From contig CANIAS010000010.1 of NCBI GenBank assembly GCA_947465495.1, forward strand, positions 1 to 59,296: 59,296 nucleotides of DNA, in the 5' to 3' direction. The DNA comes from Candidatus Pollutiaquabacter sp. (lineage in GTDB: Bacteria; Bacteroidota; Bacteroidia; AKYH767-A; 2013-40CM-41-45). This document shows positions 1 through 59,296 of the stretch, in pieces; the first letter of the stretch is position 1; every line of letters begins with the position of its first letter. The notes under the pieces were generated by a model. That model saw only the letters and a program-made list of their open reading frames with translations. It did no database searches and had not been told where the DNA came from. A program made the translations under genes and the position numbers.

Positions 1-210
1 AATGAATACCATCGTTACTATAAATAGCATCAAAATCAAATACGTTAATGGTCGCGCGAAGTTCAACGTCCAACCCATCATCGGTATTCGCTTCGGCAAC
101 CAAACCCTTGGATCTGCCAAATTGTAATAAATGATTCCCCACCGCCAATTATCAGGGTCTTCGTGCCATTGACGAAGTTGTTCGTTCGAAGGTTTGTTGG
201 TTGATGACAT
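1..210 (-). CDS. DUF5808 domain membrane protein (partial, C-terminus beyond window)
   Basis: This frame opens with ATG at 210 and runs off the left edge of the window after 70 codons. The visible protein starts MSSTNKPSNEQ and contains the pattern DPDNWRWGIIYYN, then DPRVWLPKRIPMMGWTLNFARP, which fits the short DUF5808 pattern (W-x-x-G-x-x-Y-Y-N, DP-R, PKR, GWTLNFA). It is followed by a hydrophobic stretch (LTYLILMLFIVTMVFI) that is probably a membrane helix. Function is unknown. It is divergent from the serine dehydratase gene. An overlapping frame starting at 269 is a shadow with no such pattern. Confidence 0.75.
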   Translation of the reverse strand, partial: MSSTNKPSNEQLRQWHEDPDNWRWGIIYYNLADPRVWLPKRIPMMGWTLNFARPLTYLILMLFIVTMVFI

Positions 211-293
211 CTCCAAAGTATGACTGCGAATGTAGGAAAGATCTTACTTACAGACTCAGGATTAAGCATATATCCGTATTTTTACACGATTAG

Positions 294-1766
294 ATGACCA
301 TGAATCAGCAAGAACAATTATCCGTTTTCGACATGTTCAAGATAGGCGTCGGCCCATCGAGCTCCCATACGCTGGGCCCGTGGCGCGCGGCGCACCTTTT
401 TTTACAGGCCATCGAAAAACACGGTTCAATGTCTACGGTAAAATCTGTGAGCATTGAGCTTTATGGCTCCTTAGCCAAAACCGGTCGTGGCCATGGAACT
501 GACATTGCCTTACAGCTCGGCTTATGCGGTTTTGACCCCGTCACTTTCGACGTGAATGCTATTACATCAACCATCCTTGCCATTCAACAGCAACAGCAGC
601 TCCTACTTAACGGAACTAAAAGCATTTCTTTTAACCCTGAGAAAGACATTGTTTTTCATTTTTCCGAAAGCCTTCCCTTTCATCCTAATGCATTGACTGC
701 TTCTGCGTTATTCGAAGACGGAAGTACTATTCACGAAACCTATTATAGTATCGGCGGCGGATTTGTCGTACAAGATGGAGCACACGCCGATGCCAACTCT
801 GCTTTCAATTCTCCAAAATTCAAATACTCCATCGATAAGGCATCAGAGTTATTGGCGTATTGCGATCAACAACAATTGTCCATTTCAGAAATCGTTATAC
901 AAAATGAAATATGCTTGAAAAAAGAAGCAGAAGTTCGGACTGATGTGTTGAAAATTTGGAACGTGATGACAGCATGTATCTACCGTGGTTGTCATGCAAA
1001 AGGCGAATTACCTGGGGGCTTGCGTGTAACTCGTCGCGCCGAAGCCATGAATTCCAAGCTGACAGGCGATCAACGGTACAATGATTTTGAAGAATGGACG
1101 GATGTGATACGTAGTGGTGGCGACCATTTCAAGTACACGTTAGACTGGGTGAGTTGTTTTGCGCTGGCAGTGAACGAAGAGAACGCTTCGTTCGGGCGAG
1201 TTGTCACAGCTCCAACAAATGGAGCCGCTGGTGTCATTCCAGCGGTGTTGTTGTACTATGTACTTTTCTGTGGCACACCACCTCATCGAGCCAAATCGAA
1301 AGAGTCTGCTGAAGATCACATTATTCGTTTTCTGCTAACAGCTTCTGAGATAGGAAGTATCTTCAAGAAGGGTGCGACTATCTCCGCTGCCATGGGTGGT
1401 TGCCAGGCAGAGATTGGCGTATCCTCTGCCATGGCCGCTGGCGCACTCACCGAGTTATTGGGCGGAACGCCGCGTCAGGTGCTGATGGCTGCTGAAATTG
1501 CGATGGAACATCATCTCGGTCTTACTTGCGATCCCATTAAAGGTCTTGTTCAGATTCCATGCATCGAACGCAACACGATGGGCGCTATTAAAGCCATTAC
1601 GGCAGCACAACTGGCGCTTAATAGTGATCCAACAAAAGCAAAAGTTAGTCTGGACGATGTAGTACGAACGATGTGGAATACCGCCCTTGACATGAACCAT
1701 AAGTTCAAAGAAACAGCCGAAGGCGGATTGGCTACAGAAGTACCGATTTCCTTGTCAGAGTGCTAA
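294..1766 (+). CDS. sdaA: L-serine ammonia-lyase (serine dehydratase), iron-sulfur type
   Basis: This cytoplasmic enzyme deaminates L-serine to pyruvate and ammonia using a [4Fe-4S] cluster. The protein is a single chain of 490 residues with the beta domain first and the alpha domain second, as in one-chain bacterial SdaA. Visible signatures are [10 protein letters not shown] near residue 20, [12 protein letters not shown] in the middle, and the C-terminal [18 protein letters not shown] and [19 protein letters not shown], whose cysteines fit the cluster ligands. ATG at 294 is used; a second ATG two codons later is equally possible. A near-consensus -7 box (TATTTTTA, 277-284) lies just upstream. 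It is convergent with the next gene with only 18 bases between stops. Confidence 0.96.
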
Positions 1767-1784
1767 AAAGGACAACTGAAGTGG

Positions 1785-3209
1785 TCAGTACACCATTAAT
1801 TTTTTCACCAACCGGCGATTATCATGGTTAACGGCCAGAACATAAATTCCTCTGGGCAAATCAACGATGTCCAATGTACCCGTGTTGGCAATGAATTCCT
1901 GTTGAAGCACGCGTTGTCCATCCAACGAAAAGATCTCAAACGTCAACGGTGAAGAAGCTGACCAATTACTCCTCCAGGTGATAAGCCCATGCGCAGGATT
2001 GGGGTACATTAAAATTTCCTGATCAACAATCTCATCAAAGGAGGTTTGGATGCTTTGCTGCCCAAAGGCATCAGTGCGGACCAGGTATACATTTGAATCG
2101 TAGTTGATCGAATCGACATATTGGCCCGCCAGAAGGAACCCACCATCACTGAGTGATAATGGCCACCAAAACTTATTATTTCCATTGGGCGATCCACCAT
2201 AGGTCGCTGTCCAAGTAATTGCACCGGTGGTATCCAATCGATACGCAATTGCACGCAGGGAAGTACCTACTAGTTTTTGCCCGCACAACAAGTATCCCGA
2301 ATCCGCAACAGCGGTAAACCCAAACGGCTCATCCTGATTCTGGATACTTATCGGCCGCTGGGGAATTGTCCGCGTCCAAAGCGTATCAAAAGAATCATTT
2401 AAACGAAGCAGCCAAATATCAAAACGATCCAGAATATATCCTGTCTTCACAGAAAGCATGTAACCGCCTTGCGGTAGTCGCACCAATGTCTGTGCGTTCT
2501 CTCCGGTGGAAGGAAGATTGAAGAAATAATCATTCACATAATTCAAAGCAGTGTCCAACTCGACAAGATCGGCACCAAAGGTGGTTTGAAAACGAGAACC
2601 GACTAGCATGTAATGTCCGTTTGGAAGTTCGACTACCGACTGTGCGAAGGAGTTTCCGGCAGATCCCAAAGAAAATGTATGTATTAAAGTTCCGGTTGCC
2701 GAGAATTTACGGATCGTTCCAAGGGCATACCCTCCGGTACTGACCCAACCGCAACCTAAAATTGATCCATCGGAGGTTTCTATGGCATCATACATACGAT
2801 CGTTACCGGTATTGTTCACGATACGCGTCCACAACGTATCGCAATTTGCATCAAAACGAAAAATCCACCAATCAGAGTTGGTGCCCGGCTGACTGCTGAA
2901 TGTATACGTCGTAGCTGACATCAGATAGCCGCCATCGGCAGTCTGCCGGATGGTCGCCGTGAAATCACTGGAGGATCCTCCCCACGACTTGGTCCATTGC
3001 AAGTTGCCCAACGAATCCGTCTTCATCAACAAAAGGTCATATCGACCGGTTGAATCTAATCCGTTTCCGGCAATCAAAAAACCGCCATCGGCAATTTGTA
3101 GTACACAACCACCATCCTGATACGTTGAATCCCCGTAATTTTTTTCAAACGTAATTTGCGCTGCACAGCACAACGGCAGAAAAAATGACAATAAGAGAAA
3201 ATTTTTCAT
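1785..3209 (-). CDS. Secreted T9SS type A sorting-domain protein with repeated beta-strand motifs
   Basis: The 474-residue product has a signal peptide (MKNFLLLSFFLPLCCAAQ) and repeated segments of about 50 to 60 residues built on DGGFLIAG / DGGYLMSA / SGYLLCG cores and on D-T-L-x-W-T-R, which suggests a propeller-like fold of the kind annotated in many Bacteroidota as delta-60-like repeats. The last 80 or so residues are a typical T9SS type A domain: MYPNPAHGLITWRSN, then RGIYVLAVNHDNRRLVKKLMVY at the end. It should be exported across the outer membrane and anchored or released. The substrate or role is unknown. It lies 42 bases downstream of lepA on the same strand. Confidence 0.85.
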   Translation of the reverse strand: MKNFLLLSFFLPLCCAAQITFEKNYGDSTYQDGGCVLQIADGGFLIAGNGLDSTGRYDLLLMKTDSLGNLQWTKSWGGSSSDFTATIRQTADGGYLMSATTYTFSSQPGTNSDWWIFRFDANCDTLWTRIVNNTGNDRMYDAIETSDGSILGCGWVSTGGYALGTIRKFSATGTLIHTFSLGSAGNSFAQSVVELPNGHYMLVGSRFQTTFGADLVELDTALNYVNDYFFNLPSTGENAQTLVRLPQGGYMLSVKTGYILDRFDIWLLRLNDSFDTLWTRTIPQRPISIQNQDEPFGFTAVADSGYLLCGQKLVGTSLRAIAYRLDTTGAITWTATYGGSPNGNNKFWWPLSLSDGGFLLAGQYVDSINYDSNVYLVRTDAFGQQSIQTSFDEIVDQEILMYPNPAHGLITWRSNWSASSPLTFEIFSLDGQRVLQQEFIANTGTLDIVDLPRGIYVLAVNHDNRRLVKKLMVY

Positions 3210-3251
3210 GATTTTACTGCTGAAAAGATACAGTATAATTGATGGCTTCTG

Positions 3252-5039
3252 TTAATCGAGCTTCAATACCGCCAGGAACGCCTGTTGTGGAATTTCGACA
3301 TTGCCAACCTGACGCATTCGCTTCTTACCTTCTTTTTGCTTCTCCAACAGTTTGCGTTTACGAGAAATATCACCGCCATAACATTTCGCCGTAACATCCT
3401 TGCGCAATGCCTTTACGGTTTCACGTGCAATAATCTTTGCACCAATAGAAGCCTGAATAATGATCTCGAACTGTTGACGCGTGATGAGCTCTTTCAATTT
3501 TTCACACATCTTTTTACCAAATTCGAACGAATGTGTGCGATGCACCAGCGCTGACAATGCATCCACCGGGTCTCCGTTCAACCGAATATCCAATTTAACC
3601 AAATCGGATTGCTGATACCCAATTGGATGATAATCGAAAGAAGCATAGCCCTTCGAGATCGATTTCAATTTATCATAGAAATCAAAAACGATTTCCGCCA
3701 ACGGCATGTCGAACTGTAATTCGACACGATCGGTGGTGAGATAATTTTGATTCACGATTATACCTCGTTTTCCAATACATAAAGTCATAATGGATCCGAT
3801 GAACTCGGACTTGGTAATAATTTGTGCTCGTATATATGGCTCCTCGATTCGTTCGAGGTAATTCGGATCCGGCATTTCGCTCGGATTATGGATATCCATA
3901 ATATCACCATTGGTGAGGTAAGCCGTGTACGAAACGTTTGGAACGGTGGTAATCACCGTCATGTTGAATTCCCGTTCCAGTCGCTCCTGGATAATCTCCA
4001 TGTGAAGCATGCCAAGAAATCCGCAACGGAAACCAAAACCAAGTGCCGCCGATGCTTCCGGTTGAAATACCAGAGAGGCATCATTGAGCTGAAGCTTCTC
4101 CATCGAATTTCGGAGCTCTTCGTATTCATCGGTATCCACCGGATAAATACCAGCGAAAACCATCGGCTTCACATCTTCAAAGCCCTTGATTGCCTCCAAG
4201 CACGGACGATCTTTGGTAGTAATGGTATCACCCACTTTTACTTCGGAAGCCTGTTTGATGCCTGAAATAATATATCCCACATCGCCGGTCTTAATAACAG
4301 CGCGTGGTTGCTTATCTAGTTTAAGAATTCCAATTTCATCAGCAATGTATTCCTTGCCGGTATTGACAAATTTGACTTTATCATTCTTGCGGATCTCACC
4401 ATCCATCACACGAAAGTAAGCGATGATGCCACGGAAAGAATTAAAGACCGAATCGAAAATCAATGCCTTTAGTGGAGCATCTTCGGTGCCTTTCGGAGCA
4501 GGAATACGCTCGATAATCGCTTGAAGAATTTCTTCTATACCAAGACCTGTTTTTGCACTGGCTGGAATAATGGAATCGCGCTCGCACATCACCAGGTCCG
4601 TAATTTGATCTTTTACAACCTCCGGATCGGCACTTGGCAGGTCAATTTTGTTCATGACCGGAACAATGGTCAGATTATTATCCAGCGCCAAGTAAAGATT
4701 CGAAATGGTTTGTGCTTGAATACCTTGAGCAGCATCAACAATCAACAACGCACCTTCACAAGCCGCAATGGCCCGGGATACTTCATAGGAAAAATCAACG
4801 TGACCCGGCGTATCAATAAGATTGAGAATATACTTCTCCCCCTTGTACATGTATTCCATCTGGATCGCATGGCTCTTGATGGTGATGCCACGCTCTCGTT
4901 CCAAATCCATATCGTCCAATACCTGAGCCTGCTGGTCTTTTTTGGAGATGGTTTTCGTATACTCCAACAGACGATCAGCCAGGGTGGATTTACCATGGTC
5001 GATGTGGGCGATGATGCAGAAATTGCGGATGTTTTTCAC
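3252..5039 (-). CDS. lepA: Elongation factor 4 (ribosome back-translocating GTPase)
   Basis: LepA/EF4 is a ribosome-binding GTPase. The 595-residue length is normal for the family. The G1 motif AHIDHGKST is at residues 11-19, RERGITIK marks switch I, DTPGHVDF is G3 and NKIDLP is G4. The LepA-specific C-terminal domain is intact, with [20 protein letters not shown] and [13 protein letters not shown]. The start codon is GTG at 5039: the next residues [18 protein letters not shown] fit the family's N-terminus, so no extension is needed. The 131-base upstream region holds no gene. Confidence 0.98.
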
Positions 5040-5170
5040 GACGAGATTTAAACCGGAACTGTTACAAGTAGTTGTTTTTCAGTACTATAAATAGTCGTTG
5101 GATACAACTACCGGTGGGTAAAGGTACGATAAATCCATCATTCCCGGGTATTTGCTGAGCCTGAATTTAA

Positions 5171-6715
5171 TCAGTGGGCACCCTGCAAAACCGCCTTGGC
5201 GGCATTATGTCCGGGGATGCCACTTACTCCACCACCGCGCTTCGCTCCTGCTCCGCAGATAAAAATCCGAGGATCATCGGTCTCAACTCCCCATCCTGGT
5301 GGCTCATCGTCCTCACGAAAAGGAAATGCCAAATCACGATGAAATATATTGCCACGAGGTAATCCGATGGCGGATTCAATATCAAGCGGGGTCTTAACTT
5401 CAATGGCAGGCTGTCCGTCCGATGAACGTGCCAACAATGACTCAATGGGCTCTTTCAGGTATTCGTTCAAAGAATCGATGGCCGCTTTCATTGCTACCTG
5501 ACGTTGCGCATCATGATGTTGATCAAACAAAGTTGCCGGGGTATGCAATCCAAAAAGCGTCAGGGTGTGATATCCTTTTTGTTGCAACTCCGGACTAAGA
5601 ATACTTGGATCAGTGAGCGTATGGCAATATAATTCCAACGGCAATCCATCTGGAATGGCACCAGACAAGGCTTGTGTATAAGCTGCTTCCAATTGGGAAT
5701 AGCTTTCGTTGACGTGAAAAGTTCCGGCGAAAGCATCTCGCGGATCCATACCCGATTTCAACGAAGGTAGTCGGGTGAGGAGCATGTTTATTTTCAATTG
5801 TGACCCATCCAGACTTTCCGGAATTGGCGCACCTCTCAATTTTGCCAAAACTTGTGGAGCGGCATTCGATAATAAATATGGCGCACAAACAACTTTCCCA
5901 TGTTCAAGAGTAACTTCCACTTCGTGTTCGTCAGAACGAACGGAAGTTGCTCGATTGTTTAAGGCAATTTCAACACCTAGCGATTGTGCCATGCGTTCAA
6001 GTTCGCGTACCAATGCACCCATGCCGCCAGTCGGCACTTTCCATTCGCCAGTTCCATTACCAATCAAATGATACAAGAAACAAGCATTGGCTTGCATGGA
6101 TTTCATCGATACAAAGGTGCCAATCAACGCATCGGTAGCAACTACCCCGCGAACTACATCATTGTTGAACCGAGCTAGAATTTCTTCTCCGATAGGATGC
6201 TCCATCAGATAATCCCAGGTATGATCAAGATTAATTTCTCGCTTCAGCGCAGAGCGTGTGCGCAAGGGTTGCAACAAGGTCGGCGCAATGCGTTGTGCAA
6301 ACAGCGCCACCTCGTCATAAAAGGATTTCCACGATGTAGCTTCTGCATCTCCACCCGGCAATGCCAGGAATGAGGCCTCTGTGGCTGCATCCCATGTACG
6401 AGCCACATATAAGCCTTGATCTTTGCCATCCAAGCGATAGGGCGTATAACTCGCGACTCTTCGCGAGCAAGTTTCGAAGCGAAGTCCAAGGTCATCGATA
6501 ATCTTATCCGGAAATAACGACACGAGGTACGAATACCGCGATAGATTAGCATCAAACTCTGGGAAGGCACGTACACTAGCGGTAGCACCTCCCGTCTCGC
6601 CGTTAGCTTCAAGCACTAACACCTTTTTGCCGGCTTTTGCCAGGTAACAAGCAGCTACCAAGCCATTGTGACCAGCACCTAAGATTACTACGTCGTATTT
6701 TCTGGTTGCAATCAT
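5171..6715 (-). CDS. FAD-dependent oxidoreductase, phytoene-desaturase/PYROXD2-like
   Basis: The 514-residue protein belongs to the NAD(P)/FAD-dependent oxidoreductases related to phytoene desaturases and human PYROXD2. The N-terminal dinucleotide-binding motif is DVVILGAGHNGLVAACYLA (residues about 8-26), followed by LEANGETGGATASV. The C-terminus carries the second FAD-contact motif, IFICGAGAKRGGGVSGIPGHNAA. The middle has the flavin amine-oxidase-like architecture (GTGEWKVPTGGMGALVRELER). The substrate is not predictable; no carotenoid genes flank it, so a carotenoid role is not supported by context. It is 35 bases from the acyltransferase gene on the same strand but need not share its role. 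Confidence 0.85.
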   Translation of the reverse strand: MIATRKYDVVILGAGHNGLVAACYLAKAGKKVLVLEANGETGGATASVRAFPEFDANLSRYSYLVSLFPDKIIDDLGLRFETCSRRVASYTPYRLDGKDQGLYVARTWDAATEASFLALPGGDAEATSWKSFYDEVALFAQRIAPTLLQPLRTRSALKREINLDHTWDYLMEHPIGEEILARFNNDVVRGVVATDALIGTFVSMKSMQANACFLYHLIGNGTGEWKVPTGGMGALVRELERMAQSLGVEIALNNRATSVRSDEHEVEVTLEHGKVVCAPYLLSNAAPQVLAKLRGAPIPESLDGSQLKINMLLTRLPSLKSGMDPRDAFAGTFHVNESYSQLEAAYTQALSGAIPDGLPLELYCHTLTDPSILSPELQQKGYHTLTLFGLHTPATLFDQHHDAQRQVAMKAAIDSLNEYLKEPIESLLARSSDGQPAIEVKTPLDIESAIGLPRGNIFHRDLAFPFREDDEPPGWGVETDDPRIFICGAGAKRGGGVSGIPGHNAAKAVLQGAH

Positions 6716-6750
6716 TTAGTGATGAAAGATAGGCATGATCCGTTTATACA

Positions 6751-7824
6751 TTACCGATCACGTAAATCCATTACTGGTTTTTCAAAATACCGATAGAGGA
6801 ATGTCGCGCCAACAATTACAAGTACCCAATAACCGCCGTATTTTACAAGTGAATCAAATTCACTAACAGGAGGAAAATTATCACGGATCACTTCAGCTAC
6901 CAAAGCCAGATTGATTAAATACATCGAATACGAGATACTACTAATGTGTGTAATGGTTCGTGCAAGAAAACCTTTGGCTGACCGAAGTTGTTGGGCCAAG
7001 GGTAATAACAGGGCTGCTGATAAAGGAGTCAGCGTGAAATACAATGTCTGCTTATAGGCAGCGCCAGCAGGCACCTTGTAACGCACAATAAATATCATGA
7101 GCAATATTCCAATAATAGCGGAAGTCCATCGTGCAGTTTTCCATTTTTCAGGATAATAGCGAAACAGCCAAGCAGCTAGTAATCCAAATGCGATGCTATC
7201 AAGCCGAAAGATCACCACTTTTCGGAATGTGACATCAAACCAAAAATCGTCGATGCCAGGATTTATGGCACGCCATCGGAACACCAGGGGAAGTACCAAA
7301 AGCAACAACGTCGCGTACAGAAACGATTGTTTCGGTGTAAAACGCTTCAACAGCAATACCAAGATAATAGGCGCCAACAGGTAGAACCACTCTTCAACAG
7401 CCAGACTCCACGACTCCCAGAAGAAGCCGACGGAAGGAGTTTTAAAATTTTGCAGAAAGAAAAAATAACTTTTGCTAAATTGATGTATGTCTTCTTTGAT
7501 GATGCCTTCTTTTACCACATAATAATTAGCCAGCAATACCAGATAATACGCCGGCAACGTCCTAAACCATCGGCGCTTCCAGAAATGTCCGACCTGTGAT
7601 AGGCCAAAAGAATTTCCGGAAGAAATGTCGTTAAGCAGAATACTGCCAATAAGAAATCCACTTAGTACAAAAAATAAATCCACACCATCTATGGTATGGA
7701 AGTATGGAAACCCATCCAGCACGGTATTATCCAATAAAAAGCTTCCGTGTGACATTACTACCAACAATATGGCAATAGCACGAAAGACATCAAGACCGAA
7801 AATACGCTGTCGATTGTTGGTCAT
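6751..7824 (-). CDS. Acyltransferase 3 family membrane protein (OafA/YrhL type)
   Basis: This 357-residue integral membrane protein has the acyltransferase-3 N-terminus: GLDVFRAIAILLVVMSHG with the conserved R and H, followed by GVDLFFVLSGFLIG, and about ten hydrophobic segments. Family members move acetyl or other acyl groups from the cytoplasm to extracellular glycans. The ATG at 7824 is preferred over the GTG one codon earlier because it forms a TGATG overlap with the stop of the upstream SGNH-like gene, a layout typical of translational coupling. It is the last gene of a three-gene operon with the SGNH-like and MBOAT genes, so a role in modifying the same surface polymer is likely but inferred. 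Confidence 0.88.
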   Translation of the reverse strand: MTNNRQRIFGLDVFRAIAILLVVMSHGSFLLDNTVLDGFPYFHTIDGVDLFFVLSGFLIGSILLNDISSGNSFGLSQVGHFWKRRWFRTLPAYYLVLLANYYVVKEGIIKEDIHQFSKSYFFFLQNFKTPSVGFFWESWSLAVEEWFYLLAPIILVLLLKRFTPKQSFLYATLLLLVLPLVFRWRAINPGIDDFWFDVTFRKVVIFRLDSIAFGLLAAWLFRYYPEKWKTARWTSAIIGILLMIFIVRYKVPAGAAYKQTLYFTLTPLSAALLLPLAQQLRSAKGFLARTITHISSISYSMYLINLALVAEVIRDNFPPVSEFDSLVKYGGYWVLVIVGATFLYRYFEKPVMDLRDR

Positions 7825-9326
7825 CACTTTTCAAAACGGATTCGAATATCGTCCGCATAGAGCATTGCTGCTGTTGGATTGTAAACAAAAATCTTTACGA
7901 GGTCTGCCTCGTCGAAATCCCGAGGCAATTTACAATCGTATTGTATTTTCTGCCAGGTACCGGTTTTATCCGTGAGTCCGTTAATCGCCACCGGCATCCA
8001 ATGTTTCTCCACCTTGCGTCCAGAAACTTCAATGACCAACCGAGCATCAGGCACTTCAGCGATTTGAAATAACATCAATTCCACATGGACTACTTTCAAT
8101 GAATCGGGCAAACGGCGCACGGACGACTCAAAAGTCAATCCATATTGTTCATCCCGACCAATGGCGGAGGAATATTTTCCTGAAAAATGTTGATCAGTCG
8201 TCAAGGTCTGTTGCTGTCCCCACGGAGTCTTTCCTTCACCATCATTGAAGAATTCCGTTGTCTTTCCCGTTGTGAAAGAAGGTTGATGATACGCAGCAGG
8301 ATAGAATCGTTTCAGCGCCTGTGCCACTCCATGAGCCACTACTTTGCGTCCAAACTCAGCATAGTGTTCCGTGGTCCAATTGGTATCCACGAATTCTTCC
8401 AAAGAAACTTTTTCAAGATTATCGACCACCAGGACATTGTTCTTTGAATAACGTTTCACCAGAACATCGCGACTCGCCTTGACCATTCCCAGCAATTCAT
8501 CACCTACTAAGGAGTCAAGCATGGTCACATTTTCAGGCAACAAATTGAAGACAAGGTTCCAATTACGAGACTTAGCCAATTCAACAATACGATCGAAATC
8601 AAGGATGCGGGGATTGTGCAGCGTATCGATCTGGAATGCATATGATTTCACATAATGACAAGCCAATTCGGTCAGGGCCTTATCATACTCGCCAGCGGCA
8701 TTTTTTTTGCCGGTCATTGCTAAATCGTAATCCCAATCAGCTGCCGACCTATACGAAAAACTACCCTCGGGTAAAAACTTATCCGATTTAAGATGATCCC
8801 TGAATTGACGTTCACGTTCTGCATCCGACTTGATGTCATATCCTTTGAAAGAAAGCATCAAGCGATTATAGAGAGCAGGATGATCTTTCAGGAGTACGAG
8901 GCTTTTCTGTAAAGCTGTTTCAAGATTTGAATAAATCCAACCCGCATCGAAAGACCGAAGGTTCATGGTCACCACGACTGTCTTTACAGAAGAAGTTGCT
9001 GGAATATTTCGAAGCAATTGGTAATAGACACCAGCATGACAGGCTTCTTTCGTAATATCTCGAGTCTTGATGGACGGATAATATTCAGCAACAAATTCAC
9101 TAATGCGCCGTTTATCCAAATCATCGACCCGGAATGTGAGGTTGGAAGATTCTCCAACATATACAATTTCCGCGTGTTCATCGACCACCTTCCGAACCAA
9201 GTTAATGATTGGAGAATGTTGCTGGAGATCCTTTTCCAGAAAAAAGCGTGTATAGACCACTTGGTAGACTGCCATAAGCAGTACGACTACACCAATTCGA
9301 ACTAAGAGCGCCTTGTGCTTCCTCAT
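7824..9326 (-). CDS. Membrane-anchored SGNH/DltD-like partner of MBOAT acyltransferase
   Basis: From ATG at 9326 the product has 500 residues: a short basic N-terminus (MRKHK), one membrane helix (ALLVRIGVVVLLMAVYQVVY) and a large extracytoplasmic part. VYVGESSNLTFR near residue 70 resembles SGNH block I (G-D/E-S), and DTNWTTEHYAEFGRKV near residue 320 resembles block V with its Asp-x-x-His. The last 150 residues look like a beta-sandwich, possibly carbohydrate-binding. A longer reading from GTG at 9368 would overlap the MBOAT gene by 38 bases; ATG at 9326 sits 4 bases after the MBOAT stop and is preferred. MBOAT/SGNH pairs transfer acyl groups to exported polysaccharides or teichoic acids. 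The SGNH assignment is by motif only. Confidence 0.7.
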   Translation of the reverse strand: MRKHKALLVRIGVVVLLMAVYQVVYTRFFLEKDLQQHSPIINLVRKVVDEHAEIVYVGESSNLTFRVDDLDKRRISEFVAEYYPSIKTRDITKEACHAGVYYQLLRNIPATSSVKTVVVTMNLRSFDAGWIYSNLETALQKSLVLLKDHPALYNRLMLSFKGYDIKSDAERERQFRDHLKSDKFLPEGSFSYRSAADWDYDLAMTGKKNAAGEYDKALTELACHYVKSYAFQIDTLHNPRILDFDRIVELAKSRNWNLVFNLLPENVTMLDSLVGDELLGMVKASRDVLVKRYSKNNVLVVDNLEKVSLEEFVDTNWTTEHYAEFGRKVVAHGVAQALKRFYPAAYHQPSFTTGKTTEFFNDGEGKTPWGQQQTLTTDQHFSGKYSSAIGRDEQYGLTFESSVRRLPDSLKVVHVELMLFQIAEVPDARLVIEVSGRKVEKHWMPVAINGLTDKTGTWQKIQYDCKLPRDFDEADLVKIFVYNPTAAMLYADDIRIRFEK

Positions 9327-9330
9327 GTCG

Positions 9331-10746
9331 TTAGAATTGGAAATAGATGAACGGGAAGTTATTGACACTGGAAAACAAGATGATCAGAAAAATCATGGCC
9401 GCATAAATCGTCCAGCGTGGCAACCATTGGAGACGGCTACACCACCGGTCGAAGCGGTCATTGAACAGCATCAGATCACTAACTATAAATACTGTGAGGA
9501 AGGCCCACGTTTTACGATCAACATGAAAATCATCCACGACGTGAAAATTATGTCGAATGGAACCCAAAATAGCTCTTACTTGATGAATATCGGTAGCTCT
9601 AAAAAGTATCCAGATGAACGTGACGACGAGAAAGGTCTTCATCACCAGCATCACACTCATTATACTGGAAAATCCTTTTCGCTCGCTGTAGTTCCATTTT
9701 GTCACCCTATTGATTAAGGTTTCGGTGACATACACTAATCCGTGCGCGAATCCCCAAAGCACAAATGTCCAATTGGCCCCGTGCCATAAACCACTTAGGA
9801 TAAAAACCACCATGATGTTTGCCACCCAACGTAGCAACTTTACGCGATTACCACCGAGCGAGAAGTATACGTAATCACGAAACCACGTTGAGAGCGAGAT
9901 GTGCCATCGCTGCCAAAACTCTCCAATACTTTTTGCCAAATAGGGCGTTTTGAAATTATCCATCAAATTGTAACCCATGGAACGTGCACAACCAACCGCT
10001 ATGGTTGAGTAGCCAAGAAAGTCACAATAGATTTGAAAAGAATAAAAGGACAAACCGGTGAGGATGCTCCAGGAGTTATAGCGTGTAGGATCAGCATAAA
10101 TCTGATCTACGTAAACTGCGAGATTATCCGCTACGACCATTTTAATAAATAACCCAAAAAGCATCAAACGTAATCCTTTGGACAAATTATCATAATCATA
10201 TACTTTGTTTTCGCGCAACTGCACCAACAGATTTTGTGGGCGTTCAATCGGACCGGTGACCAGCTGCGGATAAAACATCACGTACAACGAATAAATCCCG
10301 AAGTTTCTCTCCGCCTTTTGATTTCCGCGGTATACTTCAATCACATAGCTCAGACTTTGGAACGTATGAAACGACAGTCCAATGGGAAGTATGAAGTGTA
10401 TGGCTTTTTCAGGGTAATAAAAACCGAACCTATGACTTAGCAACAACATATTCTGGTTGAAGAAGTCGAAGTATTTAAAAATAAACAACACCAGACACGT
10501 CGAAATGACACTGACCACCAGCAAGATTTTCTTTTGCCGATATTCCGTTCGTTCAATATAGATAGCTGCCACATAATCGATTAAGATGGTGACAAGCAGT
10601 ACCAGGATATACTGCGGAATAAAGAACATGTAAAAGACACAACTGGCAACAAGCAGATGGACCCAGCGAAATCGATGTGGAAGCAGGTAAAAAAGGAGCG
10701 TAACCAGCGGGAAGAACAGCAGGAACTCGACGGAGTTAAAAAGCAT
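9331..10746 (-). CDS. MBOAT family membrane O-acyltransferase (AlgI-like)
   Basis: The 471-residue polytopic protein begins MLFNSVEFLLFFPLVTLLFY, a typical AlgI/DltB-like start, and has about eleven hydrophobic segments. The family core is visible: GPIERPQNLL, then DFLGYSTIAVGCARSMGY, FWQRWHISLSTWFRDYVY and the catalytic-histidine motif SGLWHGANWTFVLWG. These enzymes pass acyl groups across the membrane to exported glycans. It is the first gene of the MBOAT / SGNH-like / acyltransferase-3 operon. An exact TAnnTTTG box lies about 50 bases upstream. The acceptor glycan is unknown; no alginate genes are near. Confidence 0.93.
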   Translation of the reverse strand: MLFNSVEFLLFFPLVTLLFYLLPHRFRWVHLLVASCVFYMFFIPQYILVLLVTILIDYVAAIYIERTEYRQKKILLVVSVISTCLVLFIFKYFDFFNQNMLLLSHRFGFYYPEKAIHFILPIGLSFHTFQSLSYVIEVYRGNQKAERNFGIYSLYVMFYPQLVTGPIERPQNLLVQLRENKVYDYDNLSKGLRLMLFGLFIKMVVADNLAVYVDQIYADPTRYNSWSILTGLSFYSFQIYCDFLGYSTIAVGCARSMGYNLMDNFKTPYLAKSIGEFWQRWHISLSTWFRDYVYFSLGGNRVKLLRWVANIMVVFILSGLWHGANWTFVLWGFAHGLVYVTETLINRVTKWNYSERKGFSSIMSVMLVMKTFLVVTFIWILFRATDIHQVRAILGSIRHNFHVVDDFHVDRKTWAFLTVFIVSDLMLFNDRFDRWCSRLQWLPRWTIYAAMIFLIILFSSVNNFPFIYFQF

Positions 10747-10795
10747 AGTGCTGAATTTCGATGAATTGCCGCAGAGGCAGCTTCGTTACGGAGGC

Positions 10796-10803
10796 CAAAA
10801 ATA
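10796..10803 (-). promoter_or_regulatory. Predicted -7 promoter box of the MBOAT operon
   Basis: Read on the minus strand the box is TATTTTTG, an exact match to the Bacteroidota sigma-ABfr consensus TAnnTTTG. Nineteen bases upstream lies TTCG (10823-10826), close to the -33 TTTG. Predicted transcription would begin near 10789, giving a leader of about 43 bases before the MBOAT ATG. Confidence 0.45.
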
Positions 10804-10901
10804 AGAAAATACTCGGAGCCGACGAATGGCGGCAGAGGGAATAAGAGCGCCCTTAGCGGAGCTAGAATTACAGAGGAACGTTTACTGAATCAACTACCCG
10901 A

Positions 10902-11312
10902 TTAAACCTGCTTAACCAAACGCGAGGCCAGGTAAGACATTGGAAGATAAGCAAGCACCAAATCCAGCATCGTAAACCAGCGTGGTGCAGGCACCATGAA
11001 AACCATGGAAATACCTCCTAATAGGAACCATCCACCGATAACGAACGCCAATCGTTGCTTGCGTGTCACCGCCAGGGATGCGGTGACAAAGGCTCCGGCA
11101 AAAGTACCTACAGCGTGAGCGAGAAAAGGTGCCAAAAAATGAATCGGTTGAAATAAGGACATCGTAGCCGCAAGACCTTCTGGCGTAGAAACATTCGCCC
11201 CTTCCGGCAAGGTAATAAGCGTTCCGTTGATTTGAAGCAGCGCCATGTTGACAATGCTGCCGGCAAGCACACCTGCTATGACGGCAAATATATTTTTAAG
11301 TGTCGGATTCAT
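10902..11312 (-). CDS. Small four-helix membrane protein of unknown function
   Basis: The 136-residue protein has four clear hydrophobic segments: FAVIAGVLAGSIVNMALLQ, the HFLAPFLAHAVGTFAGAFVTASLAV region, LAFVIGGWFLLGGISMVFMV and MLDLVLAYLPMSYLASRLV. I recognise it only as the kind of small conserved membrane protein common in Bacteroidota; no catalytic motif is seen. It stands alone, 96 bases from the aldolase gene, and is preceded by A/T-rich sequence. The 155-base space downstream of it, before the MBOAT gene, has only the promoter described above and an imperfect 20-base repeat. Confidence 0.7.
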   Translation of the reverse strand: MNPTLKNIFAVIAGVLAGSIVNMALLQINGTLITLPEGANVSTPEGLAATMSLFQPIHFLAPFLAHAVGTFAGAFVTASLAVTRKQRLAFVIGGWFLLGGISMVFMVPAPRWFTMLDLVLAYLPMSYLASRLVKQV

Positions 11313-11408
11313 TTCTTTTTGATTTCTGATGCGCTAACATACGAAGGAAAAAGAATTTATCGAAAAAACTACTCGAGTACACAACGCCATGCCTAACCCT
11401 CAGTCGAC

Positions 11409-12002
11409 CTACTCAATTCTATGAGCTAAGAGGACAGCAGTTGCATCTGATAAATTGCTGCCAAAACACAAAATTCCTTCCTTATGACCTCCCATCACGA
11501 TCATGCGGTCAGCAGATAGATTTGAATCCAAAAACAATCGCCCAACTTCGGCGGCCATGCCAGGTGTTCCGTAGGGAATGGCCTCCGAGGTAGTAGGCAC
11601 TACCCCTTTCAATCGCGACCACAACCCAAGATGATGAACATGTATCACCGCTTTCACGTCCATCGCAGACTCATACACAGCAGCATGTGTCAAGGATTCG
11701 GAAGAAGCCACGGTGCCACCTGTACAACGTAAGCGATTAGTGCTAAAATTCCATGCATGAACCATGGCAAAATGTTGGGCAGACAATATTGGCAGGTGAC
11801 CGGTGGAGGAGCCGGTGATCATGAATTCCTTGCTGTTTATACGTACACTTATATTTCCAAAACCAATTCCATCAGGATACACTCCGATTAAATTCTTCTT
11901 TAAAAGCAACTGGCGATATTGATTGATTTCATGCATCGCGGAATTTTCCGGCAAAACGGACTCAAGCCAGTCTGCATCAAATTTTATATACCCCTCTTCC
12001 AT
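11409..12002 (-). CDS. Class II aldolase/adducin family protein, probable methylthioribulose-phosphate enzyme
   Basis: The 197-residue protein has the class II aldolase fold. Visible features are GNISVRI (phosphate-binding loop), TGSSTGHLP, the ASSESLTHAAVYE segment with the probable catalytic Glu, the zinc-binding HVHH pair, and a third histidine in MGGHKEGILCFG. It begins one base after the stop of mtnA, so the two are almost certainly co-transcribed. That context points to the step after MtnA: either dehydration of 5-methylthioribulose-1-phosphate (MtnB) or its cleavage to DHAP and methylthioacetaldehyde (Ald2 of the DHAP shunt). The sequence alone does not decide, and no mtnC or mtnD is present in the window. 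Confidence 0.8.
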   Translation of the reverse strand: MEEGYIKFDADWLESVLPENSAMHEINQYRQLLLKKNLIGVYPDGIGFGNISVRINSKEFMITGSSTGHLPILSAQHFAMVHAWNFSTNRLRCTGGTVASSESLTHAAVYESAMDVKAVIHVHHLGLWSRLKGVVPTTSEAIPYGTPGMAAEVGRLFLDSNLSADRMIVMGGHKEGILCFGSNLSDATAVLLAHRIE

Positions 12003-12003
12003 A

Positions 12004-13113
12004 CTAACGTTGGTGCTCGGGATAAAGTGTCAATAATCCTTCCCGTGATGCTGCACACATTCCACGCTCAGTAATCAAGGCTGTAATGAGACGAGCTGGT
12101 GTTACATCAAACGCATAATTCATGGCAGGACTATTTTCTGGTGTAATCAAAATTCGCTTGATTTCGCCGTCACTCATTCCTTCCACGTATTTCACTTCAT
12201 CACCGCTACGTTCTTCAATCGGAATTTCAGTCAGACCATTGCTCAATTCCCAATCAATGGTGGATGAAGGAAGTGCTACATAACATGGTATATTATTATC
12301 GAATGCAGCCAGTGCTTTAAGGTATGTACCAACCTTGTTGGCAACATCACCGGTTGCGGTGGTGCGGTCCGAACCAACAATCACCATATCCACCATTCCG
12401 TGCTGCATCAAGTGTCCGCCAACATTGTCGGATATGATTGTATGCGGTACACCTTGTTGTCCAAGTTCCCAGGCGGTAAGACTTGCACCCTGATTTCTAG
12501 GACGGGTCTCGTCAACCCAAACATGCACATCAATACCTTTTTCATGAGCCGCATAAATGGGCGCCAGCGCAGTGCCAAAATCGACGAAAGCTAGCCATCC
12601 TGCATTGCAATGGGTAAGAATATTGACAACATCTCCCCGCTTACGTTGACTGATTTGTACTATCAGCGCGGCGCCATGTTCGCCAATTTGATAGCAACTT
12701 GCAGCATCCAAATCAGCGATTTCGTTTGCTGTTTTGAATGCCAATGCTACCAATTCTTCTTTAGTGCTAGCGGATCGCAAGGCATCCAGTTGCACGTGAA
12801 CCGCCCAGGCAAGATTCTTGGCGGTGGGACGGGTGTCTAAAAGCGTTGCAGCAGATTTTTCCAACTGGCTAAAATAGGCAGATTCGTCCTGCAACTCGAG
12901 GGTAGCCAAATACATACCATAGCCAGCAGCTGCACCAATTAAGCCGGCACCACGTACATGCATATCACGAATGGCGACCTCTACATCATGTACAGAACGT
13001 AATTCCTCCAATAAAAAACGATGCGGCAACGAGCGCTGATCGATTACATTAATACAACGATGATCTGCTTGATTCACCCAAATGGTTCGATAATGATGGC
13101 CGCTGACGTTCAT
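12004..13113 (-). CDS. mtnA: S-methyl-5-thioribose-1-phosphate isomerase
   Basis: MtnA isomerises methylthioribose-1-phosphate to methylthioribulose-1-phosphate in salvage of methylthioadenosine. The 369-residue protein shows the family N-terminus (YRTIWVNQA, NVIDQRSLPH), DMHVRGAGLIGAAAGYG, the active-site cysteine in LTHCNAGWLA, VWVDETRPRNQGASLTAWEL and the catalytic aspartate in IVGSDRTTATGDVANKVGTY. The start is ATG at 13113. A TTG seven codons upstream (13134) would lie inside an exact TAnnTTTG promoter box, so it is rejected. The gene is divergent from metF, another methyl/methionine-cycle gene, which fits a shared sulfur-amino-acid theme. Confidence 0.95.
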   Translation of the reverse strand: MNVSGHHYRTIWVNQADHRCINVIDQRSLPHRFLLEELRSVHDVEVAIRDMHVRGAGLIGAAAGYGMYLATLELQDESAYFSQLEKSAATLLDTRPTAKNLAWAVHVQLDALRSASTKEELVALAFKTANEIADLDAASCYQIGEHGAALIVQISQRKRGDVVNILTHCNAGWLAFVDFGTALAPIYAAHEKGIDVHVWVDETRPRNQGASLTAWELGQQGVPHTIISDNVGGHLMQHGMVDMVIVGSDRTTATGDVANKVGTYLKALAAFDNNIPCYVALPSSTIDWELSNGLTEIPIEERSGDEVKYVEGMSDGEIKRILITPENSPAMNYAFDVTPARLITALITERGMCAASREGLLTLYPEHQR

Positions 13114-13131
13114 TAAACTATACTTAGCTTC

Positions 13132-13139
13132 CAAATATA
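13132..13139 (-). promoter_or_regulatory. mtnA: Predicted -7 promoter box of mtnA and the aldolase gene
   Basis: On the minus strand this reads TATATTTG, exactly TAnnTTTG. A TTG (13163-13165) lies 23 bases upstream, slightly further than the usual 19-21. Transcription would begin near 13125, giving a leader of about 12 bases. The box overlaps the alternative TTG start and so supports the shorter reading of mtnA. Confidence 0.5.
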
Positions 13140-13227
13140 CGGCTATTGCCGCGATGAAGATTCAATTGCCTGACTCCTAAACTGACCATTACCATTTACC
13201 CGATTTTTCCGATATTCGTATCGATTT

Positions 13228-14184
13228 ATGAAAGTCACCGAACATCTCCGGAACGCCAAAGGCAAAACCCTTTTTTCCGTCGAAATCCTTCCTCCGCTCA
13301 AAGGCAAAGGCATTCAGAGTATTTATGACATCCTTGACCCCATCATGGATTTCAAGCCAGCCTTTGTTGACGTGACCTACCATCGGGAAGAATACATTTA
13401 TAAAAAGCACCCCAACGGATTGCTTGAAAAAATTTCGATGCGTAAACGCCCGGGGACTGTCGGTATCTGTGCTGCTATCATCAATCATTATAAAGTAGAC
13501 ACGGTGCCTCACATCATTTGCGGTGGATTTTCAAAAGAAGAAACTGAAAACGCGTTGATTGATCTGAGCTTTCTGGGCATCGACAATGTGTTGCTTCTAC
13601 GGGGCGATGCCATCAAGTCCGAACAAGCTTTCGAACCACATCCGATGGGCCACCACTACGCTCTGGATCTTGTACAACAGGTCGTTAGCATGAATAAAGG
13701 CAGGTACCTTGATGAAGATCTCAAAGATGTCAGTCCATCCAGCTTTTGCATTGGAGTAGCCGGATATCCGGAAAAACATTTCGAGGCTCCTAACCTCACC
13801 AAAGACCTCACGTTCTTAAAAGCCAAGATTGATGCCGGCGCCGATTACATTGTCACACAAATGTTCTTCGACAATCAGAAGTATTTCGACTTCGTCGAAT
13901 TATGCAGAAAAAATAATATCAACGTGCCGATTATCCCGGGCATCAAACCAATCACCTCATCCAAACAGCTGACGGTATTGCCGAAAATTTTCCACGTAGA
14001 TATTCCGCAGGGACTGATTGATGCGGTGGAAGGCTGCAAATCGGAAAAAGACGTCAAACAAGTTGGCATCGAGTGGTGCATCCAGCAATCGAAAGAGCTG
14101 ATGGCCGCCGGTGTTCCATGCTTGCACTACTATACGATGGGCAATGCTGACATCACTTGCCGCATCGCAGAAAAGGTTTTTTAA
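13228..14184 (+). CDS. metF: Methylenetetrahydrofolate reductase
   Basis: MetF reduces 5,10-methylene-THF to 5-methyl-THF for methionine synthesis. The 318-residue protein is a single TIM-barrel domain. The conserved glutamate is in LFSVEILPPLKGKG, the flavin and folate region shows FVDVTYH and NVLLLRGDA, and FITQMFFD-like DYIVTQMFFDNQKYFDF is followed by VPIIPGIKPI. The last motif CLHYYTMGN is also typical. The gene is transcribed divergently from mtnA and converges on ribE, with 8 bases between the stops. Confidence 0.96.
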   Translation: MKVTEHLRNAKGKTLFSVEILPPLKGKGIQSIYDILDPIMDFKPAFVDVTYHREEYIYKKHPNGLLEKISMRKRPGTVGICAAIINHYKVDTVPHIICGGFSKEETENALIDLSFLGIDNVLLLRGDAIKSEQAFEPHPMGHHYALDLVQQVVSMNKGRYLDEDLKDVSPSSFCIGVAGYPEKHFEAPNLTKDLTFLKAKIDAGADYIVTQMFFDNQKYFDFVELCRKNNINVPIIPGIKPITSSKQLTVLPKIFHVDIPQGLIDAVEGCKSEKDVKQVGIEWCIQQSKELMAAGVPCLHYYTMGNADITCRIAEKVF

Positions 14185-14192
14185 TCCATCAA

Positions 14193-14777
14193 TTACTTTT
14201 CCATCATCCGGGCTACATACTTCCCGATGATATCAAATTCGAGATTCACCGTATCGCCTACACACATGGCATGAAATACCGTATGGTGATACGTGTATGG
14301 AATAATCGTGACAGAAAAAAGTCCATGTGACGATTCAACCACAGTCAAGCTCACCCCGTTCACACAAATAGATCCTTTGGGAACTGTCACCTGACCACAC
14401 GCTGGATCATAGCTAAAGAAATAGTTCCAGCTTCCATCGCGCTCTTCTATTTTTAAAACCTTGGCGGTAGTATCAACGTGTCCTTGCACGATATGCCCAT
14501 CCAGCCGATCGCCCAATTTCATGCATCGCTCCAAGTTGACTGCATCCCCTTTCTTCCAATCGCCAATATCGGTGCGACGAAGAGTTTCCTCCACGGCCAC
14601 AACTTCATAGCAATCACCTTCAACCTTAACAACCGTCAAACATACTCCGTTATGCGCGACACTTTGGTCTACTTTCAACTCACCAGCAATCACCGACTTG
14701 ATGACTATTCGCGCATTCGACCCTTCGTGGAGCACGGAAACAATGGTTCCGATGGTTTCTACAATACCTGTGAACAT
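14193..14777 (-). CDS. ribE: Riboflavin synthase (alpha subunit)
   Basis: Riboflavin synthase dismutates two 6,7-dimethyl-8-ribityllumazines. The 194-residue protein shows the two lumazine-binding repeats. The first begins MFTGIVETIGTI with SVAHNGVCLTVV, and the second has GHIVQGHVDTTAKVL and GSICVNGVSLTVV. Length and start are normal for the family. It lies 37 bases downstream of the large gliding-type protein gene and may be part of the mqnC operon. No FMN riboswitch was recognised upstream. Confidence 0.95.
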   Translation of the reverse strand: MFTGIVETIGTIVSVLHEGSNARIVIKSVIAGELKVDQSVAHNGVCLTVVKVEGDCYEVVAVEETLRRTDIGDWKKGDAVNLERCMKLGDRLDGHIVQGHVDTTAKVLKIEERDGSWNYFFSYDPACGQVTVPKGSICVNGVSLTVVESSHGLFSVTIIPYTYHHTVFHAMCVGDTVNLEFDIIGKYVARMMEK

Positions 14778-14814
14778 ACCTGATTAAATTAACTACGTAT
14801 TACGACCTTATACC

Positions 14815-17463
14815 TTATTTCAGGGAACCGATCAATTCAATAGTTCCGTGCAAGTCAGCAGTCTCAACGCCATTCAGACGATAGAAATTAACCTTGCACG
14901 TATAATAATAAACACCATCCGAACAGGGGTTTCCTGACTTTTGATCTTTGCCATCCCAATTTATGTCCTTATCGGTGGTGTGGAAGACCAGCGTTCCCCA
15001 TCGATTATAAATGTTCAAGTCAATGTCTTTGACATTTCGATAAGGCGGACAATTGGTTTGCTGCAAATCCTGCGATGTGGTGACATCGCAAGGATGGAAG
15101 AAATCATTATTGCCATCACCATTTGGTGTAAAGACCGATGGAAGTACATATTGACGACAAGAATCAACGCATACTTCTACTGGTTGTAATGATTCGTTGC
15201 CGACATCATCGATTGCCGTGACCTTGTAACAACCCGTCAACGAATTGATATCGCTGTGTATGTACGTAGTATCTGTAGGATTCAATACAGAATCTATTCG
15301 CTCGTATCCAGCCGTAGGACTCGGAGCATAATAAATATAATATTTCACTACATCATCTGCGCAAGAATTGTTGGGATCCGTCCAAATAAGTTCATTCAGC
15401 TCATCCGCACAAGAGGTAATTACGTTCAGTAGCGGTGCACAGGGAGGCTCATTATCAATAGGGATTCCACACACTTGCTGTGAGCGATTGAGAATCGGAT
15501 CTACAAAACCAGGGAATGTGTACGCTCCAACACTGCGTACATAATAACAATAAGACGTACCATTCACGAGGTTACTATCGATGTACTGAAGCCCAGCTAC
15601 GGTAGCAACAGAATCGAATTGCCCACTTACAGGATTCAGTCGGTAAATATCGAAACGGTTGTTACTCCAAGGAACATGCACCTCCCAGGTAAGCAACAGC
15701 TTACGATCCATCGGGTCTATTGAAAGGAAAATACTGGAGGCATCAGTAGAAGAGCCTTTCAAGCGAGAGATTCCGTTGTCATTGTACCAAAGTTCTACGG
15801 TATAGGAATGTGCGTCAACCTGCGTATCGCGCAAGGTATCGATGACTAAAGTATCGTTCAAATCATTTAGGATGGAAAAAAGTGTCGGTGCTCCTGCGAA
15901 AAAACCAGTAGAATGGTACACCTTGTATTCATAGGGCGGAGGAAATAGTATTGTATCCAATTCGTTAGGCTTGCTCCAAGCAATGTAGAGAGAACCGTTA
16001 GAGACACTCGTGGTGCGAACATCAACGTTAGTAATGACTGGCAAGTCTTTTTTCAAGGTGGAGCAGGCTTGAGGCGACGCGCAACTCTCCGAACCATCAG
16101 CATACACCGCGCTGACGATGTAACAATATTCCACACCAATCACCAATCCGGCCCCGAAATTATCGTCCACAAAATGAACGGAAGTTGCACCAAGTGTGGT
16201 ATCCAAAAATTGGTATCCAGAATATGCTGGTGCGCCATTATCGCACGGACAAGGAATAGTTCCAGGGTAGGATCCATTCCGTCGATAGATACGATACCCT
16301 ATCACATTGGAACAATTCGTGAGCGTCCAATTCAATTCAATCGTACTGCCGACTGAGACTGCCGTCAACGTATCGGGCGCAGGACCATAAATGTGAATGA
16401 AAACTCCCTTAAGACTCACCAAACTGACAGAATCAAATGGCACGATATCCTGCGCTTTGAACTGGACATAATATGGTTGACGACGAACCAGCGAGCACGT
16501 GGTGGCCCAGTTGAAATTCGAAATGGCCGTATCATTATTTGATTGCACGGCAGTGAATGTGGCAGAATCCATCACTTCAAATGGTCCACCAGTGGCAGAT
16601 AGAACGACTCGGTTTCCGTCCGGATCAATCGCAACTACATCAAAATTTAATGTATCCCCGGCAACGATACACGTATCCGAAAGCGGCTCGAATTCAGGGG
16701 GATGATTATTGCAATCGCTAATTAAAATCTGCATATCGCGGGTTACATAACCAAGGTTGACACCATTTCGCCAGGACACAATTTTGAATGCGACGTTGTA
16801 TTCACCCGGAAATACAGGAGCATCCCAGATAAGATCGCCCGTATAAGCGTCCAGACTGAATGAAGTGGAAGCGATTGGTGTACTATAACCTGGGATAGGC
16901 AATCCATTGGTACCACGGCAGACTGTAAGCTCGTAGGAAAGACTATCACCATCTGGATCGTATGCGTTTGGATTGTGAATAAACGTACGTCCTACACAGC
17001 CATCGTCAATTGGCGGATAGGTTAGCACCGGAGAGTTATTGGGGAACCGATAAGGATCAATGATCAGTACCGACTCCACATAAAATGGCACGTCAACAGA
17101 ATTGGGGATATTGACGACACCTTCATTGCGATTGGGATCTTCAAAACGGATCACATAAGTACCATTTCCCGGGTAGGTATGGTAATTAACGTAAACGTTT
17201 TTACTGATGTCATTACCCAGATTTACTTTGGATGACCGGTAAAATACCGCATAAGGAGTATTATCCCCATAATAGACAGAATCGAGCGATGGACGATCGG
17301 CCTGTACACTGCTCGTACGCGTGTAGGTGATGATGGTAATCTTATAAGTCAGTGCCGGAAACGGTCCAACGTACTCGAACGTAATCTCCCCGGCTCGGTT
17401 GTGCGTAGCTTGTGCTGCGGTGGCAACAAATAATAAAAGTACAAGTAGCAGCAGTCGTTGCAT
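14815..17463 (-). CDS. Large secreted protein with gliding-motility-associated C-terminal (T9SS type B) domain
   Basis: The 882-residue protein has a signal peptide (MQRLLLLVLLLFVATAAQA) followed by THNRAGEITFEYVG, an N-terminus shared by many large Bacteroidota surface proteins. Several fibronectin-III-like segments follow (AVSVGSTIELNWTLTNCS..., SNGSLYIAWSKP, LNELIWTDPN) with paired cysteines. The end is a CHU_C/gliding-type sorting domain: LPSVFTPNGDGNNDFFHP, IYNRWGTLVFHTTD, WDGKDQKSGNPCSDGVYYYTCKV. It should be exported by T9SS. Its start codon lies 3 bases after the mqnC stop, so the two are co-transcribed, though no functional link is known. Confidence 0.88.
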   Translation of the reverse strand: MQRLLLLVLLLFVATAAQATHNRAGEITFEYVGPFPALTYKITIITYTRTSSVQADRPSLDSVYYGDNTPYAVFYRSSKVNLGNDISKNVYVNYHTYPGNGTYVIRFEDPNRNEGVVNIPNSVDVPFYVESVLIIDPYRFPNNSPVLTYPPIDDGCVGRTFIHNPNAYDPDGDSLSYELTVCRGTNGLPIPGYSTPIASTSFSLDAYTGDLIWDAPVFPGEYNVAFKIVSWRNGVNLGYVTRDMQILISDCNNHPPEFEPLSDTCIVAGDTLNFDVVAIDPDGNRVVLSATGGPFEVMDSATFTAVQSNNDTAISNFNWATTCSLVRRQPYYVQFKAQDIVPFDSVSLVSLKGVFIHIYGPAPDTLTAVSVGSTIELNWTLTNCSNVIGYRIYRRNGSYPGTIPCPCDNGAPAYSGYQFLDTTLGATSVHFVDDNFGAGLVIGVEYCYIVSAVYADGSESCASPQACSTLKKDLPVITNVDVRTTSVSNGSLYIAWSKPNELDTILFPPPYEYKVYHSTGFFAGAPTLFSILNDLNDTLVIDTLRDTQVDAHSYTVELWYNDNGISRLKGSSTDASSIFLSIDPMDRKLLLTWEVHVPWSNNRFDIYRLNPVSGQFDSVATVAGLQYIDSNLVNGTSYCYYVRSVGAYTFPGFVDPILNRSQQVCGIPIDNEPPCAPLLNVITSCADELNELIWTDPNNSCADDVVKYYIYYAPSPTAGYERIDSVLNPTDTTYIHSDINSLTGCYKVTAIDDVGNESLQPVEVCVDSCRQYVLPSVFTPNGDGNNDFFHPCDVTTSQDLQQTNCPPYRNVKDIDLNIYNRWGTLVFHTTDKDINWDGKDQKSGNPCSDGVYYYTCKVNFYRLNGVETADLHGTIELIGSLK

Positions 17464-17466
17464 TGA

Positions 17467-18591
17467 TCAGTAATTGATGACTTGTTGTTCCATCGTGGCA
17501 GGCATCTCACGGTATTCAAACTGCTGATTACGCAAACGCGGTTGATATCCCGCTTCTCGGATGGCTTGCTGAATTCCGTTGGAGGTGAATCGATGTGGCG
17601 CACCAGCCACTGATACGACATTCTCTTCGATCATGATGGAACCGAAATCGTTGGCTCCGCCGTGGAGACAAAGTTGTGCGATTTCCTTTCCCACGGTCAA
17701 CCAACTTGCCTGAATGTTTGGAATATTGGGCAATAAAATACGCGACACCGCAAGCATGCGGATATACTCTTCGCCGGTCACATTATTGTTTACTCCTTTG
17801 ATGCGCGACAGCAATGTTCCTTCGTCTTGAAACGGCCACGGAATAAATGAAACAAAACCTTTTGCGCCATCAGGTTTCTCAGACTGCACTTCTCGCAGCG
17901 CAACAATATGCTGGAAACGTTCTTCCAATGTTTCGATATGGCCAAACATCATTGTAGCGGAAGTAGTTAGACCGACCTGATGCGCCGCACGCATTACATC
18001 CAGCCATTCGCGACCGGAACATTTACCTTTAGAAATAAGTCGACGCACCCGATCACTTAATATTTCAGCGCCTGCACCCGGTAATGAATCGAGTCCAGCT
18101 TCTTTTAGCGCAAGTAGTACTTCCGTGTGCGATTTTCCCTCTAGTTTGGCGATGTGAGCTATTTCCGGTGGTCCAAGCGAATGCAGCTTCAGGGTCGGAT
18201 ACAATCGTTTTAATTCACGGAAAAGATCTACATAAAATGAAAGTCCTAGATCCGGATGATGCCCACCTTGTAGCAACAGCTGCTCCCCTCCGTAGCGAAA
18301 GGTCTCTTCAATCTTTGTCTTGTACTGTTCGATGGTCGTGATGTAAGCCTCCGCATGACCGGGGATGCGATAGAAGTTGCAGAATTTGCAATTCGCAATA
18401 CAGACGTTGGTGGTATTCACATTTCGATCGATGATCCAAGTGACAATGCGTTCTGGATGCAACCTCATACGAATTGTATGTGCCACGTCCATGAGTTCAG
18501 CCGTTGGGGCATTCAAGAAGAGGAATTGACCCTCTTCGGCCGTTAGGAAGTCGGCGGCAAGAGCTTTTTTGAAAAGAGCAGCTGTATTCAT
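17467..18591 (-). CDS. mqnC: Cyclic dehypoxanthinyl futalosine synthase (radical SAM, menaquinone pathway)
   Basis: MqnC is a radical SAM enzyme of the futalosine route to menaquinone. The 374-residue protein has the iron-sulfur motif C-x3-C-x2-C in NTTNVCIANCKFCNFYR near residue 65, preceded by IVTWIIDRNVN. Later signatures are GGEQLLLQGGHHPDLGL, HSLGPPEI, LDSLPGAGAEILSDRVR, TTSATMMFGH, FIPWPFQ, and ANDFGSIMIEENVV. The paralogue MqnE is less likely because of the LPGAGAEIL and FIPWPF patterns. It is divergent from the leucyl aminopeptidase gene, with about 108 bases between the preferred start codons. Other mqn genes are not in the window. Confidence 0.9.
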   Translation of the reverse strand: MNTAALFKKALAADFLTAEEGQFLFLNAPTAELMDVAHTIRMRLHPERIVTWIIDRNVNTTNVCIANCKFCNFYRIPGHAEAYITTIEQYKTKIEETFRYGGEQLLLQGGHHPDLGLSFYVDLFRELKRLYPTLKLHSLGPPEIAHIAKLEGKSHTEVLLALKEAGLDSLPGAGAEILSDRVRRLISKGKCSGREWLDVMRAAHQVGLTTSATMMFGHIETLEERFQHIVALREVQSEKPDGAKGFVSFIPWPFQDEGTLLSRIKGVNNNVTGEEYIRMLAVSRILLPNIPNIQASWLTVGKEIAQLCLHGGANDFGSIMIEENVVSVAGAPHRFTSNGIQQAIREAGYQPRLRNQQFEYREMPATMEQQVINY

Positions 18592-18699
18592 TTTTTGTTG
18601 GATAGACTAAGTACCATAATCAACCGTAATTCCGTCTTAATGTTTAGTGCTATCAGGCGGAAAATGAGTATTTTTCCGCCTCTAAATTTACAAACTTCC

Positions 18700-20130
18700 A
18701 TGCAGACTTCCATCCGTCTTTCCCCTACTTACAAATCTTCTGATTCGCTGATTCTGGTCATTGACGAAAAGAGCGGCTTACCTACCTCGTTGCTCTCCAA
18801 AGAAGAGGCTGATTTCGTTCGTCAAGAACTCAAAGCAGAGCGCAACAATGTCATTATCAACCAGTACCGCCGAATCATCGCCGTACACCAGTTGAGCAAG
18901 AAGAAAACCGGAGCCGCATTGTTGGAAGCCAGCCGTAAGACCGGAGATACCTTATTGAGCGCTTTTAACCGCGCCAAGAAGGAATCCGTAGTGATTGTGG
19001 ACGTGGCGGGCCATGGTCCTGCCGTGCTAGCATTGGCCGAAGGAATGGCCTTGGGCAATTACCAATTTCTGAAATACCGCACCAAAAGCAAAGAAACCAA
19101 CAGTGTCTTGAATATTCGGGTGCAGAGCACCGAGATCCGTAAGAAAGACATTGATCAATTGAACATCCTCATCGAATCTGTGTGCAAAGCACGCACATTC
19201 GTCAACGAACCACAATCGTATTTAACAGCTACCATTTTCGCCAATGAATTAGCAAAGATGGGACGCAAAGCAGGCATTCGTGTGGAAGTACTTCGTAAGC
19301 CCCGTATTAAAGCGTTAAAAATGGGCGGACTTTTAGCAGTTAATCAGGGAAGTCAACAGCCTCCAACTTTCACCGTGATGGAATACAAACCACGCAACGC
19401 GAAAAATAAAAAACCAATTGTGCTGGTCGGAAAAGGAGTTGTGTACGATACCGGTGGATTAAGTTTAAAGCCAACCGCTAACTCCATGGATTACATGAAA
19501 TGTGACATGGCGGGTGGAGCTGCTGTCGGTTGCGCCATCTATGCTATTGCAAAAGCAAAGCTACCGGTACACGTAGTCGCATTGATTCCCGCTACAGATA
19601 ATCGTCCGGGCGAGGATGCGTATACACCAGGCGACGTTGTAACCATGATGAGCGGCCATACGGTAGAAGTGTTGAATACGGATGCCGAAGGCCGAATGAT
19701 CTTAGCCGATGCTTTACATTATGCAAAAAAATATAAGCCGCAATTAGTCATGGACTTCGCCACGTTAACCGGTGCTGCAGCGGCGGCCATTGGCACGTAT
19801 GGTATCGTTTGCATGGGAACGGCGGAAGAAAAAGTAAAAGCAGAAATCCGTCAGGCTGGCGAGAACGTGTATGAGCGTCTGGCAGAGTTCCCTTTCTGGG
19901 AAGAATATGACGACCTGATTAAATCAGATATTGCAGACATGAAAAACATTGGCGGCCCTGCCGCGGGGGCAATTACCGCGGGGAAATTCTTAGCCCGTTA
20001 TACCGATTACCCTTGGATGCATTTCGACATCGCCGGACCGGCATGGCAAGCAGCCCCTTCCTCCTACCGCGGAAAAAACGGCACCGGCATAGGCGTTCGA
20101 ATGTTATTCGAGTATTTCAAGAACATATAA
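18700..20130 (+). CDS. Leucyl aminopeptidase, M17 family
   Basis: M17 enzymes are cytoplasmic dizinc aminopeptidases. The catalytic domain is complete: VGKGVVYDTGGLSLKP with the catalytic lysine and metal ligands, MDYMKCDMAGGAAVG, ALIPATDNRPG, the signature NTDAEGRMILADALHYA and MDFATLTGAA, and a normal C-terminus (WMHFDIAGPAW). An open frame extends upstream to TTG at 18595, but ATG at 18700 gives a normal N-terminus (MQTSIRLSPTY) and 476 residues. A near-consensus -7 box, TAAATTTA, sits at 683-690 of the same kilobase (18683-18690). The N-terminal substrate domain is less conserved than the catalytic one. Confidence 0.92.
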   Translation: MQTSIRLSPTYKSSDSLILVIDEKSGLPTSLLSKEEADFVRQELKAERNNVIINQYRRIIAVHQLSKKKTGAALLEASRKTGDTLLSAFNRAKKESVVIVDVAGHGPAVLALAEGMALGNYQFLKYRTKSKETNSVLNIRVQSTEIRKKDIDQLNILIESVCKARTFVNEPQSYLTATIFANELAKMGRKAGIRVEVLRKPRIKALKMGGLLAVNQGSQQPPTFTVMEYKPRNAKNKKPIVLVGKGVVYDTGGLSLKPTANSMDYMKCDMAGGAAVGCAIYAIAKAKLPVHVVALIPATDNRPGEDAYTPGDVVTMMSGHTVEVLNTDAEGRMILADALHYAKKYKPQLVMDFATLTGAAAAAIGTYGIVCMGTAEEKVKAEIRQAGENVYERLAEFPFWEEYDDLIKSDIADMKNIGGPAAGAITAGKFLARYTDYPWMHFDIAGPAWQAAPSSYRGKNGTGIGVRMLFEYFKNI

Positions 20131-20193
20131 TTCGATTCAAAAGACATTTCATTTTCATACACCACCACGTTACTTTTATAACTTAAACTCCCG

Positions 20194-21264
20194 ATGAGCA
20201 ACAACGAAACAGAAGGACAGATCAAGATCGGTATCACCTGTGGTGATGTAAACGGCGTAGGATTAGAAGTAATCATGAAAACGTTTTTAGATGCACGGAT
20301 GCACCAAATCTGCACACCAATCATCTATGCCAGTAATAAACTTGTTTCGCATCAACGCAAATTATTGAACCTCGTCGATTTCCAATATCAGACAATTAAA
20401 TCGAGTAGCGAAGCGATTCTTCGCAAAACGAATGTGGTCAACTGCTGGGAAGAGGACGTAGTTGTGGATTTCGGAAAACCATCCGAAATAAGCGGTCAAT
20501 TTGCTTTTCGATCGCTAGAAGCTGCTATCAAAGACTTGAAAGATGGTCACATTGATGCATTGGTCACTGCACCTATTAACAAGAATACCATTCAAAGCAA
20601 AGACTTCAACTTTGCCGGTCATACAGAATACTTCGCCCACCAATATGGCGTAAAAGAACCATTGATGTTTCTGGTGAGTGACCGACTAAAAGTGGCTCTC
20701 GTGGTAGGACATGTGCCTATAAAGGATGTGAGTAATCATCTTTCCGTAGACAAGATCGTTTCCAAGTTGAAGACCATGACGCAGTCGCTAAAGCGCGATT
20801 TCGGCGTACGTAAACCACGCATTGCTGTGTTGGGCCTCAATCCACACGCCGGTGATAATGGCCTCATAGGAAAAGAAGAGCAAGAGATCATTCAACCCGC
20901 TATCAAGAAGTGCTTCGATGAAGGCATGTTCGTTTATGGGCCTTATGCAGCCGATGGGTTTTTCGGCTCAAGCGCCTACGATCAATTCGACGCAGTGCTA
21001 GCGATGTACCATGATCAAGGACTTGCACCATTTAAGGCGTTAAGTTTCTCGTCGGGTGTTAATTTCACCGCAGGCTTGCCGATTGTACGGACCTCTCCCG
21101 ACCATGGCACTGCCTATGATATCGCAGGCAAAGGCACTGCCAATGAAGGCTCCATTCGCGATGCCATCTATTTAGCCATTGATATTCTACGCAAGCGCGA
21201 AGAGTTCGATCGTATCACTGCAAATCCGTTGGCCTTTTCAAAGCAATCCAGAGAACGGGAATAA
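20194..21264 (+). CDS. pdxA: 4-hydroxythreonine-4-phosphate dehydrogenase
   Basis: PdxA oxidises 4-phosphohydroxy-threonine in pyridoxal phosphate synthesis. The 356-residue protein starts with IKIGITCGDVNGVGLEV. The substrate and metal-site segments are visible: VTAPINKNTI, FAGHTEYFA, GLNPHAGDNGLIG and MYHDQGLAPFKAL, each with the expected histidine, and RTSPDHGTAYDIAGKGTA near the end. Spacing from the aminopeptidase stop is 63 bases, so the genes may share a transcript or use the near-consensus box TACTTTTA (20171-20178). Confidence 0.95.
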   Translation: MSNNETEGQIKIGITCGDVNGVGLEVIMKTFLDARMHQICTPIIYASNKLVSHQRKLLNLVDFQYQTIKSSSEAILRKTNVVNCWEEDVVVDFGKPSEISGQFAFRSLEAAIKDLKDGHIDALVTAPINKNTIQSKDFNFAGHTEYFAHQYGVKEPLMFLVSDRLKVALVVGHVPIKDVSNHLSVDKIVSKLKTMTQSLKRDFGVRKPRIAVLGLNPHAGDNGLIGKEEQEIIQPAIKKCFDEGMFVYGPYAADGFFGSSAYDQFDAVLAMYHDQGLAPFKALSFSSGVNFTAGLPIVRTSPDHGTAYDIAGKGTANEGSIRDAIYLAIDILRKREEFDRITANPLAFSKQSRERE

Positions 21265-21386
21265 TTCTCAGTAAGTAGATTTCCGCTAACGTAAAGCGTT
21301 GAATGCATGCTTCTCTAACTAATTTTTTTGTCCAGGATGAGAAGTAGCACTACCATTGAAATGCGTTGATAGCATTTCTTGGTTTA

Positions 21387-22637
21387 TTACTCCACGGCCA
21401 ATTTCTTGATAAACTGACGCGACGCTGCGGTAATTGATAATTGATAAACGCCTTTGGATAGCCCTTGAAGGTCCAGCAACATTTCTTGCTCGTCAACATG
21501 GTACTTAACGATAACGGCTCTTCCAGTTGCATCGTAAAGCGTGATGTTCTGAATATCCTCACTGCACCGAACCATGCACCGATCACTGGCTGGGTTAGGG
21601 AAAACCTCGACTTGTTCATTCGATGAAACTACTGCTATACCTGTGCTGATAAATGTGTTTGGCAATGGGTTCAAATTGCTTGGGGTACAACCCAGCTGCG
21701 AATACAAGAAATTACTGACGAACTGAACCGTAGTATCCATGTAGGAGGTATTGGACAGGTAAGGCACGTGATCCGAACCGAAGTAGGTATACATGACATT
21801 GGGAAGGCCAATCAAATCAGCATACTCGTTAATGGCATAACTTCCATCAACTACCATTAACGGATAAGCACCAAACAAATAAATAGTAGCCGTACTATAA
21901 GGAACTACCTGATCGGCTGTTCCGTGCATGCTACAAAGGGGCTCATCCGTTGGGTGAATATAGGTCTTGTTGCCGAGTGCTCCACAAAGATTTACCACAG
22001 CAGAAACATCTGAAGAATAACCAGGATTACCACTGTCACCTTCCAAATTTCCTAACGCAACCGTATCGATATCTGCAGGGATTTCGCTTACTTCATCCAA
22101 GTACGCTAAGTGCATCGCCGTAAAAGCCCCAGCCGAACTTCCGCCTGCAATCACAAGCATTGGGTCAATTTTATAGATGTTGGCAGTAGCAGCATCCTTG
22201 CGGAAATACCGAATGGCTGCTTTCATGTCTTGAACTGCACGATAAACCGCTTGAGTAGCTCCTTGTTGATTGGCAGGAATCGGAATTCCCAATCGGTAAT
22301 TGATCGAAGCGCAAACATATCCACGCTTGGCAAATCGGTTACACAAAGCGACCATGTCGTTATCAATCTTGGTCCCGGTCACAAAACTACCACCGTGTAC
22401 CCATACAATTAGCGGACGCATCAAAGCGGTATCACCCGTCGGCTCGTAAATATCCATGGTTAATTGAGTGATGAAACCGGACGAATTGATGTTGGAGCCA
22501 TAGGTCACGTTCGATGTGGTGGTCACCGCTGAAAACACTTCCGTATCATACCTTCCGGAAGCACAATCAATAATTGTTTGTGCATTGGTCGACAATAGAC
22601 AGAAAAACAGGAAGAGGAAGGAGTAGGTCTTTTTCAT
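21387..22637 (-). CDS. Secreted alpha/beta hydrolase (carboxylesterase-like) with T9SS sorting domain
   Basis: The 416-residue protein has a signal peptide (MKKTYSFLFLFFCLLSTNAQ), an alpha/beta hydrolase domain and a T9SS type A C-terminus (VFPNPASDRCMVRC, LSKGVYQLSITAASRQFIKKLAVE). The active site is complete: oxyanion-hole HGG at residues 81-83, nucleophile Ser168 in GGSSAG, a likely acid at Asp242 (GTADQVVP) and His290 in GSDHVPYL. The fold resembles BD-FAE/carboxylesterases that act on small esters. It is the shorter of two adjacent paralogues, and is separated from the other by a terminator, so it probably has its own promoter. Confidence 0.85.
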   Translation of the reverse strand: MKKTYSFLFLFFCLLSTNAQTIIDCASGRYDTEVFSAVTTTSNVTYGSNINSSGFITQLTMDIYEPTGDTALMRPLIVWVHGGSFVTGTKIDNDMVALCNRFAKRGYVCASINYRLGIPIPANQQGATQAVYRAVQDMKAAIRYFRKDAATANIYKIDPMLVIAGGSSAGAFTAMHLAYLDEVSEIPADIDTVALGNLEGDSGNPGYSSDVSAVVNLCGALGNKTYIHPTDEPLCSMHGTADQVVPYSTATIYLFGAYPLMVVDGSYAINEYADLIGLPNVMYTYFGSDHVPYLSNTSYMDTTVQFVSNFLYSQLGCTPSNLNPLPNTFISTGIAVVSSNEQVEVFPNPASDRCMVRCSEDIQNITLYDATGRAVIVKYHVDEQEMLLDLQGLSKGVYQLSITAASRQFIKKLAVE

Positions 22638-22668
22638 GGCGAAAATTTACGGCTAAAATCGACACGAA

Positions 22669-22701
22669 CGAAAAAAGGGCCGCCTTTTCGGGCGACCCTT
22701 C
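22669..22701 (-). terminator. Rho-independent terminator after the pseudo-esterase gene
   Basis: The minus strand forms a stem AAGGG-CGCC / GGCG-CCCTT with one mismatch and a six-base loop (22675-22700), followed by a run of T residues. It lies 23 bases past the stop of the gene ending at 22723 and before the next start at 22637, so it separates the two paralogues. Confidence 0.75.
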
Positions 22702-22722
22702 TAAAAATAAATGGATAAGGTA

Positions 22723-24267
22723 TTAGTTAACTACCAGCTTCTTGGTCACTTCACCAGCATCGAAACCGATTTTAACTGTATAAAGTCCTCTTGAAAGATC
22801 CATACCGCGGAAAGAGTAAGATGCTTTTTCCCGAACACTGATTTCACGAATCAAACGACCGCTAATATCACTCACACGAATGTATTGAGGTTCACCAGCT
22901 ACTTCACGCAAATCAACCGTGAATTCTCCATTGGACGGATTGGGGAACACAGATACTTTAGCTGCCTCTTGCTCGATGTTGTTTACACCGGTCAACAATC
23001 CAAGACAATACACAATGCGAGGATTCACATAATTTTGAATCGTATCGATGTAGGCAAGGGCTTTCGCTTTTGACATATCAGGATTGGTCGCCAAACCGTT
23101 CATGTAAGCTTGGGTACCTGCAGCAGCCGGCTGGCCAATAACTTGTGCGAACAAGGTCAAGGAGGTAGAATCATACCACTCCCATGGACCAGACTGAACG
23201 AAAGGATCAGTGTTGAATGGATACAAACCATCCTGACCACCGTTCATCATGTTTGCCTGTTGAGTGTATGGATCCGTAAAACCAGCATTGTTGAAGCAAT
23301 TGTTGTTACCATAGGCATTTGCAGTAGCTACTGCAACTGCACTTCCACTTACATCAACAACATATTGTGGCGGCTGAGTAGGAACGTATACCGGACCATT
23401 GCCAAATGGCGCAAAAGGATCGCCCGTAACGTGGAACGCTACAAGAGGCGCATCACCAGGAGACATCCAGGTACTATCGCCCAGTGCGCCTCCCATGTTA
23501 AAGACAAAACTGACGCGGTTATTGTAACCCACGTGGTTATTCGGATAATTAACCGTGGTGTCACCACCATAGCCATCCCAGTCGCCCCAAATCTGAGGAA
23601 TTACATAGGACTGTCCAGCAACGAACCCGTAAGAAGGATTGGATGAATTAGAAATAAATTTAGGCAAGTAAAGTTCACCTACATTATCCACGGTTGCATA
23701 ACCCATGGCCACGTAACCACCAGTACCTTGTCCGCCTAGAATGATGTTGGCAGTATCAACACGAAATGGATTACCATTCACTGTTGCTTCTTCCCGGAAG
23801 TAGCGTACACACGCCTTTGCATCTTGCATCGCACGGTACACCGCCTGAAGGAGTGATCCAGTGCGGACATCCTGGTCTGAGCTGACCGGATTCCAGCCGA
23901 GACGGTAAGACATTGCCGCCACAACATAACCGCGACGTGCAAACTGTTTGCACATTTCAACTACAGTACTGTCGTAACGACTACCTGTAGGATTGGCGTT
24001 AATGACCGGAGGAAGAAAGCTCCCCGTGTGCATATAAATAATTAATGGACGTTCAGCTTGTCCGTCGCCGGCAGGCTCATACACGTCCATGGTGAGGTTC
24101 TTCATTACAGGAGCACCTGTCAGTACTTCCTTGTTCATTCCATAGACTACACTGGGAGTTACTTGAACGGATTGGAATACCTCGTTCAAATAACGCTGAG
24201 CGCTGGCGGTCTGCACAATGGCAAGCAACGCAAACGCCGATAACATGGCGGGTAAAAATTTTCTCAT
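22723..24267 (-). CDS. Secreted alpha/beta hydrolase paralogue with lost catalytic residues, T9SS sorting domain
   Basis: The 514-residue protein is a paralogue of the neighbouring esterase: signal peptide MRKFLPAMLSAFALLAIVQTASAQ in full agreement of layout, matching segments such as MDVYEPAGDG, RRGYVVAAMSYRLGW and AVYRAMQDAKACVRYF, and a T9SS type A end (VFPNPSNGEFTVDL, LSRGLYTVKIGFDAGEVTKKLVVN). The catalytic parts are altered. The oxyanion HGG is HTG (80-82), the nucleophile elbow GSSAG is GQGTG so Ser is Gly181, and no His motif equivalent to DHVPYL is found. It is probably not an active hydrolase; it may bind a ligand or serve as a structural protein. The middle contains an extra 80 or so residues (VPTQPPQYVVDVSG to SGPWEWYDST). 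Confidence 0.82.
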   Translation of the reverse strand: MRKFLPAMLSAFALLAIVQTASAQRYLNEVFQSVQVTPSVVYGMNKEVLTGAPVMKNLTMDVYEPAGDGQAERPLIIYMHTGSFLPPVINANPTGSRYDSTVVEMCKQFARRGYVVAAMSYRLGWNPVSSDQDVRTGSLLQAVYRAMQDAKACVRYFREEATVNGNPFRVDTANIILGGQGTGGYVAMGYATVDNVGELYLPKFISNSSNPSYGFVAGQSYVIPQIWGDWDGYGGDTTVNYPNNHVGYNNRVSFVFNMGGALGDSTWMSPGDAPLVAFHVTGDPFAPFGNGPVYVPTQPPQYVVDVSGSAVAVATANAYGNNNCFNNAGFTDPYTQQANMMNGGQDGLYPFNTDPFVQSGPWEWYDSTSLTLFAQVIGQPAAAGTQAYMNGLATNPDMSKAKALAYIDTIQNYVNPRIVYCLGLLTGVNNIEQEAAKVSVFPNPSNGEFTVDLREVAGEPQYIRVSDISGRLIREISVREKASYSFRGMDLSRGLYTVKIGFDAGEVTKKLVVN

Positions 24268-24342
24268 GACGGTTGATTTAGTTTCCCGTAAAGCTACAGA
24301 AATTCCTTCACGCGCAAAATGTCAACCGCCTGAACTTGGCCA

Positions 24343-27162
24343 TCAATTATTCAATGCTACAAGAATGGAAAAATAGGCCATTCGGCCAACCAGCGGACCG
24401 CCAAAAACCTCATAATGAAGGTTATTCATAAGGTTAGTACATCCTACCTTAAAGGTCGATTTCATTTTGGGAACTCGTTTACTGACCTGCGTATCGACCA
24501 ATCCATAGCTTTCGATTTCGCCACTGAACTGGGGGGAGCCTTCAAAAAGAAATCCCTGTACCCATTTGTAATTGACACTGAATCCGAAATTCTTGACTTC
24601 CAATTTATTGAATAATGCGGTTTCAATGTCACGGCCACTAAGGCCTATGTTAAATTTATGCAGCGGTGTATTGAATGCCGGAATCAGGGGGTCGTCTGAG
24701 CCACGCTTGTCCAATTGGTTCCAGGAATAATTTCCGTTTACCGTCAGGAATTTTCCAACGAAATAATTAAGTCCAATGGAGAAACCTTGCGTGTTAACCA
24801 GGTCTTCGGCGTTACTGGCAATTCGAAACACATTGTATACCGTCAACTCATAGGTGTTGAAAATAGTCTTTGAAAGATCCGCGTCCACACCAATACGATA
24901 ACCAATGAAATCGCGGTAGATACTGTAATAATAATTCGCATCGAGGTATAGTTTATTAAACAGGGTAGCGCGGTATCCCAATTCAAAGGTTTTAACTTTT
25001 TCAGGTCGTACAGGATCGAGGTTGAAGAATTGTAAATATTGTGGCTGATTTCGATTGTCGAAAAAATCGCCCACAGATCCTGGAGTTAACAACGAATCAT
25101 ACCCCGTTGTATTACCAATCAGGATTGCCCGACCCACATTGTAATATAAATACTGGTCCGTAAGTGTGGGATTGCGAATGGCGGAGGAGAATGAAAAACG
25201 GAGAACGTTATTGGCATTGGGAGTATAGACCAGTGACGCTGCCGGTGAAACCAATGGATCAAAATTTTGATTTTTGTCAAAGCGAAGCGTCGCACTCAAC
25301 TTCAACTTGTCTTCCAAGAAATTTTTATCGGCACCTGCATACAAACCAAATTCAGAATTAGTAATCATTTGTCCGGAGGTATCGCTGAAGATTGTCCCTT
25401 GGGAATTTGGATGGTACATGCGATAACTTCCGCCCAATCGGGCTCCTGAAAGTCCTTTCACAGTTAACAAGTACTCCCCTTGCACATGGTACAAGGCAGA
25501 CTTATCGTAGAAACGGGACCCCCCTTCAGAAAAAGATTTGCGAGAAGTAATGGAAGAGAACGCCGAATCGAAGCGAGCTGTTCCTGGCGCGAAGTAAGGG
25601 ACAAAGTCTCGGTTAGGATCACTGAACGCATCAGCATACGCGCGCGATAAATCATGATACTTGGTTAGTGTATCATAATAGTTTGTCATCAGAAATGGAT
25701 TGATGGCCGTCAGGTATTCCTCATACGTTGGATAATTGGAGGATTGCGGATACCCCGGTAATCCACGCATTTTATTGAACACGCCGTTGGATGACCAATA
25801 ATTACGATAGTATTCACTCCAGAATTTATCCGGCTTAGACGCTTGCTGCAACAGCAATGCTGTAAAAAAGGCGTCGTACGAATCACCAGCATCTTCGTTG
25901 GTGGCATATGCTCGGATGAAGAACTTATCCTGCTGACGGACTTCGACACGGTTTTGAAAAAAGAGAATATCTTTCAGACTATAACGGTTGTCCCCCTGGT
26001 AAACGGTAGTGCCTGTTCCAAAAGAACTCGACAGGATGGCCTCCACCTTACTATTCAACTTGTAATGAAATGCAGCACTGGTCTTGATGTTTTGCGTGTT
26101 GTAATCGACGAGATCCTTTTCACGGTAACCGGTGCGGTAATAGGTCATCAGCCCTGGATTGGTAGCTGGCTGACCATTGAAATTACTGGTAAGATAATAT
26201 TCATCACCATAAATATTGACGGCATCATACCCTCCAGGATTGTTTACGCCATCGGGTGATTGAGGAGTAGGATTCATATTATCCGCTTCCCAATCGTTGG
26301 CTTTTAAGGCAAATATATTCAGCTTATATCCGAATTTATCTTCGCCTCGTTTGTTTTTAAACACCTGCGCCCATCGGATGGATGTCTCCAATAAGTTGCG
26401 TTCACCAACTTTGGCGGAAACTTCAAGTCCAGGTTTTACAAACGGACTTCGTGTCTGAATATTAATAACCCCGTTGAATGCATTCGGTCCATAAAACGCC
26501 GTACTCGCTCCTGCAACGAGATCTACTTTAAGTACATCCAGTTCCGGTGCGCCTAAAAAATTCCCCAAGGAAAAATTCAATCCAGGCGATTGATTGTCGA
26601 CCCCATCTATAATTTGCAAAGAACGTACGGGAGAGGTGGAATTAAATCCGCGTGTGTTGATAACGGTGAAACCTAGCGAAGCCGTTGTAAGATCAACACC
26701 TTTGAGTGACCCCAATGCCTGATAAAATGACACCTGTGGCGATTCCTTGATGGCAATGATATCCATGGATTCAACGGTCAACGGGGCCTCTTTTTGCTTT
26801 TCAGAAATTCGACTTCCAGTGACCTCCACACTTTTTAATTCAACTTCCTTGGAACGCATTTTTACCATGACCGCTTTAGAAAAATCGGTGACCGTAATTT
26901 CCTGCGGAGAATAACCTACATACGAAAAAACCAAAACAACAGGTGGTTGGCGGTTAGGCTCAAATTCAAACTTGCCATCAATATCGGTAGAAGCACCGAT
27001 GGGTGTCCCTTTCAACGTAACGACAGCCCCAATGATAGTTTCACCAGAAGCTAGATCACGAACAACACCACTGACTTTCTGAGCGGTTGTTGTCATAGTG
27101 CTGACACAAACAGCACAAATAAGAAGGAATAACCGGAGTCGGTAATAGTAAAGCTTGTTCAT
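24343..27162 (-). CDS. TonB-dependent outer-membrane receptor
   Basis: The 939-residue protein has a signal peptide ending near TTTAQ, a carboxypeptidase-regulatory-like domain (VSGVVRDLASGETIIGAVV, STDIDGKFEF), a plug (VEVTGSRISEKQKEAP, VINTRGFNSTSPVRSL, QIIDGVDNQSPGLN) and a long beta-barrel (NAFNGVINIQTRSPF onward). Barrel size fits a nutrient transporter of unknown substrate. There is no SusD-like gene next to it, so it is not a standard SusCD pair. A perfect 8-base inverted repeat abuts the start codon (see the separate entry). It is 67 bases downstream of the biotin carrier gene on the same strand. Confidence 0.9.
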   Translation of the reverse strand: MNKLYYYRLRLFLLICAVCVSTMTTTAQKVSGVVRDLASGETIIGAVVTLKGTPIGASTDIDGKFEFEPNRQPPVVLVFSYVGYSPQEITVTDFSKAVMVKMRSKEVELKSVEVTGSRISEKQKEAPLTVESMDIIAIKESPQVSFYQALGSLKGVDLTTASLGFTVINTRGFNSTSPVRSLQIIDGVDNQSPGLNFSLGNFLGAPELDVLKVDLVAGASTAFYGPNAFNGVINIQTRSPFVKPGLEVSAKVGERNLLETSIRWAQVFKNKRGEDKFGYKLNIFALKANDWEADNMNPTPQSPDGVNNPGGYDAVNIYGDEYYLTSNFNGQPATNPGLMTYYRTGYREKDLVDYNTQNIKTSAAFHYKLNSKVEAILSSSFGTGTTVYQGDNRYSLKDILFFQNRVEVRQQDKFFIRAYATNEDAGDSYDAFFTALLLQQASKPDKFWSEYYRNYWSSNGVFNKMRGLPGYPQSSNYPTYEEYLTAINPFLMTNYYDTLTKYHDLSRAYADAFSDPNRDFVPYFAPGTARFDSAFSSITSRKSFSEGGSRFYDKSALYHVQGEYLLTVKGLSGARLGGSYRMYHPNSQGTIFSDTSGQMITNSEFGLYAGADKNFLEDKLKLSATLRFDKNQNFDPLVSPAASLVYTPNANNVLRFSFSSAIRNPTLTDQYLYYNVGRAILIGNTTGYDSLLTPGSVGDFFDNRNQPQYLQFFNLDPVRPEKVKTFELGYRATLFNKLYLDANYYYSIYRDFIGYRIGVDADLSKTIFNTYELTVYNVFRIASNAEDLVNTQGFSIGLNYFVGKFLTVNGNYSWNQLDKRGSDDPLIPAFNTPLHKFNIGLSGRDIETALFNKLEVKNFGFSVNYKWVQGFLFEGSPQFSGEIESYGLVDTQVSKRVPKMKSTFKVGCTNLMNNLHYEVFGGPLVGRMAYFSILVALNN

Positions 27163-27184
27163 CCTTTCAAACCTACTTGAAAGG
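27163..27184 (-). promoter_or_regulatory. Perfect inverted repeat touching the TonB receptor start codon
   Basis: On the minus strand CCTTTCAA, a six-base spacer and TTGAAAGG lie directly before the ATG at 27162. The right arm includes the GAAAGG that would act as a Shine-Dalgarno, and an exact TAnnTTTG box (27168-27175, TAGGTTTG) is inside it. It could be a hairpin that hides the ribosome site or a protein-binding operator. Confidence 0.5.
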
Positions 27185-27229
27185 AATCAAATTATAAAAC
27201 GCACCAGTAGGATTTTATACACAATGCCG

Positions 27230-27727
27230 TCAACCCATGGTGATCATCACCTGGTTCTTTTCGACTTTATCGCCTTTGGCAACGGCAATTTTTTTGATCA
27301 TACCATCCGAAGCTGCTTTGATAATATTCTCCATTTTCATCGCTTCCAACACAAGAATTGGATCCCCTTTAGCAACAGGCTGCCCTTCGGAAACAAGGAT
27401 ATTCAAAACTAAACCGGGCATCGGAGCCTTCAGATCATTGGCCTTTTTTCCGGCAGTTCTATCAATTCCCATCTCGCGAAGCAGTTCGTCATACTTATCG
27501 CGAACCTGCACTTGAAAAACAGCATTATTCACCTTGATCGTAAACAACTTCTCTTCCGTATTAACATGCAGTACTTCTGCTGTGTAGGAGCGATTATCAC
27601 GGATTATATGAAAGCGATCTTTCTTAAATTCGATGATATCCGCATCAAACGATACGCCGTTAATGCTGTTTTTGGCGCCCTCGGACTCAATTCCGAACTC
27701 TTGGTTATTAATGTAAGCCTTATACAT
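27230..27727 (-). CDS. Biotin/lipoyl attachment protein, biotin carboxyl carrier subunit
   Basis: The 165-residue protein ends in a biotin-accepting domain with the signature EAMKMEN (the lysine carries biotin), preceded by LKAPMPGLVLNILVSEGQPVAKGD and followed by IKKIAVAKGDKVEKNQ. The N-terminal 85 residues form a beta-rich region like the BT domain of acyl-CoA carboxylases. Proteins like this serve propionyl-CoA, pyruvate or acetyl-CoA carboxylase complexes. No biotin carboxylase or carboxyltransferase gene is adjacent, so the partner is encoded elsewhere. Its start lies 9 bases from an exact promoter -7 box. Confidence 0.85.
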   Translation of the reverse strand: MYKAYINNQEFGIESEGAKNSINGVSFDADIIEFKKDRFHIIRDNRSYTAEVLHVNTEEKLFTIKVNNAVFQVQVRDKYDELLREMGIDRTAGKKANDLKAPMPGLVLNILVSEGQPVAKGDPILVLEAMKMENIIKAASDGMIKKIAVAKGDKVEKNQVMITMG

Positions 27728-27735
27728 AATCCCTC

Positions 27736-27743
27736 CAAAGATA
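27736..27743 (-). promoter_or_regulatory. Predicted -7 promoter box of the biotin carrier gene
   Basis: The minus strand reads TATCTTTG, an exact TAnnTTTG match, 8 bases before the ATG at 27727. Transcription would start within a few bases of the start codon, giving an almost leaderless message. The divergent aminopeptidase gene has the same 8-base box (27794-27801) on the other strand. Confidence 0.4.
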
Positions 27744-27793
27744 CGTCAAAAGCTTCAAATTAATGACGTGTGGAATCATGTACCCGTTCCCCT

Positions 27794-27801
27794 TATCTTT
27801 G
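27794..27801 (+). promoter_or_regulatory. Predicted -7 promoter box of the M1 aminopeptidase operon
   Basis: TATCTTTG matches TAnnTTTG exactly. TGTG at 27769-27772 lies 21 bases upstream, one base off the -33 TTTG. Predicted transcription starts near 27808, giving a 13-base leader before the GTG start at 27821. Confidence 0.45.
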
Positions 27802-27820
27802 AAGCAAAAGACCTACTTCC

Positions 27821-30358
27821 GTGCGCACACTCCTTTCTCTTTACCTGGCTTTCTTGTTTTTTTCCTGCGGAACCTCTCGGCTTTCGACAGATGGAACCAC
27901 TACCCCACCTCCCACTGCAACATCTGCCGAACGAATTGCCCATGAAGGTTACCGGGCTACCTATTCACAACCAATCGATTTACTTCATACCACTTTGCGG
28001 TGCATACCTGATTGGACAAAGAATCAATTGCTGGGGAACGCAGAGATACAATTGAAAGCGCACTTTGCTCCTATCGATAGCATTGAATTAAATGCCCGCG
28101 GAATGGCCATTCTCAGGGTCGGTTATCGCCTCAACGAACAGCGCTTTGATTCCATCGCCTTCGAATACGATAGCACTCGGATAACATTTAAACTGAAGGA
28201 GCCGCTACATCGCTCCGACACCTTGATGGTAAACATTGACTACATCGCCAAACCGGATGAACTGAAAGTTGGCGGCAGCGATGCTATCAACAGCGACAAA
28301 GGACTTTACTTCATTAATACCGACGGTAAAAATCCCGTTAAACCCAAACAACTATGGACTCAAGGAGAAACGGAATCCAATTCCGTTTGGTTTCCTACCA
28401 TTGAATCTCCTGCACAAAAAATGACCCAAGACATTTATCTGACAGTTGACACTTCACTGATCACTCTTTCCAACGGCTTGTTGCTAGCCACTATCGTAAA
28501 TGGAGACGGTACAAAAACAGACCATTGGAAACAATCGCTTCCAGCTGCGCCTTACCTCACCATGATCGCTGTGGGCCCCTTCAGCGTGGTGAAAGATTCA
28601 TGGCGTGGAAAAGAAGTCAGCTATTACCTCGACAAACCCTACGAAAAATATGCGCGCAAGATTTTTGGAGAAACGCCCGCCATGATCGAATTTTTTTCCA
28701 ATCAGCTGGGTGTCGAATACCCCTGGGAAAAGTATTCACAAGTGGTAGTCCACGATTATGTTTCCGGCGCAATGGAAAATACTACCGCCACTGTTCATGG
28801 AACCAATATGCAGCAAGATCCACGCGAAATGCTAGATGGCGATTACAGCGACTATATATCACACGAACTTTTCCACCATTGGTTTGGAGACCTTGTCACG
28901 TGCGAATCCTGGAGCAACATCACCTTGAACGAAGGATTTGCCAATTACAGCGAATACCTATGGCGCGAACATCGTTATGGCAAAGAAAATGCAGACTGCT
29001 ATTTTCAAGGAGAGATGAGCGGCTACCTATCCAGCGCTAAACGAACCGATCCGCCGCTGATTCGTTTCAATTACAAAGATCGTGAAGATGTATACGATGC
29101 TATTTCCTACAACAAAGGGGGCCGCGTCTTACACATGTTGCGAAAGGAAATCGGCGACACTGCTTTCTTTGCAGCGCTAAAAGATTATCTCACACGTAAC
29201 GCGTACCAAAGTGCGGAGATTCATGACTTGCGCAAATCCTTTGAACTTATTACCGGACAGGATCTAAATTGGTTCTTCAATCAATGGTTCATGGATGGCG
29301 GACATCCTTCCTTGAAATTCTCCTATCAATGGATTGACTCTTCAAAAATAATGGAGGTGAACATCGAACAAGCGCAAGACCTATCCAACAATTCGTTGTA
29401 TCGATTGCCAATTAGCGTAGACATCTATTTGCAAAATCAGATTCTGCACGAAAGTATTGTCATCGAACGACAAAAAGAAACTTTCCGTTTCCCTTTGCGC
29501 GAAAAACCACAACTGATCAATACCGATGCAGACAAGGTAACGCTCTGCACTAAAAAAGACAATCACACCCACGAAGAATGGCGTTACCTGTACGAACACG
29601 GGCCGCTATACATGGACCGCTGGGAAGCCATTGCCGCCATTTCAAAAGATTACAAATCGAATTCGCCGGATGCCACATTAATGGCCAAAGCTATCAATGA
29701 TCCGATTGAAAAAATTCGTATCCAAGTCATTGATAACATTGGTACACTTGCCAAAAAAGATAGCGTCAACACGTTGCGTACGCTGCAGCAAAAGGCCGTT
29801 AGCGATTCATCTTCAGCTGTTCGCCGGGCAACTCTTAAAGCATTGAAAAAATATTTTTCCTACAGCGCCATTAGTGAATGTGTAAACAACTGCATCAACG
29901 ATAGCTCCTACGATGTGGTAGCAACCGCTTTTGAAATCATCGCCGCGAATGACTCTTTGACTGCTGTAAAATATGCGGGACGATTGGAGAATGATTCGGT
30001 GGGCACTATCCTGAGCGTAGTAGCCGAATTTTATGCCAATGATAGTTCAGTAGATCGAAATGACTTCTACTGGCGCGCCATATTACAATCCAAAAGTTGG
30101 GAACGATTTACTATTATTAAAGCATATGGCAAATATCTTACGTCGCAAAAAGGTGAAATTCTTGAAACCGGTATTCAACATTTGATGAACTACTGCGACT
30201 TTACGTCGATGCGGTTTGCAAAATCATCCGGTGTCTCAGCATTGCGAAGCATTCATGCTTTTATCAGTACTCATGGCGGCCGAGGATTAAGTGACACGTC
30301 ACAAAACGAACTGAAAGCCTGGCTGGACAAAAACGATCAGGGAAAATCTAGCGAATAG
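27821..30358 (+). CDS. M1 family aminopeptidase lipoprotein with HEAT-like C-terminal region
   Basis: The 845-residue protein starts at GTG (27821) with MRTLLSLYLAFLFFSCG, a lipoprotein signal with cysteine 16. The M1 catalytic core is complete: GAMEN at 316-320, zinc motif HELFH at 348-352 with the third ligand Glu371 in NEGFANYSEY. The region after about residue 640 has alternating helical pairs (AIAAISKDYKS, IRIQVIDNIGTLAKK, RRATLKALKKYFS) that look HEAT-like, as in other M1 proteins. It probably trims peptides at the cell envelope. It is the first gene of an operon with the PagL-like and GIN-domain genes (gaps of 1 and -8 bases). Confidence 0.93.
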   Translation: MRTLLSLYLAFLFFSCGTSRLSTDGTTTPPPTATSAERIAHEGYRATYSQPIDLLHTTLRCIPDWTKNQLLGNAEIQLKAHFAPIDSIELNARGMAILRVGYRLNEQRFDSIAFEYDSTRITFKLKEPLHRSDTLMVNIDYIAKPDELKVGGSDAINSDKGLYFINTDGKNPVKPKQLWTQGETESNSVWFPTIESPAQKMTQDIYLTVDTSLITLSNGLLLATIVNGDGTKTDHWKQSLPAAPYLTMIAVGPFSVVKDSWRGKEVSYYLDKPYEKYARKIFGETPAMIEFFSNQLGVEYPWEKYSQVVVHDYVSGAMENTTATVHGTNMQQDPREMLDGDYSDYISHELFHHWFGDLVTCESWSNITLNEGFANYSEYLWREHRYGKENADCYFQGEMSGYLSSAKRTDPPLIRFNYKDREDVYDAISYNKGGRVLHMLRKEIGDTAFFAALKDYLTRNAYQSAEIHDLRKSFELITGQDLNWFFNQWFMDGGHPSLKFSYQWIDSSKIMEVNIEQAQDLSNNSLYRLPISVDIYLQNQILHESIVIERQKETFRFPLREKPQLINTDADKVTLCTKKDNHTHEEWRYLYEHGPLYMDRWEAIAAISKDYKSNSPDATLMAKAINDPIEKIRIQVIDNIGTLAKKDSVNTLRTLQQKAVSDSSSAVRRATLKALKKYFSYSAISECVNNCINDSSYDVVATAFEIIAANDSLTAVKYAGRLENDSVGTILSVVAEFYANDSSVDRNDFYWRAILQSKSWERFTIIKAYGKYLTSQKGEILETGIQHLMNYCDFTSMRFAKSSGVSALRSIHAFISTHGGRGLSDTSQNELKAWLDKNDQGKSSE

Positions 30359-30359
30359 C

Positions 30360-31499
30360 ATGTTCCACCCATCGACCAAACTCTTTTTTATAGTTTCATT
30401 AGTACTGTGTCAGTTACGACCCATTCTTTCTGAGGCAATACCTGCTGACAGTTCACGAGGAAGTTGGGGTACAGATGTTCGTACTAGCTACGGATATCTC
30501 ATCGCCCACCGCGAGGCATTAATGCCCTTGCAGGAACAACATCTTTATTCTGCCGAACTATCCCTTTTTAAAACCACAAACGGACGCTCCTCGTGGGAAA
30601 GTAATTTCCTCTATCCAGAGCAAGGAATTCACCTGGCACTTATTAATCCTGGAAGCCCTGATAAATTAGGAACAGCTGTTGCCCTTTATCCCTACCTGGA
30701 TTTCCCGTTGCTGCACGATCCCAACAGCGCATTATGGTTTCGGTATGGAATGGGCATCGGCTACATCAAACGCATCTTTAACCCAGTAGAAAATTACAAG
30801 AATGCAGCTATCGGTTCGCACCTAAACGGTGTGATCCACTTCGATGTTCAATACCGCAAGACATTCAATGCAAGCACATCCGGCGAAATAGGTATTGGTC
30901 TTACTCATTTTTCAAATGGTAGCATGAAGATGCCCAACCTTGGAATTAATCTTCCTGCCCTGAATATTGGCTTGCGACATTACTTTGGAAAAAAGTCTAC
31001 ACTGGCAAAAGACACCTCTGCCGTCTCGTGCAAGCAAGGCAGCATCACTGCTTATGGCGCCATCGGCTTCAAAGAAATATATCCTGCACTCGGAGAAAAA
31101 TATCAAACAGGTACTCTTAACGGACTCTACCTATTTACCAACGCTCGCAAAAGCGACTTTGGGATTGGAATGGATTTATTCTATGATAATTCCTTGGCTA
31201 TAAAGGAAGGCCGAGAAACAGGAGACACATCGACCGCTGCGAATTTCAGACCCGGTATTTATGGAGCCTATCAATTGCGCGTGGCAGCAATCGGATTGCT
31301 ATTTAACCTGGGATTCTATCCATACACACGCTTTAAAGGCGACGGAAACTTCTATCACCGAATCGGGCTGAGGTACTATTTTGATAGGTACTTCGCATGC
31401 GTGAATTTAAAGACACACTATGCCCGTGCCGACTTTATTGAATGGGGCATTGGCCTGAATCTCGGTAAAAATAAAAAATCGTCGTCCGGAAATGAATAA
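30360..31499 (+). CDS. Acyloxyacyl-hydrolase/PagL-like outer-membrane protein
   Basis: The 379-residue protein has a signal peptide (MFHPSTKLFFIVSLVLCQLRPILSEA) and alternating amphipathic strands of an outer-membrane barrel. The pattern LTHFSNGSMKMPNLGIN matches the PagL lipid A 3-O-deacylase block with its His and Ser (H-x-S). The Glu that completes the PagL triad 12 residues later is Asn here. The protein is more than twice the length of PagL, as in other Bacteroidota members, with a second barrel-like half (residues about 205-379). Role in lipid A deacylation is therefore possible but not assured. The gene begins one base after the stop of the aminopeptidase. Confidence 0.75.
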   Translation: MFHPSTKLFFIVSLVLCQLRPILSEAIPADSSRGSWGTDVRTSYGYLIAHREALMPLQEQHLYSAELSLFKTTNGRSSWESNFLYPEQGIHLALINPGSPDKLGTAVALYPYLDFPLLHDPNSALWFRYGMGIGYIKRIFNPVENYKNAAIGSHLNGVIHFDVQYRKTFNASTSGEIGIGLTHFSNGSMKMPNLGINLPALNIGLRHYFGKKSTLAKDTSAVSCKQGSITAYGAIGFKEIYPALGEKYQTGTLNGLYLFTNARKSDFGIGMDLFYDNSLAIKEGRETGDTSTAANFRPGIYGAYQLRVAAIGLLFNLGFYPYTRFKGDGNFYHRIGLRYYFDRYFACVNLKTHYARADFIEWGIGLNLGKNKKSSSGNE

Positions 31500-32244
31500 A
31501 CCTTTAATGCTCAGATCCTGCCTGCTGTTGCTGTTAGCATTCCTACTGTTTACAAGTTGTAACAAAGACCATTTGTTCGACTGGACCAAGAGCACTGGAA
31601 AAATAGTAACCGAGCTCCGACCATCTGGCGACTTTCAATCGCTTTACCTAGAAGATGATGTTGATGTGGTAGTCTATACCGACACGACGACATTTGTACG
31701 TGCCACTGCCGGTCAGAATATACTCGACGGCATCATCACGGAAGTAATTGATGGAACACTGCACATCCGGAATGAAAATCGGGCGAATTGGGTCCGAAGT
31801 TTTAAATATAGTTACACCGTCGAAATCGGCATGTCCCAACCACTATCGATACTTTATTATGGATCGGGTAAATTGACGTTGGAAGATACTATTCGTACCA
31901 ACGATTTTACCTTCGACTGCTGGAACGGGTCTGGCACAATTAAGTTGTTGCTAAATACACAAACATCGCATCTGAACATTCACATTGGTCGTTGCGATAT
32001 CACTGCAACTGGTCGATCACAGGTATGCTATTTCTACCAAAACGATACCGGCATCATCACAGCATCAAATCTACAAACCGACTTCTGTTATTTACGAAAT
32101 AGTGGTACCGGAAATTGCTACGTAAACGTCACCAAAGAACTTGGTGTAGAAATCCAGCATACCGGCAACGTCTATTATCGTGGAACTCCTTACAAGATTG
32201 ATCAGCAGATTACCGGTTCGGGGAAACTGTATCACGAAAATTAA
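31492..32244 (+). CDS. Lipoprotein with putative auto-transporter adhesin head GIN domain (DUF2807)
   Basis: The 250-residue protein has a lipoprotein signal (LLLLLAFLLFTSCNKD) and a single DUF2807-like beta-rich domain: RPSGDFQSLYLEDDVDVVVY, TEVIDGTLHIRNENR, ILYYGSGKLTLEDTI, and repeated G-S-G-x-I and G-N-x-Y strands to the end. The molecular role of GIN-domain lipoproteins is not established. It overlaps the PagL-like gene by 8 bases and is thus translationally coupled to it. No terminator was seen between it and the convergent rnhA. Confidence 0.85.
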   Translation: MNKPLMLRSCLLLLLAFLLFTSCNKDHLFDWTKSTGKIVTELRPSGDFQSLYLEDDVDVVVYTDTTTFVRATAGQNILDGIITEVIDGTLHIRNENRANWVRSFKYSYTVEIGMSQPLSILYYGSGKLTLEDTIRTNDFTFDCWNGSGTIKLLLNTQTSHLNIHIGRCDITATGRSQVCYFYQNDTGIITASNLQTDFCYLRNSGTGNCYVNVTKELGVEIQHTGNVYYRGTPYKIDQQITGSGKLYHEN

Positions 32245-32323
32245 CAGGATCAGTACAGATAAAATACCTGTGTTCCACATTTTACAGTAGAAGAGCGCAT
32301 CGGCTTATCCTTTAAATTAATTC

Positions 32324-32779
32324 TTACCCGACATTCTGCTCGTACCATTCATCGGTTGAAAGTGGTCCATTTAGAGCAGCTTCAACAGCGAGTTCATCGC
32401 AACGGTTATTCTCTTTATTTGTAGCATGGCCTTTGACCCACACAAACCTAACCTGATGTTGACGGTATATTTTCAAGAATCGCATCCATAAATCTGGATT
32501 GGCTTTTTCATGAAACTGCTTCTTCTCCCAACCGAACAACCATTTTTTTTCGACAGCATCCACCACATACTTGGAATCGGAATAGATTGTAACGTGACTG
32601 CCCGGGTTTTTAAGCGACTCCAAGCCCACGCAAACACTCATCAATTCCATACGATTATTGGTAGTCAAGCGAAAGCCTTCAGAAATCTCCTTGCGGTGTT
32701 GTCCTGAAAGCATCACCACTCCGTAACCGCCAGGTCCGGGGTTTCCACGAGATGAGCCGTCCGTATAAATAGAAATCAA
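32324..32779 (-). CDS. rnhA: Ribonuclease HI
   Basis: RNase HI cuts RNA in RNA-DNA hybrids. The 151-residue protein shows the four acidic residues: Asp in ISIYTDGSSRGNPGPGG, Glu in NNRMELMSVC, Asp in TIYSDSKYVVDA and Asp in NRCDELAVEAA. The start codon is TTG at 32779; no ATG fits in frame nearby, and the family's N-terminus starts just there. It is 48 bases from kbl on the same strand. Confidence 0.95.
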   Translation of the reverse strand: MISIYTDGSSRGNPGPGGYGVVMLSGQHRKEISEGFRLTTNNRMELMSVCVGLESLKNPGSHVTIYSDSKYVVDAVEKKWLFGWEKKQFHEKANPDLWMRFLKIYRQHQVRFVWVKGHATNKENNRCDELAVEAALNGPLSTDEWYEQNVG

Positions 32780-32827
32780 AGTGCGGATGTGCGTTTTTTA
32801 GGCTTCAAAATAGTATTAAGTCAACCG

Positions 32828-34018
32828 TTAGTTAATAATCCCGCCTAACGCTGCTCCCACTTTGGCAAATGCTGCAATGGCCTGATCCAAATGGTGCCGT
32901 TCATGTCCGGCAGATATCTGCACGCGGATACGAGCATTTCCTTTCGCTACGACCGGATAAAAGAACCCAGTAACATAGATACCTTCCTCCAAGAGTTGTG
33001 CAGCAAATCGTTGTGCCAATGCAGCATCGTACAACATGATGGGAACTATAGGATGAATACCCGGCTTGATGTCAAAACCAGCCTTGGTAATTCCTTCGCG
33101 AAAATAACGGGTGTTGTCCCACAATTTATCGCGCAACTCGGTGGTCTCGCTCAGCATGTCAATGACAGCAATGGAAGCCCCAACGATACTAGGCGCCAAT
33201 GAATTTGAAAATAAATACGGACGGGAACGTTGACGCAGCAGCTCCACAATTTCTTTTTTAGCTGAAACAAATCCGCCCATAGCACCGCCAAGAGCTTTGC
33301 CTAAAGTGCCAGTAATAATGTCGATGCGGCCCATAACAGCATGATGTTCATGAGTTCCACGGCCCGTCTTGCCCATAAAGCCAGAAGCGTGGCACTCGTC
33401 AATCATAATTAACGCCTTATACCGATCAGCGAGGTCGCAGATTTTATCCAGTTGCGCAATGGTACCATCCATACTAAAAACACCATCGGTCACAATAATA
33501 CGATGTCGGAGATGTTGCGTATCCTGCAAGCACTTTTCCAACTCTTCCATGTTGTTATGCTTGTAGCGGAAACGTTGTGCCTTACACAAACGGACTCCAT
33601 CGATGATGGAAGCGTGGTTGAGTTCATCCGAAATAATAGCATCCTGATCATTGAATAGTGGCTCAAAGACTCCGCCATTCGCATCAAATGCTGCCGCGTA
33701 AAGAATGGTGTCTTCCGTACCAAGAAAGTCAGCAATTTTCTGCTCAAGCTCTTTGTGTATGTCTTGTGTGCCACAAATGAAGCGCACGGAAGACATTCCA
33801 TATCCATGCGTATCAATGGCACGTTTCGCTGCTTCTACCACTTTAGGATGTGACGAAAGTCCCAGGTAATTATTTGCACAAAAATTAAGCACTGGCTTGC
33901 CGTTGGCCACGATTTCAGCCCCTTGGGGTGTGCTGATAATCCGTTCTTGCTTGAAAAGTCCTGCGGAGCGAATCTCTTCCAACTCATGGGTCAGTACCGG
34001 ATGTAATGTATCGTACAT
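32828..34018 (-). CDS. kbl: Glycine C-acetyltransferase (2-amino-3-ketobutyrate CoA ligase)
   Basis: Kbl interconverts glycine plus acetyl-CoA and 2-amino-3-ketobutyrate and belongs to the PLP alpha-oxoamine synthases. The 396-residue length is normal. The PLP lysine is in [15 protein letters not shown], and [42 protein letters not shown] and [14 protein letters not shown] are typical. No threonine dehydrogenase is next to it. Start is ATG at 34018. Confidence 0.95.
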
Positions 34019-34096
34019 GGTAAGTAGTTTTAATGGATCGAAAATCGATTTTTTTCTTTTACCTGCAGCACATTACCCTACTAAGTTTTCAGCGTG

Positions 34097-35233
34097 TCAA
34101 ACCGCTCGAAACAGTTTTCCGGGTTCCGTTTTAACCAATCCCATGAATTCCAATTCTAACAACATGGCTGCGGTCTTCCCAACCGCCAACTGGCATTCCC
34201 ACGATAATTGGTCGAGGTGTATAACACCTGACTTATGAAGTATTTTCATAAGAGCAAGTTGAGCTTCATTCAGATCAGGTAGAATGCGAAGTTGAAGCTG
34301 CTTGGACTCTTCAGTATCAATGGATGAATGCCAATTCAAACTTTCAATAATTTGTTCTGCCGACTCCACAAGTAACGCTTTGTGTGTTCGTATCAATCGA
34401 TTGCATCCGGCCGAATACGGGTCATCCGTTCGACCCGGATATGCAAATACATCGCGATTGTATTCGTTAGCGAATTCTGCCGTAATCAGGGCTCCGCCGC
34501 GATCAGCCGACTCAATGACAATGGTTGCATCAGACATACCAGCGACAATCCTGTTCCTTGCCGGGAAATTATCCCGTTCTGGTTGTGTAGCACTGGGATA
34601 TTCCGTCAATAGTCCGCCGCATGACAACATCTTTTCAGCCGTGGAGCGATGCGCTGCTGGATAAATGCGGTCAAGTCCATGAGCCAGCACACCAATAGAT
34701 GGAATACCTATTTTTAATGCGGACTTATGGGCGGCGATATCCACACCATAGGCAAGACCGCTAACCAACAATACACCGTACGATTTCAATTCTTGTATAA
34801 GTCTTTCAACAATCTCGCGTCCATACGGAGTGATATTTCGCGTTCCGACAATGGCCAACACGTGGGCCGTGTTCAACGATTCACTGCCTTTATAATAGAC
34901 TACCAGCGGAGCATCTGCACATTGCTTTAATCGGTAAGGATAATTACTGTCCTGGAAAGAATGAACCCGTATATCGTGACGTTGAAGAAAGAACCACTCC
35001 GCTTCTGCGGCATCACGAACTCGTGCGTGCACAATAGCAGCTGCTCGCTCAGGACCAATACCAGGAATACGCTCCAACTGGTGCTTCTTTTTCTTAAATA
35101 CCGCTTGTGCAGAACCACAATAAGCAATCAATTGTCGGGAAAGGATAGAACCGATTCGTGGCAAAAAAGAAAGTGCCATCAAATACACTAATTCTTCGTC
35201 GGGTGCCGCTGTGGCCGTTGTTTGAATGCTCAT
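34097..35233 (-). CDS. dprA: DNA-processing protein DprA (Smf)
   Basis: DprA binds incoming single-stranded DNA and loads RecA in natural transformation. The 378-residue protein has a helix-hairpin-helix region (LERIPGIGPERAAAIV, about residue 55), then the Rossmann-like core: AIVGTRNITPYG, VSGLAYGVDIAAH, PSIGVLAHGLDRIYP, NFPARNRIVAGMSDATIVIESADRGGALITAE, and PGRTDDPYSAGCNRLI. A C-terminal winged-helix-like part (VIHLDQLSWECQLA) is present. An exact TAnnTTTG box (TACCTTTG) lies upstream at 35254-35261. Its presence suggests competence, not proof. Confidence 0.95.
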   Translation of the reverse strand: MSIQTTATAAPDEELVYLMALSFLPRIGSILSRQLIAYCGSAQAVFKKKKHQLERIPGIGPERAAAIVHARVRDAAEAEWFFLQRHDIRVHSFQDSNYPYRLKQCADAPLVVYYKGSESLNTAHVLAIVGTRNITPYGREIVERLIQELKSYGVLLVSGLAYGVDIAAHKSALKIGIPSIGVLAHGLDRIYPAAHRSTAEKMLSCGGLLTEYPSATQPERDNFPARNRIVAGMSDATIVIESADRGGALITAEFANEYNRDVFAYPGRTDDPYSAGCNRLIRTHKALLVESAEQIIESLNWHSSIDTEESKQLQLRILPDLNEAQLALMKILHKSGVIHLDQLSWECQLAVGKTAAMLLELEFMGLVKTEPGKLFRAV

Positions 35234-35253
35234 TTACCCTACTGCCTGAGCAG

Positions 35254-35261
35254 CAAAGGTA
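35254..35261 (-). promoter_or_regulatory. dprA: Predicted -7 promoter box of dprA
   Basis: The minus strand reads TACCTTTG, matching TAnnTTTG, 20 bases before the dprA ATG. No clear -33 element was found in the expected place. Confidence 0.35.
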
Positions 35262-35310
35262 TGGAGCAAGCATATTCTGGAATTTTATTATATGCGGTAA
35301 AAGCTACCGA

Positions 35311-36216
35311 TCATTGTAGTTGCTTTTGAAAATGTTCTTCATACAACCGATGAACAATTCCATCCGCTAATCCAATCTGCGGAACTATTACTTCGGGTAT
35401 TTTTGCCGCCTTCATGATTCCCAGAAAAATCTTAGCTGCCGGCACAATTACATCAGCACGATCCGGATTCAGTTCCCACACATCAATTCGTTCATCGACC
35501 GTCATTACTTTTAATTCGTCGTAAAAAGCTTTCAACAAATCATAGGAAATCGGTCGATCCTTTTTCCCAAAAATTTTATAAATCTTATTGATATTACCGC
35601 CAGATCCGATCGCTGATTTTATCGAATAATTGGCCGTAACGTTCTTGACCCAATCTTTAAGCTCGTCCCAACACTCACGTGTAATGGATCCCTGAATCCA
35701 TCGAATAGTTCCGACATTAAAGGAGCGACTGGCGATACAATGGCCTTTTTCGAAAAGGGTCACTTCAGTACTGCCACCACCAACATCGATGTACAGGTAA
35801 TTGGCATCACGCTCTAAATGTTGCTCAACATGATTGCTATAAATCAGTTCCGCCTCCTCTTTGCCAGAAATGATATCGATATCTATTCCACAGGCTTCTT
35901 TCACTGCAAGCGCCAATTCCCTTCCATTGCGTGCCTCACGTAGCGAAGCAGTAGCACAGGCTCGATAAGCAATCGGATGGAAGACTTCGATAAGTAATTT
36001 GAAGGCCTCCATCGTTTTGATGAAGCGTTTTGAACGCTCGGCAGAAATTCCACCCTGACTAAATGCATCTTCGCCCAAACGTAACGGTATCCGTATCAAT
36101 TCAGACTTATTGAAATGCAATTCGCCATGCTCCTCAACGACATTGCATAGCAAAAGCCGCACGGCATTCGAACCAATATCTATTGCAGCAAATCGTGTGA
36201 GTGAATCTTTTCCCAA
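35311..36216 (-). CDS. ppx: Ppx/GppA family exopolyphosphatase
   Basis: The 301-residue protein has the actin-like ATPase fold of Ppx/GppA phosphatases: RFAAIDIGSNAVRLLLC at the start, RACATASLREARNGREL, and the phosphate loop YIDVGGGSTEVTLFE. It would degrade polyphosphate or (p)ppGpp-type pentaphosphate; it is the short form lacking the C-terminal HD domain of E. coli Ppx. The start is TTG at 36216; no ATG or GTG fits in frame nearby. It follows ppk1 with a 76-base gap on the same strand, as in a polyphosphate cluster. Confidence 0.9.
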   Translation of the reverse strand: MGKDSLTRFAAIDIGSNAVRLLLCNVVEEHGELHFNKSELIRIPLRLGEDAFSQGGISAERSKRFIKTMEAFKLLIEVFHPIAYRACATASLREARNGRELALAVKEACGIDIDIISGKEEAELIYSNHVEQHLERDANYLYIDVGGGSTEVTLFEKGHCIASRSFNVGTIRWIQGSITRECWDELKDWVKNVTANYSIKSAIGSGGNINKIYKIFGKKDRPISYDLLKAFYDELKVMTVDERIDVWELNPDRADVIVPAAKIFLGIMKAAKIPEVIVPQIGLADGIVHRLYEEHFQKQLQ

Positions 36217-36292
36217 GCTACTGAACTGTGTAATTTTGAAACTAATTTCGGATAATCTGGAAAGTTGTCAAAATGATCAACCCTTCCAAATG

Positions 36293-38392
36293 CTATGACT
36301 TATCAACCTCTGCTTGTACATTATCCGTAGCATCATTCGATTGGCGTCGCAACCAGTCGTAAATCTCCCACTGTGATCGATGTTGTTTTTTTGAATCATT
36401 TTTAAAATGAGTATTCGATAATTCCTCATCGATTAAACGAGCCTTGACATTATCATTCAATTGGATTTCCAAGTATTTTACCAATTGCTGCTGAAGCCTT
36501 GGATCATAAATCGGAACAGCAACCTCTGAACGATAATCGAGATTCCGATACATCCAATCACCGGAGGAAAGATAATACTGCTCCTCCCCGTTATTACAGA
36601 AAACAAAGATGCGGCTATGTTCTAAGAAACGATCAACAATGCTTGTAACACGAATATTGTCACCAATACCTGGCAAACCCGGCACGAGCGAACAGATTCC
36701 ACGAACAATCAACCAAATCTTCACCCCCGCTCTTCCCGCCTCATATAATTTTTCAATCATTTCGCGATCAAAAAGGCTATTCATCTTCAAGATAATCCAT
36801 GCCGGCTTCCCTTCCTTGACATGCGCAATTTCCTGATCGATCAATTTCAAAAATCGCTTACGTGTATTAAATGGAGAAACAATGAGATGTTTGTAATGTC
36901 CGATCTTGTAATTGTCTTTATAAAAAGCGAACAAACGCTCGACCTCACGGGTAATGCGTACATCGGTAGTAAGTAATGCATGGTCTGTGTACAATTTGGC
37001 GGTCTGTTCATTGAAGTTGCCAGTACCGATGTAAGCAAATTGCGTCAACTTACCCTTCTCTTTCTTTGTAATGAGAAACAACTTCGAATGAACTTTTAGC
37101 CCTGGCACTCCAAAAATGACTTGTGCTCCTTCTTCTTGCAATCGACTAGCATGAGAAATATTGGTCTCTTCATCAAAACGAGCCTGCAATTCGAGTACAG
37201 CTGTCACCTGTTTGCCATTCCGGATAGCATTCACAAGGGCATTGATAACACTAGAATTTATTGCTGCTCTATAAAGTGTAATATATATGGACTGCACCTG
37301 AGGGTCAATAGAGGCTTCCCGAAGCAGGTCAATGATTCTTGAGAACGAATGATAGGGGTAGGAAAGTAAAACATCCTTCTGTTCAATAACCTGTAACAAA
37401 CTACGCTGGCCTTTGAAATCTGGATGCTCCAAAGATTGAATAGGGCGATACGATAAATGCACGCCACCGACATTGGGAAACTGAATAAAGTCTTTGAAAT
37501 TATGATATCGTCCTCCCGGGGTTAAGTGCTCCGATTTTCGCAATTTAATTTTACGTAAAATGAAGCCAAGTAAATCTTTCGGAATTTCCTGATCGTAGGT
37601 CAATCTGACTGGAGCACCCTTCTTCCGTTGCTTTACGCTTTTCTCTACTTTTTCCATCCAGCTTTTAGACGCATCAGCATCAAAGTCTAATTCTGCATCA
37701 CGCGTAATTTTAATGGTATATCCCTTGGCAACATCGTAATCAACTACCGGAAAGATCTCGTCTATGCAGTATCGTATCACATCGTCCAGCAAGATGATCC
37801 GCGTATGATTCTTGTCAGCTGGCAAAACCAAAAATCGAGATACCACATCTGTGGGTATCTCAAGAATAGAATAAGTCTCGTGCTTTTTTTTCTTCTTGCT
37901 AAAAAACTTGATTGCAAGATAAATGGACTTATCCTTTAAATAAGGGAATTTAGGGGCACTGGAAACCATAATTGGCACCAGGAATGGTTGGACTTTATCC
38001 TTAAAATATTTTCGTACGAAATCACCTTGCAACTTGGTTAACCGTGTCTCGTCAACAATTTGAATATTCTGTTTCGACAATTCCTCAAGGATTGCCTGGT
38101 AAATATTCTCAAATCGAACTTGCTCCGAAATAACTTTACGCTGAATTTCTTTAATCAGCTTGCCGGGGTTGATGCCTAGAATCTGTTCGCCACGTCGATC
38201 AAACTTCTCCATCCGTCGGATAGTCGCTACCCGTACTCGGAAAAACTCGTCCCTATTACTCGAATTAATCGCTAGGAATCTAAGCCGCTCCAACAAGGGA
38301 ACATTCGGATCTTCCGCTTCTTGCAACACCCGCTCGTTGAAAGACAACCAACTGATGTCGCGGTTAACAAACGGCAATTTTCTGTGACTCAT
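36293..38392 (-). CDS. ppk1: Polyphosphate kinase 1
   Basis: PPK1 builds polyphosphate from ATP and can run in reverse. The 699-residue protein has the expected domain order: N-terminal (FVNRDISWLSFNERVLQEA), head with FLVPIMVSSAPKFPYLKDKS, and two catalytic phospholipase-D-like halves. The autophosphorylated histidine is in LKVHSKLFLITKKEKGK, followed by YIGTGNFNEQTAKLYTDHAL, and the second active-site histidine is in RFLEHSRIFVFCNNGEEQYY. Start is ATG at 38392. Its own start codon lies 8 bases after the stop of the lysine-rich gene, so they share a transcript. Confidence 0.97.
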   Translation of the reverse strand: MSHRKLPFVNRDISWLSFNERVLQEAEDPNVPLLERLRFLAINSSNRDEFFRVRVATIRRMEKFDRRGEQILGINPGKLIKEIQRKVISEQVRFENIYQAILEELSKQNIQIVDETRLTKLQGDFVRKYFKDKVQPFLVPIMVSSAPKFPYLKDKSIYLAIKFFSKKKKKHETYSILEIPTDVVSRFLVLPADKNHTRIILLDDVIRYCIDEIFPVVDYDVAKGYTIKITRDAELDFDADASKSWMEKVEKSVKQRKKGAPVRLTYDQEIPKDLLGFILRKIKLRKSEHLTPGGRYHNFKDFIQFPNVGGVHLSYRPIQSLEHPDFKGQRSLLQVIEQKDVLLSYPYHSFSRIIDLLREASIDPQVQSIYITLYRAAINSSVINALVNAIRNGKQVTAVLELQARFDEETNISHASRLQEEGAQVIFGVPGLKVHSKLFLITKKEKGKLTQFAYIGTGNFNEQTAKLYTDHALLTTDVRITREVERLFAFYKDNYKIGHYKHLIVSPFNTRKRFLKLIDQEIAHVKEGKPAWIILKMNSLFDREMIEKLYEAGRAGVKIWLIVRGICSLVPGLPGIGDNIRVTSIVDRFLEHSRIFVFCNNGEEQYYLSSGDWMYRNLDYRSEVAVPIYDPRLQQQLVKYLEIQLNDNVKARLIDEELSNTHFKNDSKKQHRSQWEIYDWLRRQSNDATDNVQAEVDKS

Positions 38393-38399
38393 TCTCCTA

Positions 38400-38666
38400 C
38401 TATTTCTTGCGCGCTTTCTTGCGTACCACTTTCTTGACGGCTGGCTTTTTCACGGATTTCTTCGAAACCGGTTTAATGACATTCACCGCTTTTTTCTTCT
38501 CTGTCTTCCTGTTCTTGATGAATTTCTTTACCAATGACTTACAGGTAGAGCGTAGCTGTTTGCGAATACTACGTGCAGCAGCTGCATCTTCGTGGGAAAA
38601 AATATCTTCCAATGCAACAAGGACTTGCAGTTCCAGCCTTTTCTTGATCTCTTTGCTTTTTTTCAT
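38400..38666 (-). CDS. Lysine-rich small basic protein, possible polyphosphate or DNA binder
   Basis: The 88-residue protein has about 30 lysines and arginines. The first half is a helix with hydrophobic spacing (LELQVLVALEDIFSHEDAAAARSIRKQLRSTCKSLVKKFIKN). The second half is a repetitive basic tail (KPVSKKSVKKPAVKKVVRKKARKK) like histone-H1/AlgP tails. No family beyond that resemblance is recognised. It lies directly upstream of ppk1 with an 8-base gap, so polyphosphate binding is a natural hypothesis. DNA binding is the alternative. A signal peptide or membrane helix is absent. Confidence 0.75.
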   Translation of the reverse strand: MKKSKEIKKRLELQVLVALEDIFSHEDAAAARSIRKQLRSTCKSLVKKFIKNRKTEKKKAVNVIKPVSKKSVKKPAVKKVVRKKARKK

Positions 38667-38753
38667 TGATGTTGAATTATTGGGTAAAGAAGGATAAAAT
38701 GCCTTGATTTTCGCTCTTATATTGAAGGGTTAACAATTATTTAAAAAGACCAA

Positions 38754-39260
38754 CTAGTCCAGTTGACCTTTCAGCTGCTTCGGTGTTGTCATTAAGATCA
38801 ATTGTGCACCAGCTGATCCGATCTCATGCCATTGGTCTGTTTGAATCTCCAACACAGCAAGTCCACACGTAGGCAAATACAAATCAGTAGTTTTCAATAA
38901 CGTGTTGAGCAGGTCGGAAATAGAGCTATTGTGCCCAACCAACAACACCGTTTCGTGTCTATTATATAATTCCGATACTACCTTCAAGTAATCCTCTATT
39001 CCTGAATCGTACAAGGTGGAGTGCAACTTCAAGCTATTTTGGCTCATCTTCAGCTGCTGCATGACAATTGATGCGGTGGTATACGTTCGAATAGCAGGAC
39101 TTGCAACAACCAATTCAGGCAGAACTTGCTGATTATGGATAAATTGGCCCATAATGGGTGCATCAGCATAGCCCCGTTCATTTAGTGGGCGGAAATAATC
39201 ATGTAAGCCTTCAACCTCCCAACTTGATTTTGCATGTCGGAGTAATAGCAAACGTTTCAT
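38754..39260 (-). CDS. SixA-like histidine phosphatase
   Basis: The 168-residue protein has the RH motif of the histidine phosphatase superfamily in LLLLRHAKSSWEVEGLHD, LNERGYADAPIMG and the second catalytic histidine in LLVGHNSSISDLLNTL. SixA in E. coli removes phosphate from a phosphohistidine protein; the Bacteroidota relatives are little studied. It is the first gene of the sixA-like / lysine-rich / ppk1 / ppx cluster (gap 87 bases). Confidence 0.85.
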   Translation of the reverse strand: MKRLLLLRHAKSSWEVEGLHDYFRPLNERGYADAPIMGQFIHNQQVLPELVVASPAIRTYTTASIVMQQLKMSQNSLKLHSTLYDSGIEDYLKVVSELYNRHETVLLVGHNSSISDLLNTLLKTTDLYLPTCGLAVLEIQTDQWHEIGSAGAQLILMTTPKQLKGQLD

Positions 39261-39442
39261 GATGTTTTTTTTATATACTTCTCAGCTTGAAAATATAAAA
39301 TATCCTGGGATTTGTAGCTGACAAAAGTAGGCGTATAATTCGTTAATCTCCTTGGAAATTATGAATCCAGCTTCTGCATGAAAATTTACCATTAATAATC
39401 CATTCAACGTAAAGATTCAATCCTGCGAATGACTATGATCCT

Positions 39443-40216
39443 CTACCGAAAAATAGACACTAATTTCACCGTATTTCCATACATAGTCGTGCAATATATT
39501 GCATATAATCCGGCAGGTAGATCAGCAACAGAAATGGTGACAGAACCGCTGGGAGCTAACACATCATTTATTTTGATGGTTTCACCATTCATGGAACGTA
39601 AAGCCACAGTCAATAACTGATCTGCAGTAACTGTGAGCAGGTCAGATGTTGGATTAGGATATGCAGATATAGAGGGTGTGGTTGCAGCATTTATTCCCGC
39701 AGTAGCACCATCAATAACCCGGTAAGAACACGTAGAACCATTTAGATATGCTTCAATAGCATAAAGATCGGTCACCAAAACAGCGCCCGTACCTCCTACT
39801 AGGTTCATTCTGATCATAACCACTTGACTATTATCAGGTATTCTTGTCAATGAAAAAGAAGTAAACCGGAAAGTACTGTCTGCAGGATTCAAGTATTGAC
39901 TGTAGGATAAACTGGTATTTACAGGAATGATGGAATCATACTCAACTGCCGATGAGTTGTATCGGAATGCAAAATCAACCGCATAAATGGTGTCATCAGA
40001 ATTAAAAAATACTGGAAAATCAACAAAACCAATCCCATAAACGGCTTGAGAAAGGTCGAAATAAATCGTATCCAAGTTATTGATTGTCCGGACTTGCGGC
40101 AAACTGTTTCCATTCCGATGATTAGCTTCTTGAGCGAAAAGTAAACCCGTGCATAAAAACAGAAATAATACCAGTGGAGCTGTTATTAAACTAAATGTAT
40201 TTTTCATTCTTTCCAT
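39443..40216 (-). CDS. Secreted protein with cohesin-like domain and T9SS type A domain
   Basis: The 257-residue protein has a signal peptide (ITAPLVLFLFLCTGLLFAQ) and then one beta-sandwich of cohesin-like appearance: IYFDLSQAVYGIGFVDFPVFF, IYAVDFAFRYNSSAVEYDSI, NPADSTFRFTSFSLTRIP, IEAYLNGSTCSY. A T9SS type A end follows (AYPNPTSDLLTVTADQL to LPAGLYAIYCTTMYGNTVKLVSIFR). It aligns over its full length with the last 230 residues of the neighbouring large protein, so it is a stand-alone copy of that module. A start at the fourth codon is possible. Function unknown. Confidence 0.8.
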   Translation of the reverse strand: MERMKNTFSLITAPLVLFLFLCTGLLFAQEANHRNGNSLPQVRTINNLDTIYFDLSQAVYGIGFVDFPVFFNSDDTIYAVDFAFRYNSSAVEYDSIIPVNTSLSYSQYLNPADSTFRFTSFSLTRIPDNSQVVMIRMNLVGGTGAVLVTDLYAIEAYLNGSTCSYRVIDGATAGINAATTPSISAYPNPTSDLLTVTADQLLTVALRSMNGETIKINDVLAPSGSVTISVADLPAGLYAIYCTTMYGNTVKLVSIFR

Positions 40217-40296
40217 TTAAAAAATAAAGGTATTGTCCGTAGGTTAATGCGACCTTTCCATACTATTAAACTATAGTAAAGCAAAGGTTAACGGAT

Positions 40297-40330
40297 ATAA
40301 AAAAACCGGCCCCAATTTCCTGGAGCCGGT
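40297..40330 (-). terminator. Rho-independent terminator after the 1138-residue gene
   Basis: On the minus strand ACCGGC-TCCA pairs with TGGG-GCCGGT around a six-base loop with one mismatch (305-330 of this kilobase, 40305-40330), followed by TTTTTTT. It is 20 bases past the stop of the large gene. Confidence 0.8.
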
Positions 40331-40349
40331 CTTGATAATAAGAATTAGA

Positions 40350-43300
40350 TTAACGATTGACTACGATCCTTTCCGTAGCAATGAAGTTGCTATTGTAAAC
40401 ACGCACCATGTAAATGCCTGCTGACAAGCCAGCGATGTTGATCTCCGTCTTTGCAGAAGCAGCAATATTCGCCTGGGAAAGAACAACGCGACCGCTGAGG
40501 TCAACCAATTCAACATTAGCTTCTTCCGCTGAAACGATGTTCAACACTTCCGTAGCAGGATTAGGAAACACCAGAACATGGAAAGCATTATTAACGGCTG
40601 ACTGATCGATGCGGACCGATTCGCCATTTAAGTAACCCTCAACAGTATTCAAATCAGCTGATGAGAATGAACCATTCAACATGGAGAAACGAACCATAGC
40701 AACTGTAGCAAAGGAGTTCATTCCTTCAAGACTGCTACTGGTAAAACGCAAAGTTTGATCGTCTGAGTTATAATTCGCCAATCCTTGCATCGAATTTCCT
40801 GAAGACAATACAGATTCAAACTTGAGTTTGGATGTATTGAAATTCATTGCAAAGTCGAGCGCATTGACTGTACCTTCACTGATGAAGGATACAGGAACAT
40901 CCACATGATTTCCAGTTACAACCGCTTTAGAAGCATCTACTACGATACGGTCGTTTCCATTCATACGGAAGGAAGAATTCGGAACAGTCGTGGAATAGTT
41001 TCCATTTACGTCTCCAATTAAAATTCCTTTATAGACATCAGGTGTAAGTACAGGACACGAAGTCAAGCCAGAGGAATTAACGGGTAAACAGAATGGAACT
41101 ACCGGAACACGGCTCTTAGAGAAACCAATACCATCGTCGCCAGGGAAGGTCGTCGAAATACGGTACGCAAAGTTGGTGGTCAAGGTATTAGCCGAATCAA
41201 CAAACATCCAGTCTTTGGAAGGACTTCCGTTGGATACACCGGATGCGTTATAGTTCCAAGCCTGGCGGAATTCAGGAATGAACAATACCGCACGTTGGTT
41301 GACTTGCGATAAGTCGCCTGCTGAAATAACTCCATCCATATTAACATCCATAGCAACAGCCTGATAAACTGTAGGAACAAATGTAGGATCATTCAAAATC
41401 ATACGACGCACCAAGAAAGCATCAAATCCATTAATGACTGGCTGTACGCTGGTGGTGTTAATGATGTTCTTTTCAATCGTGATCTTCTCACCATCAGCCA
41501 CGTTGTATTGGAAGACACCTGATGTATCCGGCTGCGTAGAATTCACAGACAGTGATGTACAGGTACTATTGTTTCCATTCACATTGGTGACTAAATATTG
41601 ATTAGGGTTTGCCACATTGTATTTAATAGGCGAATTATCCAACCAAAAGCGAAGATTACCACGATACAAAGAATCCTTGTACGAAATGTATTTCCCAGCC
41701 TCTACCAAACGAGAAGAAACACCTGTATAACGGCTCTCCTGTAGGAATGGAATGGAAACCGCGCCGGTGTCTATGGAACTAAACGTGCTTGTTTTTGTGA
41801 ATTCAACACAAAATACATTTCCAATACCTGCGAATGAAGTATTTGCTGGGGCAGTCGAGTTAAAAAACAAGGAGATAGTAATGCTACCCGATACTGAATC
41901 AATCGCACTGGCAACATCTACATAAGAAGGAGTAATCAAATCACTTGCCACAGTGATTACACCAGTAGGACGCAACTTGGCCGTATTATAGAGCATCGTA
42001 ACATCATACCCGATAACATTTCTTACCGTGTCAACTGCGCGAACAGGCAAGCAGACCGAACTGTTAGCGCATGGAGCATTGGTAGTAACTACTTTATATG
42101 GCAATGCATTCGGATCGATAATATTAACTGTCACAGCCGCAGATGTGGTTGTTGCACCACGATCATCGGTAGCCACAGCTGTAACTAGTGCAGTTCCAAT
42201 TACGCTGGTCCAAGTGAAAGAAAACGGAGAAGTGTTGTCTGACCCTACTAAGGAGCCATTAACATAAAAACCTACAGAACTCACCGTGCCATTTGCATCA
42301 GCCGCTGTAGCCGTAAAAGTTACGTTAGCCGGGAATGTGTAATTGGCTCCATTGGAAGGAGAAGTGATGCTAACAGTAGGAGGTACGTTATTAATGACAC
42401 TGATACTAACAGCCGACGAGGTCGTCTGAGCACCAAGGTTATCGGTAGCTCGTGCGGTAATGGAATGCGTTCCTAAGGCTGCGGTATACGAAGCAGCATA
42501 TGGGGAAGTGTTGTCTGTAGAAAGCAATACGCCATCCACGAAGAATTCCACAGAAGCTACACTCACGTTATCTGTAGCAGCGGCAGTAATTGATACTGCA
42601 TCTCCAACTACATACGAACTGCCTGTGGCAGGTGCGGTAATACTGCAAGTTGGGGGAGGATTGTTAGCTACCGTAATGGAAACCCCTGCAGAAGTTGTCT
42701 GAGCACCAAGGTCATCTGTAGCACGCGCAGTAACAGTATGTGAGCCTGCTACACCAACATAGGTTGCAGAATAAGGAGACGTATTATCTACTCCTACAGA
42801 AACGCCATCTACAAAGAATTCAACGGATGACACCGTACCATCGGCATCAGCAGCACTAGCACTCAATGTGATTGTTGCTCCGGTAAGAAAACTGGCTCCA
42901 TTGGCAGGAGAAGTGATGTTTACCGTTGGCGCTTGGTTGGCTGCTCCTAATGTTCCTGTAAGGAATGAAGCAGTCAATTCACTACCGGTTGGATTAGAGA
43001 ATACGTAGTTCTGTGTTCCACCAGTAGGTGTTCCAATTTGAATGTTCAATTCATAGTGAAGTACGCCGTCAGTGGTAAACTGACCAATACAAACAATATT
43101 GGTAGTATCAAGTCCTGTAGCACCGCCTAACGCAGCAATTGAACCGTTATTAGTAGTGAAATTCCCTCCTACCTGACTAGTACCATCGAAAACACCAAGG
43201 TCACCGTTTCCAGTGTTGTTGATACCTACGAACGTCACTGCCAAGGGAGTTCCCGCCAGCAAACCGTCACGGGAATTGGTTCCAGTGATTGGGTAGGTGA

Positions 43301-43766
43301 TGGTTGGATCAAAATTAGCCAGAATTGCATTTGCGTTACCTAAGCTACCATCTGTGTCGACTGATTTACGCACAGCGAACTTACCAGAACATCCAGATCC
43401 AACAGAAAACCAGGAGTCAATCATGGCTGTGAATTTGCGAATGTTGGTTGCACTAATACTATTAGGTGCTGTACCCCCGTAATTCTCATCGTTGAAGAAC
43501 GTAGTAGAAGAAGTAATGGTGAGCGGGTGAGCACTTACACCATAAAGGGCTTGAAAATTATAGCCCGGCAACATATCTGCATACAAACGATATGTAACTG
43601 AACCTGATGGTAGAACGCCAGCAGCCGACGCAGAGTCGGCAGCATTTGAAACGTAGTATTTTTCTACGATGATGTTCTGGAGTCCATTCTGGGCACGTAC
43701 TGTCGAAAAAATCGACAGTACGCCCAGCAACAGAAGTAAGGATAATCTTTTGGCTGTATGTATCAT
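40350..43766 (-). CDS. Large surface protein: EKYYVS module, three Ig-like repeats, dockerin-like and cohesin-like parts, T9SS domain
   Basis: The 1138-residue protein has, in order: signal peptide (to VRAQ), the EKYYVS module (about 28-270) shared with two other proteins here, three Ig-like repeats of about 92 residues (280-556), a cohesin-like segment (about 557-690), a dockerin-like region with the calcium-loop pattern DVNMDGVISAGDLSQVNQR and GILIGDVNGNYS, a second cohesin-like sandwich and a T9SS type A end (VFPNPATEVLNIVSAEE to IATERIVVNR). It should be exported to the cell surface. The order of repeats and loops is like large Bacteroidota matrix proteins. It is 21 bases downstream of the beta-helix gene and is followed by a terminator. 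Confidence 0.85.
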   Translation of the reverse strand: MIHTAKRLSLLLLLGVLSIFSTVRAQNGLQNIIVEKYYVSNAADSASAAGVLPSGSVTYRLYADMLPGYNFQALYGVSAHPLTITSSTTFFNDENYGGTAPNSISATNIRKFTAMIDSWFSVGSGCSGKFAVRKSVDTDGSLGNANAILANFDPTITYPITGTNSRDGLLAGTPLAVTFVGINNTGNGDLGVFDGTSQVGGNFTTNNGSIAALGGATGLDTTNIVCIGQFTTDGVLHYELNIQIGTPTGGTQNYVFSNPTGSELTASFLTGTLGAANQAPTVNITSPANGASFLTGATITLSASAADADGTVSSVEFFVDGVSVGVDNTSPYSATYVGVAGSHTVTARATDDLGAQTTSAGVSITVANNPPPTCSITAPATGSSYVVGDAVSITAAATDNVSVASVEFFVDGVLLSTDNTSPYAASYTAALGTHSITARATDNLGAQTTSSAVSISVINNVPPTVSITSPSNGANYTFPANVTFTATAADANGTVSSVGFYVNGSLVGSDNTSPFSFTWTSVIGTALVTAVATDDRGATTTSAAVTVNIIDPNALPYKVVTTNAPCANSSVCLPVRAVDTVRNVIGYDVTMLYNTAKLRPTGVITVASDLITPSYVDVASAIDSVSGSITISLFFNSTAPANTSFAGIGNVFCVEFTKTSTFSSIDTGAVSIPFLQESRYTGVSSRLVEAGKYISYKDSLYRGNLRFWLDNSPIKYNVANPNQYLVTNVNGNNSTCTSLSVNSTQPDTSGVFQYNVADGEKITIEKNIINTTSVQPVINGFDAFLVRRMILNDPTFVPTVYQAVAMDVNMDGVISAGDLSQVNQRAVLFIPEFRQAWNYNASGVSNGSPSKDWMFVDSANTLTTNFAYRISTTFPGDDGIGFSKSRVPVVPFCLPVNSSGLTSCPVLTPDVYKGILIGDVNGNYSTTVPNSSFRMNGNDRIVVDASKAVVTGNHVDVPVSFISEGTVNALDFAMNFNTSKLKFESVLSSGNSMQGLANYNSDDQTLRFTSSSLEGMNSFATVAMVRFSMLNGSFSSADLNTVEGYLNGESVRIDQSAVNNAFHVLVFPNPATEVLNIVSAEEANVELVDLSGRVVLSQANIAASAKTEINIAGLSAGIYMVRVYNSNFIATERIVVNR
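42099..42929 (-). repeat. Three tandem Ig-like repeats inside the 1138-residue gene
   Basis: Three units of about 92 codons repeat the order P-T-x-x-I-T-x-P-x-x-G, V-x-S-V-x-F-x-V-x-G, D-N-T-S-P, H-x-V/I-T-A-x-A-T-D-x-x-G-A-x-T-T-S. They differ by many substitutions, so they are not a recent duplication. Confidence 0.85.
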
Positions 43767-43787
43767 AACAATGCTATTCGTCTCTTA

Positions 43788-45470
43788 TTATTGGCAAGAC
43801 TGATTGAACTTACCGAGTAACTGTAGGAAGTCTACGTTATTCGTTGTACCATCCACGTTAATATCGGTAGGACAATCTTGGGTTCCGTTAACCATACCGA
43901 AAATTTGAGTCATGGAGAATTCAGAAAGCCAGTTTTTGCCTGATGGAGAAAATGCGCCACGGTAGGGAGCCGCTGTATAGAAACCATCAACAGGAGCGAC
44001 CGGACAACCAGTCGTAGAAAGTGCTGGATTAGGGATAGCGTCCACTTGGGTGGTAACTGCGTTGGAGGATGAATTCATCGTCCAAACGTTATTCATACCT
44101 GCTACAGACGAAACAGAAATGTTCAAGTCTGTTGTATAGAATTGAGCTGTATCGGTGCTAAGGAATGTACCAGCAGAAGCTGCTGTTGATTTGTCAATTC
44201 GAACCGGATAAGTTACACCAACGAAGGTGTTACATTTTACTTTCAGACTATTGGAGCCATTACCGCCAGTATTAGCCCAGTTGTGGTAAGCTTCAAAACC
44301 ACCAGTACGAGTACCAACAGCTTTAATCATATTCAAACCAAAACGGAAGTTCGTGAAAACAGAATTGTAGAATTCACCTTCTGTAAGCTCTTTCGCTTCA
44401 ATCGCAGCGATACCAGAGTTATCACTTGACAAATACGATTTGTTATTACCAATAATAGTGGTATTGTAGATAACCGGATGTGAACGAACTAGATTGTTTG
44501 ATTTCTGATCGTCAGCATCGCACTCAAAACCATTGTCGGCATCAGCGCTGGTCGTGGTATCCGCTGTACTTGTTTTCAATCCAAAAAGGAACTGTGCCTT
44601 ACCTACCCAACCGTCATCGAAATCGAACATATCATCATTACCAAAGAGCGACGCACAATATTTCAAATTCACTGTACCGCCCCAAAGTTCGATGCCATCG
44701 TCAGCACAGCTGATAATCTCGATGTGGTCAATCGTAGTTCCACGTCCAACAGATCCCAAAGAAAGTGCGTTCAATTCACCACCTACTTGAAGGATTGCTC
44801 CTGCATGGCGGATAGACACATACCGTAAAATACCTGAGTTATCATTGTCATCAAATGAACCTGTTGTCGTATTTACACCGAACTGGTCTTTGCTATTAGA
44901 ACTGGAAAATCCTTCGAAGGTTCCGAGTCCGTTAGCCACAGCGATTTTACCATCGCCTACACCAGCTTGGAATGGGCCGTTGTTAGCCAACAACAAGTTG
45001 TTAGATGCTTTACCTGCAACACAGATACCGCCCCATTTACCTTTATTGTTGATAGAATAGGTGCCATCCATTGGATCAGCTTCAGCTGTAAAAACAATCC
45101 AGCAAGTAGGAGAACCACTTGCAAATATTTTTCCACCCACTTCTACTGTCAATGCTACCGCTGAATCTGCTGTAGAGTAAGCACGTCCTTTAATAACAGT
45201 ACCAGGATTGATAGTTAATGTCTTTCCGTTAGGAACATAGATCTTCTTGTCCAAGATGTAGGTCTTAGAACAATCAAGAATGGTGTTGGATGCAATCAAC
45301 TCACCATCGGTTGCTCCACCACTGGTAGCAAGTGTAGATAACAATACGGTTGCACGAGAAGATACCGAAGGACATCCGCAATCGGCACCAAGGTTAGTCT
45401 GCGCGAAAGCAGTCGTGCATGCTGTCATTGCCATAGCGGCAATTGCCATTACTTTTTTGAGTGTTTTCAT
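43788..45470 (-). CDS. Secreted right-handed beta-helix-like protein with dockerin-like C-terminus
   Basis: The 560-residue protein has a signal peptide (MKTLKKVMAIAAMAMTACTTAFAQ) and a long beta-helix-like body: TLTINPGTVIKGRAY, TIDHIEIISCADDGIELWGGTVNLKYC, NDDMFDFDDGWVGKAQFLFG, SHPVIYNTTIIGNNKSYL. The C-terminus lacks the usual T9SS type A pattern; it ends in DINVDGTTNNVDFLQLLGKF plus NQSCQ, one dockerin/EF-hand-like loop. Similar proteins are often listed as T9SS C-terminal-target proteins. It is the first gene of a two-gene unit with the 1138-residue gene, downstream of a 226-base space in which no promoter matching TAnnTTTG was found. Confidence 0.82.
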   Translation of the reverse strand: MKTLKKVMAIAAMAMTACTTAFAQTNLGADCGCPSVSSRATVLLSTLATSGGATDGELIASNTILDCSKTYILDKKIYVPNGKTLTINPGTVIKGRAYSTADSAVALTVEVGGKIFASGSPTCWIVFTAEADPMDGTYSINNKGKWGGICVAGKASNNLLLANNGPFQAGVGDGKIAVANGLGTFEGFSSSNSKDQFGVNTTTGSFDDNDNSGILRYVSIRHAGAILQVGGELNALSLGSVGRGTTIDHIEIISCADDGIELWGGTVNLKYCASLFGNDDMFDFDDGWVGKAQFLFGLKTSTADTTTSADADNGFECDADDQKSNNLVRSHPVIYNTTIIGNNKSYLSSDNSGIAAIEAKELTEGEFYNSVFTNFRFGLNMIKAVGTRTGGFEAYHNWANTGGNGSNSLKVKCNTFVGVTYPVRIDKSTAASAGTFLSTDTAQFYTTDLNISVSSVAGMNNVWTMNSSSNAVTTQVDAIPNPALSTTGCPVAPVDGFYTAAPYRGAFSPSGKNWLSEFSMTQIFGMVNGTQDCPTDINVDGTTNNVDFLQLLGKFNQSCQ

Positions 45471-45696
45471 GTTTAAATGAATGATTTAAGGTTGAGTTTG
45501 ATGAGATTGCTATTTTATAAATACACTTCAAAAATCCTATAGACAATTGAAGCCATCAATAAGTAAAACTTAAGATTGATTTAAAGAATCGTGAACGGAA
45601 GTACAACTAAAAGAGAACGAAATGTTAACTGCTGAAAAAGAACAATGATGATCTACCAAATTTTAGATCAAAGTCAATTAGTATAAACCAGTCAGT

Positions 45697-46428
45697 TCAA
45701 TCTTTGACACAACGAACACTCATTCCATATCCGGCAGAAACGTGCGAACGGAAAACAGCTGAGGCCTTATAGTCCAAATACCGATACCAACTTTCTACTC
45801 CTTGTTGTGGTGTGGATGTCCACCAAAAACCAGCATACGTCAAACCGCCTGGTGTACTATAGCGAGCATCAAACAAACGGCAACCACCAGCCAAGGCTGA
45901 AAATGAATACGCATCAGTGGCCCACACCTGTTGGTAACGTGCCCAATAGTCAAGTCCGGTTTTTTTTAATTGATCGCCCTGATTACTACCCCGCCAACCT
46001 GTCTTTGAGGCATCAGTACCACTCATGCCCACAAATTGCTCCAGCGTTTTCCAATCTTCGTCCGATGCCACATGCCATCCAGCAGGTGCTAATTGACGTG
46101 AATCGCTGACTGCTTTAAAATTATACAACATGCCGGGCGCATTCGAATTCCCTTCATAATAGCAGCAAAGCGGCACCGAATTAGTGGATCCAGCCCAACC
46201 GATTGAATCGGTTGAATTCACATACAAAATCGCATCGCCATTGTTGAAGGTACTCACTGCCAAATTCTCGGCCATCCACCATTGATCACCAATCTTGACT
46301 GTACGATAGACGTTTCCTTCAACATCTGTCAAGGTGCCGAACTCAGGAGTAACAACACTTGGTTCGTCCTCACAAGAGTTCAGGAATAGAATGAAACTTA
46401 CAAGAAATAGGCGGAAGCAAGTTTTCAT
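45697..46428 (-). CDS. Lipoprotein with FISUMP domain
   Basis: The 243-residue protein has a lipoprotein signal (LFLVSFILFLNSC) and then the Fibrobacter succinogenes major paralogous (FISUMP) domain: LTDVEGNVYRTVKIGDQWWMAENLAVS, GMLYNFKAV, APAGWHVASDEDWKTLEQFVG, ALAGGCRLFDARY and FWWTSTP, MSVRCVKD. The domain is found in many Bacteroidota and Fibrobacteres surface proteins; its function is not known. After the cysteine come the acidic residues EDE, which resembles surface lipoprotein export signals in this phylum. It lies 4 bases after the stop of the 445-residue gene, so it is the last gene of that operon. Confidence 0.85.
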   Translation of the reverse strand: MKTCFRLFLVSFILFLNSCEDEPSVVTPEFGTLTDVEGNVYRTVKIGDQWWMAENLAVSTFNNGDAILYVNSTDSIGWAGSTNSVPLCCYYEGNSNAPGMLYNFKAVSDSRQLAPAGWHVASDEDWKTLEQFVGMSGTDASKTGWRGSNQGDQLKKTGLDYWARYQQVWATDAYSFSALAGGCRLFDARYSTPGGLTYAGFWWTSTPQQGVESWYRYLDYKASAVFRSHVSAGYGMSVRCVKD

Positions 46429-46432
46429 GTTT

Positions 46433-47770
46433 TTACTCTTTCACAAATAATTTTTTAACGCTTTGAGTCGCACTATAGATGCGCACCACATAAATCCCTG
46501 CAGCTAATTCACCTACCGGGAGCAAAACTCTTCCTGCGCCCTGCGAAGCAGCAAATGCAGCTTGCTTACATAGCATTCCTGACATTGAAACCAATTCAAC
46601 ATGATAGGTATCATCAGTGTCCGAAATCCACTGTAATAGTAATTCCGATTGCACCGGATTGGGCAATACCATCAACTCCTGCATTCCAGTTCGTCCGAGA
46701 TTTAATTGTGGACAAACCACTGCCAAATCCCGATCGTTACAATACCCGGGGTAACAGCAAAGTGACGGTATGTTAAAGTTGGCTGTTGGATCATAATTAC
46801 AAGCCATCGTATCGGTACAACCCAATACCACCAATGTGCGACATGAGTCAGAATTGCCGCAAGCAAAGGAAGAGGAATACTCCAGGTAATTGGGATCTAT
46901 ACAACCGCAAGACTGCGGATAACGTAGCGTTGGGGCAACCTTTAAGGTGTCAGAATTTGTTTCACCGGCAGCCAATTCAGAAACGTACTTTACTTGCTTG
47001 GGAATAGGAACTCCTGGCTCTTCGACAAGTACATTTAAACGAAAACGAAGGTCCCCTGTAGTCGTCAACTGCGCCACTAATACCTGATTTTTCACGGGGT
47101 CTTTTCCAGCTACCCCTGAGTTTGCCAATACGGCTCCTGTACTATAAAAAGTATTCCTTGCTACCAATGAGCCAAAAATAGTCGAGTCATCGCCAGTAAT
47201 CGGATCCAGGAAACCAGCATCCAACCAGTTCGTTGGAATAACTGAAAGTGTATCATTCCCATCAGCAGTAGTGAGTGGAATTCCAGCAGATGGATCGGTG
47301 TTGGCTAATAAACCTGAAGAAATCATCGCACTTCCACCGTCGTTGTTACTTCCACCAATAAATGAACCATCCGTATCATCCGCCTTCAATACCCCGAAGT
47401 AGGTCTTTGTCGACGATCGAGTCAACTGTCCGATGGTAATCCAAGAATCTAGGGCTACTGTATTTTCACCCAGACGTGTTTTGCTAAAATCTTTCCCAAA
47501 TGATTGTCCGTCAGCCAAATTGTTAAAGAAATTTTCGGTAGAAGCAAATTCGAGTGGATGCGCATAATCTCCATACACTGCTAACAATTTTGAACCAGGC
47601 AATAAGTCAACGTATATACGATAGGTCACAGATCCAATTGGCAATACTCCTCCGGTAATATCGGTCGCATCGTTTCCATCGGAAACATAATAACGCTCAA
47701 CGATTACGTTCTCCACCTGCGCGGCGGCAGTAAAGCCTACAACTAAAAATAAGATAACCAGGAAACGCAT
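46433..47770 (-). CDS. Secreted EKYYVS-module protein with Cys-rich insertion and T9SS domain
   Basis: From ATG at 47770 the protein has 445 residues, with signal peptide MRFLVILFLVVGFTAAAQ. An upstream start at 47896 would overlap the TonB receptor gene by more than 100 bases and give no signal, so it is rejected. The EKYYVS module follows (VENVIVERYYVSDGND, GSVTYRIYVDLLPG, VALDSWITIGQ, FGVLKADDTDGSF). After it comes a cysteine-rich part with the pattern GCTDTMACNYDPTANF and then a T9SS type A end (VLPNPVQSELLLQWIS to VKKLFVKE). It begins 19 bases after the receptor stop. Confidence 0.85.
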   Translation of the reverse strand: MRFLVILFLVVGFTAAAQVENVIVERYYVSDGNDATDITGGVLPIGSVTYRIYVDLLPGSKLLAVYGDYAHPLEFASTENFFNNLADGQSFGKDFSKTRLGENTVALDSWITIGQLTRSSTKTYFGVLKADDTDGSFIGGSNNDGGSAMISSGLLANTDPSAGIPLTTADGNDTLSVIPTNWLDAGFLDPITGDDSTIFGSLVARNTFYSTGAVLANSGVAGKDPVKNQVLVAQLTTTGDLRFRLNVLVEEPGVPIPKQVKYVSELAAGETNSDTLKVAPTLRYPQSCGCIDPNYLEYSSSFACGNSDSCRTLVVLGCTDTMACNYDPTANFNIPSLCCYPGYCNDRDLAVVCPQLNLGRTGMQELMVLPNPVQSELLLQWISDTDDTYHVELVSMSGMLCKQAAFAASQGAGRVLLPVGELAAGIYVVRIYSATQSVKKLFVKE

Positions 47771-47789
47771 CCTTGACTGTATGTGATTG

Positions 47790-50700
47790 TTAGAGTTTAT
47801 AGGCAACGCCAAACTGGAAAATAGTTCCATACTGGAAGTTATCGTAATCCAGATTATATCCATCTTCGTATTTATAAGAACGACGGATTGGCGCATTCAG
47901 CAAATCTTTGATTGTCAAACTCAGCGTAAAATGATCGCCGAGCGACTTGGTACCTTTAAGGTCCACTTGATTTCTAGGGAGCTCATAGATATCCGGTATC
48001 TCTGCAACATCAGCTGCAATCACGAGACGAGGACCTTGTATGTTGTAACTCAACGTGAATGACAAGCCGTATTTCTCAGGTGTATACGTGAAAATGGCGT
48101 TAAATACATACGGTGCTTGTCCGAACATCGGACGACGCAACGTATCCAATGGATAATACGTCTTAACACCTTCACTCAAATCCAGTCGTTTGCGAACAAA
48201 TTCAGTCTCACTATGAATCAATGATAAATTAGCTCGAACTTCCAAGCGTTTGCCCAACTTCTTGCGACCTTCCAATTCAATACCTGCCACATACGAATGA
48301 TCAACGTTCTGCCATGTCAATCCAACGGATTTAACAATTTCGATGTGGTCTTTGAACGCCTTGTAAAATAGACTGGCAGATATGTTGTCTGAATTTTTAT
48401 TGTACAATTCATAGCGCACATCAAAATTGCTGATATGCACTGTCTTCAAATCAGAATTTCCAAATACAAACAAGCGGTATTCGTAGTCAAGTTGTGCAAT
48501 GTCCGACAATTCACGGATGCTTGGACGGGCAATGGTTCTGCTAAAATTGAAACGAAGGTTGGATGGCGCTTCATCAGAGTCCTTTAAACGATAGATAACA
48601 TTGACACTTGGCAGGAAATTAGTTTCATTCAATTCGCCGGGATTAGCCAACGGATAACTTGAACTATAAGCACGTCGTGGATCGTTAACTGCATAGCCCA
48701 AGGAGTCAAACAACACAACATCTGTGTAAACGGCAGCGCGCTCAATGCGCAAACCACCGGCAATCCTCCAGCGCTCATCAACTTGGAAATCAGTCATAAC
48801 GAAACCGGAAGCAATTGAACTCCTACCGAAGGTGTGATTGGCAGGATTGTCAAATACGCCGTAGTAGCAATCCAATGTACTATGTTCTACCCCATACATG
48901 TCAGTGTAGGTACTCAATCCAAAGTTGGCCGGTGCGAACAACGCATTCAGGTCATTGTCTTTCAAATCCAGCACAGAATAAGGACCCAGGTTGACAAAGT
49001 AATCATACTGGTCACTTAACTTATGATTCCATTCATACGAACCGCCTGCCAACAACTTTCGGCTCATTCCTTCCTTGGTAAAGAATGGCATCTCGGCTTT
49101 CAACCGATTGTCCCACAAATTATCAGTCAAGTAGCGGTAGTAGCGGTGAATACCATCTCCGATTGCGCCGCCAATCTGATAGGCATCAGAGTTGGGATCG
49201 TAGTAGTACTGCACATTCTTAAAATCCGGAGCTACACTTTTACCTGCAGTATACGAGGTGTTGAAATCAATCTTGATTTTCTTAGACGGAATATAATGTT
49301 CCGATTTAGCTTGATAGACTAGCTGACGGCGTTGCTCGTAGAACTGACTATTGGTAATGACGTAATTCGTAGGGTCCTGGGTGTCTTTGCTATAACGTAC
49401 ATTATTGACACCATTCAAATTTGGCATCGCCAACACCGAAATCGAATTGTTGGGATTCAATTTCATAGACAAGTTCAACAACGCACTCCAACCATTGCTC
49501 TGACGACTAATTTGCTGCTCCGTGCGTGAGGCAACTGCAGGTATGAATTCTCCATTGGAGTCCTGGGCTACCGTAGCACGAGCTGTTGTTGAGGTAGGAT
49601 CATACACCATGGAGCTAGCATACCGGAAACCGAAAAGATACCCTACCGTCTTTCCAAACAAGGTTGTCTGATTTCCAATATTGAAACTTTGGCTAAAATT
49701 GAGTGGTGCTTTTTTATAAAATGTATTCCAATTATCCGAAAATGATTGCCCGGTCGATACCGCTCCGGCGTTCAACGTATTGAATGCTCGATTCTCATAG
49801 GAGCCGTTGCTATAGGCAGTTGTTGCAGCACTAACAGCCGATGGGTCGTTAATCAGCGCCGGAGCAAGCAAGCCCAATTGTACCAATCCAAGTCGGTAAT
49901 AATAATCGCCCACCGGCGTTCCTTCTCCCCAATTTGACTGATTGACACCTAATGAATTATAGTAGGCGCCAAGACCCAGAGCCGTGAGCTCCTGATACTT
50001 CATTGGAGTAATGTATGCGACTTGAAAACTGGAGTGATCACGGTCGCGCAACGAATTATCATATCCCAACCAATCGGTACTACTACGTTCAGAGGTAATC
50101 ACATCTTGAAATGTACTCTGTGTATTGTATCCAAATGTTGTTTCAAATCCTACCGTAAATTTTTCAGGATAGTCTTTGGTCTCCACCGAAATGTAAGCAC
50201 CTGCCCAGTCTCCCGGAAGGTCAGGCGATTCGGTCTTAGTGATCACGATATTATCGACGAGTCCAGCCGGAAAGAGGTCAAGTCGAATGTTGTTGGTAAA
50301 TGGATCTAACGTAGGAATGCGCAATCCGTTGAGTGTCGTTTTTACATACCGATCACCAATACCGCGTACCGTAATTAAACCACCGGTAGTAGAAACACCA
50401 GAAACACGGGAGATAGCGGCTGTCACCGTATTGTCGCCAGTTTTCTTCATTACATCGGCGGAAATATAATCGATGGATGTAGCCGATTTCTTTTTAATCG
50501 TTTCGAAATAGTAATCATTGGAACGTACAGCTTTAGCAGAAATCTCCACTTCTTTCATCTGTTGAGCTGAAGAAAGCAACGTTACATTTTTGATGACAAC
50601 GCCATTTTTAATTGGCGTGATGGTCTCTTCCAACGGCTGCAGACCAACCATGGTGAAAATCACAACCGGTTGTGGCAGTTCCGGTAATTTCAACGAGTAA

Positions 50701-50888
50701 TTACCATCGAGATCCGTGACCGTGCCAATCGATTTGTTGGATTTCAACACGACTACAGCGCCAGGCAAGGTCTCTCCATTAACGTCTACTACTTTACCAC
50801 GCAACGTGCATTGCGCTTTAGACACGCCAGCCGCTAGGTAGATAAAAAGGGCGGTGACCAGCAGCGTCCACCGTGTCATTGAATTCAT
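47790..50888 (-). CDS. TonB-dependent receptor of the EKYYVS locus
   Basis: The 1032-residue outer-membrane protein has a signal peptide ending at GVSKAQ, a carboxypeptidase-regulatory-like domain (LRGKVVDVNGETLPGAVVVL, TDLDGNYSLKLPEL), a plug (RVSGVSTTGGLITVRGIGD, TLNGLRIPTLDPFTNN, PAGLVDNIVITKTESPDLPGDWAG) and a barrel ending in FQFGVAYKL. No SusD-like partner is adjacent. It sits between two secreted EKYYVS proteins (39 and 19 bases away), so all are likely co-expressed. The transported ligand is unknown. Confidence 0.9.
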   Translation of the reverse strand: MNSMTRWTLLVTALFIYLAAGVSKAQCTLRGKVVDVNGETLPGAVVVLKSNKSIGTVTDLDGNYSLKLPELPQPVVIFTMVGLQPLEETITPIKNGVVIKNVTLLSSAQQMKEVEISAKAVRSNDYYFETIKKKSATSIDYISADVMKKTGDNTVTAAISRVSGVSTTGGLITVRGIGDRYVKTTLNGLRIPTLDPFTNNIRLDLFPAGLVDNIVITKTESPDLPGDWAGAYISVETKDYPEKFTVGFETTFGYNTQSTFQDVITSERSSTDWLGYDNSLRDRDHSSFQVAYITPMKYQELTALGLGAYYNSLGVNQSNWGEGTPVGDYYYRLGLVQLGLLAPALINDPSAVSAATTAYSNGSYENRAFNTLNAGAVSTGQSFSDNWNTFYKKAPLNFSQSFNIGNQTTLFGKTVGYLFGFRYASSMVYDPTSTTARATVAQDSNGEFIPAVASRTEQQISRQSNGWSALLNLSMKLNPNNSISVLAMPNLNGVNNVRYSKDTQDPTNYVITNSQFYEQRRQLVYQAKSEHYIPSKKIKIDFNTSYTAGKSVAPDFKNVQYYYDPNSDAYQIGGAIGDGIHRYYRYLTDNLWDNRLKAEMPFFTKEGMSRKLLAGGSYEWNHKLSDQYDYFVNLGPYSVLDLKDNDLNALFAPANFGLSTYTDMYGVEHSTLDCYYGVFDNPANHTFGRSSIASGFVMTDFQVDERWRIAGGLRIERAAVYTDVVLFDSLGYAVNDPRRAYSSSYPLANPGELNETNFLPSVNVIYRLKDSDEAPSNLRFNFSRTIARPSIRELSDIAQLDYEYRLFVFGNSDLKTVHISNFDVRYELYNKNSDNISASLFYKAFKDHIEIVKSVGLTWQNVDHSYVAGIELEGRKKLGKRLEVRANLSLIHSETEFVRKRLDLSEGVKTYYPLDTLRRPMFGQAPYVFNAIFTYTPEKYGLSFTLSYNIQGPRLVIAADVAEIPDIYELPRNQVDLKGTKSLGDHFTLSLTIKDLLNAPIRRSYKYEDGYNLDYDNFQYGTIFQFGVAYKL

Positions 50889-50927
50889 AACGTGGCAATA
50901 GAGAATTTGGATCTAATCAAATGTTGC

Positions 50928-52016
50928 TTAGTACTTGATGAGTTTGCTAACCGAAACTGCTTCGGCTTCTTTCCATACTAAGAAATAAACTCCTGAAGGC
51001 AACGAAGAAATATCTACGATTTCCTCGCCGGCAACAGCTGAAACAGTGTTATTGAGCAACGTTTCTCCGCTAACATTTTTTACTTCGTACGTGAGCGCTT
51101 GATCATTTGATGCCTCGTGATGAAGCACACGATATTTCCCATTGGAAGGATTCGGATAAACGCTGATACGCAACGCTTCTGCTTGAACTTCGCTCATTCC
51201 CGTAGAGGAAGAGTTGTAAATTAGTCCAGGAAATTGAATTTCACTTCCAATCGGATTCATAGCAACATAATTCTCTGTGCCGCCAGAAGGTGTTCCAATT
51301 TGAATGTTCAGTTCGAAAGAAAACGTACCGTCGGTAGTGATTTGAGCGATGAGAACTTTGTTATCTGCTGTTGGACCTTCGGATCCGTTCAACGAAGCCC
51401 ATGAGCCATTGTCAGTATAAAAGATAGGACCATTGGTTCCATCGTTCTGGTCCGCAAACACCAGGATTTCATTCGTGATACCTACTGCAGTAACCGCTTC
51501 GGGAGTTACTCCTGCTACTGCAAGGAATCCATCCTGCTGATTCAAAGGAATACCAGCTTGTGGATCGTTATTCTGTAGTACTTGTGGCGTGTAGCTATTG
51601 ATAGCGGTATTGACACCATTATCTTCTGATTTCAATACGCCGAAATTTCCGTTGCAGGCAGCACCCACCGACAACCATGAATCAAGCATCACCGTGTTGT
51701 TGGCGGCCTGCGTCTTGGTGAACGTAGGAGAAGTGTTACCACGATCTTGGTTGTTGAAGAAAAGTGTGGATGTCTGAATAGTCATTCCATGTCCTGGAAC
51801 TCCATACGCTGCCTGGAACTTATAGCCCGGAATCATGTCCACATAAATTCGATAGGTAACTGAGCCTACTGGAAGTACGCCACCGTCAACGTCTGCCGCT
51901 TGATCGTTCACATCTGAAACGTAGTATTTTTCGACAATAATATTTTCAAGTCCTTGGGCGCTGACAAGTAGGCCACTGACGAGGCAAACCAAAAGGGATA
52001 CAAGTTGTTTTTTCAT
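50928..52016 (-). CDS. Secreted EKYYVS-module protein with T9SS domain (minimal form)
   Basis: The 362-residue protein is the simplest of the three: signal peptide (MKKQLVSLLVCLVSGLLVSAQ), the EKYYVS module (LENIIVEKYYVSDVND, GSVTYRIYVDMIPGYKFQ, FFNNQDRGN, VMLDSWLSVGAACN, FGVLKSEDNG, FELNIQIGTPSGGTENYVAMN) and a T9SS type A end (VYPNPSNGKYRVLHHE to VSVSKLIKY). It is the first gene of the receptor operon. A 13-base-pair hairpin lies 4 bases before its ATG. Confidence 0.85.
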   Translation of the reverse strand: MKKQLVSLLVCLVSGLLVSAQGLENIIVEKYYVSDVNDQAADVDGGVLPVGSVTYRIYVDMIPGYKFQAAYGVPGHGMTIQTSTLFFNNQDRGNTSPTFTKTQAANNTVMLDSWLSVGAACNGNFGVLKSEDNGVNTAINSYTPQVLQNNDPQAGIPLNQQDGFLAVAGVTPEAVTAVGITNEILVFADQNDGTNGPIFYTDNGSWASLNGSEGPTADNKVLIAQITTDGTFSFELNIQIGTPSGGTENYVAMNPIGSEIQFPGLIYNSSSTGMSEVQAEALRISVYPNPSNGKYRVLHHEASNDQALTYEVKNVSGETLLNNTVSAVAGEEIVDISSLPSGVYFLVWKEAEAVSVSKLIKY

Positions 52017-52020
52017 GGCT

Positions 52021-52063
52021 GGGTGGTGTAGTTAGTTGACTGCAAAATTGAACCATACCACCC
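52021..52063 (-). promoter_or_regulatory. Hairpin in the leader of the first EKYYVS gene
   Basis: On the message the arms GGGUGGUAUGGUU and AACUACACCACCC pair, with 12 of 13 pairs allowing one G-U and one A-C mismatch, around a loop of about 17 bases. The lower seven pairs are perfect (ACCACCC with GGGTGGT on the plus strand, 52021-52027 and 52057-52063). The stem ends 4 bases before the ATG at 52016, in the ribosome-binding area. Confidence 0.5.
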
Positions 52064-52254
52064 ACTCTTCACGAAACGATTTGTTATTTTAAATTTAAGT
52101 CTATATTAAGCAGTTCATATTGTGTTTTCTTTAAATACACATATGATTTACATGACTAAAAAAGGCGAAAACTTACTGGTAGATCAGGCGATAACTGCGA
52201 TGGTAGTACCAAACAATTTGCTATACTTGTTGACGATTCGTTAACAATAGCATT

Positions 52255-54570
52255 ATGTCCATTTTCCTACGGCACACTTTGATCCTGTCATTGGCTCTTC
52301 TGTCTTGCACGAACATCGTTGGACAGATAGCGGTAATTTCAGGGACTGTCACATCGAATAGCACCAAAGAATCTTTAGCCGGAGTCACCGTCAGTTGCGG
52401 AACTACAAATGGCACCAATACCGATAGTAAAGGGAATTACCGGCTAGAGGTACCCGTCGGTGAGCAAGCCATTCAGTTCAGGCTAATCTCCTATAAGACT
52501 ATCACCAAGAATATATCGGTTGTAGCAGGACAAAAGCTACAAGTAGATATTGCCTTGGAGGATGAATACCAGGATTTAGGTACGGTGGTCATTAGCGCAT
52601 CGAAATTCGAACAGCGCATTGAAGAGGTCACGGTATCCATGGAGGTACTGAAGCCGTACCTGATTGAAAATACCAATGCCACATCGGCGGACCAGGCACT
52701 TGATCAATTGCCCGGTGTGAACGTAGTGGACGGACAAGCAAATATCCGAGGCGGTAGCGGCTGGAGCTATGGCGCCGGCAGTCGCGTGCAGGTGATGGTG
52801 GATGATTTGCCGCTTCTGGCTGCCGATGCCGGTGATGCAAAATGGAGCTTTATTCCCCTCGAAAATGTAGCGCAGGCTGAAGTCGTTAAAGGAGCATCAT
52901 CGGTACTTTACGGCTCCTCCGCACTCAATGGAATTATTAATTTCCGCACGGGATATCCAACAGACTCACCGGAAACCAAGATTGAATTGTTTCGCGGTGT
53001 TTACGATCACGCCACCCAGACGTTGAATGACACTTTGTATGAGTTAAACGACTGGATGAAGCCGTGGCAAGGATATACCGGCCTGAGCGTTTTGCACAAA
53101 GAAAAATTCGGGAACCTAGATGCGGTAGTTGGCGGAAATTATTTTTCAGACCAAGGTTATCGCAGAGAAGAATGGGAAAAACGCCTTCGGGTTAATGCGA
53201 ACTTACGCTATCGCTTCCCATCCATACAAGGCCTTTCTGCTGGCGTGAATACGAACATCATGCGTAGTGAAGGGAGCAACTATTTTCTATGGGCTGACTG
53301 CAAGACTGGTGCTTTACTTCCTGCTCCTGGAACCACTACCGAATACACCACCTGGCGCGCTACCATCGATCCCTTTGTTACTTACGTAACTTCGAATGGC
53401 GGATCGCACAAACTTCGGACTCGGTACTTTCTGACTGATAATAAGAATAACACCAATCAAAGTTCAAAAGCAATTGTCTACTACGGAGAATACCAATATC
53501 AACATCGATTCAACGATTACTTCACCGCTACAGGAGGTCTTTTATATTCAGTCAATACCGTCGCAAGCGAACTGTATGGCGATCACGTAGGCAAACAACA
53601 AGCCGTCTATGCACAAGGTGATTTCAAAATGAATCGCTGGAATATTTCCGGCGGCGCACGCGCAGAAAAATACAACGTCGATGAACGCAACGAATCGTGG
53701 GCACCGGTGTTCAGAACCGGTGTAAACTTTCGCGTCACCGACGGCACTTTCCTGCGCGGATCGTTTGGACAAGGCTACCGCTTCCCAACTGTCGCGGAGC
53801 TTTTCGTCAAAACAAACGTTGGTAACCTGAGTATTTATCCCGACAGCCTGCTGGAATCCGAAACAGGTTGGAGCGCAGAGATTGGTATTAAGCAAGGATT
53901 CCGTTACAAAGGCTGGCAAGGATTTGTGGACGTTGCTGTTTTCCAAAACGAATACAAGAACATGATGGAGTTTACATTCGCTCAGTGGGGTAATCCACTC
54001 ACCGACCCGCTGTTCGGATTCGGATTCTCCTCGATGAATGTCGGTGACACTCGCATCAAAGGCATCGAACTAACACTTGCCGGTGAAGGACAACTAAGTT
54101 CAAAATCCAGCTTACGGTTTATCGGCGGATATACCTACCTAGACCCGCGTCTCATTGCGTACGATTCATCGCTGACTAGCAAAGTTTCCATTGAAAACAT
54201 TCTTGGTAGTGACAGCAGCGACTTCCTGAAATACCGCTTCCAACATTCATTGAAAATGGATGTGGAATTCAATCGTCCAAAATGGATGATTGGCGCAAGT
54301 GTCCGATACAATAGCTACATGGTTAACGTCGACAATATATTCGTCAGCCCTCTCTTCGAATTTGCATTTCCTGGATTTGGAGTTGGCTACTACCGCGACC
54401 ACCATCAACACGGAGACGCAGTGCTGGATACACGTGCTGCCTGGAAATTCAACGAACACATCCGCTTATCGTTCATCGTCAAGAACCTGCTGAACAATGT
54501 GTACATGCAACGTCCTGCTGACATGCAGCCGCCACGTACCTTTGCCTTACAGGCTAACGTTGACTTCTAA
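52255..54570 (+). CDS. TonB-dependent receptor (plus strand)
   Basis: The 771-residue protein has a signal peptide (MSIFLRHTLILSLALLSCTNIVGQ), a carboxypeptidase-regulatory-like domain (ISGTVTSNSTKESLAGVTV, TDSKGNYRLEVPVGE) and a plug with VVISASKFEQRIEEV, ALDQLPGVNVVDGQANIRGG and QVMVDDLPLLAADAG, followed by ASSVLYGSSALNGIINFRTGYP and a barrel ending in TFALQANVDF. The plug order resembles receptors for small organic or metal-chelate ligands, but the ligand is unknown. It is divergent from the EKYYVS operon across 238 bases; a box TATACTTG (52222-52229, one mismatch to TAnnTTTG) lies 25 bases before the ATG. Confidence 0.9.
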   Translation: MSIFLRHTLILSLALLSCTNIVGQIAVISGTVTSNSTKESLAGVTVSCGTTNGTNTDSKGNYRLEVPVGEQAIQFRLISYKTITKNISVVAGQKLQVDIALEDEYQDLGTVVISASKFEQRIEEVTVSMEVLKPYLIENTNATSADQALDQLPGVNVVDGQANIRGGSGWSYGAGSRVQVMVDDLPLLAADAGDAKWSFIPLENVAQAEVVKGASSVLYGSSALNGIINFRTGYPTDSPETKIELFRGVYDHATQTLNDTLYELNDWMKPWQGYTGLSVLHKEKFGNLDAVVGGNYFSDQGYRREEWEKRLRVNANLRYRFPSIQGLSAGVNTNIMRSEGSNYFLWADCKTGALLPAPGTTTEYTTWRATIDPFVTYVTSNGGSHKLRTRYFLTDNKNNTNQSSKAIVYYGEYQYQHRFNDYFTATGGLLYSVNTVASELYGDHVGKQQAVYAQGDFKMNRWNISGGARAEKYNVDERNESWAPVFRTGVNFRVTDGTFLRGSFGQGYRFPTVAELFVKTNVGNLSIYPDSLLESETGWSAEIGIKQGFRYKGWQGFVDVAVFQNEYKNMMEFTFAQWGNPLTDPLFGFGFSSMNVGDTRIKGIELTLAGEGQLSSKSSLRFIGGYTYLDPRLIAYDSSLTSKVSIENILGSDSSDFLKYRFQHSLKMDVEFNRPKWMIGASVRYNSYMVNVDNIFVSPLFEFAFPGFGVGYYRDHHQHGDAVLDTRAAWKFNEHIRLSFIVKNLLNNVYMQRPADMQPPRTFALQANVDF

Positions 54571-54611
54571 TTGAACAAAGCAATACTGAGTTCAATACCC
54601 TTATTTCTTAG

Positions 54612-54619
54612 TATTTTTG
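54612..54619 (+). promoter_or_regulatory. kdsB: Predicted -7 promoter box of kdsB
   Basis: TATTTTTG matches TAnnTTTG exactly, 19 bases before the kdsB ATG. No good -33 element is seen at the expected distance, so the promoter call is tentative. Confidence 0.4.
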
Positions 54620-54638
54620 TCATACACACGATTCGATC

Positions 54639-55370
54639 ATGAATATATTAGGCATCATACCTGCTCGTTTCGGCTCTACCCGCTTTCCAGGAAAACCACT
54701 CGTCAACATCAATGGCATTTCGATGATCCAGCGGGTCTACGAACAATGTACAAAAAGCTCGCGCCTGAGCAGAGTCATAATTGCCACCGATGATGAACGT
54801 ATTGCACAGCATGTCAAATCATTCAACGGGGAAGTGATGATGACCTCTCCGTATCACCTTAGCGGAACCGACCGCTGTGCGGAAATTGTACGAAAGGAAT
54901 CCGGCAAGTGGGACGCTGTCATTAATATTCAAGGGGACGAGCCCTACATTCATCCCGAACAGATCGACCTGTTGTGCAGTTGCTTTGAAATAGCAGATGT
55001 GAAAATCGCTACGCTGGTTAAGAAAATCCTTTCGCCCGATGAATTGTTCAACCACAACAATGTAAAAGTGGTTCTCAACAATCGTAAAGAGGCGATCTAT
55101 TTCAGTCGTTTACCAATTCCCTACAACCGAAATTTTCCCGAGCAGGATTGGCTGAAACAATCCACCTACTACAAACACATCGGAATTTATGGATACCGAT
55201 CGAAGATGCTCACCGAATTGGCTTCCTTAGAAAAGACCAACCTGGAGATCACCGAGTCACTGGAGCAACTCCGATGGATTGAAAACGGCTATACCATCCA
55301 TGCCGCTGTCACCAGCCACGAGAGTGTCGCCATAGACACCCCTGAAGATTTAGAGAAACTGAAAGCATAA
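54639..55370 (+). CDS. kdsB: 3-deoxy-manno-octulosonate cytidylyltransferase
   Basis: KdsB activates KDO to CMP-KDO for lipopolysaccharide. The 243-residue protein starts with ILGIIPARFGSTRFPGKPL, has SGTDRCAEIVRK, NIQGDEPYIHPEQIDLL, YFSRLPIPYNR and HIGIYGYR, with VAIDTPEDLEKLK at the end. Length and order are normal. It stands alone on the plus strand and is followed by a bidirectional-looking terminator hairpin. Confidence 0.96.
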   Translation: MNILGIIPARFGSTRFPGKPLVNINGISMIQRVYEQCTKSSRLSRVIIATDDERIAQHVKSFNGEVMMTSPYHLSGTDRCAEIVRKESGKWDAVINIQGDEPYIHPEQIDLLCSCFEIADVKIATLVKKILSPDELFNHNNVKVVLNNRKEAIYFSRLPIPYNRNFPEQDWLKQSTYYKHIGIYGYRSKMLTELASLEKTNLEITESLEQLRWIENGYTIHAAVTSHESVAIDTPEDLEKLKA

Positions 55371-55386
55371 CCGCAGCCAATACCCG

Positions 55387-55422
55387 TTAAAAAATGAAAA
55401 GCCCCCCATGAATGGAGGGCTT
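55387..55422 (-). terminator. Terminator after tRNA-Thr (also usable for kdsB)
   Basis: A stem AAGCCCTCCAT / ATGGGGGGCTT with one mismatch lies at 55399-55422, and the minus strand continues TTCATTTTTT. It follows the tRNA with a gap of 3 bases. The plus strand has no T-run, but the same hairpin could slow kdsB transcription. Confidence 0.65.
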
Positions 55423-55425
55423 CGG

Positions 55426-55498
55426 AGCCAACTGTCGGACTTGAACCGACGACCTGCTCATTACGAATGAGCTGCTCTACCAGCTGAGCTAAGTTGGC
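55426..55498 (-). tRNA. tRNA-Thr (anticodon CGT)
   Basis: The 73-base cloverleaf on the minus strand has a 7-bp acceptor stem (GCCAACT / AGTTGGC), the D arm AGCTCAGCTGGTAGAGC, an anticodon stem GCTCA / TGAGC with loop TTCGTAA (anticodon CGT, decoding ACG), and the T arm with GGTTCAAGTCC. The discriminator is T; CCA is not encoded, as TCCG follows. Confidence 0.95.
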
Positions 55499-55645
55499 TG
55501 ATTTTATGACGTTCTACTTGGTTTTTGGTTAAGAGTTCCTTGAAATCTGAATAATATCTTGCAGATCAGGGCGGCAAATTTCGTAAATCTTTATCAAAAA
55601 ACAGCGGATTATAGCTATTTTTTGGACAAAAAGGGCTTAAAGCAG

Positions 55646-55747
55646 TTCAACAACTTGATTTTAACTTAAAAATGAAACCTCTAGACAAAGTGCCCGTTAG
55701 AATGGGCGTGTGTTTCATGTTAAGTTAAGTATTTTGAATTGTTGATC
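55646..55747 (+). ncRNA. Candidate structured small RNA, 6S-like in outline
   Basis: In the space between tRNA-Thr and frr, a long imperfect hairpin is followed at once by a strong terminator. Perfect arms are TTAACTTAA (55661-55669) with TTAAGTTAA (55720-55728), and ATGAAAC (55672-55678) with GTTTCAT (55712-55718); TCAACAA near 55647 pairs with TTGTTGA near 55739. Inside is an asymmetric bubble and an inner hairpin GCCC/GGGC with loop GTTAGAAT. A long closing stem, a central bubble and an end hairpin are the outline of 6S RNA, and a 6S-Flavo family is known in Bacteroidota, but I cannot confirm membership. Sense strand is taken as plus because of the T-rich terminator. The rest of the space, 55499-55645, holds nothing else I can identify. 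Confidence 0.5.
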
Positions 55748-55780
55748 AAAAAGCCTCGCGATGCGAGGCTTTTTGTTTTT
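55748..55780. terminator. Strong rho-independent terminator, likely bidirectional
   Basis: AAAAAGCCTCGC pairs perfectly with GCGAGGCTTTTT around a three-base loop, and the plus strand continues with GTTTTT. It ends the candidate ncRNA on the plus strand and, being preceded by A residues, can also end frr on the minus strand, 20 bases past its stop. Confidence 0.85.
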
Positions 55781-55799
55781 CCACTTGGCCGTAATGCCA

Positions 55800-56357
55800 T
55801 TATATGGTCATGATTTCCTTTTCTTTCGCTTCTACGTGCTTGTCTACCAAGGCAATAAACTGATCGGTAAGATTCTGTATACGGCCTTCAAGGTCTTTTA
55901 CCACGTCCTCGGGAACAGACTTTGCTTCTTTCTTGATTTGCTCATTCGCTTCTCTACGAATGGTGCGAATACCGACTTTCCCATGCTCGCCTTCGGCTTT
56001 GGTTTTCTTAACCAATTCTTTGCGCCGCTCTTCTGTCAATGGAGGTAAGTTAATGCGAATCATAATACCATCGTTGGCCGGAGTGAATCCTAAATTAGCC
56101 AACATAATGGCTTTCTCAATCGGAACCAACATGGATTTCTCCCAAGGCTGGATAGTTAAAGTGCGAGCGTCAGGAGTAGAAATATTTGCGATCTGATGCA
56201 ACGGCGTATTCGTTCCGTAATAATCAGCATGCACATTTTCCAACATCGCAGGGTTGGCACGGCCAGCGCGAATCTTGGCTAATTCATGTTCAAGGTGGTC
56301 AATGGCTTTTTGCATCTGACCTTTTGTCTCGTTAAGAAGCGAATTTGGATCTAACAT
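55800..56357 (-). CDS. frr: Ribosome recycling factor
   Basis: Frr splits post-termination ribosomes. From ATG at 56357 the protein has 185 residues, the usual size, beginning MLDPNSLLNETKGQMQKAIDHL. Typical segments are LAKIRAGRANPAMLENVHADYYG, PWEKSMLVPIEKAIMLANLG, GIMIRINLPPLTEERRKELVK and IRREANEQIKKEAK. Readings starting at 56426 or 56381 would overlap pyrH and lack family support. It is 25 bases from the pyrH stop, in the usual pyrH-frr order. Confidence 0.96.
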   Translation of the reverse strand: MLDPNSLLNETKGQMQKAIDHLEHELAKIRAGRANPAMLENVHADYYGTNTPLHQIANISTPDARTLTIQPWEKSMLVPIEKAIMLANLGFTPANDGIMIRINLPPLTEERRKELVKKTKAEGEHGKVGIRTIRREANEQIKKEAKSVPEDVVKDLEGRIQNLTDQFIALVDKHVEAKEKEIMTI

Positions 56358-56382
56358 AAGTGTAGGATATAATATCATTGAA

Positions 56383-57093
56383 TTAAAATTCGACCAGCGT
56401 TCCAACCTGCTCGCCTTCCATGACACGAAGCAGATTGCCTGGCTTGTTCATATCAAAGACAATGATGGGTAGTTTGTTCTCGTTGCACAAAGTGAAGGCG
56501 GTAAGATCCATGATCTTCAACCCCTTTTCATACACTTCATCAAAGGTAACGGTGTCGTACTTCACAGCATTCTTGTCCTTTTCCGGATCAGCGGTATAAA
56601 TACCATCTACACGCGTTCCCTTAAGAATAACTTGGGCTTCGATTTCGACCGCACGAAGTGATGCCGCAGTATCTGTCGTGAAGTATGGATTACCGGTGCC
56701 CGCTCCGAAAATAACTACACGCCCTTTTTCCAGATGGCGAATAGCTCGGCGGCGGATATAAGGTTCGCAGATCTGCTCCATTTTAATAGCAGATTGTAAA
56801 CGTGTCTTTACTCCAATCTGTTCAAGTGCACTTTGCAATGCCATGCTATTAATAACAGTAGCTAACATACCCATATAATCTCCTTGAGCACGATCAATAA
56901 CGTGTTGAGCATCATTACCGACACCGCGAAAAATGTTACCACCGCCAATTACAATAGCCGTCTCTACTCCACGGCTGACAATGGTCTTGATTTCTTCCGC
57001 GTATTCTCTCAGACGCTTGTGATCAATCCCGAATTCTTTGTCGCCCATCAGTGATTCACCGCTGAGCTTTAGGAGTATGCGTTTGTATTTCAT
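56383..57093 (-). CDS. pyrH: Uridylate kinase
   Basis: PyrH makes UDP from UMP. The 236-residue protein starts [15 protein letters not shown], has [49 protein letters not shown] and [16 protein letters not shown], all normal for the bacterial family. A near-consensus box (TATTTTCG, 57101-57108) lies just upstream. Confidence 0.97.
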
Positions 57094-57148
57094 CGAAGGA
57101 CGAAAATACGGAAAATGACTCGAAATCCGCCACTAAATACGTAATTCC

Positions 57149-58411
57149 TTAAGCGGATCTTCGGTCAATGACTCGCTTGATCTTGCCGGTACGTGAATTC
57201 ATTTCCAGACTACTCAATTCAACCACTTCGACCACCACGGGATGAATGTGATGTGCCTCTTTTTCGGCTATATAAACGGGTTTTTCCTGAATGAAAACCT
57301 GCATTACACGGTCTTCTACTACCAATCTTTCAGAAATATTCTGCCCACCAACACGAATTGTCAAACAGTCAAGCTGATTGAAATGCTCTAACACCAATTG
57401 CAACTGTAGACCATTTACTTCTGGCAGCGATCGCATAATGGCTGCTCGCAAGTCCTCAAAGTGAACATTAATAGTTCCTAATCGAGCTGCTTCCCCGGAA
57501 CGACCGATCAAACGGAATTTCCGGTTTGATGTTCCTTCTGGTTCCACCCATTCCGCCAAATCACCCGCTGGATATCGAATAATCGGCATCAACTTTCGCG
57601 TCAGGTTAGTGACTATGACACGACCGGCACGACCCATTTCTGCTATTATTTCTCCTGTATCACTATCCACCAACTCGATGATGTTCGAGCCATCAAACAC
57701 ACGGTGTTCACCATCCTTGCAGGTGCGATCGGCATACCCCAACAAACCCGCATCTACACTCGCATAACCAACAGAAGCAATTTGGACCTGCGGGAATAGT
57801 TTACGAATTGAATCTTGCTGATCCGGATACATTGACTCACCACCAAATAATACTTTATCAATACGAACTTTTGAATATTCGTGTCGGTGCTTCACGTAAT
57901 AATCCATCAAGGTCATGATAGAAGTTGGAACACCAACCAACACATTGATATCAAACTCCAGAATAGTTTTGAATATCGACTTGGGGTCCGTGGATCCACC
58001 AATTGGATAACGTGTAATTCGTTTCTCACTGGCGGGGATCCAACTCAATGAATCACCAATGAAAAGAAACGAAGCATACATATCACCAACATAAAACACA
58101 TTGCCTATACGGTCGTCGTCGTCCAGTATACCTTGAGCAATGCCTAAACCGAAAGCAGTAGTGAAACTCTCCCACTCTACGGAAGTGAAGTACGAAAACT
58201 TCGGAGCACCCGTGCTTCCTCCACTTTTGAAAACAATGCCGTCAGGACGTTCGTTGGTCAGCATTTTGCTGTTCCAAAATTCCTGTTGATCAATAATCGG
58301 CAACACCGACAATTCTAGACTGTCAATTCCCTGATAAAGACTACGGTAGTAAGGCGATCTCTCTTTTGCAAATGCAATGATCTCCTCCAGCGGCCATTTT
58401 TGAATGCTCAT
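57149..58411 (-). CDS. Adenylate-forming enzyme, PaaK/CapK-like (phenylacetate-CoA ligase family)
   Basis: The 420-residue protein has the adenylation motif VFKSGGSTGAPKFSYF (about residue 80), GVPTSIMTLMDYYVKH, VGYASVDAGLLGY, IIRYPAGDLAEW, LIGRSGEAARLG and the C-terminal lysine motif TGKIKRVIDRR. Family members activate aromatic or other carboxylic acids as adenylates and CoA esters. The substrate cannot be predicted. It starts 2 bases after the stop of the next, related gene, so the two are one operon of paralogues. Confidence 0.85.
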   Translation of the reverse strand: MSIQKWPLEEIIAFAKERSPYYRSLYQGIDSLELSVLPIIDQQEFWNSKMLTNERPDGIVFKSGGSTGAPKFSYFTSVEWESFTTAFGLGIAQGILDDDDRIGNVFYVGDMYASFLFIGDSLSWIPASEKRITRYPIGGSTDPKSIFKTILEFDINVLVGVPTSIMTLMDYYVKHRHEYSKVRIDKVLFGGESMYPDQQDSIRKLFPQVQIASVGYASVDAGLLGYADRTCKDGEHRVFDGSNIIELVDSDTGEIIAEMGRAGRVIVTNLTRKLMPIIRYPAGDLAEWVEPEGTSNRKFRLIGRSGEAARLGTINVHFEDLRAAIMRSLPEVNGLQLQLVLEHFNQLDCLTIRVGGQNISERLVVEDRVMQVFIQEKPVYIAEKEAHHIHPVVVEVVELSSLEMNSRTGKIKRVIDRRSA

Positions 58412-58413
58412 GA

Positions 58414-59296
58414 TTAAAAACGATGATCGATCACCGTACGGAGTTTTCCGGTGGTCGGCGTGAATATAAGTTTTTCGCGAGGCACCATTAATAGTTCAAA
58501 ATCCAACACTTCTTCCAAAACCACGGCCTCCCTAAGGTCTTTGTATGAACTCAACAATCGCTCTCTTATATCTTCGATGATAAGAGTCGTATTGGCAAGT
58601 TGCTCAAGATACAATTGCACTTTTTCTTTTTTCTCGCCAGTGCCAGCAAACAATTGTAACTGTATGGCCCCTGAAAACTCAAAGTAATCCATCAATATTC
58701 GCTGAAACTTCTGATACGACAAAAAGGTAGCACCAATTCGGAACACATCACCATGGCGACCCATTAACTCGAACCGAGCACCCTTTCGACCACAGGCACA
58801 TGCACCATCCACCATTCTCCCTACATCACCAATAGCATAACGTTCGATGCGTTGTCCATGACGAACCTTGGACGTAAAAATCAACCGCCCCACTTCCCCA
58901 AGAGCTACAGGGCGATCTTCTTCAAGTGCTACGATTTCTAGATCGTGCAATCGCTGGTGCAAGTGATGTACCCCTCCTTCACAATGCATGCATTGATAGC
59001 CAAGTGGCCCAGCATCCACCGTGCCATAAGTCGCAGAACGGATAAGGGAAACACCATAGGTCTCCATCAAATATTTTTTCTGCAATTCATTAAAATGTTC
59101 GCCACCGTAATAAATCTTTTTAATGCCACGGTATTCTATAAACCGATCGTGGTTCGCCTGAATCATCTGGAGCAGGTACGAAGGCATTCCAAGCAAGGTG
59201 TCTACTTTATTCTTGACTATGGTTTTACCGACCAAATCGAAATCAAAACTGGCTCCCATCGGAAATTGAATGGCATGTAATTTTTCCAATACGGAG
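58414..59296 (-). CDS. Adenylate-forming enzyme, PaaK/CapK-like (partial, N-terminus beyond window)
   Basis: About 294 codons of the C-terminal two thirds are in the window; the frame continues past base 59296. Visible are LLGMPSYLLQMIQAN, IYYGGEHFN, SATYGTVDAGPLGYQC, a zinc-finger-like set of cysteines (CMHCEGG and ACACGRKG), RYAIGDVGRM, LMGRHGDVFRIG and the catalytic lysine segment TTGKLRTVIDHR. A TTG at 59289 is not a real start, since the A3 adenylate loop must lie upstream. It is a paralogue of the gene that follows. Confidence 0.8.
   Translation of the reverse strand, partial: SVLEKLHAIQFPMGASFDFDLVGKTIVKNKVDTLLGMPSYLLQMIQANHDRFIEYRGIKKIYYGGEHFNELQKKYLMETYGVSLIRSATYGTVDAGPLGYQCMHCEGGVHHLHQRLHDLEIVALEEDRPVALGEVGRLIFTSKVRHGQRIERYAIGDVGRMVDGACACGRKGARFELMGRHGDVFRIGATFLSYQKFQRILMDYFEFSGAIQLQLFAGTGEKKEKVQLYLEQLANTTLIIEDIRERLLSSYKDLREAVVLEEVLDFELLMVPREKLIFTPTTGKLRTVIDHRF

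Follow-up and report, generated by a model that had tools for sequence, protein, structure and literature searches.

A conserved surface-protein locus with a probable phosphate-starvation role in uncultured, mostly freshwater Bacteroidota

The window, a stretch of 59,296 nt from Candidatus Pollutiaquabacter sp., contains a gene locus that is read here, at a probability of roughly 60 %, as a phosphate-starvation-induced surface system for a phosphorus-containing substrate. Judged by sequence, the system would be Pho-controlled, T9SS-displayed and partly cohesin/dockerin-tethered. The probable phosphate link is well supported, with promoter, ancestry and neighbourhood as its basis. The locus is conserved, and as far as we could find, the set had not been described before. 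An earlier note on this DNA had proposed one surface assembly or uptake system, which is still the best reading; a phosphate-starvation response as the purpose and cohesin/dockerin pairs as the means of assembly probably have to be added.

The reading frames of the locus (Table 1) were confirmed as open, all on the minus strand, and their spacing agrees with two tight gene runs. The first run, MODA to FISUMP, has intergenic gaps of 39, 19 and 4 bp, the second (45470-39443) has gaps of 21 and 133 bp, and 226 bp separate the two. A C-terminal sorting domain was present on MODA (Por_Secre_tail, 42.8 bits, cut-off 27; Pfam), MODB (TIGR04183, 29.6 bits, cut-off 23; NCBIfam), MODC and COH, and absent from HELIX. 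The earlier statement that every protein carries a T9SS-type or lipoprotein-type export signal did not hold for HELIX, whose plain signal peptide comes with neither a lipobox nor a T9SS tail. The FISUMP protein matched PF09603 (140.6 bits) and also TIGR02145, while TBDR matched TIGR01782 (NCBIfam) below the cut-off of that model. The flank 35311..39260 is a phosphorus-related neighbourhood (ppk, ppx) outside the conserved gene set. On the other side, a second TonB receptor (52255-54570, plus strand) is divergent from MODA; its nearest NCBIfam models are heme/siderophore receptors, below cut-offs, and the type was seen beside only one other locus copy, L078.

Table 1 Features of the window and of further locus copies or relatives (the latter with locus handle and position)
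Feature	Position	Strand	Description
MODA	50928..52016	minus	signal peptide, EKYYVS module (about residues 23-260), T9SS type A tail
TBDR	47790..50888	minus	1032-aa TonB-dependent receptor; CarbopepD_reg, Plug; locus-specific clade
MODB	46433..47770	minus	module, conserved Cys-rich stretch (GCxDxxACNYxPxAN..CCYPGxC), T9SS tail
FISUMP (Fib_succ_major) lipoprotein	45697..46428	minus	closes first gene run
HELIX	43788..45470	minus	beta-helix-type secreted protein; dockerin-like motif (CPTDINVDGTTNNVDFLQLLGKFNQSC) at end
MODC	40350..43766	minus	module, three Big_7 Ig domains, dockerin, cohesin, T9SS tail
COH	39443..40216	minus	cohesin-fold domain and T9SS tail
Candidate PhoB box, MODA upstream	52077..52109	minus	TTAATATAGAC TTAAATTTAAA ATAACAAATCG; TTTGC (52046-52042) 30 nt on
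Weaker candidate repeat, HELIX upstream	45596..45628	minus	TTAACATTTCG TTCTCTTTTAG TTGTACTTCCG; PWM score 10.1
Ppx/GppA phosphatase	35311-36216	minus	flank gene
Polyphosphate kinase	36293-38392	minus	flank gene
SixA-like histidine phosphatase	38754-39260	minus	flank gene
G323 superfamily proteins	L137:3000-6767, L137:6843-11027, L138:845-4309, L139:2394-5702, L140:2680-4935		
Short module-only proteins	L097:9998-10840, L104:593-1444, L035:14132-14968		
Stand-alone PhoB-type proteins	L113:5215-5511, L076:6275-6568, L068:2675-2998, L069:8522-8863, L035:1112-1420		
FISUMP-HELIX extra genes	L143:10583-11488, L090:9095-9781, L094:6448-7738		

MODA, MODB and MODC have in common an N-terminal module of ~230 residues. 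In BLASTP, MODA aligned with MODC at 51 % over 255 aa (E 1e-60) and with MODB at 38 % over 261 aa (E 8e-42), which confirmed the shared module of the earlier note, and its quoted motifs were present. The FELNIQIGTP strand had been assigned to MODA and MODB; it occurs in MODA, is lacking in MODB (FRLNVLVEEPGVP there), and MODC keeps the strand instead. The comparison of the three modules revealed ~75 invariant columns, and the own genome holds exactly three copies, no more. No Pfam or NCBIfam model covered the module in the three window proteins, 64 diverse members gave 0 relevant Pfam families, and the module profile retrieved 0 PDB chains at E<=1. A known domain was thus ruled out at the sensitivity of these libraries, and the module is unnamed, as had been stated.

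An AlphaFold model of the module from a 64-sequence input reached a pLDDT of 94 and a pTM of 0.90. The modelled module is mostly beta, and we read it as a predicted beta-sandwich with a long insertion. Foldseek returned no neighbour at E<=0.001; a second look gave weak fold neighbours among adhesin and cohesin sandwiches, with Z 5.7 and below. An identity with cohesin is not claimed, the beta-sandwich resemblance being weak (Z about 4.8). The adhesins among these neighbours (Als3 with Z 5.7, SdrC, ClfA) would fit a structural surface layer, adhesin or matrix, in which the module proteins would form polymers or a cell coat, with a receptor that anchors or signals rather than imports; several module paralogues per locus, and cohesin/dockerin parts suited to assembly, point in the same direction. 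However, resemblances at Z <6 may reflect the common beta-sandwich arrangement and nothing more, and the best-conserved link is the one to a full-length, plug-bearing TonB receptor and to a beta-helix protein of the uptake-pair type. A purely structural role is regarded as unlikely.

Distant relatives of the module were found in the closed genome G323. They retain the core TTYRVYAEM..TTxFYND..DSWVTIG..NRVLLGQFTTDG, which there starts Cys-rich proteins that are T9SS-tailed or dockerin-ended. The module is therefore one branch of a wider unnamed family. In G323 this superfamily (TTYRVYAEM..DSWVTIG..GQFTTDG) comprises several proteins per genome, rich in GCTDPTACNYDP repeats. Genome G101 encodes a giant protein with two modules in an open frame of 2366 aa (L141:14492-19900), at a locus in which the module occurs seven times. 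Also observed were short proteins of about 260-290 aa that consist of the module only and lack a T9SS tail, some with Lys/Arg-rich ends; the window genome has no such gene.

The complete copies of the locus that were read have the order MODA (1-3), TBDR, MODB, FISUMP, HELIX, MODC and usually one or two COH. This order was fixed in all complete copies of the main lineage; a few distant copies (L070, L083, L098, L109) were rearranged. Among the own genome and its relatives the module was an all-or-none feature, present in 22 of 41 genomes, usually with 3-5 copies. A sample of the class Bacteroidia contained 43 matching genomes among 395, 41 of them strong, and a quality-weighted phylum sample only 3 of 395. 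The top orthologues of HELIX occurred in 34 genomes at E<1e-130, followed by a gap to 1e-99, and those of TBDR in 35 genomes at E<1e-250; all belonged to the 41 strong module genomes. Module genomes without a top HELIX or TBDR were mostly fragmented or incomplete. The module recurs with one clade of TonB receptors, with the beta-helix gene and with FISUMP; this link, raised in the earlier note, was very strong in the genome searches, and the proposal of that note stands on both points, because the module is unnamed and the link recurrent. MODB copies formed a single clade (support 1.0), whereas A and C copies were intermixed in deeper lineages. Pairwise distances were correlated between TBDR and HELIX (Mantel r 0.77) and between TBDR and FISUMP (0.76). 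The locus is therefore an old unit, inherited or exchanged together. A mobile element or phage origin was rejected: plasmids gave no match to a module protein and viral contigs no relative. Some lineages insert a small outer-membrane barrel (PF13568) and a secreted protein of ~185 aa, which had no Pfam match, between FISUMP and HELIX. All 67 of 67 named loci were metagenome-assembled or uncultured, many with lakes, ponds, reservoirs or groundwater in their titles; the gene set has been found so far only in uncultured, mostly freshwater Bacteroidota.

Homologues of the beta-helix protein also occur beyond the locus. They were present in 267 of 395 class genomes at E<=1e-40, locus copies counted in, and in 15 of the 18 loci read the neighbour of a generic HELIX was a TBDR belonging to the same family. 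Several of these generic pairs had a PhoB-type regulator, a histidine kinase or PstS nearby. NCBIfam holds no named equivalog for the generic beta-helix protein. Locus and generic proteins hit the same profiles, and TBDR and HELIX of the locus are a sub-branch of this widespread generic pair. Likened by architecture (phoB-TBDT-beta-helix lipoprotein) and annotation, the generic pair matches the TBDT plus FI/FII pair of Flavobacterium johnsoniae. In PUSIII/IV of this organism, a TBDT is accompanied by the lipoproteins FI/FII with a pectin-lyase-like fold; the pairs Fjoh_0545/0546, in the phoBR operon, and Fjoh_3857/3856 were strongly induced when phosphate was depleted, and FI exceeded every other exoprotein in abundance (PMC8115612). 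FI/FII were reported as homologous to a low-phosphate lipoprotein of Caulobacter (PMC8115612); ElpS of Caulobacter crescentus is an extracellular low-phosphate lipoprotein (PMC2996285).

Promoters of both kinds of loci contained direct repeats. Pairs of TAA[CT] 11 bp apart numbered 66 upstream of the first gene of module loci versus 5.4 expected, and 36 in generic-pair promoters versus 1.1 expected; upstream of HELIX, 21, 31 and 22 pairs were counted at 11, 22 and 33 bp versus about 5 expected. After removal of redundancy, the 11-bp TAAY pair was present in 27 of 43 locus promoters (63 %; shuffled 0.07), 12 of 36 HELIX promoters (33 %) and 12 of 16 generic promoters (75 %). Controls yielded 5-7 % for shuffles and 13 % for unrelated neighbours; the neighbour control is not perfectly empty, because the 13 % of clean neighbour promoters that hold repeats belong partly to phosphate genes. 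The repeats keep a phase of 7 mod 11 to TTTGY, the -7 element, in 16/25 locus, 5/6 HELIX and 17/19 generic occurrences, with fitted sites mostly 8, 19, 30 or 41 nt upstream. PhoB boxes are expected to show just such 11-bp direct repeats, placed in a common register with the -7 element, and we consider the repeats candidates for such boxes. The literature searched contained no published Pho box for Bacteroidota. High-scoring neighbour promoters were those of PhoB, PstS, phosphate-porin and phosphoesterase genes: the repeat was found in 12 of 31 genes of the PhoB, PstS, OprP, phosphoesterase or Ppx type versus 23 of 197 other neighbours (p 5e-4), a classification set partly after the top scorers were seen. 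In the own genome, the strict repeat pattern gave 2 hits versus 9 in a reversed-pattern control, thus the strict pattern alone is not diagnostic; one hit was the MODA promoter, and no phosphate gene was seen beside the other. These repeats had not been part of the earlier note.

A phosphorus-type neighbour was present, as a raw count, at no fewer than 26 of 80 loci, many of them cut by contig ends. Beside some loci lie stand-alone DNA-binding proteins of the PhoB type, about 100 aa long and lacking a receiver domain; other copies have PhoB-type regulators with degenerate receivers. The inducing signal could therefore differ from phosphate, and a starvation-induced surface system might be controlled by a PhoB-family paralogue that senses a non-phosphate signal. 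Stand-alone or degenerate regulators lie directly beside L035, L041, L042, L068, L069, L075, L076 and L113; against such a control, the same repeats in the same register occur at the generic phosphate-type pairs and at neighbouring PstS, OprP and PhoB genes, and paralogue control is considered quite improbable. The copies L032, L033, L039, L044, L051 and L053, from one group of related genomes, have as neighbours sulfotransferases, a GH1-like gene and one that resembles a flippase gene, which suggests a linked surface-polysaccharide cluster.

The Pfam-level dockerin and cohesin of MODC and the cohesin protein 39443-40216 were likewise missing from the earlier note. In MODC, Dockerin_1 scored 28.4 bits (cut-off 22.9) and Cohesin 25.4 bits (cut-off 24.1); Dockerin_1 was found in 16 of 21 relatives at E<=0.01. 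A further cohesin-like stretch before the dockerin was judged by eye only. The fold of COH is that of a cohesin (Z 13.3 over 121 residues, rmsd 2.7), and the best 20 rows were all cohesin entries. Among 42 locus HELIX proteins, a script recognised 0 lipoboxes, 1 T9SS tail and 35 dockerin-like tails, whereas 17 of 18 generic HELIX proteins had a lipobox or T9SS tail by eye (12 by the strict rule of the script). The anchor of the locus HELIX thus looks like having been exchanged for a docking tail. Canonical dockerins have two EF-hand-like motifs; the HELIX tail has one, with weak Dockerin_1 hits in 2 of 28 proteins, and its sole hit among PDB profiles was a chain of a cohesin-dockerin entry, weak at E 0.13. 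Since the anchor is lost and a dockerin-like tail is present, HELIX probably docks onto the cohesin domains that MODC and COH carry, and a cohesin/dockerin tether at the locus is a good hypothesis. The surface location of HELIX and of short MODA copies is assumed, because they carry no outer-membrane export signal.

Among known systems, PUSIII/PUSIV of F. johnsoniae (PMC8115612) are closest in kind: a TonB receptor adjoins a beta-helix-type secreted protein, PhoBR and glycosyltransferases are neighbours, a PhoB-box-like promoter was seen for the generic pairs, and the setting is phosphate starvation. In the locus, however, a dockerin-like tail on the beta-helix protein takes the place of the lipid anchor, and the pair is joined by MODA, MODB, MODC, FISUMP and COH, a set that hardly varies. 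Because 0 of 42 locus HELIX have a lipobox, the locus is a variant, not a member, of the TBDT plus FI/FII systems. ElpS (PMC2996285), likened by description, belongs to the kind of extracellular low-phosphate lipoprotein for which homology with FI/FII has been reported (PMC8115612), but it is released by a T2SS-dependent protease and lacks T9SS modules and cohesin/dockerin. Like cellulosomal and non-cellulosomal cohesin-dockerin systems, the locus encodes secreted proteins with cohesin-fold domains and a Pfam-level dockerin; it differs by the lack of enzymes, by T9SS tails, by the single EF-hand-like motif in the HELIX tail and by a docking that is predicted. With SusCD polysaccharide utilisation loci it shares a TonB receptor with surface binding partners; a SusCD locus was rejected in the absence of SusD and CAZymes and with TIGR04056 at 53.8 bits versus 368.25. 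We file the locus with the TBDT plus beta-helix phosphate utilisation systems, as a variant, and neither as a cellulosome nor as a SusCD locus.

As an alternative, the locus could serve the generic uptake of glycans or proteins and have no phosphate role, PUL-like but without enzymes; a polysaccharide or peptide bound by the module and FISUMP proteins would then be imported by the receptor. Several surface binding proteins do accompany the TonB receptor, glycan-active secretomes typically contain FISUMP and Ig/cohesin modules, and the GH1-like gene and sulfotransferases adjoin some copies. Yet Pfam and NCBIfam revealed neither SusD nor a carbohydrate-active enzyme in the conserved set, TBDR stays far under the SusC/RagA cut-off (53.8 vs 368 bits), and promoter repeats and flanks indicate phosphate; such an uptake locus is rather unlikely. 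It counts against the phosphate reading, in turn, that the conserved set encodes no phosphatase or other enzyme.

In the preferred reading, the phosphate-starvation system, a PhoB-type regulator would bind the 11-bp direct repeats at both promoters. TBDR and HELIX would form the transport and capture core, derived from the low-phosphate TBDT plus FI/FII (ElpS-like) pair. MODA, MODB and MODC would be T9SS-exported beta-sandwich proteins, located at the surface with the FISUMP lipoprotein, and may bind the substrate, a surface polymer or one another. HELIX, docked to the cohesins of MODC and COH, would complete one tethered complex around the receptor, with a phosphorus compound as the presumed cargo. 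Only tentatively do we extend this to a phosphorus-scavenging complex in Gram-negatives, in which a T9SS-displayed scaffold (MODC, COH) might hold HELIX by its dockerin-like tail beside a dedicated TonB receptor, and members of the undescribed module family might act as its structural or binding subunits.

For Bacteroidia, a usable sequence signature would follow from the probable PhoB box together with the register that it keeps to the -7 element. Phosphorus is often the limiting nutrient in lakes, and the outer-membrane routes by which Bacteroidota presumably obtain it have hardly been described. The locus, with all 67 named contigs metagenome-assembled or uncultured, offers a specific gene set that recurs across genomes, together with its predicted trigger, a module family not described before and a putative docking arrangement.
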